A stretch of DNA of 30,578 nt from the IMG/VR virus record IMGVR_UViG_3300013120_000316, positions 1 through 30,578 of that record. One strand, given 5' to 3'. Positions 1 through 30,578 of the stretch are shown here, one piece after another (position 1 is the first letter of the stretch; each line of letters starts with the position of its first letter). This DNA comes from a virus. A program made the position numbers and the translations under genes. The notes beneath the pieces were generated by a model. The model was not told the DNA's origin, searched no databases, and saw only the letters and a list, made by a program, of their open reading frames with translations.

Positions 1-1
1 C

Positions 2-280
2 ACTAAGAACGGTCGCGCATATGCCTTTCTCTGCAAGCTCGAAGCTGACCTCTTTGGAAAATACTACGGTAAAGAATTTGAAAGAAAATTAAAACGTGTC
101 GACGAACTAAAGCAAAATATAGCGTTTTTAGCCGATAAAATAATAGAAGTGGAACAAAGACACACAGAAGAGCAAACAATTAAAATTTCGCATAGCTTAT
201 TAGCTAAAAAAAGGGGTATTGATGAGAGGTATGTAAACGAGTTAGCTTATAAAGATGTGAGAAAATTTTTTGATATCTAA
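2..280 (+). CDS. Partial unknown protein, C-terminal 92 aa
   Basis: An open frame runs in from the left edge without a start and stops at TAA 278-280. The visible part reads TKNGRAYAFLCKLEADLFGK and then a charged, helix-rich stretch (about residues 25-65, likely coiled coil) ending in DVRKFFDI. I do not recognise the family. It leads the + strand early block and is followed 20 nt later by the FtsK-gamma-like gene, so it probably belongs to the same transcript. Codon use is AT-rich like its neighbours. The reading frame is well supported because it has no stops over 92 codons and sensible composition; the function is unknown. Confidence 0.6.
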   Translation, partial: TKNGRAYAFLCKLEADLFGKYYGKEFERKLKRVDELKQNIAFLADKIIEVEQRHTEEQTIKISHSLLAKKRGIDERYVNELAYKDVRKFFDI

Positions 281-299
281 ATCTGTAAAATTTAAAATT

Positions 300-488
300 A
301 TGGCATTAAAAGAGATAATAGACGAATTTGAGAACGAGCGGGAGCAGCGGCTTGACGAGATAATAAGATGGTTTAAAAGCAATGATACGGAAATAACCGT
401 AAGTGTAATACAACGTCAATTTAGCCTTGGTTGGCGTGCTGCCAATAGAGCACTAAGGCAGATTAAAGATAAAAACTCAGAAAAATGA
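300..488 (+). CDS. Small winged-helix protein resembling the FtsK gamma domain
   Basis: 62 aa from ATG 300. A TTG at 270 in the same frame overlaps the upstream gene and is less likely. Residues 30-55 (VIQRQFSLGWRAANRALRQI) resemble the recognition-helix part of the FtsK gamma winged-helix domain, whose family pattern is roughly SxLQRRFxIGYxRAAxLxxxLE. Stand-alone gamma-like proteins are known in phages and probably bind DNA. The N-terminus is an acidic/basic helix. The stop overlaps the next gene's ATG (ATGA at 485-488), so the two are translationally coupled. Assignment as a DNA-binding protein is an inference from this motif; the target is unknown. Confidence 0.7.
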   Translation: MALKEIIDEFENEREQRLDEIIRWFKSNDTEITVSVIQRQFSLGWRAANRALRQIKDKNSEK

Positions 489-955
489 TACATAAAAACG
501 CAGAAATTGGAAACACTAAAGGGATAACGTTAATAGAGCTTGGAGGGGGCGATGTTCAAATAAGTGTGATTAGTTGTAAGGTTAATAAATACACAGGAGT
601 TGAGTTTGTAAATGATAAACCAACCCCTATTGGAACTAAACACAATACCGTAGGATGCACAACCGACAACACACAACCCCAAGCAATACTATCATTTACA
701 AGCGTTGCAAGCATAGAGGTTGTTGAAAGAGCGTTGGCAAAAGCGAAAATATTGCTAAGAAATATGGATAGCCGTATTGACAAAGCATTGCATATAGCTG
801 ATGTTAGCGGTTGTTTTTCAGCGGCAGATATAAAGAAAGCTTACCAAGCTGGCGCAATAGAAACATTAACCGATGGAACCGGCAAGAATACGCCAAGCTT
901 TAATGACCTTAAAGAAATTGAAATTGATGCTAAAAAGTGGTTAGAGAACACATAA
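485..955 (+). CDS. Unknown early phage protein, 156 aa
   Basis: Starts at an ATGA overlap with the upstream gene and ends at TAA 953-955. The first half is rich in beta-forming residues (GITLIELGGGDVQISVISCKV) and the second half is helical with a short acidic tail ending KKWLENT. It contains the phrase DKALHIADVSG; the protein at 2777 starts with a similar DKALHIVTH, which may be chance. I do not recognise the family. The stop codon lies inside a CATAACGG motif (951-958) that recurs after several other genes of this region. Confidence 0.65.
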   Translation: MIHKNAEIGNTKGITLIELGGGDVQISVISCKVNKYTGVEFVNDKPTPIGTKHNTVGCTTDNTQPQAILSFTSVASIEVVERALAKAKILLRNMDSRIDKALHIADVSGCFSAADIKKAYQAGAIETLTDGTGKNTPSFNDLKEIEIDAKKWLENT

Positions 956-1000
956 CGGATCGTGTGCTTTGCGCAGTATTTTTAACAATTAAAAGATAAT

Positions 1001-1177
1001 ATGGAAAAAGTAACTAAAGAAAAATTTTACGAGGTGCTAAGTAAAACACCTTACAGAACATCTGTTGTTTTAGGTATCAAGGGAATGAGATATAACGGAA
1101 CAAAAGGACTGTTTAAGAATTCTATGTTTGCAAAAAAAGTTGATGGAGAATACTATTTAAATAAAGCGTTCTTGTAA
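1001..1177 (+). CDS. Small unknown protein, 58 aa
   Basis: ATG 1001 to TAA 1177 gives a basic 58-aa protein beginning MEKVTKEKFYEVLSKTPYRT and ending EYYLNKAFL. The order helix (residues 3-14), then a basic beta-like part (RTSVVLGIKGMRYNG) would suit a small DNA-binding fold, but no family is recognised. It sits between two genes of similar codon use with a 45-nt upstream gap holding the CATAACGG element. Good codon periodicity and A-rich start context (AAAAGATAATATG) support it as a real gene. Confidence 0.55.
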   Translation: MEKVTKEKFYEVLSKTPYRTSVVLGIKGMRYNGTKGLFKNSMFAKKVDGEYYLNKAFL

Positions 1178-1205
1178 TGCACTACAACGAATAAAATACA
1201 GACAA

Positions 1206-1514
1206 ATGATAAACGAGATACGAAACGATAAAAGTAAAATGGCTATGCAGTATGACACACTATTATGCGCTGCTATTTATAAGATATTAGACCAGAACTG
1301 GAAAGATGATATGCAGCCTAGTGAATTTAGTGCGTTTTGGTATGGATACGACACACTTAGCGACTGTTTATTCGAAGAAGGATTTAAGACTGTAACCAAC
1401 AAAGAAATGAAACACGCTATGCAGTACCTAAAAGAGAAAGGAGCGGTTGAACTTAGACCTACTTATGATTGCGATTATAAAATATGTGGTCGGGGTTGGT
1501 TTAGTTGCGCATAA
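1206..1514 (+). CDS. Unknown early phage protein, 102 aa
   Basis: ATG 1206 to TAA 1514. The protein is acidic and helical in the first 70 residues (DTLLCAAIYKILDQNWKDDM; TNKEMKHAMQYLKEKGAVEL) and ends with a cysteine-rich tail CDYKICGRGWFSCA. The helical part ending in LKEKGAVELRPTY resembles a winged-helix layout (helix followed by a beta hairpin), but this is only an impression. No family recognised. The stop codon is embedded in GCATAACGG (1509-1517), the recurring motif at gene ends of this block. Confidence 0.6.
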   Translation: MINEIRNDKSKMAMQYDTLLCAAIYKILDQNWKDDMQPSEFSAFWYGYDTLSDCLFEEGFKTVTNKEMKHAMQYLKEKGAVELRPTYDCDYKICGRGWFSCA

Positions 1515-1557
1515 CGGTTTTAACATGTGCCGTTTCAGAAACATGTACAGATAAATT
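1509..1557 (+). repeat. Intergenic TAACGG element with paired arms
   Basis: GCATAACGG (1509-1517) overlaps the stop codon. AACGG (1513-1517) pairs with CCGTT (1530-1534), and ACATGT occurs at 1523-1528 and again at 1541-1546, so the region can fold in two ways. The 3' part TACAGATAAAT is shared with the gaps upstream of 1206 and 4593. It looks like a degenerate member of the cassette-boundary elements described at 3749 and 14601. Confidence 0.5.
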
Positions 1558-1615
1558 AATAATTAAACTACTACCTCACAAGTAATATTTGTGCGGTGGG
1601 ATAAAAAATAAAATT

Positions 1616-2131
1616 ATGTGGATTTGTGGAAAATGTTTAAAAGTAATAGACCCAATTAATGTAACATTTAACGAGGAATGTGAATTTTGCGGAGAAGAGC
1701 TAACGACATTAGAAGAAATAAATAGTCTGCTTGAAACTAAACTCAGCTTTCATGATTTGAATGAAACAGCAAATCAAATATGGACTGCAAAAAAATGTGA
1801 CGATAAGGAAAATCGGGATAATTATCTCCAAAATGCACTAAATGACATTAATAAAATATTGAAACTGTACGAACTTAGTGCGTTGGCAAAGGCTGAAACG
1901 AACGAGATAGTAAAAGAAAAAAAAGGGAGGGATTTTAGCGTGGGCGACTACTGCACTGTATTCGATGGAAACAGATGGATGAAAACTGGCGATATTGGCA
2001 ATAACGAAAGCTTTTGGGTTAAGGCCCTAATTACAGGATTTAGAAAAACAGAACATAATGAACTTTTAGTTGATGTGGTGTTTGATAATGGAAGGGAAAG
2101 CAAAGGTCATTATATTGAGGGGGTTTTGTAA
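1616..2131 (+). CDS. Zinc-ribbon protein with C-terminal SH3-like segment, 171 aa
   Basis: ATG 1616 is preferred because the cysteine pairs start right after it (MWICGKC...CEFCGEE); an upstream non-ATG start at 1589 would add nine poorly conserved-looking residues. Two CxxC pairs in the first 30 residues form a likely zinc ribbon. A helical middle follows. The last 65 residues (FSVGDYCTVFDGNRWMKTGD...VDVVFDNGRESKGHYIEGVL) look like a small SH3/Tudor-type beta barrel, similar in style to the protein at 2777. Function unknown; zinc ribbons in phage early proteins often contact nucleic acid or polymerase. Its stop codon lies within a 16-bp palindrome (2127-2142). Confidence 0.65.
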   Translation: MWICGKCLKVIDPINVTFNEECEFCGEELTTLEEINSLLETKLSFHDLNETANQIWTAKKCDDKENRDNYLQNALNDINKILKLYELSALAKAETNEIVKEKKGRDFSVGDYCTVFDGNRWMKTGDIGNNESFWVKALITGFRKTEHNELLVDVVFDNGRESKGHYIEGVL

Positions 2132-2142
2132 TATATATTACA
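2127..2142. promoter_or_regulatory. Perfect 16-bp palindrome TGTAATATATATTACA
   Basis: TGTAATATATATTACA is its own reverse complement, overlaps the stop codon of the zinc-ribbon gene and lies 95 nt upstream of an XRE-like gene. The same 16 bp are the core of a 24-bp perfect palindrome at 25005-25028 between divergent promoters. Two exact copies in promoter-side DNA point to an operator for one dimeric regulator. Confidence 0.6.
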
Positions 2143-2153
2143 TTTTGGTATTT

Positions 2154-2205
2154 TATCGGAATTATCCCCCGTATTTATTTGATTTATCTGAAACTTATTC
2201 CGATA
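2154..2205 (+). promoter_or_regulatory. 9-bp inverted repeat in the leader of the 2237 gene
   Basis: TATCGGAAT (2154-2162) and ATTCCGATA (2197-2205) are perfect reverse complements separated by 34 nt that include a run of C (2165-2169) and TTTG/TTTATCTG promoter-like words. Together with the palindrome at 2127 this gap of 105 nt is the most structured in the early block. It may hold the promoter and operator of the downstream XRE-like gene, or an RNA hairpin with a large loop. Confidence 0.4.
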
Positions 2206-2236
2206 TTGCAAATGTAATTAAATAGAAAATTGTAAT

Positions 2237-2764
2237 ATGAAGAGTCTAATAAAAAAACAGTTTAAAGCTCTCGAAATAACTCAGGAGTCTTTTTGTAAAA
2301 AATTTAATTATAAATACAAAGATTTTGCTGATAAGGTGAAAAGGATGCAAAACAGTATTGATAAGATAAATAAATTCCTAGAGCCTTTAGATTTGGAAAT
2401 TCAAGTTAATTTTAAAGGTTTGTATATGATACCAGAACTAAACAAAGAATACGATTACTTTGATGATGGGAAAATAACCCCAAGCAGACACGACAAAGTT
2501 ACAATAACCGAACTTGTGCGTTTTAACGAAATAGATAAAGAGATAAAGGCTGAATGGCTTGAAGAAGTTGAGCAATGCCACTGGCTTTATAATAAAGAGA
2601 CAGACTATTTTGTCAAGGGGAGACTTAAAGAAACGAAAGAAGATGTGATATTTGTACGAACCTTAGACAGCGGATGGTTTAGTTTAGGATGGTGGGCGGG
2701 GCGTTTAGATATGGATGGAAGTTTGGCAGCTGTTGCTGTAGGTAGTTTATTAAATAACAACTAA
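2237..2764 (+). CDS. XRE-like N-terminal domain fused to unknown C-terminal domain, 175 aa
   Basis: Residues 1-55 (KKQFKALEITQESFCKKF...SIDKINKFLEPLDLEIQV) follow the XRE-family helix-turn-helix pattern: a TQESF helix 2, then a helix ending in a LEPLxLEIxV beta strand, as in many phage and antitoxin regulators. Residues 85-175 are unrelated to common repressors; they contain YFVKGRLKETKEDVIFVRTL and a glycine/tryptophan-rich segment GWFSLGWWAGRLDMDGS. I do not recognise this C-terminal part. The leader carries a palindrome and an inverted repeat, which fits autoregulation. Regulator is the best guess, with moderate confidence. Confidence 0.65.
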   Translation: MKSLIKKQFKALEITQESFCKKFNYKYKDFADKVKRMQNSIDKINKFLEPLDLEIQVNFKGLYMIPELNKEYDYFDDGKITPSRHDKVTITELVRFNEIDKEIKAEWLEEVEQCHWLYNKETDYFVKGRLKETKEDVIFVRTLDSGWFSLGWWAGRLDMDGSLAAVAVGSLLNNN

Positions 2765-2776
2765 AAACACTAAGTA

Positions 2777-2974
2777 ATGAGCGATGATAAAGCATTGCAT
2801 ATAGTTACCCACCGTGCTTTTACTAAAGGGCAAAAAGTTAAAGTATTAGTAGGCTGTGTGTGGCAAAATGCAGAGGTTGAAGATTACCACACAGACCCTA
2901 AATATTACTTATGTGGAACTGATGACTGGTCAACCCACTTCCACGAAGGCAACATAAAGGCCACTAAATTTTAA
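2777..2974 (+). CDS. Small SH3-like unknown protein, 65 aa
   Basis: ATG 2777 lies 12 nt after the previous stop, so the two are likely co-transcribed. Residues 14-65 (FTKGQKVKVLVGCVWQNAEVEDY...) have the alternating pattern of a small five-strand beta barrel, comparable to the C-terminus of the zinc-ribbon protein at 1616. The last codons and the stop share 18 bases (GGCCACTAAATTTTAAAA, 2959-2976) with the non-coding element at 14607-14624. Function unknown. Confidence 0.6.
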   Translation: MSDDKALHIVTHRAFTKGQKVKVLVGCVWQNAEVEDYHTDPKYYLCGTDDWSTHFHEGNIKATKF

Positions 2975-2978
2975 AAAT

Positions 2979-3230
2979 ATGACAAAAAAGAACGAAACAA
3001 ACGTACAAGCGAGAACTTATAAGGAATTTAAGAAGCTATTAAAACTCTCTTATAATATGGGCTACACATTCAGACATAAGCAGCATGGAGCTTTCAAACT
3101 CTGGTATATCAGAGGCTGCAACGGAATTAGCTTATCTGATTGCAAGAGAATTAAATACATAGAACAAGGGTGCAATATAGATACTATTAGTTACAGAGAG
3201 TTTTTATCAAGCTTACACGGAGAGGTTTAG
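2979..3230 (+). CDS. Unknown basic protein, 83 aa
   Basis: ATG 2979 is 4 nt after the previous stop. The protein is basic with aromatic residues (TYKEFKKLLKLSYNMGYTFRH...FKLWYIRGCNGISLSDC). The pattern of a lysine-rich helix followed by beta-like strands is seen in small phage DNA-binding or inhibitor proteins, but no family is recognised. Co-transcribed with 2237 and 2777 judging from the tight spacing. Downstream TATAACG (3239-3245) follows 9 nt after the stop. Confidence 0.6.
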   Translation: MTKKNETNVQARTYKEFKKLLKLSYNMGYTFRHKQHGAFKLWYIRGCNGISLSDCKRIKYIEQGCNIDTISYREFLSSLHGEV

Positions 3231-3288
3231 TATGTTTTTATAACGTATGGGTAAGTTTAGCACGAATGATTTAGTAATAATTTAACAC

Positions 3289-3741
3289 ATGAAAACGATG
3301 GAATATACAGGAAAACTTTACGGAAAAATAGGAAATAAATATTTTGATACAGGAGTTACAAGCGAGGATTACGACAAACTACAAACGATGAATATAGAAC
3401 AAACATTAAATGACGTTGCGAACTATTTTAAGCACAAAATAATTGAAGGTGAATTTGAATTTAAAAAGTGCGGGGAGCATACAGCAACAGTATTAATTGA
3501 TGAAAAATACGAGTTCCAATTATGGATAGCTAATGAGCCAAAAAACAACTTTGACTTTTATGATAGTAGCTTTATGATTAAAAATAGCGCCGACTTTCTG
3601 AAATTTAGAACACAAAAAGAACGACTTGCGGGGTGGAGACAGATTAAACCACACGTACAAGCTTACAAAAACAAGGTGCTTAAAAGAGAGAAGCAAAAGG
3701 AACTTAATAGGCTAAAAAAGGAATTAGAAGCACTTGATTAG
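3289..3741 (+). CDS. Unknown phage protein, 150 aa
   Basis: Begins MKTMEYTGKLYGKIGNKYFD; the phrase TGKLYGKIGxKYxxxxxTSEDYDKL is one I associate with small phage-encoded hypothetical proteins, but no function is attached to it. The centre has a beta-rich stretch (HTATVLIDEKYEFQLWIANEP), and residues 115-150 form a basic coiled coil (YKNKVLKREKQKELNRLKKEL). ATG 3298 (residue 4) is an alternative start. It is followed by the cassette-like intergenic element at 3749-3846. Confidence 0.65.
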   Translation: MKTMEYTGKLYGKIGNKYFDTGVTSEDYDKLQTMNIEQTLNDVANYFKHKIIEGEFEFKKCGEHTATVLIDEKYEFQLWIANEPKNNFDFYDSSFMIKNSADFLKFRTQKERLAGWRQIKPHVQAYKNKVLKREKQKELNRLKKELEALD

Positions 3742-3748
3742 CCTTGCA

Positions 3749-3846
3749 TATAACGGTTTGTATAAGATTTGAAGGGCAAACCACTAACGATAATTAAGAG
3801 AGCAAAAGGCTATATTGTCCTTTTAATTTTATACTTCGTTATAGCC
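3749..3846 (+). repeat. attC-like bipartite palindrome
   Basis: The order is TATAACG (3749-3755), 4 nt, GTATAA (3760-3765), a 63-nt centre, TTATAC (3829-3834), 2 nt, CGTTATA (3837-3843). Both arm pairs are perfect reverse complements and the spacers differ in length on the two sides. This outer pair/inner pair layout with asymmetric spacing is the R''-L''...L'-R' layout of integron attC sites. The right boundary word GTTATAGCC (3838-3846) is the reverse complement of GGCTATAAC (4150-4158) after the next gene. Structure is seen; the integron connection is inference. Confidence 0.5.
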
Positions 3847-3862
3847 AGTTAATTTTATAATA

Positions 3863-4147
3863 ATGCACAGAAATCCAAAAACAGTACGTGAGCTTAAAGA
3901 AACAATAAGCTTAAAAGAAAGTGAATTAATAGAACTTAAGCACCAATTAAAAAACGAACTTGAATTAGTGCCTGTAGGTTACGAGCTTATTGGTTCTGGT
4001 GATGAAGTTAAGGCGGGGGCGTTGGGTTATGAGCCTTACCACGGAAATTGGAGCAAAACAGGAAACTCGGTAGGTAAGATACTGAATGAGCAAGGATATG
4101 TAACAGGAATAACCCATAGAGGGTGGAAATATGCCAACCCGGTTTAA
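3863..4147 (+). CDS. Small coiled-coil protein in a cassette-like unit, 94 aa
   Basis: Residues 5-35 (TVRELKETISLKESELIELKHQLKNELELV) are a clear amphipathic coiled coil. The C-terminal half is glycine-rich (GSGDEVKAGALGYEPYHGNWSKTGNSVGKI) and ends HRGWKYANPV. Function unknown. The gene is bounded by a perfect 9-bp inverted repeat, GTTATAGCC on the left and GGCTATAAC 2 nt after the stop, so the whole unit resembles a one-gene cassette of about 310 bp. Start ATG 3863 follows an A/T-rich leader (TTTTATAATAATG). Confidence 0.6.
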   Translation: MHRNPKTVRELKETISLKESELIELKHQLKNELELVPVGYELIGSGDEVKAGALGYEPYHGNWSKTGNSVGKILNEQGYVTGITHRGWKYANPV

Positions 4148-4149
4148 TT

Positions 4150-4158
4150 GGCTATAAC
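4150..4158 (+). repeat. Right inverted end GGCTATAAC of the 3863 unit
   Basis: GGCTATAAC directly follows the stop codon at 4147 and is the exact reverse complement of GTTATAGCC at 3838-3846. The following bases continue as GCAGATGGGG. In integron cassettes the first bases of a cassette and the R'' box behind its gene pair in this way. Confidence 0.5.
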
Positions 4159-4197
4159 GCAGATGGGGTATGTGCTGAGAATTTAAAACAATTAGAT

Positions 4198-4503
4198 ATG
4201 ATAAAACTTAAAGACAAAATTAATAAGAGTGTGGCATTACGAACAATACGCAGAGATGCTGAAAAGATGTACAAAGAAAGTTGGCAGCCTGAATTGCAAA
4301 TAGAAGCCTATGTAAAAGGGGCAGAGGCTATTTTAAATTATTTGCACATACCACGTGTTAGCGGTAGTTTTCACTCAAATACAAACGAAGAGAATGAAAA
4401 GATACTGACTGATATACTTTACGAACATACAGATGAAAAAGAGATGAAAATTAGAGAAGTTGATTATGAGGAAGTGATTAAGGATATAATGGAATATTTT
4501 TAA
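4198..4503 (+). CDS. Unknown helical protein, 101 aa
   Basis: ATG 4198 is chosen over an in-frame ATG at 4123, which would overlap the previous gene and run through the GGCTATAAC boundary. The protein is helical and acidic (ALRTIRRDAEKMYKESWQPE; EAYVKGAEAILNYLHI; EVDYEEVIKDIMEYF). No family recognised. The pattern AxxIYKESWxPELxxEAYxxGA is reminiscent of phage proteins of unknown function. It is followed by ACCGCTAACGGCC (4507-4519), another TAACGG element, and a CCAG...CTGG hairpin. Confidence 0.6.
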   Translation: MIKLKDKINKSVALRTIRRDAEKMYKESWQPELQIEAYVKGAEAILNYLHIPRVSGSFHSNTNEENEKILTDILYEHTDEKEMKIREVDYEEVIKDIMEYF

Positions 4504-4509
4504 ATAACC

Positions 4510-4535
4510 GCTAACGGCCACCAGCTATGAACTGG
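4510..4535 (+). repeat. GCTAACGG element with CCAG/CTGG hairpin
   Basis: GCTAACGG (4510-4517) lies 6 nt behind the stop, followed by CCAGCTATGAACTGG (CCAG and CTGG arms around seven bases). The next stretch TTACAGATAAATGATAAAACGAG resembles the leaders at about 1191 and 1546. It is a further, degenerate member of the recurring gene-end element. Confidence 0.4.
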
Positions 4536-4592
4536 CTTTGATTGATTACAGATAAATGATAAAACGAGTATAAAACTTTAAAAACACGAGCG

Positions 4593-4832
4593 ATGGCAGA
4601 TGCTAAAATAACGAGACTTAGGAACTTATTAACGCCTGTAAAGAACTACTTTACATTGCTAGAGGTCGCAGAAAAAGCAAGCGCAAACGATGAGATAGAA
4701 AAGTTTAATGTTACGCTTGCTATAATGAGGACGGAAATAGAAAGGATTAACGAGACTAAAGAAGAGATATGGGGAATAATAGCTGAAATCCCAGATAACG
4801 CGTGCGACGGTTTGGCTAAACGGTCGTTTTAA
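4593..4832 (+). CDS. Small helical unknown protein, 79 aa
   Basis: Begins MADAKITRLRNLLTPVKNYF and is almost entirely helical with an acidic second half (NVTLAIMRTEIERINETKEEIWGIIAEIPD). No catalytic motif or family is recognised. ATG 4593 follows an A-rich stretch. The last codons (GLAKRSF) and the stop overlap the GGCTAAACGG arm (4814-4823) of the intergenic element that precedes the methyltransferase. Confidence 0.6.
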   Translation: MADAKITRLRNLLTPVKNYFTLLEVAEKASANDEIEKFNVTLAIMRTEIERINETKEEIWGIIAEIPDNACDGLAKRSF

Positions 4833-4857
4833 TGCCGTTTTAGCTGTTGTTAGGCAC
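4814..4857 (+). repeat. attC-like element before the methyltransferase
   Basis: GGCTAAACGG (4814-4823) pairs with CCGTTTTAGC (4835-4844) except for a one-base offset, and GTTAGGCAC follows at 4849-4857. GTTAGGC fits the integron R' consensus GTTRRRY exactly. GTTAGGCAC is the reverse complement of GTGCCTAAC at 5837-5845 behind the methyltransferase gene. Confidence 0.5.
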
Positions 4858-4883
4858 AGTTTACCACCGATAAAATTAATAGA

Positions 4884-5834
4884 ATGGAATTAAATACAGT
4901 ACATAATATAGATTTTTTAAATAATGATTTGCCCGATAAATGTGCAAATTTAATAATTGCAGACCCTCCATACTTCGAGGTAAAAGGAGATTTTGATTTT
5001 GTATGGAATAGCTTTGAAGATTATTTAAAAGACGTTGAAAAATGGGCTATTGAATGTAAAAGGATTTTATCAGATAATGGCACTTTGTTTTGGTATGGAG
5101 ATGCTAAAAATATCGCTTATGCTCAAATAATTTTTGATAAGCATTTTAATTTAATGAGCAATGTTACTTGTCATATTTTTGATAGGCAAACAAATAAAAC
5201 ACCAATAGAAGAAGCACGTAGTTTTATTAGTACTACTGAACGTATTTTAATGTATAGCAACGAAACGTATAATTTAACTCAATGTGTTTACCATATACGG
5301 GATTACATAAGAAAAGAAATAACCAAAGCAAAAGGTAAAATAGTATTAAAGCAAGTTAATGAAGCTTTAGGAACTGCAACAAATGGTGGTGGTGTTGCAA
5401 GTGCTTGCTTAAGCTTAAATAAAGCTGAGCCAACAATGCTAACAAAAGAAATGTATGAGAAATTGCAAGATTGGTGCTATCCATATTTACGCAAGGAATA
5501 CGATGAACTACGCAAGGAATACGATGAACTACGCAGACCATTTAACCCAACAGAAAAATATAAAATGGATGTATTAAGAGTTTCACAAGAAGGGCACATT
5601 ACAGGTAAATACGACCACGACACAGTAAAACCAGAAAAGCTAACAAGGATATTAATAAACACTTGTAGCCGTGAAAATGATTTAGTAGTAGTTCCTTTTG
5701 CTGGAAGTGGAACAGAGTGTGCAATGAGTGCAAAAGAAAAACGTAATTTTATAGGCTACGAGATAACAGAGAAACACGCAAAGATGGCACAAGATAGAGC
5801 GAATAAAATATTAAAAGAACCTACTTTGTTTTAA
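4884..5834 (+). CDS. DNA N6-adenine methyltransferase, beta-type motif order
   Basis: 316 aa. The catalytic motif DPPY is at residues 27-30 and the AdoMet-binding motif FAGSGT at about 272-277, followed by NFIGYEI. Motif IV before motif I is the order of beta-class amino-methyltransferases; DPPY usually indicates N6-adenine. The enzyme should methylate a specific DNA site, most likely to protect phage DNA or tune gene expression; no restriction partner is present. Residues about 202-217 contain a duplicated KEYDELR heptad encoded by a perfect 21-bp tandem repeat. The gene is bounded by 9-bp inverted ends GTTAGGCAC and GTGCCTAAC, so it may be an acquired cassette. Start ATG 4884 is clear. Confidence 0.92.
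   Translation: MELNTVHNIDFLNNDLPDKCANLIIADPPYFEVKGDFDFVWNSFEDYLKDVEKWAIECKRILSDNGTLFWYGDAKNIAYAQIIFDKHFNLMSNVTCHIFDRQTNKTPIEEARSFISTTERILMYSNETYNLTQCVYHIRDYIRKEITKAKGKIVLKQVNEALGTATNGGGVASACLSLNKAEPTMLTKEMYEKLQDWCYPYLRKEYDELRKEYDELRRPFNPTEKYKMDVLRVSQEGHITGKYDHDTVKPEKLTRILINTCSRENDLVVVPFAGSGTECAMSAKEKRNFIGYEITEKHAKMAQDRANKILKEPTLF
5488..5535 (+). repeat. 21-bp tandem repeat inside the methyltransferase gene
   Basis: Two perfect copies of a 21-bp unit (5488-5508 and 5509-5529, starting TACGCAAGGAATACG) and a partial third copy (5530-5535). The unit keeps the frame and encodes RKEYDEL. Copy number could change by slippage, adding or removing one helical heptad between the two halves of the enzyme. 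Confidence 0.85.
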
Positions 5835-5836
5835 TT

Positions 5837-5911
5837 GTGCCTAACTACGTTATATAAGACAGTCCACTGGTGTATATACTCCAAATAAGACGGATATAAA
5901 CACCGTAGTTA
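5837..5911 (+). repeat. attC-like element behind the methyltransferase
   Basis: GTGCCTAAC (5837-5845) contains GCCTAAC, which fits the integron R'' consensus RYYYAAC. TAACTACG (5842-5849) pairs perfectly with CGTAGTTA (5904-5911), and an inner TATAT/ATATA pair follows with unequal spacing. Total length about 75 bp, in the usual attC range. It starts 3 nt after the methyltransferase stop. Confidence 0.5.
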
Positions 5912-5933
5912 AAATTTGTTAAAAAAATAACTT

Positions 5934-6416
5934 ATGAATAAATTTAAGGAATTAGAATTACTTGCTGATCAAGTTAAAAGTTATCGCGAAGCTATGATCG
6001 ATGCAGGCTTAGAGAGTCAGGAAGAATTAAAAGAGGAACACGATAAAATTGTTGATAGATACGATTTATTATGGTCTGAATTAGAGATAACCGGCAAGTT
6101 TCACGCTGATGCAACTATAGAACTAATCCAAAATATTTCCTCAAAATATTATGAGTTGGATGTGGAGCAATTAAATTGCTCAACCAGAAAGAGGGAGATA
6201 GTTCAAGCGCGGCAAATCTCTATGTATTTTGCAAGGCATTTAACGAAAAAATCATTATCTGTAATAGGATCAGAACACGGCGGCAAAGATCATGCAACAG
6301 TATTACACGCCTGTAAAACAATTTCGAATTTGATTGAAACTAATAAATTAATTTCCTTGCAAGTTGGAGAAATAAGAACGAAGATTTTTAAAGCAATAAA
6401 AAAAGCCTCAATATAG
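5934..6416 (+). CDS. Stand-alone DnaA domain IV-like DNA-binding protein
   Basis: 160 aa. Residues about 80-135 (KREIVQARQISMYFARHLTKKSLSVIG...GGKDHATVLHACK) match DnaA domain IV, including the signature loop GG(R/K)DHxTVxHA that contacts DnaA boxes. There is no AAA+ ATPase; the first 75 residues are an acidic coiled coil (VKSYREAMIDAGLESQEELKEEHDKIVD). Such proteins are frequent in phages and mobile elements of Bacteroidota. It may bind DnaA-box-like sites to recruit or block host initiation proteins. It is the last gene of the + strand early block, and its stop codon lies within the terminator hairpin. Confidence 0.85.
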   Translation: MNKFKELELLADQVKSYREAMIDAGLESQEELKEEHDKIVDRYDLLWSELEITGKFHADATIELIQNISSKYYELDVEQLNCSTRKREIVQARQISMYFARHLTKKSLSVIGSEHGGKDHATVLHACKTISNLIETNKLISLQVGEIRTKIFKAIKKASI

Positions 6417-6428
6417 AGGCTTTTTTTT
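6398..6428. terminator. Bidirectional terminator between convergent genes
   Basis: GCCTC-AATATA-GAGGC flanked by A7 on the left and T8 on the right (stem 6405-6420). It ends both the + strand early block and the - strand gene at 6427, whose last codons overlap the right edge. Confidence 0.9.
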
Positions 6429-6762
6429 ATATACATTTACGTTTCCCAGATGTGGAGAATATTGACATTTCCAATAATCTCGTGACGCTTATCTTGCGTT
6501 TATTTATTTTATTACAATGCATATTCCAAAGGGTTCTCCACCTTTTATCTACAAGCAAGACCCTATTTGTTCCGTCAATATCGTTAGTAGGTATAAGGTG
6601 TATTTGCTTTCCTGTTGACTCCTCCAGTGCTATGGCGGTTTTCTCAAGTCTTTTTATACCTCTTTTTCCGGGCCTTTTAAATGGTTTCCCGATCTGATTT
6701 TGTAGCCACTGAGGGTCGTTTAAACTTCTATTTAGCAATAAATCTTTAATTAGTCCGAACAT
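6427..6762 (-). CDS. Unknown phage protein, 111 aa
   Basis: Starts at ATG 6762 in a TAATG overlap with the upstream gene's stop. The protein is basic: LIKDLLLNRSLNDPQWLQNQIGK, then KPFKRPGKRGIKRLEKTAIALEE and a C-terminal KINKRKISVTRLLEMSIF. The basic helices suggest nucleic-acid contact, but no family is recognised. It is the last gene of a two-gene operon and ends in the bidirectional terminator at 6398-6428. Confidence 0.6.
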   Translation of the reverse strand: MFGLIKDLLLNRSLNDPQWLQNQIGKPFKRPGKRGIKRLEKTAIALEESTGKQIHLIPTNDIDGTNRVLLVDKRWRTLWNMHCNKINKRKISVTRLLEMSIFSTSGKRKCI

Positions 6763-7088
6763 TATTTAAATTTTTGTATTAATATTTTATTTAGCTCTGA
6801 TTCTTTCGGGTCTTTTAGCTTTTCATTCCATCCTGTTTCATCGCTCAGACATGTTTCGTTTATATCATCGAGCATAAATGAAGGAGAAACAAATCGAGTA
6901 CTTTTTAAGAAGTACATTTTAGCCGTGTAGGTGAATTCTTTTTTAATCTCCACCTCTTTGCACTCAATTGAGAAATTTTCGTTTATGTCGATTTCAAAAC
7001 TTTGGTTAAAATCGTCAATTGTCGTGAGTTTTATTTCGGCTTCCAAAATAGCTTTTTTCTGAAGCTCGAAAATAATTTCGTTTATCAT
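6762..7088 (-). CDS. Unknown phage protein, 108 aa
   Basis: ATG 7088, about 20 nt downstream of a TATATTTG promoter element. The middle is rich in alternating charged and hydrophobic residues (EAEIKLTTIDDFNQSFEIDINENFSIECKEVEIKKEFTY) typical of an antiparallel beta sheet. No family is recognised. Coupled to the next gene by TAATG. Because it has its own promoter with an operator-like site, it is probably expressed with the early or regulated genes rather than the late genes. Confidence 0.6.
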   Translation of the reverse strand: MINEIIFELQKKAILEAEIKLTTIDDFNQSFEIDINENFSIECKEVEIKKEFTYTAKMYFLKSTRFVSPSFMLDDINETCLSDETGWNEKLKDPKESELNKILIQKFK

Positions 7089-7109
7089 AGTATAAGTATT
7101 GATTCACAA

Positions 7110-7127
7110 CAAATATAATAAAATGTA
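7110..7127 (-). promoter_or_regulatory. Promoter -7 box TATATTTG with operator-like site
   Basis: On the - strand TATATTTG (7117-7110) matches the Bacteroidota TAnnTTTG box. It overlaps TACATTTTATTATA (7127-7114), 12 of 14 matches to the recurring palindrome TATAATTTATTATA. A clear -33 TTTG is not seen at the right distance. Drives the 7088 gene with a leader of about 20 nt. Confidence 0.6.
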
Positions 7128-7133
7128 TTAAAC

Positions 7134-7166
7134 TAAAAAACACCCATGGTTAAATGAGTGTTTTTA
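7134..7166. terminator. Terminator of the exonuclease operon
   Basis: AAAAACAC(C)CAT-GGTTAA-ATG(A)GTGTTTTT forms a 12-bp stem with one mismatch and ends in a U run on the - strand. It overlaps the stop codon of the 44-aa gene at 7150-7284. Confidence 0.75.
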
Positions 7167-7284
7167 TTTTCGCTTTTTCTGCTTTGGATAGGTCATCCCG
7201 AAAGTATTTATTCAGGATGAAAATTAGCCCCTCGACATATAGAGGGGCTAAGATTATCGGGATTAATAAGAGAGTGAGAGACAT
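7150..7284 (-). CDS. Small single-span membrane protein, 44 aa
   Basis: ATG 7284 begins just after the exonuclease stop codon, and the frame is open to TAA at 7150-7152. The first 24 residues (MSLTLLLIPIILAPLYVEGL then IFIL) are strongly hydrophobic and the last 19 are charged (NKYFRDDLSKAEKAKIKTLI), giving one predicted membrane span with a cytoplasmic basic tail. The tight coupling and the terminator overlapping its stop make it a convincing last gene of the XRE-exonuclease operon. The region also contains a 10-bp hairpin (7224-7251) that is inside this frame. Function unknown; a small membrane protein co-expressed with recombination genes could act on host membrane or defence proteins. Confidence 0.6.
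   Translation of the reverse strand: MSLTLLLIPIILAPLYVEGLIFILNKYFRDDLSKAEKAKIKTLI
7224..7251. other. Strong hairpin inside the 44-aa gene
   Basis: TTAGCCCCTC (7224-7233) and GAGGGGCTAA (7242-7251) form a perfect 10-bp stem with an 8-nt loop. An outer pair ATCCCGA/TCGGGAT and a competing pair TCATCC/GGATGA lie around 7193-7263. The stem may limit translation or act as an RNA processing site. Confidence 0.5.
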
Positions 7285-7285
7285 T

Positions 7286-7921
7286 TTAAAAATTATATGA
7301 TTCGTAAACCTTTTGGAATTCTTCAAAGAAAACTGCGACAGCTTTGTTTATTTTTTCGATATCTTCCTTAATATCCTTTCGCTCGATTCGCTCAATATGC
7401 AGCGGACAGGGCCAGAATTCAGGGCGATAAGAAACGGTATCAAGCCATTCGAGCTTTTCATTTACGCAAAAATAATTTAAAATCTGTGTTTTATGATCCA
7501 AATAAATTGAATCTGGGAATTTATCGGAACAGTATTTAAGATGCTTATAGCCTATGCATTTAATTTCAATAGCTCCTTTTAAGTCTTCGGTCGCTCCATC
7601 CGGGGAACAACCGTGCAAAGGGTTTAAATCCGATTCCCAGAAACCATGTTCAATTATTTTGGTGCCTGTTTTCTTGATGTATGCCTCACGCGCCCAAGGT
7701 TCTAATTCATTTCCTCGATCAGTTGCAGCGTTCCCGGAAAAGGGTTCGGAACTCAAGCCCGTTATACGTTCGTCGACAAGCTTTAAAACCAAATCAGTTG
7801 AACTTTTCGATAAATCCAATTTAACTTTTGTAACTATCTGAGAAATACGCGTCCCGCCTATCCTTCCTATTTTGTGTTGCGCCCACTCTTCCGAGCCTTG
7901 TTTAAAATTAAGAATTTTCAT
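7286..7921 (-). CDS. YqaJ/lambda-exonuclease-type recombination nuclease
   Basis: About 211 aa from ATG 7921 (a TTG one codon upstream is unlikely). Motifs of the family are visible: GSEEWAQHKIGRIGGT near the N-terminus, RGNELEPWAREAY (about 70-83), GCSPDG (about 107-112), AIEIKC (about 117-122, the ExK part of the PD-(D/E)xK active site) and HKTQILNYF (about 142-150). The enzyme degrades one strand of linear double-stranded DNA from the 5' end to make 3' tails for annealing. It overlaps the upstream partner gene by 14 nt and lies in an operon with an XRE regulator. No recognisable RecT/Beta annealase is adjacent, so the 173-aa partner may fill that place or act as ssDNA-binding protein. Confidence 0.92.
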   Translation of the reverse strand: MKILNFKQGSEEWAQHKIGRIGGTRISQIVTKVKLDLSKSSTDLVLKLVDERITGLSSEPFSGNAATDRGNELEPWAREAYIKKTGTKIIEHGFWESDLNPLHGCSPDGATEDLKGAIEIKCIGYKHLKYCSDKFPDSIYLDHKTQILNYFCVNEKLEWLDTVSYRPEFWPCPLHIERIERKDIKEDIEKINKAVAVFFEEFQKVYESYNF

Positions 7922-8429
7922 CAAATTGTGTTTTTAGGTTATTTTTAAAATCGTTAAACAATGCTTTTAATTCCGGTGCCAAGCTAGTAAAAACCGTTTT
8001 AAGCTCTTCCAAGTCTTTACAATTGAGAAGCAATCCTTTCTCCTTAGGGAAGTCTTCAATAGTTTTAACTTGTGGAGGGTTTGAGGCAATCCTTAAAGCC
8101 CAGTCTTTGCCGCCACCGAAAGCCTGATCCATTTCTTGTTGAAGAGTTACCCACATGTTTAAGTTCTTCCACCTTTCAATGTACGGGGTTCCGGATAGTT
8201 TAGCAATTCGATCAAGGTTCTTATTGGAAGTCATCAACATAGGCTTATCAAACCATTTGTTTTTGTCAAAATACGCGACTTTATACTCACCAAGGATTCC
8301 TTTTACTTCTACTTTTTTTAGCTCTACTCGTAATAATTTAACTACGATCGGCTTTTCTTCTGGGAGGATGTACGTCCCGATCCAATCTTTATCGACTGTC
8401 TTTTTCCAATGCGTTAATTTTTCACTCAT
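7908..8429 (-). CDS. Exonuclease-partner protein, possibly ssDNA-binding
   Basis: 173 aa. The opening MSEKLTHWKKTVDKDWIGTY followed by KPIVVKLLRVELKKVEVKGILGE...KPMLMTSNKNLDRIAKLSGTPYIERWKN resembles a protein type often found directly upstream of YqaJ nucleases in phages of Gram-positive bacteria and Bacteroidota, where the core reads GTPYIExWxGK. Its beta-rich centre would fit an OB-like fold, and I infer a ssDNA-binding or annealing helper role; this is not proven. The C-terminus has a helical segment ending in an acidic tip DENS, as in many SSB proteins. Overlap with the exonuclease start indicates coupling. Confidence 0.7.
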   Translation of the reverse strand: MSEKLTHWKKTVDKDWIGTYILPEEKPIVVKLLRVELKKVEVKGILGEYKVAYFDKNKWFDKPMLMTSNKNLDRIAKLSGTPYIERWKNLNMWVTLQQEMDQAFGGGKDWALRIASNPPQVKTIEDFPKEKGLLLNCKDLEELKTVFTSLAPELKALFNDFKNNLKTQFDENS

Positions 8430-8455
8430 AATATTAGGTTTTGTATTAAATTCGT

Positions 8456-8686
8456 TTACTTAAATTCAATCGACATAGGGATTCCCAAAACTTCGGCTAT
8501 CTCCGAAAGCTTCTCAAAGCCATAAATTAATCGGCCGTGCCTCCATGAGTTATAATTTGTTTTGGCCACTCCTGTAGCGTTTTGCAAATCAATATCTTTA
8601 ATATTGCGTTCCTTTACTTCATTAACAAGAAACTCGTTAGCTTTTACAATCTCTGGAATCTTGCTTACTTCTGGTTTATTTGGCAT
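8456..8686 (-). CDS. XRE-family helix-turn-helix regulator, 76 aa
   Basis: ATG 8686 is preferred; a TTG at 8710 lies within the promoter box. Residues about 25-70 (VNEVKERNIKDIDLQNATGVAKTNYNSWRHGRLIYGFEKLSEIAEVLGIPM) contain a helix-turn-helix followed by a dimer-type helix and the LGIPMSIEF ending common in XRE proteins. There is no C-terminal protease domain, so it is a single-domain regulator, Cro-like in size. It is the first gene of the operon with the exonuclease and has two palindromic operator-like sites (8712-8725, 8736-8749) over its own promoter, which strongly suggests autoregulation and possibly control of the same sites elsewhere in the phage. Confidence 0.85.
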   Translation of the reverse strand: MPNKPEVSKIPEIVKANEFLVNEVKERNIKDIDLQNATGVAKTNYNSWRHGRLIYGFEKLSEIAEVLGIPMSIEFK

Positions 8687-8707
8687 AATTTTAAAATTTT
8701 GTTTAGA

Positions 8708-8749
8708 CAAATATAATAAATTATATTCATACTAGCATAATTTATTATA
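8708..8749 (-). promoter_or_regulatory. Promoter of the XRE-exonuclease operon with two operator-like palindromes
   Basis: TATATTTG on the - strand (8715-8708) is a TAnnTTTG box about 20 nt before ATG 8686. TATAATAAATTATA (8712-8725) is a 14-bp palindrome (TATAAT, 2-nt centre, ATTATA) overlapping the box; CATAATTTATTATA (8736-8749) is a second copy with one mismatch, near the -33 region. A regulator bound at both would occlude the promoter. Confidence 0.7.
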
Positions 8750-8751
8750 AT

Positions 8752-8785
8752 AAAAAAGGCTCTTACATTTCTGCAAGAGCCTTTA
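8752..8785. terminator. Terminator of the lysis/late operon
   Basis: GGCTCTT (8758-8764) and AAGAGCC (8775-8781) form a 7-bp stem with a 10-nt loop; on the - strand it is followed by T6. It lies downstream of the holin gene, separating the late region from the XRE promoter. Confidence 0.85.
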
Positions 8786-8811
8786 TTGTTGGTGATAAAT
8801 TAAGAAGAAAG

Positions 8812-9117
8812 TTATTTTTTACCGAACATGCTTTTTACGTAGTCGGCGAAATAGAAGCCAAATATAGTAATTAATAAGTATTTTTGAGTCTCTGCATCGA
8901 TTGTTAGTTTATCACCAAAAAACATGCAGCCAATTAGAGTGATAATTGATATTAAAGCGCGAACATACTTTGCTACTTGTGACTGCATCATAATAGAATA
9001 GACAGCAAAGACAATATCGTTTCTAGCGTCTTTGTCTGTGACTGATTTATTAACAATTGCGGTTACCTTATTAAGAGTTCCGTTTTCCCCGAATATTTTT
9101 TTTACAATTTCTTTCAT
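8812..9117 (-). CDS. Putative holin, two membrane spans
   Basis: ATG 9117 overlaps the amidase stop as ATGA; the GTG at 9123 is less likely. About 101 aa. Residues about 50-68 (KYVRALISIITLIGCMFFG) and 79-96 (QKYLLITIFGFYFADYVKS) are hydrophobic spans; the N-terminal 45 residues are amphipathic, and the end is basic (MFGKK). The segment YLLITIFGFYFADYV resembles the last span of small phage holins of the 3TM type. Directly downstream of an amidase in the lysis cassette, so a holin is the natural reading: it would form inner-membrane lesions that release the endolysin. Terminator follows. Confidence 0.75.
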   Translation of the reverse strand: MKEIVKKIFGENGTLNKVTAIVNKSVTDKDARNDIVFAVYSIMMQSQVAKYVRALISIITLIGCMFFGDKLTIDAETQKYLLITIFGFYFADYVKSMFGKK

Positions 9118-9617
9118 CTCCACAAATTTTCTGTTGCAACTAAAATTCTGTTTAATTCAATCGGGTTTAAATCAACTTTACGACTTGGGGCAATAGTTCT
9201 ATGATCGGTTATCCAATCTTTTTTTATATAGTGTTCGATCATACGAGGTATAAACCATTCAATAAAAGAGGTTATTTGCTCGAATGTTAAAGGCTTTTTG
9301 TTCGTATCTCCTAAAAAAGCAACCCCCAAAAGAAAGCTATTACAATCCTTTATGCCTTTAAAAATCGATTCGCCTGCATGCCACATCCTATCTGTATCTT
9401 TGCCGAAAATATGTCGTGTTCCGTCTTCCTCTATAGCACAATGGTACGAAATCCCGTGTTTAAATTTCGTACCACAAGATAGCACTCCAGAATTTTGGGT
9501 CGACATTAAGAGCAAATCTTCTAATGGTAAAGCGAAATGATGCAACCCGACTCCTGTCGGTTGAATTATACGCCCTTTTGATTTATTACCATTGTAAAAG
9601 GTTTCTTTGAATTCCAT
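9114..9617 (-). CDS. N-acetylmuramoyl-L-alanine amidase (endolysin)
   Basis: 167 aa, Amidase_2/PGRP fold. Visible landmarks: GVGLHHFA with the first zinc histidine (residues 26-27), GISYHCAIEEDGTRHIFG (about 55-72), MWHAGES (78-84), SFLLGVAFLGDTN and DHRTIAPSRKVDLNP (about 140-155) with the last ligand pair H and D of the family pattern. It cuts the amide bond between N-acetylmuramic acid and L-alanine of peptidoglycan during lysis. No signal peptide is seen, so export depends on the holin. It lies between a coiled-coil membrane protein and a holin, 3 nt after the previous stop. Confidence 0.93.
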   Translation of the reverse strand: MEFKETFYNGNKSKGRIIQPTGVGLHHFALPLEDLLLMSTQNSGVLSCGTKFKHGISYHCAIEEDGTRHIFGKDTDRMWHAGESIFKGIKDCNSFLLGVAFLGDTNKKPLTFEQITSFIEWFIPRMIEHYIKKDWITDHRTIAPSRKVDLNPIELNRILVATENLWR

Positions 9618-9620
9618 TTT

Positions 9621-9932
9621 TTACCCTCCATTTTTTTCCTCTAAAAGCTTTTTAATATCTGTTTTTATAGTCGTGAGGTCTTGGTAAATCATTTGAACAA
9701 CTTCCTTGTTGGCCTTTTTGTTCAGCTCCACCCTTATCCGATCTATCTCTCTAATATTGGCCGCTTCGTGTTTTTCTAGTTCTGTTTTATCGGCTTTGCT
9801 TTCAATTATTCTATTTAATTCTCGCGCGTCAAGATCGTTTGTATTAAAAAATAATACAATTAGTCCACTTATTACGGCAATTGCTAGGTTGCTACTCCAT
9901 AGAATCGCTCTGTCTTTTTGCGTTTTTGTCAT
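9621..9932 (-). CDS. Small membrane-anchored coiled-coil protein of the lysis cassette
   Basis: 103 aa. Residues 11-29 (LWSSNLAIAVISGLIVLFF) form one membrane span, followed by a long charged coiled coil (residues 35-98, RIIESKADKTELEKHEAANI...TIKTDIKKLLEEK). This N-terminal anchor plus periplasmic coiled coil is the layout of inner-membrane spanins, although XhlA-like lysis helpers look similar. It overlaps the 4-TM gene by 4 nt and precedes the amidase, which supports a lysis function. No outer-membrane spanin lipoprotein was found next to it. Confidence 0.65.
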   Translation of the reverse strand: MTKTQKDRAILWSSNLAIAVISGLIVLFFNTNDLDARELNRIIESKADKTELEKHEAANIREIDRIRVELNKKANKEVVQMIYQDLTTIKTDIKKLLEEKNGG

Positions 9933-10321
9933 TTTCTAAATTCTTGTAAGACAAATATAACGAGTAAAACGAATATTAACAACACCCCAATGAGAGCAAA
10001 AATAATATTTTCGTTTGTAACAAAATGACTATAGCCGAAATCAGTGAAACTAACAGCCCTAAAAATTCCTTGAAATATTTTGAAAATCCCTACAACCCAT
10101 AACAAATGTTTGGTTGATTTTAATATAATAGGGTATTTTTCAATATAAATAATGCGCGCCAATATAACGATGTACGAAAAACTTTCCATTCCATAATAAA
10201 TAGCCGAATGTGTTGAATTTTCGTAATTACCGAACAAACGATAATAGCACACCCATAGAAGGTATGCTATTAAAGTTATAGAAAATAATCTACCCGTTGC
10301 TTTCAATACCTGTGTCCTCAT
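9929..10321 (-). CDS. Four-span membrane protein of the lysis cassette
   Basis: 130 aa with four hydrophobic segments: about 12-30 (LFSITLIAYLLWVCYYRLF), 40-60 (YYGMESFSYIVILARIIYI), 70-88 (HLLWVVGIFKIFQGIFRAV) and 104-125 (NIIFALIGVLLIFVLLVIFVL). No family is recognised. Its place directly upstream of the coiled-coil membrane protein and amidase suggests a holin or antiholin. The start ATG 10321 lies inside the tail end of the proline-rich ORF 10290-10400. Confidence 0.65.
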   Translation of the reverse strand: MRTQVLKATGRLFSITLIAYLLWVCYYRLFGNYENSTHSAIYYGMESFSYIVILARIIYIEKYPIILKSTKHLLWVVGIFKIFQGIFRAVSFTDFGYSHFVTNENIIFALIGVLLIFVLLVIFVLQEFRK

Positions 10322-10400
10322 CGCTTATCGGATTTTTGGGCCCTGTTGGTGGTGGTGGTGGATGATCCGGGCAATTGTACTCTTTAAATTGATTTTGCAT
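10290..10400 (-). CDS. Tiny proline-rich protein with DHPPPPPT, 36 aa
   Basis: ATG 10400 to TAG 10290-10292. The protein reads MQNQFKEYNCPDHPPPPPTG then PKNPISDEDTGIESNG. It shares the DHPPPPPT core and the same upstream sequence ATATATAAATTATG with the neighbouring ORF 10404-10493, so the pair looks like a tandem duplication. Its C-terminus overlaps the start of the next gene by 32 nt. Five prolines in a row would need elongation factor P. Function unknown; could be a tail-end or adaptor peptide. Confidence 0.5.
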   Translation of the reverse strand: MQNQFKEYNCPDHPPPPPTGPKNPISDEDTGIESNG

Positions 10401-10403
10401 AAT

Positions 10404-10493
10404 TTATATATTTAGTGTAAAAATTCTATTCTGGACCTCTGTTGGTGGTGGAGGTGGGTGGTCTTGCTGCATTAAAAATGTTTGTTTTTTCAT
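10404..10493 (-). CDS. Tiny proline-rich protein with DHPPPPPT, 29 aa
   Basis: ATG 10493 to TAA 10404-10406: MKKQTFLMQQDHPPPPPTEV then QNRIFTLNI. It starts 11 nt after the LamG-like gene's stop and ends 4 nt before the ATG of its partner ORF. Both ORFs share start context and the DHPPPPPT motif although the flanking residues differ, which argues that the peptide is selected rather than a chance frame. Confidence 0.5.
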   Translation of the reverse strand: MKKQTFLMQQDHPPPPPTEVQNRIFTLNI

Positions 10494-10503
10494 AATTTAT
10501 ATA

Positions 10504-11199
10504 TTAAGGTGTTATATTGTACTTAGAATATAAATAAGCGAGTATCTGGTTTAATTCTTGACTACTTATTATTCGATTGTAAGCAATCATTTCTATATAT
10601 TTACATGCGATAGCCCCCGACCCTGCATTTAATACTACGCTTCCGTCGTTAATATCTGGCGTTGCCCCTGTAACATTGATATTATTAGAATCATTGTATT
10701 GGTCAATCGCGCTTACGTCCTGTTTATAAACTGTCGATCTCACAAAATAAGTATTCGAGGGGAAAGATAAACTTCCAAGTATTGACCCGTTATCAAATCT
10801 GAGGCTATTGTCGTTGGCTTGGATTATATTAAAGTTATTACTATCAGCTCTAATACTACCAATACCAAGCGGCCTGTAAGACCCTGATATAGTTTTGTAA
10901 ACACCTATAAAAGAAACCTCATCAGAGTTACCTATTTTAACATCAGACCTATATACTAGATCGTCCGATAAGCTGAACTCAATTGCAGGGTAACTATTTA
11001 ATTCATTTGCGATTAGTTGAGCGAATACAGACCCTATTAATCTAGTCACATGGTTATTATTGCCTGACAAATCGTTTATTTGTGTGACGTCTGAACCAGA
11101 TGCTAGTATATCTTGTGAATGTCCCCAGAATTTCAATCCATTGGTAGGTATTGGCAATGATTTAGACTTTTTTAATAAAAGTAATGCTCTACCACCCAT
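10504..11199 (-). CDS. LamG/concanavalin-like tail protein, likely receptor binding
   Basis: 231 aa. After a basic N-terminus (MGGRALLLLKKSKSLPIPT) comes NGLKFWGHSQDILASGSDVTQINDLSGNNNHVTRL, the usual opening of LamG/laminin-G-like jelly-roll domains in phage and Bacteroidota surface proteins; the end IEMIAYNRIISSQELNQILAYLYSKYNI is the typical closing strand and helix. The domain binds carbohydrates. As the last large gene of the late region before the lysis cassette, it is best read as a tail tip or fibre protein that recognises the host surface. The ATG overlaps the upstream stop. Confidence 0.8.
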   Translation of the reverse strand: MGGRALLLLKKSKSLPIPTNGLKFWGHSQDILASGSDVTQINDLSGNNNHVTRLIGSVFAQLIANELNSYPAIEFSLSDDLVYRSDVKIGNSDEVSFIGVYKTISGSYRPLGIGSIRADSNNFNIIQANDNSLRFDNGSILGSLSFPSNTYFVRSTVYKQDVSAIDQYNDSNNINVTGATPDINDGSVVLNAGSGAIACKYIEMIAYNRIISSQELNQILAYLYSKYNITP

Positions 11200-11644
11200 A
11201 ACTCACAACCTCCCGTAATTCTGCTAAAGCGTTTATTTCGGCTTCTTTTGTGTTGCATTCAGTGCGTAAGTTATTACGTAAATCCTGTATTTCTTGAGGT
11301 ACTACATCGCCAAAAGCTGCACGTTCTCCCCATGGATAAACCTCATCATGAATAATCTGCTGATAATGTTCGTTTAGTTGCTTAATCTTCTTTGCTTTCT
11401 CTTCCTCAAGCGTTACAAAAGTCTTATTAATAACTTGCCTAACCGCTTTGTTTTCGATTAATTTATAAGCTCCTAGATATTGTGTTACAGGATCATAAAC
11501 AGGATTATCGGAAACTTCGAAATAGTTGTTTTCGTTTAGTTTTTCCCAATCAAGCTTGACTCCAAAAGATAAAATACCAATACTAGGAATCGATTTACAC
11601 TCTCTAATAGTTATAACCGTATCGTTTTTATATGCTAGTCTCAT
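11189..11644 (-). CDS. Tail-fibre-associated protein with coiled coil, 151 aa
   Basis: The first 70 residues are beta-rich (YKNDTVITIRECKSIPSIGI...YFEVSDNPVYDPVTQYLGAYKLIEN), and residues 75-145 are a charged helix (EEEKAKKIKQLNEHYQQIIHDEVYPWGERAAFGDV...LRTECNTKEAEINALAELREV). This two-part layout is seen in tail fibre assembly or connector proteins encoded beside receptor-binding proteins, but no exact family is recognised. It overlaps the LamG-like gene by 11 nt, implying coupled synthesis. Confidence 0.6.
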   Translation of the reverse strand: MRLAYKNDTVITIRECKSIPSIGILSFGVKLDWEKLNENNYFEVSDNPVYDPVTQYLGAYKLIENKAVRQVINKTFVTLEEEKAKKIKQLNEHYQQIIHDEVYPWGERAAFGDVVPQEIQDLRNNLRTECNTKEAEINALAELREVVSYGW

Positions 11645-11646
11645 GA

Positions 11647-12069
11647 TTAAGCTGTTTTAGTTCTGATATCATAATTTATATTTGTACCATCTACAAAGCC
11701 GATGATATAAAACACATCCCCAATGGCACTTGGAGCCGACACACCGTCGTCAAGTGCTTTGAATTTAGCCGCCAAGGTTATTGTTGGGGGTGTAGCCGTG
11801 TTAATAGTGCATTCAATTAAAATAGTTTGCCCATCAGCAAGGTTTGACGCATCAATGGTTATATCACCGGTTATCTCTATAGAGTGGTTAAGTCTTGCGG
11901 ATAGGTCCAAATTAACCGAGGAAGCGAAAATTTTTGTTAATGTATTTTCGAAAGCCGGTGAATTTATGCCTGAAATCTCCCCTTCAACATCTTTAATAGC
12001 TTCATTTAACCTATCCGAAGCCTCCGCTCCTGTGGTTACGTTATCAATTATTGGTATTATCTTTGTCAT
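11647..12069 (-). CDS. Small tail-region structural protein, 140 aa
   Basis: ATG 12069 (MTKIIPIIDN) is preferred over an in-frame ATG at 12102, which would overlap the previous gene. After a short helix (GAEASDRLNEAIKDVEGEI) the rest is beta-rich with many threonines and isoleucines (NHSIEITGDITIDASNLADGQTILIECTINTATPPTITLAAKF...GDVFYIIGFVDGTNINYDI). The pattern resembles the small C-terminal domain of phage tail fibre or spike proteins. It lies 2 nt from the next gene in the distal tail block. Function inferred from position. Confidence 0.6.
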   Translation of the reverse strand: MTKIIPIIDNVTTGAEASDRLNEAIKDVEGEISGINSPAFENTLTKIFASSVNLDLSARLNHSIEITGDITIDASNLADGQTILIECTINTATPPTITLAAKFKALDDGVSAPSAIGDVFYIIGFVDGTNINYDIRTKTA

Positions 12070-12082
12070 AATATATATATAT

Positions 12083-12586
12083 TTAAGCGTTCCAAATTCC
12101 ACTAGGTAGCCAAAATCCTGAACTATTCCAAACCCCAGTTTCCAATACCCACACTTGATCCACTACCCCAAAATCAACCATTTTTTGACCAAAAACAGGA
12201 TTAACCATATCAACAGCGTAATGATTCGAAATGTTATTATTTATATTACTTCCTTTAAACTTGAGAGGAGAAAGAATTATCTTTTCGCTTTTATCGTAAA
12301 ACTCAACTTTTGCAAGCCATCCGTAAATTGATTTTTTAAGGCTATTTATTTTAGATTTTGTCCCCTTCGATAAATCATATATCTTACAATTCAATTCATA
12401 CAAGAATAGCGTTTTATTCCCCTTGCTTCTCTCGGGCGTAAAGCTCAAACGGATTTCTTGGTCGTTATTTAAAACAATACTTTGACCGCTTCCAGAAATT
12501 GAGGAAATAGCTGAGCCATTATAAAAGATCGAAATATCTTTGTTTTCAATCAGTTCAATACTATATATTCCCGCTTGTTCTATCAT
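12083..12586 (-). CDS. Unknown tail-region protein, 167 aa
   Basis: Starts at ATG 12586 with a 4-nt overlap to the upstream gene. Beta-rich throughout (IYSIELIENKDISIFYNGSAISSISGSGQSIVLNNDQEIRLSF). The end carries a tryptophan-rich repeat: VWVLETGVWNSSGFWLPSGIW, four W at near-regular spacing, which suggests a small beta-prism or a contact surface with a partner protein or sugar. No family recognised. Its position between a tail completion-like gene and fibre-like genes suggests a tail or baseplate component. Confidence 0.55.
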   Translation of the reverse strand: MIEQAGIYSIELIENKDISIFYNGSAISSISGSGQSIVLNNDQEIRLSFTPERSKGNKTLFLYELNCKIYDLSKGTKSKINSLKKSIYGWLAKVEFYDKSEKIILSPLKFKGSNINNNISNHYAVDMVNPVFGQKMVDFGVVDQVWVLETGVWNSSGFWLPSGIWNA

Positions 12587-13053
12587 GGTTCGGTACAGAA
12601 TGAAATTAACTGATTTTCTTTAGCTCTTATCTCAAGCTGAACGCCTGTAAGTATAGAGTTATACCTCTTAAACATAGGTTTTACTTTATATCTAAACGTT
12701 TCAGCTCCCTCAAGTCTTATATTGTTTTTACGGTAAATAATTCCCGCTATATTATCCGCTAATGGCTCAAGCGCGTCAATTATGATTTGTGACTCTTCGG
12801 AGTTAGCGTCCTTTGTATCTTGAGCTAATATTTGAACCTGAATCAATGTGTCGGATAAAACGTTCGCGTTCGGTTGAATAGCTTTGTTTTTGTCCGCATC
12901 ATTGAAAATAATAATATAAGGAGCCGCGGTGGTTAGTTTAGATTCGTCCAAGTCGTGGGAATTTCGATTCGCTAAGAACCATGAAGAAAAAACGATTTCC
13001 GATGTTGGGAATCTTGTTTCGATAACTAACTTTAAATCACTTGGTAAGCTCAT
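12583..13053 (-). CDS. Tail-region protein, 156 aa
   Basis: Starts at ATG 13053, which overlaps the stop of the -1 frame extension of the upstream gene as ATGA. Layout: a helical start (PSDLKLVIETRFPTSEIVFSSW), a beta segment (APYIIIFNDAD), LIQVQILAQDTKDANSEESQIIIDALEPLADNIAGIIYRKNNI and a closing sheet (RYKVKPMFKRYNSILTGVQLEIRA). The order resembles tail terminator/completion proteins, which cap the tail tube, but position after the tape measure is unusual for that. Function is not established. Confidence 0.6.
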   Translation of the reverse strand: MSLPSDLKLVIETRFPTSEIVFSSWFLANRNSHDLDESKLTTAAPYIIIFNDADKNKAIQPNANVLSDTLIQVQILAQDTKDANSEESQIIIDALEPLADNIAGIIYRKNNIRLEGAETFRYKVKPMFKRYNSILTGVQLEIRAKENQLISFCTEP

Positions 13054-13331
13054 TTTTTTCTGTTCTTATGTTCAATATACCTTTGTTCAAAGTTAATACT
13101 TTCTTTGTTCCCTATCAAAATTTTGGTAACATAAGCATCGTTCATCCTAAAAATTTCCTCATCACTCTTATTTAGCAACTTACTAAGAGTCTGGATTTCG
13201 TAGTAATTTAGATATGTGGAAAGTTTATCGATACCAAGTTGTTTTTTGATATCCGAATCGCGGTCAATGCTATTAACCGACTGAAATAATTCACGCCGCT
13301 GCTCTTGCCAAGTAACGAATTTTTGAGCAAA
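13050..13331 (-). CDS. -1 frame extension of the 13208-13792 gene
   Basis: From the T9 run at 13329-13337 the -1 frame stays open and reads F-A-Q-K-FVTWQEQRRELFQSVNSID and on to YIEHKNRKK, ending at TGA 13050-13052. It has no own start codon near the run. Its composition is that of a real helical, charged protein, and its stop overlaps the next gene's ATG (ATGA), as in the other gene pairs here. It is therefore either the shifted half of a programmed frameshift product or the second half of a gene broken by an indel in the homopolymer. Confidence 0.7.
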   Translation of the reverse strand, partial: FAQKFVTWQEQRRELFQSVNSIDRDSDIKKQLGIDKLSTYLNYYEIQTLSKLLNKSDEEIFRMNDAYVTKILIGNKESINFEQRYIEHKNRKK

Positions 13332-13792
13332 AAAAAAGCCGTAGGTAATACAGATAAATAAGGCTCATTCATTATTTTTTCCTTCAAATCGTTGACTTTT
13401 CCAAAATCCATTGAATCAGAAGCCAAGCCGACAGCCAAAACAAAACAAAAATATTCCTCTTGTTCCATCTTTTGCGCGTTCTCTTCTATCATCCACCTTT
13501 GGCCAACGGTTGAAATTTCATCCGGAACATAAAAAAACGAGCTATCTTTAAATACAAGCTTTTTCGATGGTTTGATTTTTGAATAATCTTCAACTTTTCC
13601 GATCCGTTTTAAAAGAGCGTTGTTTCCGACCTTAGAAAAAAAAGCCTCTTTGTAGTTAATCCCTAGTACTACGGATAAATAAGATACAATATTTTGTTTT
13701 TCACTGGAAATAAATTCGACGTACTGATTTACTGTTAATTCCGAAGACGTTGGAATCTCTTTTTTTTCGCCGTTAATTTTAAGTTTTATCAT
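13208..13792 (-). CDS. Probable tail assembly protein, upstream half of a frameshift pair
   Basis: 194 aa in the unshifted frame. It begins MIKLKINGEKKEIPTSSELT, then VNQYVEFISSEKQNIVSYLSVVLGINYKEAFFSKVG; a beta start followed by helices. After residue 154 the unshifted tail (LLKNSLLGKSSG...SINFPHI) looks like the weaker of the two possible C-termini. At codons GCT-TTT-TTT-TTG (13339-13328) a -1 slip gives a protein of about 245 aa. Tail assembly chaperone genes of long-tailed phages (lambda G and GT are the model) use such a shift, but they normally precede the tape measure gene whereas this one follows it. The function is thus inference; the frame change is seen. Confidence 0.65.
   Translation of the reverse strand: MIKLKINGEKKEIPTSSELTVNQYVEFISSEKQNIVSYLSVVLGINYKEAFFSKVGNNALLKRIGKVEDYSKIKPSKKLVFKDSSFFYVPDEISTVGQRWMIEENAQKMEQEEYFCFVLAVGLASDSMDFGKVNDLKEKIMNEPYLSVLPTAFFLLKNSLLGKSSGVNYFSRLIALTAIRISKNNLVSINFPHI
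13329..13337 (-). other. T9 slippery run at a -1 frame change
   Basis: Nine T on the - strand. In the upstream frame the codons are GCT TTT TTT TTG, giving the heptamer T-TTT-TTT that fits X-XXY-YYZ. A -1 slip after the second TTT enters the extension frame. TGCTC right after the run can pair with GAGCA about 20 nt further on. Ribosomal slippage, polymerase slippage or an indel would all produce this picture. Confidence 0.65.
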
Positions 13793-14001
13793 TTGTCAAG
13801 GTTTCTTTTTAAATCTCGTTCAATTGTTTTAACCGATACACATAGAATTTGAGATAGTGCAAATTTTACATCTTCAGTTTTTCGAGCGTATCCCAACGAG
13901 TAAGCTGTTTCTCGTAAATCTTTGGCCGCTTTAGATTTATCCTTAATTGCCGCCTGAACGAATCTCGCTCTTTTATCCAATAGTTTATCGTCTCTTTGCA
14001 T
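13789..14001 (-). CDS. Small helix-turn-helix protein, 70 aa
   Basis: Residues 43-66 (DVKFALSQILCVSVKTIERDLKRNL) match a helix-turn-helix of the xxIAxxLxVSxxTIxRDLxxL type seen in DeoR-like and sigma-like proteins; the N-terminal 40 residues are basic and helical (RARFVQAAIKDKSKAAKDLRETAYSLGYARK). It is the first gene after the + strand island and has its own TACCTTTG promoter; the stop overlaps the next ATG (ATGA). It may regulate the late genes that follow or the divergent island; a structural role is less likely for its composition. Confidence 0.65.
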   Translation of the reverse strand: MQRDDKLLDKRARFVQAAIKDKSKAAKDLRETAYSLGYARKTEDVKFALSQILCVSVKTIERDLKRNLDK

Positions 14002-14005
14002 AATT

Positions 14006-14013
14006 CAAAGGTA
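14006..14013 (-). promoter_or_regulatory. Promoter -7 box TACCTTTG for the distal late genes
   Basis: TACCTTTG on the - strand fits TAnnTTTG exactly. Its last G is 5 nt from ATG 14001, so transcription would start at or next to the start codon, giving a leaderless or nearly leaderless mRNA. The -33 element is weak (TTTA). Confidence 0.6.
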
Positions 14014-14051
14014 AGAAAATGTAAATTAATATAAAAAAATATACTTAAATA

Positions 14052-14083
14052 TTGTGAATTAATATAATTTATTATAACCTTTG
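14052..14083 (+). promoter_or_regulatory. Promoter of the 14117 island with perfect operator palindrome
   Basis: TTG (14052-14054), 20 nt, TAACCTTTG (14075-14083, one base longer than TAnnTTTG). The spacer holds TATAATTTATTATA (14063-14076), a perfect copy of the recurring palindrome, ending on the TA of the -7 box. A bound dimer would cover the promoter. Confidence 0.65.
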
Positions 14084-14116
14084 TAATTATATAAGCTTAA
14101 AAACATAATGTGAGAT

Positions 14117-14344
14117 ATGGCAGACACTAGAGAAATTGATGTATTGATAGCCAAATTAAGAGATGTATTCCCATTCCCAAAAGAAAAGGATTATGATAAT
14201 GGCTATGACTGGAGCAAAAAAGACGGTTGGCATTTAGCTGGTATAACACGAGACCCTAAAGATTGTCTAGAAATGATGATAGGAGTGTGTGAGGGTATGG
14301 ATAACAAAGACATTAACGAAGTGTGCTTAAATTATAAGAAATGA
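14117..14344 (+). CDS. Island protein 1, unknown, 75 aa
   Basis: ATG 14117, first gene of a + strand island inside the - strand late region. Acidic and short: MADTREIDVLIAKLRDVFPF, then KDYDNGYDWSKKDGWHLAGI and a helix ending NEVCLNYKK. No family recognised. It overlaps the next gene's ATG by 4 nt (ATGA). With its own promoter, operator and downstream terminator it has the hallmarks of a moron: a gene expressed independently of the late genes, often changing host properties or blocking other phages. Confidence 0.65.
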   Translation: MADTREIDVLIAKLRDVFPFPKEKDYDNGYDWSKKDGWHLAGITRDPKDCLEMMIGVCEGMDNKDINEVCLNYKK

Positions 14345-14589
14345 AGAGATTAATGAATAAACTACGCAATGCACAATCTAAATATTGTGGTGCAATAGGT
14401 AGTGTCGAAGCTGAAATAGCTGATAAGGTGGAATTTGATTTTAACATACTTTATCAAGAATCTGATGGATGGGTTATGCTCGCTGAAATAAATGATGATA
14501 GTAAAAACGCAGGGCTATATTTCCTTTTGGAAATAATAAAGCAAAAAGGTGTGTTGACTGAAGATGATTATTTGAAACACATAATCTAA
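14341..14589 (+). CDS. Island protein 2, unknown, 82 aa
   Basis: Coupled to the previous gene by ATGA. It begins with a basic helix (MKRLMNKLRNAQSKYCGAIG) and continues as an acidic mix of strands and helix (VEFDFNILYQESDGWVMLAEINDDSKNAGLYFLLEIIKQKG). No family recognised. GGGGCTATAACGG follows 7 nt after the stop, the same boundary element as in the early block, which links this island to the cassette-like genes on the left. Confidence 0.65.
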   Translation: MKRLMNKLRNAQSKYCGAIGSVEAEIADKVEFDFNILYQESDGWVMLAEINDDSKNAGLYFLLEIIKQKGVLTEDDYLKHII

Positions 14590-14600
14590 TGCAAAGGGGC

Positions 14601-14637
14601 TATAACGGCCACTAAATTTTAAAATAGTGTTATAAAG
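14601..14637 (+). repeat. Compact attC-like element
   Basis: TATAAC (14601-14606), GGC, CACTA (14610-14614), a 10-nt centre, TAGTG (14625-14629), TTATA (14630-14634). Both arm pairs are perfect and only one side carries a 3-nt spacer, as in attC asymmetry. GTTATAAAG (14629-14637) is the reverse complement of CTTTATAAC at 14794-14802. 18 bases (GGCCACTAAATTTTAAAA, 14607-14624) recur at 2959-2976. Confidence 0.55.
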
Positions 14638-14645
14638 ATTTAATT

Positions 14646-14801
14646 ATGATTGCAAAACTAGATATAGAAATATATGAAAAATGGGGCGGTGATGAATGGG
14701 CTCAAGCAAAATACTTAGTACATGGGTATGATGATGTTTTGTGGACTAACAACTTAGAAGACGCATTACAGTTTTTAAAAGAGAGCTGTAATTCTTTATA
14801 A
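14646..14801 (+). CDS. Island protein 3 in a cassette-like unit, 51 aa
   Basis: ATG 14646 to TAA 14799-14801: MIAKLDIEIYEKWGGDEWAQ, then AKYLVHGYDDVLWTNNLEDALQFLKESCNSL. Acidic with five aromatic residues, plausible as a compact alpha/beta protein; no family recognised. The unit is bounded by GTTATAAAG (14629-14637) and CTTTATAAC (14794-14802), a perfect 9-bp inverted pair, the right one overlapping the stop codon. It is followed by a strong terminator. Too short for standard gene calls but well supported by context. Confidence 0.6.
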   Translation: MIAKLDIEIYEKWGGDEWAQAKYLVHGYDDVLWTNNLEDALQFLKESCNSL

Positions 14802-14802
14802 C
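14794..14802 (+). repeat. Right inverted end CTTTATAAC of the 14646 unit
   Basis: Exact reverse complement of GTTATAAAG at 14629-14637. It overlaps the stop codon and continues as GGCC, giving the same TATAACGGCC word as at 14601-14610. Confidence 0.5.
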
Positions 14803-14817
14803 GGCCTTGAAAATACC

Positions 14818-14848
14818 AAAGGGGCGTTTTAACGCCCCCTTTTTTTTA
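14818..14848. terminator. Terminator between island and tape measure gene
   Basis: GGGGCGTT-TT-AACGCCCC followed by T8 on the + strand. It ends the + strand island; on the - strand it has only a short T run, so some late read-through is possible. Confidence 0.9.
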
Positions 14849-17431
14849 TATTACACCTACGTTCGTGACGTTATCAACATCTGAGATGCCTGTTTTAATA
14901 TCTTGTACTTGTACCACAATTGGAGGCAAACTCGCTGCAACCTGTCTTGTGATTTCGCTTACGTCTTGAGTGGCTGCGGCAGGGCTTACCGTTCCTCCGT
15001 CTTGCATTTTAAAAGTCTTACTTCCTTGCAGCGGAACACCCCCGAAACGTTGATTTATATCGCTCAATGAATTAATATAGTCTGAAGCCTCTTTTTTAAC
15101 TACATAAAAATTTTCTCTTCCTTCGACGTTTGCCACATGTTCGCCCGTTCCAGTAAACAAGTCAATCCCACCGCCTGCGTGAGAAGGTCCGGAAAAAGTA
15201 CCGAAGCTGGCCCCGTTCTTAGCGATTGGAACTTGGCCACCTTTTCCGAATTGTTGCTTTTTAATTGTGGCAACTTCTAGCCCCCCTTTAACACCCGCGA
15301 CACCTGCGGCAAGTAAAGCATTTGGATAAAATGGAATAACAGTCGCAAGAGCGTTACCGATAGCAAGAGCAGTATTTATAAAAGCTTGTTTTATAGCGTC
15401 TTTTTTCTTCTGCTTCGAGAATTTCTTTCGGATAGCTTCTTTTTTATTTTCGTTTTCCCCCGCTGCCTCAAGTTCTCTTCTTTCTTGCGCGTCCCTTGTG
15501 GCATTCTGTAGGGCGAAAAATGATTGGGCCAAATCTTGAGCCACTGCAAAGCTTGAGGCTATTATGTCACGCCGGCGATTCGCTTTGTTTTGCTCTATTT
15601 CCAATTCTTTATCCGCTTGCGCGACTCTTGCGTCTGTCTGAGCCTCTAAAGCTACAGTAGTTTGCTCAATTTCTTGGTCGAGGAATTCGCCTTGGGATTC
15701 CAAAAAGGCTTCTTCGTTGGCTTCTAAATCAGTCAATAATTGAGCGTTTAAGTCTGTTAAACCTTGGTTTATTGTCTTTTGACTTTCTACAAGTTCAGCC
15801 TCAACTATCCTGCGTTCGCGGATTATCTCCAACAAACGGCCTTCAATAATTTCAGATAAACCAAGGGCGCGTATTCGCTCATTTAATGAAACGGCGTTTG
15901 TTTCATCAAGTAAGCTTTGCGCGTCTATAGCCTTCCCCGCGAATTGTTCAATTATTTCTAACTGCTTATCGTAAGACTTTTGACTCTCATTTTCTACAAT
16001 TCCGAGGGCTTCAATTCGTTTACCTATATTTTCCTTGTCATTGTCTACAATCCTATCGTTAATAGTTTTTGTATTATCAAAACCGTCGATTAAAATATCC
16101 AAATCCTTTTCAAGTCTATCCTGTACGATTTGGCGACGCTCTTTTTCGTTTTCAATAAAAGCTACTTGAGCTTCTTCATGGGCTTTAATAACCGCCGCCT
16201 GTGCGTCTGCTTCGGTTTTAGCCTCTTCTCTTGTGAGTTGGTTTTGTTCGCGTTTTAAATCATTCTCCCTTGTTATAAGTTCGAGATTTTTTTCAGCTAA
16301 TTCAACTCTAATTTTGGCGGTTGCCTCTTCTGTTTTACGGGCGTTTTCATTAGCTTCAGCAAGCTCTTTAAAGCTTCGTGTAGAATCTCCGGCAATGGCT
16401 TGAAATATCGCCGTCTGTTTCTCTAAACTGGCCAACGTTGTAGTAGTGGAAATATTAAGTTTTTCAATTTCAATCCTTAATTTTTCAATTGCTCCGACTT
16501 CTTTGAAAGTCTTTTTTATTTCATCTCCCATTCCCGCGAACGCTTCTCCTGTTGCTTTTAAAGCCCCTTGAATGTCACCACCTAAAAGCTTTCCAAAAGC
16601 TTCTTTTAGGCGTATTATTCGGCCGACAATAACCTGTATAACCGAACCAATTTGTTTTAAAGCTATGCTCACAGCGTCGACGACTGGTTCAAACTTTGAG
16701 AATGCAGCGATTAACAATCCTAAAGCAACAACAATAGCACCGATACCAGTTGATATAAGAGCGATTTTAAATAATTTGAGTGCTTTCGTTCCTGTGCTTA
16801 CGCCTTGTGCTTGCGCTTGGAATGCTTTTCCTGAAGCGGAGACAATAGCATTAAATTTCTCTTGGAACCCTCTCGCGGTTGATATTGCCCCGCCGAATAA
16901 ACTTGTTTCTCCAAGAGCTTCTTTGATTGCCTCAGTATAACCACCAACGGAAAGCTTGTTTTTTTCGGTAACTGTTGAACCTTCGACCAATTGTTCATTA
17001 AGTTTATCAATTCTCTTTCTTAATTCTTCGCTTTTGTCAATTTCCTCCTGTGTAGATGTGCCGAGCGCGTTACGTTCTTTTATAAGCTTGGATATAGTTT
17101 GAGTCAATTGGTTTCGAGAACCTTTTTCAGTAGATATTAACTTAATACTATCCTTACGCTCTTTCTTTTCTTTCTGTAGAAAGTTTTTATTTACCTCTAT
17201 AGCCTGAGCATTAGAAGTAAGTTGCTTCGATAGCTCGCGGCGTGTTTTGCCCTCCTTTTGTAGTTCACCGTCCGTTTTCCTTAACTCCTTTTGAATAGCT
17301 TTTTGTTGGGTCGCCAAGTCCCTGTTTTGGTCTTCTAAATTAACAATTGAAGCCGTTAAAGATTCAACATTTTTTTCAGCTTCTCGTGTATCATATTCAA
17401 CGCTTACAATTATTTTCTCCTCGTCTGCCAT
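14846..17431 (-). CDS. Tail tape measure protein, 861 aa
   Basis: The longest gene of the window. Residues 15-150 are coiled coil (NLEDQNRDLATQQKAIQKEL and following), residues 220-244 are a hydrophobic span (LFKIALISTGIGAIVVALGL...), and about 330-670 are again charged coiled coil rich in E, A, K and Q. A second apolar part lies near 690-725, and the end is glycine-rich (GGGIDLFTGTGEHVANVEGRENFYVVKK). This coil-span-coil layout is that of tape measure proteins, which set tail length inside the tube and help DNA entry. Known scaling of about 0.15 nm per residue would give a tail near 130 nm. Start overlaps the upstream stop (TAATG). Confidence 0.92.
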   Translation of the reverse strand: MADEEKIIVSVEYDTREAEKNVESLTASIVNLEDQNRDLATQQKAIQKELRKTDGELQKEGKTRRELSKQLTSNAQAIEVNKNFLQKEKKERKDSIKLISTEKGSRNQLTQTISKLIKERNALGTSTQEEIDKSEELRKRIDKLNEQLVEGSTVTEKNKLSVGGYTEAIKEALGETSLFGGAISTARGFQEKFNAIVSASGKAFQAQAQGVSTGTKALKLFKIALISTGIGAIVVALGLLIAAFSKFEPVVDAVSIALKQIGSVIQVIVGRIIRLKEAFGKLLGGDIQGALKATGEAFAGMGDEIKKTFKEVGAIEKLRIEIEKLNISTTTTLASLEKQTAIFQAIAGDSTRSFKELAEANENARKTEEATAKIRVELAEKNLELITRENDLKREQNQLTREEAKTEADAQAAVIKAHEEAQVAFIENEKERRQIVQDRLEKDLDILIDGFDNTKTINDRIVDNDKENIGKRIEALGIVENESQKSYDKQLEIIEQFAGKAIDAQSLLDETNAVSLNERIRALGLSEIIEGRLLEIIRERRIVEAELVESQKTINQGLTDLNAQLLTDLEANEEAFLESQGEFLDQEIEQTTVALEAQTDARVAQADKELEIEQNKANRRRDIIASSFAVAQDLAQSFFALQNATRDAQERRELEAAGENENKKEAIRKKFSKQKKKDAIKQAFINTALAIGNALATVIPFYPNALLAAGVAGVKGGLEVATIKKQQFGKGGQVPIAKNGASFGTFSGPSHAGGGIDLFTGTGEHVANVEGRENFYVVKKEASDYINSLSDINQRFGGVPLQGSKTFKMQDGGTVSPAAATQDVSEITRQVAASLPPIVVQVQDIKTGISDVDNVTNVGVI

Positions 17432-19206
17432 TATAGGAATTTTAGTAATTTAATTTTTGTTTTCTGTCCCGGTATATAATCTTCGATAATAAGAACGAAG
17501 AAGTAAGATTTTTCACTATCGATATAAACAAGCTGCGTAAAGTCAAAACCGAGTACATCGAGTTTATTTAAGTCTGCGCACCCTTCAATAACTCGAGTTC
17601 TATATAACGAATCGAACCAATTTTTATAATAGTTGGCTTTCAAACTTCGCCAATCTAGCTCCAAGAATCTGCCAAGGGTATAAGTTCCGGGGGCCGAATC
17701 GTTGTAAAAATATAAAATCCGTGGGTTTAAATCGTTTTCGCGCTTAGTGTCGTTGTAAATATCGAAATCGCCTATACTAAAACCGTTTAACTCTATATCA
17801 TTAGTGGCCGAAAAAGGGATTTTTAAATACTCTTTCACATCCTCAAAACTCTCATTAAATATCTTAAAAGTATCTTTCCCGACGCTTGAATCAATTGTAT
17901 CGTCGTTATCATAAACAAGCTCGTTGTTTTGCCCTGCTTTTGTAAGTATGTTTCCCACCGTTCGAGTGTCTTGGTCGTACTTGTCCGACCAGTCAACTGA
18001 ATTCAATTTTGATAGGTTTTTAAGCGATTTTATCTTAATGTTTTTCTTGAATGAATCTGGTTCATAAATCGAATTTGTAAGAATTGCGCTTAATTTAAAC
18101 AAGTCTAGTTGCGAAATCTTAAGAAAATTATCATAAGCCTTTACTTTATAATCTAAAAGCGGGTTTGCTGCTAAATCACCGAAGTCCTGTTCTTCAATTA
18201 TAGTATATAATAGAGTGTTTTTGAATTCGAAATTCCCATTCCCTTCTATTAATACTTCGATCGCAATGTCGTTCGTAGAGCTTGAAAAATCTTTCGATGT
18301 GAGATCAATTTCTGTTTGTGAGGAATCAACTATAAATTCCTGAACAGTTTCTTTTAATGTGACGCTTTCAGTTCCTTTTATCTTAATTCTTACTTGCGAA
18401 TCTGCTTCAATTTCACCGCGCAAACGAAATTTTTGCTTTGTTCCTCCAATATTTATAGTTGTGGAATCTAAAACATTCCCCTTATTGAAATCTACTGTAT
18501 TTAATCCTGTTAAATGTTGAGAACCAGACAAAACCAAAGCTTCATTAATTGTTTTTTGATAGCTAGTCACGTAAAATTTGGTATGATTTGCAGAAATACA
18601 AACGCTTTCGCTTAAATCCTGATCGTTTTCGAACGTCCATCCCTGATTATTTACCAAAGAATTTAATAAGTAATTCAGCGAAAACATAGGACGCGAGTAT
18701 TTTAAACCATCATTTCCGGCAGTGAATCGGCTTTTATCGATAGTCCTGTCTTCGTGCATCGAAACAATTGGCCAAATCCAAAGGCGGCTACTTGAAGGGA
18801 GTTTAAGCGTGTCGTAATTCGTTTGATCGAAAATAATATCTTGATCATCGAAACCAAGTTTTTTTATTTCGTCTTTTAAATTATCGAATAAATCTTTTGT
18901 TTTGTCGGCTAATTGAAATGAGAAAGTATTTCTATTGTATTCGCTGATAAATCCTATACCATCAAAAATCGGTGTTTGATCGATGTATTTAGCAGGGTAA
19001 TTTTTATCTAAACTCAAACTATCGGAATTCAATGTAAAAGGAAAATCGAAAACCTCTTTATTATTCTGAGTTATAGGGAGTTCAAACTTATTTGAAATGC
19101 CGATCAGCCGCGTTGTTGGTGAGCTTGGATCAATCACTTGGCGAGTAAGCGCGATTAATTGAGTTGATAGATCGATCTCCTTTCCATTTACTTCGAGTTT
19201 TTTCAT
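17431..19206 (-). CDS. Large tail/baseplate protein upstream of the tape measure, 591 aa
   Basis: ATG 19206 is chosen (MKKLEVNGKEIDLSTQLIAL); the TTG two codons earlier lies within the promoter box region. The protein is beta-rich with repeated aromatic and aspartate residues (SNKFELPITQNNKEVFDFPF; YDNFLKISQLDLFKL). The opening (short name-like strand, then PTTRLIGISNKFELPIT) is like distal-tail or baseplate hub proteins of Bacteroidota phages that attach to the tube. No enzymatic motif seen. It has its own near-perfect promoter (TTTG, 20 nt, TAAATTTG) that would give a leaderless mRNA, and is coupled to the tape measure gene. Confidence 0.65.
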   Translation of the reverse strand: MKKLEVNGKEIDLSTQLIALTRQVIDPSSPTTRLIGISNKFELPITQNNKEVFDFPFTLNSDSLSLDKNYPAKYIDQTPIFDGIGFISEYNRNTFSFQLADKTKDLFDNLKDEIKKLGFDDQDIIFDQTNYDTLKLPSSSRLWIWPIVSMHEDRTIDKSRFTAGNDGLKYSRPMFSLNYLLNSLVNNQGWTFENDQDLSESVCISANHTKFYVTSYQKTINEALVLSGSQHLTGLNTVDFNKGNVLDSTTINIGGTKQKFRLRGEIEADSQVRIKIKGTESVTLKETVQEFIVDSSQTEIDLTSKDFSSSTNDIAIEVLIEGNGNFEFKNTLLYTIIEEQDFGDLAANPLLDYKVKAYDNFLKISQLDLFKLSAILTNSIYEPDSFKKNIKIKSLKNLSKLNSVDWSDKYDQDTRTVGNILTKAGQNNELVYDNDDTIDSSVGKDTFKIFNESFEDVKEYLKIPFSATNDIELNGFSIGDFDIYNDTKRENDLNPRILYFYNDSAPGTYTLGRFLELDWRSLKANYYKNWFDSLYRTRVIEGCADLNKLDVLGFDFTQLVYIDSEKSYFFVLIIEDYIPGQKTKIKLLKFL

Positions 19207-19209
19207 AAA

Positions 19210-19241
19210 CAAATTTACTTTAATTCGTTATAGTTTGCAAA
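19210..19241 (-). promoter_or_regulatory. Promoter of the tail operon (- strand)
   Basis: On the - strand TTTG (19241-19238), 20 nt, TAAATTTG (19217-19210): a perfect match to the Bacteroidota promoter. The last G is 4 nt from ATG 19206, so the transcript is probably leaderless. The -33 box abuts that of the opposite promoter (TTTGCAAA). Confidence 0.8.
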
Positions 19242-19265
19242 TTGATATATTTTATTATATCTTTG
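19234..19265 (+). promoter_or_regulatory. Promoter of the 19426 island (+ strand) with operator-like site
   Basis: TTTG (19234-19237), 20 nt, TATCTTTG (19258-19265), again a perfect match. The spacer holds TATATTTTATTATA (19246-19259), 13 of 14 matches to the recurring palindrome, ending on the TA of the -7 box as in the 14063 copy. 20 bases ATTGATATATTTTATTATAT (19241-19260) recur in inverse orientation at 29580-29599. Confidence 0.8.
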
Positions 19266-19302
19266 AGCTTCTTATTTAAGTCAAATCATTTAATCATTAA
19301 CT

Positions 19303-19407
19303 AATGAAAAAGTAAACTACAAACCCGACTCAATCCATTAGTCACGGTAAAAGCTCCCGGTATTTTAATATAAACGCTATTATTATTTCGAAGCCGGGAG
19401 TATTTTT
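19303..19407 (+). other. Structured leader of the 19426 gene
   Basis: The roughly 150-nt leader has a three-codon ORF (ATG AAA AAG TAA at 19303), GACT/AGTC arms near 19328-19343, and CTCCCGG (19354-19360) paired with CCGGGAG (19394-19400) followed by TATTTTT. The last hairpin resembles a weak terminator in front of the gene, so attenuation is possible. Confidence 0.45.
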
Positions 19408-19425
19408 AAAACTTAAATTAATGAA

Positions 19426-19686
19426 ATGCGTTACGCTTTAAGAAATAGAGACAAGCTTCTCAAAGCCTTTGGGGTGGACTTTTACAATGTCCTTGAAAAC
19501 TCCCTTGATTGGGCAGTAATAGCAAATCGCCACCACGAAACAGAGTTCGAGCAGCTAGATTCAGGACATGATAAGTTTAAAATGATCCAAGTTAAGGAAA
19601 TCAACGGTGACCGAATTTTCGAGTTTTACGTCGTTTCGATCACTTTTGACTGTTGGGTGCTTGGGTTTAAACAGGTTAAAAATTGA
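19426..19686 (+). CDS. Island protein 4, unknown, 86 aa
   Basis: ATG 19426, first gene of the second + strand island. Begins MRYALRNRDKLLKAFGVDFY, followed by NVLENSLDWAVIANRHHETEFEQL and a beta-rich end (IQVKEINGDRIFEFYVVSITFDCWVLGFKQ). No family recognised. Expressed from a consensus promoter with operator-like site and a long leader. Its setting, opposite to the tail genes, suggests a moron with a role outside particle assembly. Confidence 0.65.
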   Translation: MRYALRNRDKLLKAFGVDFYNVLENSLDWAVIANRHHETEFEQLDSGHDKFKMIQVKEINGDRIFEFYVVSITFDCWVLGFKQVKN

Positions 19687-19691
19687 TTGTT

Positions 19692-19847
19692 ATGAGTGAA
19701 TTAAAAACTATATACATAATAAACCTTGCTGATTGCGTATTCGATAATAAAGGTAATTTAGTCAGGTTAAAAAGAAAATACGGCAACCACAAGAGAGTAG
19801 TTCATAAGGATAAAATTACTGAGCCAAAGCCCCCTCAGGGAGAATGA
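19692..19847 (+). CDS. Island protein 5, basic, 51 aa
   Basis: ATG 19692, 5 nt after the previous stop, to TGA 19847: MSELKTIYIINLADCVFDNK, then GNLVRLKRKYGNHKRVVHKDKITEPKPPQGE. Basic and short, beta-like start with a positively charged tail; no family recognised. The last 32 nt overlap the end of the convergent gene 19816-20247, and no terminator is seen between them, so antisense overlap of the two mRNAs is expected. Confidence 0.55.
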   Translation: MSELKTIYIINLADCVFDNKGNLVRLKRKYGNHKRVVHKDKITEPKPPQGE

Positions 19848-20247
19848 TTTCAATAGGCAAATTATATCTTCCATCTGTTTGCCTGTAGCTAAGGCGATTC
19901 TTCCCGAGGCCAATTCTCTCAACTGAGCCGTCTTTTCTGATTCGAATTATCTTCGTTGCTTCGAAAATAGATGAATACACCTCCAGATCATTCAAGGTTA
20001 AATCTTCGGCCTCAATAAGGCGGTTATTTTCTTTGGAGCCAATAATGTTTTTAAGTTTGGCGGCATCAGAGCGGTTAATAAACGACGTACTCACATCGTT
20101 TTCAACTTCCCAATCGGTAAACATTTTTACAATGAATTGACCGTCGCGGCCATACCATCCGAGCAAAAACTCGAACTCTTCATAGTTGGAATCATTTTCG
20201 CTTTCTGGTATCACTTTCTTGTATATCTGTGAAGTTATTGCCGCCAT
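19816..20247 (-). CDS. Tail-region structural protein, 143 aa
   Basis: ATG 20247 lies within the end of the upstream gene (13-nt overlap). It contains FEFLLGWYGRDGQFIVKMFTDWEVENDVSTSFINRSDAAKLKNIIGSKENNRLIEAEDLTL in two parts: an aromatic strand-rich start and a central helix, then strands (TKIIRIRKDGSVERIGLGKNRLSY). Similar proteins occur in tail blocks of Bacteroidota phages without assigned role. It is the last gene of the portal-to-tail transcript before the second + strand island. Structural role is inferred from position. Confidence 0.6.
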   Translation of the reverse strand: MAAITSQIYKKVIPESENDSNYEEFEFLLGWYGRDGQFIVKMFTDWEVENDVSTSFINRSDAAKLKNIIGSKENNRLIEAEDLTLNDLEVYSSIFEATKIIRIRKDGSVERIGLGKNRLSYRQTDGRYNLPIEIILPEGALAQ

Positions 20248-20552
20248 TGTCCGAATAATTTTCGATTGGTTAAATAATTTTTATCCGCTTCATTGTTGTA
20301 CGCTTCTTTTTCGAATGATATGTTTTTATAAGCCTGTTTTTTATCTTTCAATAAATACCATTTTAACAAGAATTCAAGCAAATAAACCACATAAAAACCG
20401 ATTAAAAGCAGTTCAATTTGCTGTCTGAAATGAATTCGCTCATGATTCAAATCAATATCGGTTATTGCCTTATCCTTGCGGACAAAGATAATAGGCCATA
20501 TTGCCATTGCTTTGAAGCCTTTGAATGGTATATATTTATTTTTCCAGATCAT
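20235..20552 (-). CDS. Small membrane protein with HExxH zinc-peptidase motif, 105 aa
   Basis: Starts MIWKNKYIPFKGFKAMAIWP. HERIH at residues 37-41 is an HExxH zinc motif and FEKEAYNNE (80-88) holds a candidate third ligand (E83 or E88). Residues 46-68 (IELLLIGFYVVYLLEFLLKWYLL) are one membrane span. I recognise the combination IPFKGFKA...NHERIHFRQQIELL...ISFEKEAY as a widespread small family of Bacteroidota genomes with no proven function. A zinc protease in the tail operon might process a virion protein or act on the host envelope. Both neighbours overlap or touch it, so it is part of the operon. Confidence 0.75.
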   Translation of the reverse strand: MIWKNKYIPFKGFKAMAIWPIIFVRKDKAITDIDLNHERIHFRQQIELLLIGFYVVYLLEFLLKWYLLKDKKQAYKNISFEKEAYNNEADKNYLTNRKLFGQWRQ

Positions 20553-21286
20553 TATGGCAAATAATCAATTTTTATCCATCCTCTATTATACGATGTCGAA
20601 TTATAATTAATGTTATCAAAAGGACCGTTCAAATCAGCTCTTATAGACACATTCATATCATCTGCGAAAATACATTCAGCTGATCCGGAAGCAGAAAATC
20701 CGCTTGCTAAATCACTGTATTTATCATCTGCATCTGTGCGAATAGTACACTGAAGCCCTCTTATTTTTGAGAAAGTCAATCCGTGGGCCACTAATTTGGG
20801 GACAGCTCCCGCATTATCTATATCCCAATCGCCGATTTCTATGATTTTAGTCAGCAATGGAGATACTTCGTTGTCTATATTAATAGATTCGAGAAATATG
20901 TCACCATCTTTATTGGTTATCCTGTAAATAATATCCTCGACGCCTGTATTTATATACGATTTACGAATTGAATTATCTATTGCCCCCGTAAAGGTCACGG
21001 TATTAGTGTGGCCCTTAGTTATTTTCAAGTATTTTATATTCCCGTGATTTATGCCTGAAAAGGAATAAGAGACATCACCTGTTTGAGTGAGAAAAATATA
21101 ATCAATCCCAGTGAAATCAATTGATTTCGTAGGGGCTGAAGAAACATCGCCCACGGATACATCTTTTTTTAACACGCAATTAGCTATAAATTCTTTTAAG
21201 TTGGGTTTGTGTGTTAATTCTAAATCGAGCAAAGGGGCCCAAAGATCGATCAACGCGTCTAATTCTGTTGTGTTTTTATCTGCCAT
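20552..21286 (-). CDS. Virion structural protein, 244 aa
   Basis: N-terminal helix (TELDALIDLWAPLLDLELTHK) then a beta-rich body with asparagine/threonine/isoleucine repeats (IDYIFLTQTGDVSYSFSGINHGNIKYLKITKGHTNTVTFTGAIDN). The C-terminal third (HGLTFSKIRGLQCTIRTDADDKYSDL...YNRGWIKIDYLP) looks like a separate domain that I associate with tail spike or appendage proteins of Bacteroidota phages. No enzymatic motif. It overlaps the HExxH gene by one base. Likely a tail or appendage component. Confidence 0.65.
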   Translation of the reverse strand: MADKNTTELDALIDLWAPLLDLELTHKPNLKEFIANCVLKKDVSVGDVSSAPTKSIDFTGIDYIFLTQTGDVSYSFSGINHGNIKYLKITKGHTNTVTFTGAIDNSIRKSYINTGVEDIIYRITNKDGDIFLESINIDNEVSPLLTKIIEIGDWDIDNAGAVPKLVAHGLTFSKIRGLQCTIRTDADDKYSDLASGFSASGSAECIFADDMNVSIRADLNGPFDNINYNSTSYNRGWIKIDYLP

Positions 21287-21288
21287 AA

Positions 21289-22233
21289 CTAAGTTGTTTT
21301 ATATTGTGAGGGGTTGTACTGCAATGGATTATATTGCGCCAATCCCGAATAATCCGCTTTTATTCTTATATATTCTGTTGATGAATTCCACACGGTTGTT
21401 TTATCAATATTTGCAAAAATAAACCCTTGTTTATTGCTATCCAAGTTTATAATAGGGTTATCAGTGGTTAAATCAACCTTATTAATATCGAGTTCATCAT
21501 ACTTGATATTTAAACCTTGATCGGTGCTGTTTTGTTTCGAATGTGCCAAGATTGCCCCGAATGGATAACCTTGATAAAATACTGCCTCATCCAAAGAGTT
21601 TAAAAAACTTTCATGTTCTGGCTGCTCTGTTGCGTACACTAAAATAATTTCGTCACCTATCAACGTGAAAGGTTCGCTTGAACCGCTATAAACCTGTTTA
21701 TATTGCATCTTAAAGGCGACTCTTGCTCCTTCTATCTCATCAGAAATAAACTCGAAAATATTATCGTTCCTGTCGTTTCCTGTCGATACATCAAGGCTTA
21801 TATTCCCTGCCAAATCCCCGTCGTCTTTAAGTGAAAAAGGAAGGATTTTAATTGCTTGGTTATCGCTTCCAACAAGTTCAGCCTCTATGAACCAATTTTT
21901 TAAATAGTTAATATATCCTGTCGCTGCGTTCTCTACGAAAATAATGTCTAAATCGATTGTTGTGGATGTGATTGCCGTCACTCTTCCGCTGTTTTCGTAT
22001 CTGTACCCTGCGACCCCTGTCGCGTCAAGATATAGCGAATCGCCGACACTTAACTCACTGGTTAAATCCTCAGCAATAGTCAATCTTATATTATCACCAA
22101 CACCCAAGCCGATTGAAACTATTTGCAAGTCTTCCCGTTTAAATTGGAAAACGACAGGTAAAAAACCCGCGAAAAGATTTTTTACAATCCCTCCTTCCGT
22201 TACAACTGGGGTGTTTATGAGAGTTAAAGCCAT
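21289..22233 (-). CDS. Virion structural protein, 314 aa
   Basis: Beta-rich throughout, starting MALTLINTPVVTEGGIVKNL and including VGDNIRLTIAEDLTSELSVGDSLYLDATGVAGYRYENSGRVTAI, a pattern of a small barrel repeated in tail tube and baseplate proteins. The end carries a short repeat QYNPLQYNPSQYKTT. No family recognised. It stands 2 nt from both neighbours in a tight operon. Possibly a tail appendage or baseplate component. Confidence 0.65.
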   Translation of the reverse strand: MALTLINTPVVTEGGIVKNLFAGFLPVVFQFKREDLQIVSIGLGVGDNIRLTIAEDLTSELSVGDSLYLDATGVAGYRYENSGRVTAITSTTIDLDIIFVENAATGYINYLKNWFIEAELVGSDNQAIKILPFSLKDDGDLAGNISLDVSTGNDRNDNIFEFISDEIEGARVAFKMQYKQVYSGSSEPFTLIGDEIILVYATEQPEHESFLNSLDEAVFYQGYPFGAILAHSKQNSTDQGLNIKYDELDINKVDLTTDNPIINLDSNKQGFIFANIDKTTVWNSSTEYIRIKADYSGLAQYNPLQYNPSQYKTT

Positions 22234-22235
22234 GT

Positions 22236-22730
22236 TTATTGCTTCTTTACTAAAATGTTAGCCCCGAAAGTGTGTCTTGTAATACCTCTAAAATCATCAT
22301 TTAGAGTAAAAAACAATTCATCCCCTTGCTTACCGTCGAGAATAAACGCACCTAAAGGAATATTTATGAACGCGCTCCAAAAATCATCACCAGCACCAAA
22401 ATTGAATATTTGCCCTTGTTGGAATATATCAAGCCATTGAGCCGTTGTTTTAATAGTTACGCCACGCGTTACATCTCTATAAACTCCATTTTTTTTACTG
22501 GTTATAGAAATGCCATTTGTAAGAGATGTAATACCACCATATTTTCCAGTACCAATTCCACCGTCTTCTATTTGGACAGAATTGTGGTAAAGAATCCATA
22601 TTTCTGTGTCAGGTGGTTTAAGCCTAGCAATTTTAGGTATTACAGAATAATCTCCATTAAAATTAGTGGTGTTATCGTCTGCAATCATTCTTGCGCTTCC
22701 CGAAACTCCCCATCTATCTGCGTTTGCCAT
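22236..22730 (-). CDS. Virion structural protein, 164 aa, possible tail tube
   Basis: Glycine-rich beta protein: MANADRWGVSGSARMIADDN, IWILYHNSVQIEDGGIGTGKYGGI, GRGVTIKTTAQ-like strands and a C-terminal TLNDDFRGITRHTFGANILVK. Size and location two genes after the head-tail connectors would fit a major tail protein, but the sequence alone does not prove it. Tight spacing with both neighbours (1-2 nt). Confidence 0.6.
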   Translation of the reverse strand: MANADRWGVSGSARMIADDNTTNFNGDYSVIPKIARLKPPDTEIWILYHNSVQIEDGGIGTGKYGGITSLTNGISITSKKNGVYRDVTRGVTIKTTAQWLDIFQQGQIFNFGAGDDFWSAFINIPLGAFILDGKQGDELFFTLNDDFRGITRHTFGANILVKKQ

Positions 22731-22731
22731 A

Positions 22732-23178
22732 TCAAATATTTTTAATTATCTGTGAATTCATTTCCTTTATCTGTAAAAGTAAATCGTTTTTGGCCCATTT
22801 CGGCGCGTTTTCTGAAATTGTTTTTTGTAAGGCTTCGATTTTAGGCTCTAACTGCAAGCCTTTGGACCTGTTCTTATAGATCGTGGTCCCTTCTCTTGCG
22901 ATTTTTCGAGCCACTAAAAAAGGAGGTATATCCAAACCCTTTTCAATTACCCATCTTTCAATTGCTGCCATTGGAGGAAATTTTCCCGGAGGCCGCCCTC
23001 GATTTAAGTATTCAAGGTAGAAAACGCCTTTTGAAGTTACTGAATTGGAATCGCTTTCAACTCTTAACGAATCGGAAGCGGCACCGGATGAATCCAGATT
23101 TCGAATGGACATTGTAGCCTTTATTTCGAAATTAAACAACTCGACCTCTTTTTCAGTATTTTCAATTAATTCGCTCAA
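22732..23178 (-). CDS. Head-tail joining / HK97 gp10-like protein, 148 aa
   Basis: The core YLNRGRPPGKFPPMAAIERWVIEKGLDIPPFLVARKIAREGTTI is the typical pattern of gp10-like tail completion proteins (GRxPGKxPPxxxIxxW...FxxARxIxxxGT). These proteins join the tail to the head or cap the tail. The start is taken as TTG 23178 because it overlaps the upstream stop (TTGA), with MSELIENTEK as first residues; the next ATG is 22 codons inside. TTG starts are rare here, so the ATG remains possible. Confidence 0.75.
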   Translation of the reverse strand: MSELIENTEKEVELFNFEIKATMSIRNLDSSGAASDSLRVESDSNSVTSKGVFYLEYLNRGRPPGKFPPMAAIERWVIEKGLDIPPFLVARKIAREGTTIYKNRSKGLQLEPKIEALQKTISENAPKWAKNDLLLQIKEMNSQIIKNI

Positions 23179-23717
23179 ATGTGGAAGCTATTAAAACCTG
23201 TTTTACTTTTATTTTCTTTTTTGCCGATCCAATTCGGGAAATCAGCCTCGTTATCATTTAAGTATTGTACAATATTGTTTCTATAACTTGTAACCGATTT
23301 CATATAAGAAGCGTTTAAAGCGTTTAAGTTCGCCGTACTTTGCCTCGTCATGTTATCTTGGGGATTAGCGTCGTAATTCACATTTCCGTAATTAGAGGCG
23401 AAACTATCCCCCTCGCGTGAATTAATAGCCGCCCAATGAAATGCAAGGAAGGGCTTTAATCCGTAATACTCAATTGTATCACCATTATAATCGTATGTTT
23501 TACCGTTCACAAGCTTAATATATGGCTCATTTTGCGGCACTCCATTTGCGTCTAAATCAGTATAGAGTAAATTATATAAAGGATCGCCCAAAAGCTCGCG
23601 TAATTGCTGTTCCTGTACTCTTAAAGCGAAAATATTAAACCTAGCAGTATTATAATTGCCCGAGATATCAATATACACTTTCGCATCGTCTCTTGTAAGG
23701 ATTATTTTTTTACTCAT
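23175..23717 (-). CDS. Head-tail connector / DUF6712-like protein, 180 aa
   Basis: ATG 23717 (MSKKIILTRDDAKVYIDISG) is preferred over an upstream non-ATG at 23732. The middle has VQEQQLRELLGDPLYNLLYTDL and YYGLKPFLAFHWAAINSREGDSF, which fit the adaptor-type proteins of Bacteroidota phages that bind the portal. It overlaps the portal stop by 8 nt. The order portal, this gene, gp10-like gene is the usual head-tail connector order. Confidence 0.75.
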   Translation of the reverse strand: MSKKIILTRDDAKVYIDISGNYNTARFNIFALRVQEQQLRELLGDPLYNLLYTDLDANGVPQNEPYIKLVNGKTYDYNGDTIEYYGLKPFLAFHWAAINSREGDSFASNYGNVNYDANPQDNMTRQSTANLNALNASYMKSVTSYRNNIVQYLNDNEADFPNWIGKKENKSKTGFNSFHI

Positions 23718-24951
23718 TGGTTTCCTCCTCAATTACTTCGGTTTTTTTCGTCTCTTCGGGCGTTATTTCCGTTTCGTCTTTTTCCCTGTGAATAATAAAT
23801 TGTTTTGGTTTAATCTCGACTTTCTTACTCCCCCAAACAGAGAAATCTAAAATCTTTTGGAAAATCCTTTCCTTTCTGCTTCTATTTTTTTCAGTGAAAG
23901 TATTATACGTATCAAACGCGTCTACATATTCATCTTTCGAAAATCCTCCGTCCTTCGTTGTTCCCGAAAGAATTGGCGGCTGTTGAAACATTGTATATAT
24001 ATCGGCTTTCGCTTCTTCGTTTTGCTTTGTAAATAATTTATCTACACCTGTACGGGGAATTTCTTCTATTACATTACGGCCTTTTAGAGCTTCCATAGCT
24101 GAGGCATTAACCGGTATAGCGTTTGTTCTCCCTGCATTCGCCGAACCACTAGCCCCTTTCACATCTTTTATCAAGCCCGCTTTTTCGAGGCCTGACTCAA
24201 TTTGAGCCGGATAAAAAAGTACGTAATTTGCAGCGTAACCGTTCTGGATATTAGAAAGTTTCCAAAGTTTACTTTCTGCTTGGAATTGTGCATCCTCCAT
24301 AGCGGCGTCGAAACGGCAAAGGGTATATATGTCCTTTTTTCTAGGCACCCAATATATAATTTGCCCGTTGAATTCTTCGTTTTCTTCTAAGCTGTCAATT
24401 TGATCGCCTACCTTTTCAGGATCAAAAGGAAAATATTCAACTACATTTTTATTCTTGCCGCTAAACCTTGCTTTTGTCCAGTCTTTACACCAAAAAACTC
24501 TGCTTTGGTCATAATTCCATCGCAATAATTCAAAAGAAATTTCGTTCAGCTCGATTATCTGGCCTAATACATTATAATTAACGTGGATAGCATAGCCGTT
24601 AAATAGAGCTTCGTCATCTGCGGTTATTTCGTGAATATCGACTAATGTCTGCCCGTCTTCATTAACCACAAGTTCGTTTAAGTCGTCATCGATAAAACCG
24701 GCTCCATATATAAAGGAAGATAATACACCAATTGAGGCCATTGTCGTGACGGACCTTTCAGCTATGGATTTTGCCTTATTAGGGTAAAGGTTATCTATAT
24801 CATATTGAATAATCTCTTTACGTGAGAGCCTCGTTTGTTCAGGTCTAGCCATACGCTGCACAAATGCCGTTCTCTGCATTGAATTTACGGCGACTTTCAT
24901 TTCTGAAGGTTTATCCATGTGTTCTAGTGATCCTTCGTGATTTTGGCCCAT
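23710..24951 (-). CDS. Portal protein, 413 aa
   Basis: Recognised from the overall layout: N-terminal MQRTAFVQRMARPEQTRLSR and VTTMASIGVLSSFIYGAGF, the central wing (ADDEALFNGYAIHVNYNVLGQIIELNEISFELLRW), and the C-terminal stem/clip region FQQPPILSG...FSKDEYVDAFDTYNTFTEKNRSRKERIFQKIL, typical of portal proteins. Twelve copies form the ring at one capsid vertex through which DNA is packaged. It has its own promoter at 24966-24996. Unusually, it follows the capsid gene in transcription order, separated by a + strand island. Acidic C-terminal tail (EETKKTEVIEEETNE). Confidence 0.85.
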   Translation of the reverse strand: MGQNHEGSLEHMDKPSEMKVAVNSMQRTAFVQRMARPEQTRLSRKEIIQYDIDNLYPNKAKSIAERSVTTMASIGVLSSFIYGAGFIDDDLNELVVNEDGQTLVDIHEITADDEALFNGYAIHVNYNVLGQIIELNEISFELLRWNYDQSRVFWCKDWTKARFSGKNKNVVEYFPFDPEKVGDQIDSLEENEEFNGQIIYWVPRKKDIYTLCRFDAAMEDAQFQAESKLWKLSNIQNGYAANYVLFYPAQIESGLEKAGLIKDVKGASGSANAGRTNAIPVNASAMEALKGRNVIEEIPRTGVDKLFTKQNEEAKADIYTMFQQPPILSGTTKDGGFSKDEYVDAFDTYNTFTEKNRSRKERIFQKILDFSVWGSKKVEIKPKQFIIHREKDETEITPEETKKTEVIEEETNE

Positions 24952-24965
24952 AATATATTTTTTAA

Positions 24966-24996
24966 CAAATTTAAGGAATTCAAATGAAATAACAAA
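24966..24996 (-). promoter_or_regulatory. Promoter of the portal operon
   Basis: On the - strand TTTG (24996-24993), 19 nt, TAAATTTG (24973-24966): a full match to the Bacteroidota promoter. The leader to ATG 24951 is about 11 nt. Confidence 0.8.
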
Positions 24997-25004
24997 AAAA
25001 GCTT

Positions 25005-25028
25005 ATTTTGTAATATATATTACAAAAT
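25005..25028. promoter_or_regulatory. Perfect 24-bp palindrome between divergent promoters
   Basis: The left half ATTTTGTAATAT is followed directly by its reverse complement ATATTACAAAAT. The inner 16 bp equal the palindrome at 2127-2142. It sits 8 nt upstream of the portal promoter's -33 box and 2 nt from the TATAATTTATTATA site, a position suited to a regulator acting on both directions. Confidence 0.7.
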
Positions 25029-25030
25029 GA

Positions 25031-25071
25031 TATAATTTATTATATTATTTAAAACATTTGTTTTATATTTG
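25031..25071 (+). promoter_or_regulatory. Promoter of the 25116 gene with perfect operator palindrome at -33
   Basis: TATATTTG (25064-25071) is the -7 box. The site TATAATTTATTATA (25031-25044) ends 19 nt before it, in the place of a -33 box, which is not otherwise seen. The same 19-nt gap separates site and -7 box at 29554-29594. Confidence 0.65.
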
Positions 25072-25115
25072 GATATTCAAACAAACTAATTAATAATTAA
25101 GATAAACTTGAACTA

Positions 25116-25250
25116 ATGGAACCAAGACTAATTATATTACTAGGATTTATAGGTGTAGTGGCAATTGCTATTTCTATGGCTAAGATAGCAGAACATCAAA
25201 ATAGAAAGAAGATGAACGAAGCTGAAAAACTAAGAAATTTAAAAAAGTAG
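25116..25250 (+). CDS. Island protein 6, single-span membrane protein, 44 aa
   Basis: ATG 25116 to TAG 25250: MEPRLIILLGFIGVVAIAIS then MAKIAEHQNRKKMNEAEKLRNLKK. Residues 5-21 form one membrane span and the C-terminus is a basic helix, so it should be an N-out small membrane protein. It is the only gene of the third + strand island, with its own promoter and terminator. In size, single span and basic tail it resembles the 44-aa protein at 7150-7284, though the sequences differ. Possible superinfection-exclusion or membrane-acting factor; this is inference. Confidence 0.6.
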   Translation: MEPRLIILLGFIGVVAIAISMAKIAEHQNRKKMNEAEKLRNLKK

Positions 25251-25286
25251 ATATGAGCTTAATCGATTCCGGAGGCTTTCCGAAAC

Positions 25287-25324
25287 AAAAAACCCTCACT
25301 TTAATAGGTGAGGGTTTTTATTTT
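25287..25324. terminator. Bidirectional terminator between 25116 and 25339 genes
   Basis: CCCTCAC(C/T-rich) paired with GTGAGGG around a 8-nt loop (stem 25293-25314), preceded by A6 and followed by T5. It ends the + strand island and the capsid-side late transcript. Confidence 0.9.
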
Positions 25325-25338
25325 ATATCAATTTGCTT

Positions 25339-25875
25339 TTATTCGAAATACACATCCGCATTCCCTTTTTCAACAAATCTTTGATAAAGTTCTTCCGGTA
25401 CTGGGTAACCTTCAGCGATACGAATTACACCGTTTCCCGCACCCATATGAACCGATCGTGTACGTTTTGGCATGTGGCCTTTGCGTTCTTTTATCTTCTT
25501 TTTAAGAGTTTCGAGTTTCTCTTTCGGCCCGTCTTTTAAAGCAACACCCTCGCGAAGAGATGTAAAGTATAATTCTGTGAATTGCTCGTATTCAGCAACA
25601 GCATTCGACGAATCGATTTTGCTCTTGATAGCTGCCTTAGCTTCTTCCTCTTTCTTCTCTTTAGCTGCTAGGCCCGCTTTAACGCCTTTATCAACCATTG
25701 CCTGAATTGCTTCGGGAGTCATTTCAACCTTAGTTTCTTTCGCTTTAGTTTCTTTCGCTTTAGCTTCTGCCGCTTTAGCTTCTGCCGCTTTAGCTTCTGC
25801 CGCTTTAGCTTCTTTCGCCTTAGCTTCTTCCTCTTTCTTCAAAGCTTTTTCACTCTTTTTAAGTGGTTCCGTCAT
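25339..25875 (-). CDS. Late protein with Lys/Ala/Glu repeat helix, 178 aa
   Basis: Residues about 10-50 are a low-complexity helix of EAKAA/EAKAK repeats, encoded by six 15-bp units (25741-25830). Residues 55-178 are a normal domain: MTPEAIQAMVDKGVKAGLAA, then SSNAVAEYEQFTELYFTSLR and a basic end GHMPKRTRSVHMGAGNGVIRIAEG. The gene follows the capsid and two small genes and ends in the bidirectional terminator, so it is the last gene of the capsid operon. A structural or assembly role is likely. Copy number of the repeat may vary between related phages. Confidence 0.65.
   Translation of the reverse strand: MTEPLKKSEKALKKEEEAKAKEAKAAEAKAAEAKAAEAKAKETKAKETKVEMTPEAIQAMVDKGVKAGLAAKEKKEEEAKAAIKSKIDSSNAVAEYEQFTELYFTSLREGVALKDGPKEKLETLKKKIKERKGHMPKRTRSVHMGAGNGVIRIAEGYPVPEELYQRFVEKGNADVYFE
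25741..25830. repeat. Six 15-bp tandem units coding for EAKAA-type helix
   Basis: The unit CGCTTTAGCTTCTGC is perfect at 25756-25770, 25771-25785 and 25786-25800, with variants at 25741-25755, 25801-25815 and 25816-25830. Read on the - strand it encodes AEAKA. Length keeps the frame and one repeat adds 1.4 helical turns. Confidence 0.9.
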
Positions 25876-26026
25876 CTTTTTTTGATTTAGATTTTACAAC
25901 TTTTTTTATAATTCCGGCACGCTCCCAGATTTCTAGGACTTCTTCAGGAAACGAAGAAAGGTTGTCATTTGACAACCTTTTTCCTTTGTATCCTGTTGCC
26001 TTAGTTTCGTCTACTAAGATATACAT
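25859..26026 (-). CDS. Small late protein, 55 aa
   Basis: ATG 26026 (MYILVDETKATGYKGKRLSN) is preferred; a TTG six codons earlier is weak. The middle reads DNLSSFPEEVLEIWERAGIIKKVVKSKSKKDDGTT with a basic C-terminal tail. It overlaps the next gene by 17 nt. Short proteins between capsid and connectors often act as head completion or decoration factors; here this is only positional inference. Confidence 0.6.
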   Translation of the reverse strand: MYILVDETKATGYKGKRLSNDNLSSFPEEVLEIWERAGIIKKVVKSKSKKDDGTT

Positions 26027-26048
26027 AATTATACTTTTTAGCAAAAAA

Positions 26049-26630
26049 TTAAGCTACAGGCGTTAGTAGTGTCTCTACGTCGAACGTCTTAGCAATCAAA
26101 TGCGGCTTGTTTATTTCCGCTGATTGGTTGGGGTCAGTAGCCGCAATAAAATGCGATGTGCCGCCCGTTGCAGCGTCAGAAATGGAACCATCATCCTCTG
26201 TTAATCTAAGACCAACCCCGACAGCTTCAGGGGTTGGATTTACACCTCCTCCAACTAAGTATTTACGCCCATCTGTAAGAATAGGAATCACAACAACCTT
26301 ATTAAATCGAATTTTAGATATATTATCTTGATCCAATTGCTCGATTGTTTGCAATCTCATTTCAATTGAATGGTCGTAACCGTCCGCCCCGTCTTGAGTT
26401 CTAAGAGCATGAGTCGGAAGGATATTAGAACCCTTCGGTACTTGCCATTTAAAACCAACATCACCCGTCTTTGTCAAGACTATGCCAGTTATCTCTTTTG
26501 TCGTCCCGTCAACACTGACAGTTGCACGTTTCCACACTTCATAAGGGAGGATAACGACCTCCTCTTGGACTCCCCCCTCTTGAATATTGATACCATCGAA
26601 TAAGATGCCTTTATCTACTGGACTACTCAT
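26049..26630 (-). CDS. Virion protein next to the capsid gene, 193 aa
   Basis: Beta-rich with MSSPVDKGILFDGINIQEGG at the start, a KEITGIVLTKTGDVGFKWQVPKG strand pair, and VVVIPILTDGRKYLVGGGVNPTPEAVGVGLRLTEDDGSISDAATG. It lies 16 nt after the capsid gene. Candidates are a head decoration protein or a tail tube protein moved to this place; the beta-sandwich style fits both and the sequence does not decide. Confidence 0.65.
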   Translation of the reverse strand: MSSPVDKGILFDGINIQEGGVQEEVVILPYEVWKRATVSVDGTTKEITGIVLTKTGDVGFKWQVPKGSNILPTHALRTQDGADGYDHSIEMRLQTIEQLDQDNISKIRFNKVVVIPILTDGRKYLVGGGVNPTPEAVGVGLRLTEDDGSISDAATGGTSHFIAATDPNQSAEINKPHLIAKTFDVETLLTPVA

Positions 26631-26645
26631 TTTGTCTCCTTCCGT

Positions 26646-27590
26646 TTAAACTGGTTCGTAAAAAACAATTTCACTCGGCTCACGATAATTCACATCTAAA
26701 GCCCAATCGATACGAGTTGCCCACTCTTTACTGTGATTATCCACTTTGTCAATATTAGGATTTTCACCATCAAGGCCAACATAAGCACCCGTAAACAAAT
26801 TCGATTCGTCTGAGTTCGGATCAGATAACGCAGCTACAATGTGATCTTTAGGCAAGTTGCTATAATGAACAATTCTATTGTTTAAGAATAAACTTTCAAC
26901 GCCTTGAGTTAGAACACCTACAGTGGTTTTCTTCGCATCATTATTGTAAATCTGTAATAATTTCCAGTCCTGAGTACTCAAGTTGATAATATAGCGCGGG
27001 TCTTCCAAAAATTTATCCGGGATTGCTTGCCAAACCTCTTCAAGTCTCTCAACAATATTTCCTTTAGTGATAGCACCGGCCGGAGTGACTGCGATCGCGT
27101 TTACATCTGTTTTAAGGCGTGTAATAATACCATCGATGTATCCAAGAGGATTTGAGGCTCCTAAGGATTTATCACCTTGCCAGAATAAAGCACTGAATTG
27201 ATTACCCGCTCCGTTCGCATACATTGCTATAACATCGGCCATGAACTCAGGGTTTTGGCGTAAGTTCGTCAAGTCGCCTTGCGGGTGCCATTTCTCCCAA
27301 ATATCAAAAGTATCCTCCGGTATAAATGTCTCGTAAAGAGTCATTTTATTTGGAGCTAGGCTCCTTTCAGAGTATGTAGTGGTAACAGTTTCCGAGGTCG
27401 GAACACCTGTTGTATATGCTCTCATTGGGTTAGCCGTTTGGCTTAACTTAGGAAGAGCGCGTTTTTTCGCGATACCTTCGAGCATTCTCGCGGCACCTTT
27501 TTCAGCGATTTCATTTCCAATACTTAGGACTAAGTATAAAAAACCTAAAAAATCACCGTTGTAATCTGAACTTGTAATAGTAACAGCCAT
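26646..27590 (-). CDS. Major capsid protein (HK97-like), 314 aa
   Basis: Position directly after the protease/scaffold gene and size fit a major capsid protein. The mix is right: a helical N-terminal arm (FLGFLYLVLSIGNEIAEKGAARML), ATGVPTSETVTTTYSERSLAPNKMTLYETFIPED, and a strand-rich end with TRIDWALDVNYREPSEIVFYEPV as the P-domain strand. The core NPLGYIDGIITRLKTDVNAI... is of the type seen in Bacteroidota phage capsids. It builds the icosahedral shell. It is 21 nt downstream of the protease gene in the same operon. Confidence 0.85.
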   Translation of the reverse strand: MAVTITSSDYNGDFLGFLYLVLSIGNEIAEKGAARMLEGIAKKRALPKLSQTANPMRAYTTGVPTSETVTTTYSERSLAPNKMTLYETFIPEDTFDIWEKWHPQGDLTNLRQNPEFMADVIAMYANGAGNQFSALFWQGDKSLGASNPLGYIDGIITRLKTDVNAIAVTPAGAITKGNIVERLEEVWQAIPDKFLEDPRYIINLSTQDWKLLQIYNNDAKKTTVGVLTQGVESLFLNNRIVHYSNLPKDHIVAALSDPNSDESNLFTGAYVGLDGENPNIDKVDNHSKEWATRIDWALDVNYREPSEIVFYEPV

Positions 27591-27611
27591 AATATTTATC
27601 TTTTTTAATTT

Positions 27612-28676
27612 TTACTGATTTTTACGAGCTTTCTCAACATCGATTTTCACCGCGACAAGTTCTCTCACTGTTTTACGAGCAGAAACTTGATCGTTTACCT
27701 CTGACGGTCTCTCGTTCTTTGGCCCGTCGTTTTTACCCGGTCTGTGATCTCCAAGTTTCATGTTTTTAAGCATGTCCGCGAATTTAGTAGCCATGCGTTC
27801 TTCGGAATCAACAATAGCCTGAGCCATTTGATCAGCGAATGAAGCTGCGTCGAATTGTTCGGTACTTGCTTCAATATTTTCAATTGAAACGATTTTGTTG
27901 TTCTCGTCAACCACTAATTTGCGGTTATCATTGGTTAAATGCTCACCTTTAAGGTTTGCGACCTCACCAACTTTTGACATTTCAACTCCTTCGGCAAGTT
28001 CACCGGCAAAAGCCAAGGTTGTTTTACCATCCGCAAGAGCCACCATGTTAATAGTTTCTTGCTTGTCGTCTTTTTTGTTTCCAAATAAAGCCATTTGATT
28101 TTTATTTTGATTAATAAAATTTTTATCTGCTCTTATCGCAGCTATCTCGAAGTTATCAGAAATATTCTGAACGATTTTCTTTTCGAGCATCATTGTCGCG
28201 GTTAAATCTACCTCCCCGGCCATAAGCGAAAACGCCTCATCTTTGGTGAGATTTTCAATATTTTTAACATAGAAATCAGCAAGCCGTTCTTTCTGCATTG
28301 CTAATTTTTCCGCTGTTTTCTCTGCTTTTTCCTCTGTAATATCTGTATCAAACATTAAACGAGGCTCATGTATAAACATGGTCGAATGCTCTAGTATATG
28401 ACGCTGTTTAGAAGGAGGTGCCAAGAATATAGCTGTTGCAATTGAGTCGGCGTTTGAAAGGTTGTGAGTATCGATCTGCCTATCGCCCTGAGCATTTACA
28501 GCTTGAATATATGCCGCCATTCGAAGCCCTGCATTTACCGAGCCTCCAACCGAAGAGATAAATAAATCGACTTGCTTCTCGGATGAGTTCTCAATCGAGA
28601 ATTGCATCCAATCGGCCTCCCAATTGTCTATTGGGTAGTTAAGAAATATCTGTTTGCTTTTCTTTTTATCTGCCAT
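27612..28676 (-). CDS. ClpP-type capsid maturation protease fused to scaffold, 354 aa
   Basis: Residues 35-175 are a ClpP/S14-like serine protease: LFISSVGGSVNAGLRMAAY with the oxyanion-type GGS, catalytic Ser78 in NADSIATAIFLA, His103 in STMFIHEPRL and Asp157 in GEVDLTATMMLEKKIV. Residues about 260-354 are a charged helix rich in D, E, A and K (FDAASFADQMAQAIVDSEER...KNDGPKNERPSEV), the usual scaffold part. The enzyme assembles inside the prohead and trims the scaffold. First gene of the capsid operon with a TAAATTTG box upstream. Confidence 0.9.
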   Translation of the reverse strand: MADKKKSKQIFLNYPIDNWEADWMQFSIENSSEKQVDLFISSVGGSVNAGLRMAAYIQAVNAQGDRQIDTHNLSNADSIATAIFLAPPSKQRHILEHSTMFIHEPRLMFDTDITEEKAEKTAEKLAMQKERLADFYVKNIENLTKDEAFSLMAGEVDLTATMMLEKKIVQNISDNFEIAAIRADKNFINQNKNQMALFGNKKDDKQETINMVALADGKTTLAFAGELAEGVEMSKVGEVANLKGEHLTNDNRKLVVDENNKIVSIENIEASTEQFDAASFADQMAQAIVDSEERMATKFADMLKNMKLGDHRPGKNDGPKNERPSEVNDQVSARKTVRELVAVKIDVEKARKNQ

Positions 28677-28701
28677 ATTCGAATATTTGTTACAAGTCTA
28701 A

Positions 28702-28709
28702 CAAATTTA
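28702..28709 (-). promoter_or_regulatory. Promoter -7 box TAAATTTG of the capsid operon
   Basis: TAAATTTG on the - strand fits the consensus; the -33 part is weak. It lies 26 nt upstream of ATG 28676 and just downstream of a terminator. Confidence 0.65.
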
Positions 28710-28748
28710 CAATGACAAAACAAAAACTTAACCCGTAGTGTCGGAACG

Positions 28749-28780
28749 CAAAAACCCCGCTCAAATGAATGAACGGGGCA
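28749..28780 (-). terminator. Terminator upstream of the capsid operon
   Basis: CCCCGTTCA...TGAGCGGGG (- strand, 28779-28754) with one G-T pair, followed by T5. It insulates the Rha-side genes from the capsid promoter. The 140 nt between it and the next gene hold only AT-rich DNA and an 18-codon ORF that I do not call. Confidence 0.8.
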
Positions 28781-28921
28781 CAAACCTAAAACAATTTAAC
28801 GAATCTAGTATAACACCTAAAACTTATGAATGCCTAAAGGTAATATATTAATTCGATATATTAAAATATTAATTTTTCTCCTACATCTAAATCTTTTAAT
28901 TTGTGAAAAAATCCCATCGAT

Positions 28922-29218
28922 TCAAACACGATTATCTTTTACATATTGCTCGGCTTGTTCTTTGGTCAGATATTCAGAGCAATACTTCGTTCCCTTGTAA
29001 TTAATACCCTCGTCACCGTTCGGTACATGACTGTGTATTTGTAGGTTTATTTTCACTACCCAATAAACTTTGTCACCATCATAAAATTTACTCCCGTGAG
29101 AATTAACAAAAAACGGCTCTTTTTCCTTCTCTTTTTCCTTCTCTTCTGTGGTAAATACTACGCAACCGTTTACGATTTCGATTGTTATTTTCTCGTTTTC
29201 TTTCAATGTGTACTTCAT
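28922..29218 (-). CDS. Unknown protein, 98 aa
   Basis: Beta-rich start (KYTLKENEKITIEIVNGCVVFTT) followed by a repeated EKEKEKEKEP stretch coded by short repeats near 29118-29150, then VNSHGSKFYDGDKVYWVVKI and a helical end TKEQAEQYVKDNRV. The second half (FYDGDKVYWV) resembles small SH3-like phage domains. No family recognised. It is preceded by the 10-codon MNAKEL fragment at 29222-29254 and shares the start context AAAACTTTAACCTATG with that type of gene. Confidence 0.6.
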   Translation of the reverse strand: MKYTLKENEKITIEIVNGCVVFTTEEKEKEKEKEPFFVNSHGSKFYDGDKVYWVVKINLQIHSHVPNGDEGINYKGTKYCSEYLTKEQAEQYVKDNRV

Positions 29219-29221
29219 AGG

Positions 29222-29254
29222 TTAAAGTTTTATTGTTAGTTCTTTCGCGTTCAT
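29222..29254 (-). pseudogene. Ten-codon MNAKEL remnant or leader peptide
   Basis: ATG 29254 to TAA 29222-29224 encodes MNAKELTIKL. The first five codons are identical to those of the remnant at 29595-29642 (ATGAACGCGAAAGAA). MNAKELRIGN is a common opening of small Bacteroidota phage proteins, so this looks like a start fragment left by deletion; a translated leader for the next gene is the alternative. Confidence 0.5.
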
Positions 29255-29259
29255 ATCCT

Positions 29260-29532
29260 TTATTTTTTATAAATTTTCAACCAAAACATTAATCTATCCC
29301 ATCTGTTTAATTCAGGTATTGGATGAACTCTATTATCATAATCATTAATCAATAAACCCAATAGTTCTAATTCGTCACCTTCAGGAGTATTTGGGTCGCA
29401 ATTATTCATTAACTCACAAACCCTTTCTAAGTAAGTGCTATACTGGACCTCGTTTTTAATTACTGTGTATTCAAGGTGTACAGAACCATTTATCTCTTTT
29501 AGTTCCGTTACTTGTTTAGCTTTGTGTTTCAT
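29260..29532 (-). CDS. Unknown protein, 90 aa
   Basis: ATG 29532 (MKHKAKQVTELKEINGSVHL) is preferred because a TATCTTTG promoter box lies 22-29 nt upstream; an upstream start at 29598 would add a hydrophobic stretch read through the promoter and operator. The protein is acidic (CELMNNCDPNTPEGDELELLGLLINDYDN) and ends RWDRLMFWLKIYKK. The phrase YEKVCxLLNDCDPNTPEGDELELLxxLIxxYE... is reminiscent of HigA-type antitoxin N-termini, which are helical with this acid-rich pattern; this is a weak impression without a visible helix-turn-helix. Confidence 0.6.
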   Translation of the reverse strand: MKHKAKQVTELKEINGSVHLEYTVIKNEVQYSTYLERVCELMNNCDPNTPEGDELELLGLLINDYDNRVHPIPELNRWDRLMFWLKIYKK

Positions 29533-29553
29533 AAGTCTAAATATTAGTTTCAC

Positions 29554-29594
29554 CAAAGATAAGAAAAAGAATTGAATTAATATAATAAAATATA
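29554..29594 (-). promoter_or_regulatory. Promoter and operator-like site upstream of 29532
   Basis: TATCTTTG (- strand, 29561-29554) is the -7 box. TATATTTTATTATA (- strand, 29594-29581) has 13 of 14 matches to the recurring palindrome and ends 19 nt before the -7 box, the same geometry as at 25031-25071. Confidence 0.6.
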
Positions 29595-29642
29595 TCAATC
29601 TAGCGTAACTAAATTCCCAATTCTTAATTCTTTCGCGTTCAT
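29595..29642 (-). pseudogene. Truncated MNAKELRIGN-type gene, 15 codons
   Basis: ATG 29642, 3 nt after the Rha stop, reads MNAKELRIGNLVTLD and stops at 29595-29597. The opening is that of a widespread small Bacteroidota phage protein normally much longer. The frame is cut by a stop right where the shared 20-bp sequence (29580-29599) begins, which suggests a deletion or insertion junction. Confidence 0.55.
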
Positions 29643-29645
29643 AAG

Positions 29646-30368
29646 TTAAAGTTTTTCTTTTAGTGACTTCTTAAAGTTAAGTGAATCGGCTAAATTATTA
29701 ACCTCTTCTTTTGCGTATTTATAAATGTATTTATACGGTAAGTTCTGTTCCATTCCATATTCAATAGCCTGTTTAGCTCTATTATCTAGCATTTGTATAT
29801 ATCCTTGTTCGGTTGCTGTGACTAAATCCCTTATTGGCGCACCATCTTTTACTTGAACCAACAACTCGAGTGCTTTATTAGTCATCTTGGTAATATTACC
29901 ATAATAACGAGTTGCGTTTTGGCTCCCTTGATTATTGGCGTACTCAATAAATTCCTGAATGCAATCGGTTTCCTCTCTTCGAATCTCTTTAGTTTTATCT
30001 CGAGCATTTAACCAACTTGAATTTTGCTGATTTAAAAGAGTCTCTTTCATTAAAGAGAAAGCTTCAATTATGCTATCCTGAACAAATTCAGCTTTTTCAT
30101 AACCTTTCAAGTGCATAGCCAATTTCATATAAGCTTGTTCATTTAGCTCATACATTTTATATTCTCTTCCCATCTTATTAATGAAAGAACTTGCAATGAA
30201 TTTTTGAGGGAATTTCAATGGCTTGGCCGTGACATTGTTTTTTTGTCTTTCGACTATCCTTTCAATAGTATTTAATAATACTTTGTGAGGGACTTCAAGC
30301 ATTTCGGAAATTACTTTCGAATCCGTGAATACTTCTTTTTTCTTTACATGTACTAAATCTGTTTTCAT
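29646..30368 (-). CDS. Rha-family phage regulatory protein, 240 aa
   Basis: Residues 12-105 have the pRha layout: VFTDSKVISEMLEVPHKVLLNTIERI, then FIASSFINKMGREYKMYELNEQAYMKLAMHLKGYEKAEF, which is typical (the GRxYxxYxxxxxGFxxLxM part of the family). The C-terminal part is helical (IRDLVTATEQGYIQMLDNRAKQAIEYGMEQNLPYKYIYKYAKEEV), a domain often paired with Rha or phage antirepressors. Rha proteins interfere with growth in some hosts and are thought to regulate phage genes. It lies directly after the terminase gene and has perfect 10-bp inverted arms (30379-30388, 30420-30429) upstream. Confidence 0.85.
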   Translation of the reverse strand: MKTDLVHVKKKEVFTDSKVISEMLEVPHKVLLNTIERIVERQKNNVTAKPLKFPQKFIASSFINKMGREYKMYELNEQAYMKLAMHLKGYEKAEFVQDSIIEAFSLMKETLLNQQNSSWLNARDKTKEIRREETDCIQEFIEYANNQGSQNATRYYGNITKMTNKALELLVQVKDGAPIRDLVTATEQGYIQMLDNRAKQAIEYGMEQNLPYKYIYKYAKEEVNNLADSLNFKKSLKEKL

Positions 30369-30378
30369 ATATCTTATT

Positions 30379-30429
30379 TTGATATAAAGATAATTATTAA
30401 TATTGTAAATAACTATTGTTTTATATCAA
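30379..30429. promoter_or_regulatory. 10-bp inverted repeat in front of rha-like gene
   Basis: TTGATATAAA (30379-30388) and TTTATATCAA (30420-30429) are exact reverse complements, separated by 31 nt. Between them on the - strand is TATCTTTA, one base off the TAnnTTTG box. A regulator binding both arms could loop out or cover this promoter. The right arm overlaps the terminase stop. Confidence 0.55.
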
Positions 30430-30578
30430 TCTTGTTGGAGATACTTCCAAGCGTAGTTTGTATGATAGTATCTAAGACTGTAAAAGTAGGCATCAAAGCA
30501 GTGATTATGAGCGTCTTCGGGTTTATTAAGAAACTCACCGGTTGTTTGATTTTCGGCCCATTTAAAGTTGCGTTGCTC
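30426..30578 (-). CDS. Terminase large subunit, C-terminal 50 aa (partial)
   Basis: The frame enters from the right edge and ends at TGA 30426-30428: EQRNFKWAENQTTGEFLNKP then EDAHNHCFDAYFYSLRYYHTNYAWKYLQQD. The pattern NKPxDxxNHxxDAxxYxLxY is the usual end of the terminase large subunit nuclease domain, with the last active-site Asp in HxxDA. The enzyme packages DNA into the prohead through the portal. The rest of the gene lies beyond the window. Confidence 0.85.
   Translation of the reverse strand, partial: EQRNFKWAENQTTGEFLNKPEDAHNHCFDAYFYSLRYYHTNYAWKYLQQD

Follow-up and report, generated by a model that had tools for sequence, protein, structure and literature searches.

A probable -1 frameshift at a conserved run of nine T in a tail-region gene of two divergent phages

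Productive frameshifts in phage genomes are usually sought beside the tape measure gene and among the known chaperone families. Slippage during transcription is exemplified by genes with 9-nt runs of A or T, such as Thermus dnaX and Shigella mxiE. Shifts to the -1 frame of the lambda G/GT type are widespread among long-tailed phages, and bacterial RNA polymerase slips at runs of 9 A or T (PMC5009743). Here we describe a gene at 13792-13050 on the minus strand of the IMG/VR record IMGVR_UViG_3300013120_000316 (positions 1-30578; this entire stretch of 30,578 nucleotides is hereafter the window), which, judging from its sequence and that of a divergent homolog, very probably undergoes a conserved and productive -1 frameshift, one that is real and used, at a T9 run.

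The T9 run (A9 on the plus strand) is the longest homopolymer of the whole window, and the heptamer T-TTT-TTT within it stands in the correct phase relative to frame 0 (Table 1). Frame 0 terminates at 13208, about 40 codons past the run, and the -1 frame stays free of stops from 13364 down to the TGA at 13052-13050; a shift-prone run, as looked for in cases of recoding, is thus present where two open frames in a -1 relation meet. A one-base tandem slip of both TTT codons would yield GCT TTT TTT TTT GCT CAA, that is AFFFAQ, and a joined trans-frame product of 247 aa reading AFFFAQKFVTW across the junction. The sole start codon within the -1 frame is a TTG at 13178, which opens an ORF of 42 aa; as no usable start lies ahead of 13178, the -1 frame does not qualify as an independent gene. 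The original prediction, that the two frames meet with this heptamer at T9, that the extension adds about 90 residues and that its stop, overlapping the next ATG, marks a real gene end, is borne out in each part: the phase is right and the codon signal switches at the run, 92 codons follow AFFF, and the same ATGA join recurs in the relative described below.

Table 1. Coordinates of the frameshift gene and its neighbours in the window
Feature	Coordinates	Strand	Remarks
Frame-0 ORF (short product)	13208..13792	-	194 aa; 151 residues to AFFF, then a 40-aa non-coding-like tail
T9 shift site	13329..13337	-	frame 0 GCT TTT TTT TTG; heptamer T-TTT-TTT at 13337-13331
-1 frame extension (TTT GCT CAA ... 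TGA)	13050..13331	-	92 residues after AFFF; homolog in G007
Frame-0 tail after T9	13208..13328	-	codon score low; G007 frame-0 tail unrelated
ATGA join	13050..13053	-	-1 stop TGA 13052-13050 overlaps the next gene's ATG 13053-13051
Next gene	12583..13053	-	156 aa; resembles a tail terminator only in position and look; position as in G007
Gene conserved in G007, downstream of the frameshift gene	12083..12586	-	163 aa; E 4e-9
Upstream neighbour	13789..14001	-	70 aa; overlap-coupled (13792/13789); G007 homolog directly follows the tape measure gene

The coding signal on either side of the run was assessed with a codon model trained on the 29 other genes of the window. The 92-codon -1 extension scores 17.0 in this model, true windows ranging from 8.5 to 42 and off-frame ones reaching at most -12.4. 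In frame 0, the 39 codons that follow T9 score lower than all true coding windows (1168/1168, with stop codons excluded from the model) and equal the median of off-frame open windows, and the -1 reading of the same stretch falls within the ordinary coding range. The best point for a switch from frame 0 to -1 is T9 itself, the codon model alone also allowing switch points within about 10 codons on either side. Furthermore, off-frame open runs on the same strand never attain 90 codons in the 29 other genes (0 among 1349 runs), and since the longest of them reaches only 73 codons the -1 open frame is beyond chance. Codon statistics and the comparison with the relative together point to coding selection on both parts of the product, with a switch at the run.

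This relative, G007 (IMG/VR contig IMGVR_UViG_3300013117_000131, 33 kb, from a different dataset), was retrieved by a scan with an alignment of the capsid proteins of the window and of a distant relative, and its capsid protein is about 42% identical to that of the window. When G007 was searched with the joined protein, residues 152-246, which constitute the -1 extension, gave a match (E 3e-11) situated in a frame that is open for only 117 codons. The G007 homolog comprises a 206-aa frame-0 ORF with a T9 (GG GCT TTT TTT TTC; G007:21747-21755) at the AFFF motif, where the GC preceding the run is identical to that of the window, and an extension of 92 residues in the -1 frame, whose stop here too forms an ATGA with the start of the gene that follows. 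The joined products of 247 aa (window) and 266 aa (G007) align from end to end with 27% identity (E 2e-19). When split at AFFF, the N-terminal parts show 24% identity (E 5e-5) and the two 92-residue extensions 35% (E 1e-13); in neither case did any of 2000 shuffles attain the score. The extension, as the best conserved part of the joined products, is better conserved than the N-terminal part, which argues that the long product is essential. The frame-0 tails of the two phages are unrelated, as 1359 of 2000 shuffles reach their score; that of G007 is likewise non-coding-like, with its stop about 32 codons past the site. The shift site and the -1 relation of the frames are therefore kept in a divergent homolog, the lineages with the shift being two only, namely the window phage and G007. 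Because this distant relative splits identically, the longer protein is probably made by a deliberate one-base slip, and the same T9 and frame break, together with the strongly conserved products, lend support to the original prediction of a real, possibly programmed, -1 shift.

The same comparison bears on three explanations that dispense with a shift. The true genomes might each hold one continuous frame with the run miscalled by one base, as homopolymers attract errors of sequencing and assembly, the frame-0 tail is non-coding-like and the distant counterparts considered below are single ORFs. Such an error would nevertheless have to be made identically at the homologous codon in contigs of two different phages. 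Moreover, the other A/T runs of 8-9 lying well within genes of the window and G007 genomes, among them an A9 in the gene that adjoins the site in G007, keep the frame, and all the homopolymer lengths compared between the window and a near-identical contig, G001, which does not cover the T9 site, are equal; we therefore consider an error improbable. A recent inactivating deletion, which would make the gene a dying one and the short product its remnant, would likewise accord with the non-coding-like tail and with the fact that homopolymers are deletion hotspots, but the break is shared with G007, whose product is only 27% identical, and no part of the products is better conserved than the extension, leaving this reading with very little probability. 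Given the matching split at the corresponding position of G007, neither a one-off assembly error nor a dead gene is likely. The frequent short overlaps in the operon might suggest two overlapping genes, with the downstream one initiated independently of any shift; yet the sole -1 start is the TTG of the 42-aa ORF, and the G007 homology, of about 85 residues, starts at T9. Conservation thus extends upstream of any start codon and contradicts an independent downstream gene, which we judge the least credible of the three. As a separate observation, the G007 gene directly after the frameshift gene (L054:1235-1498) has an in-frame A9 and A8 of its own, which would also be slippage-prone.

With a productive shift as the preferred reading, we propose that most synthesis would stop at 13208 to give the 194-aa protein and that a fraction would slip by one base on U9 to give the 247-aa trans-frame protein, which would carry a second, mainly helical, C-terminal region. 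From this arrangement we infer that both the short and the long product are made. The slip might consist of two Phe-tRNAs re-pairing in tandem on U-UUU-UUU, or of a stutter of RNA polymerase as it copies the T9 template, and the sequence fits either the ribosome or the polymerase as the slipping machine. In the latter case the polymerase would add a U (or drop two) on T9 and the long product would arise by normal translation of the changed transcript, and mRNAs of mixed run length would be expected. A run of at least about 9 A or T at the frame break, the length at which bacterial RNA polymerase slips (threshold from PMC5009743), is present as T9 in both phages. No significant 3' RNA structure was found in the window phage or G007 (z -0.7 to 1.1, pseudoknot-free models), which counts against the shift as such but accords with transcriptional slippage; also in line with the latter, by eye there is no obvious Shine-Dalgarno-like stimulator upstream. 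Against this, T-TTT-TTT is an equally valid ribosomal slip site in the correct phase and, to our knowledge, the G/GT shifts investigated to date are all ribosomal; we accordingly hold transcriptional slippage to be a substantial possibility, though one falling somewhat short of an even chance. A more specific version, in which RNA polymerase slippage on the conserved T9 would set the ratio of short to long tail-assembly protein in Bacteroidota-type phages, with the gene having moved from the tape measure, is offered as a tentative and rather doubtful extension. As the site is a plain U9 without clear structure, a test to distinguish ribosome from polymerase would be simple.

The gene neighborhoods of the two phages place the frameshift gene differently. 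In the window the tape measure gene (14846-17431) precedes it, and two small plus-strand ORFs (14117-14589) stand between the tape measure gene and the operon that begins at 14001; the frameshift gene and its downstream neighbors come after the 14001 gene. In G007 the order is TerS, TerL, the frameshift gene, an 87-aa gene, a 153-aa tail-terminator-looking gene and the homolog of the window gene at 12586, followed by fibre-like genes, a gp10-like gene, probable tail tube genes and the tape measure gene, and then by the homolog of the window gene at 14001, ClpP, capsid and portal, some of these names being readings from position and sequence. In G007 the frameshift gene hence comes next after the large terminase and about 10 kb ahead of the tape measure gene, so that the location after the tape measure gene, correctly noted in the original prediction, represents a rearrangement. 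The usual slot of the gene apparently has terL on one side and a tail terminator on the other. The 156-aa next gene of the window gave no family match.

The near-identical contig G001 is 99.7% identical to the window and covers 14593-30578 and 1-5930, so that the frameshift gene falls outside its coverage. It carries 5.1 kb absent from the window, including the terminase genes, and through this segment (L007/L008) it links the window end at 30578 to the window start at 1. Because G001 joins the window ends, the phage genome can be taken as circularly permuted and about 36 kb in size, with the window lacking its terminase. The portal and tape measure proteins have their matches in Bacteroides, Cellulophaga and Croceibacter phages, and that of the capsid protein is in Bacteroides phage p00/BV01. 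Several further features were recorded in these genomes. The 167-aa gene at 12083-12586 has a 140-aa paralog (32% identity) in the 5.1 kb part of G001 (L007 16127-20000), just upstream of the terminase, and G001 has about 112 extra bases directly after its tape measure gene. A Lys/Ala/Glu-rich scaffold-like gene (25339-25875; KAAEAKAAEAK) contains a variable repeat, in which a 15-base in-frame insertion separates the window from G001. Within the tail operon, a membrane-protein-like ORF of 105 aa (20235-20552) contains an HExxH motif (HERIH) and overlaps the next gene by 13 bases, and a DNA methyltransferase gene (4884-5834) is strongly conserved in G007 (E 2e-86), unlike most other early genes.

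Searches for further members of the family reached only remote candidates. The joined protein, used directly as a query (tblastn of phages to E 10, peptide scans of IMG/VR and GTDB, PHROGs and Pfam), recovered nothing, and the frameshift protein matched no family model or solved structure in PHROGs, Pfam, NCBIfam or PDB; single-sequence AlphaFold models of the two halves had pLDDT values of 37 and 54, too poor for use. A further candidate, L019, found via the gene at 12586, was rejected as a chance portal match, and the genes before the tape measure gene of P2559Y and tant8-1 were inspected and yielded no comparable frameshift homolog. Cbastvirus genes headed the list of about 4000 ORFs scored with a two-sequence HMM of the frameshift family (E 0.002 and 0.03), and a comparison of profiles between the family and the Cbastvirus genes scored 25.0, against a column-shuffle maximum of 20.1, suggesting that the Cbastvirus genes are probable remote homologs. 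This gene (phrog_19423; phiST CGPG_00090, Larrie UXQ88761) resembles the frameshift gene in its slot before a tail-terminator-type gene and in length, and its weak sequence similarity (HMM E 0.002) is the top non-self match; a Bacteroides phage gene after terL shares the slot before a tail-terminator-type gene and a similar length. Unlike the frameshift gene, these positional counterparts are single continuous ORFs without a T run, from which it follows that the wider slot does not need a shift. In shuffle tests against the Larrie, phiST and Bacteroides phage counterparts the N-terminal part scored above chance and the C-terminal part did not, and their use as proof of a continuous ancestral frame was dropped after these tests; as just the N-terminal part exceeds chance, they constitute remote, positional evidence only. 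A continuous frame in relatives had been named beforehand as grounds for refuting the shift, and these counterparts are too remote to serve as such, G007 itself keeping both T9 and the break.

Of the markers by which productive shifts in phages are commonly sought, the frameshift gene has neither, yet the shift is kept across two phages with 27% identical products. The case suggests under-annotation of shifts of this kind in environmental Bacteroidota phages, in which gene callers cut the frameshift protein short or miss its better conserved half. By analogy with lambda gpG/gpGT, we marginally favor a chaperone-like action of the short and long products in tail assembly. As in lambda, a tail-region gene would gain a second C-terminal region by a -1 shift that is kept despite low similarity. 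The lambda chaperone is characterized, besides, by binding to the tape measure and major tail proteins and by its absence from virions. However, the chaperone family models do not match the frameshift protein; gpG/gpGT is encoded between the major tail and tape measure genes, in contrast to a position after the tape measure gene (window) or the large terminase (G007); and the lambda shift occurs near the end of frame 0, whereas here the frame-0 stop is far off, 40 (window) or 32 (G007) codons on, and the site is a plain U9. Failing on position, on family match and on how far off the frame-0 stop lies, the gene is not classed as a G/GT chaperone, and the lack of a family match and the differing position in both phages favor the earlier suggestion of a protein other than the usual chaperone. 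With the transcriptional slippage genes it shares a homopolymer at the frame break, an extended trans-frame product and the lack of a clear RNA structure, the difference from Thermus dnaX and Shigella mxiE being that it is a phage tail-region gene. The frameshift gene represents an undescribed protein family, to which a known recoding trick is extended.
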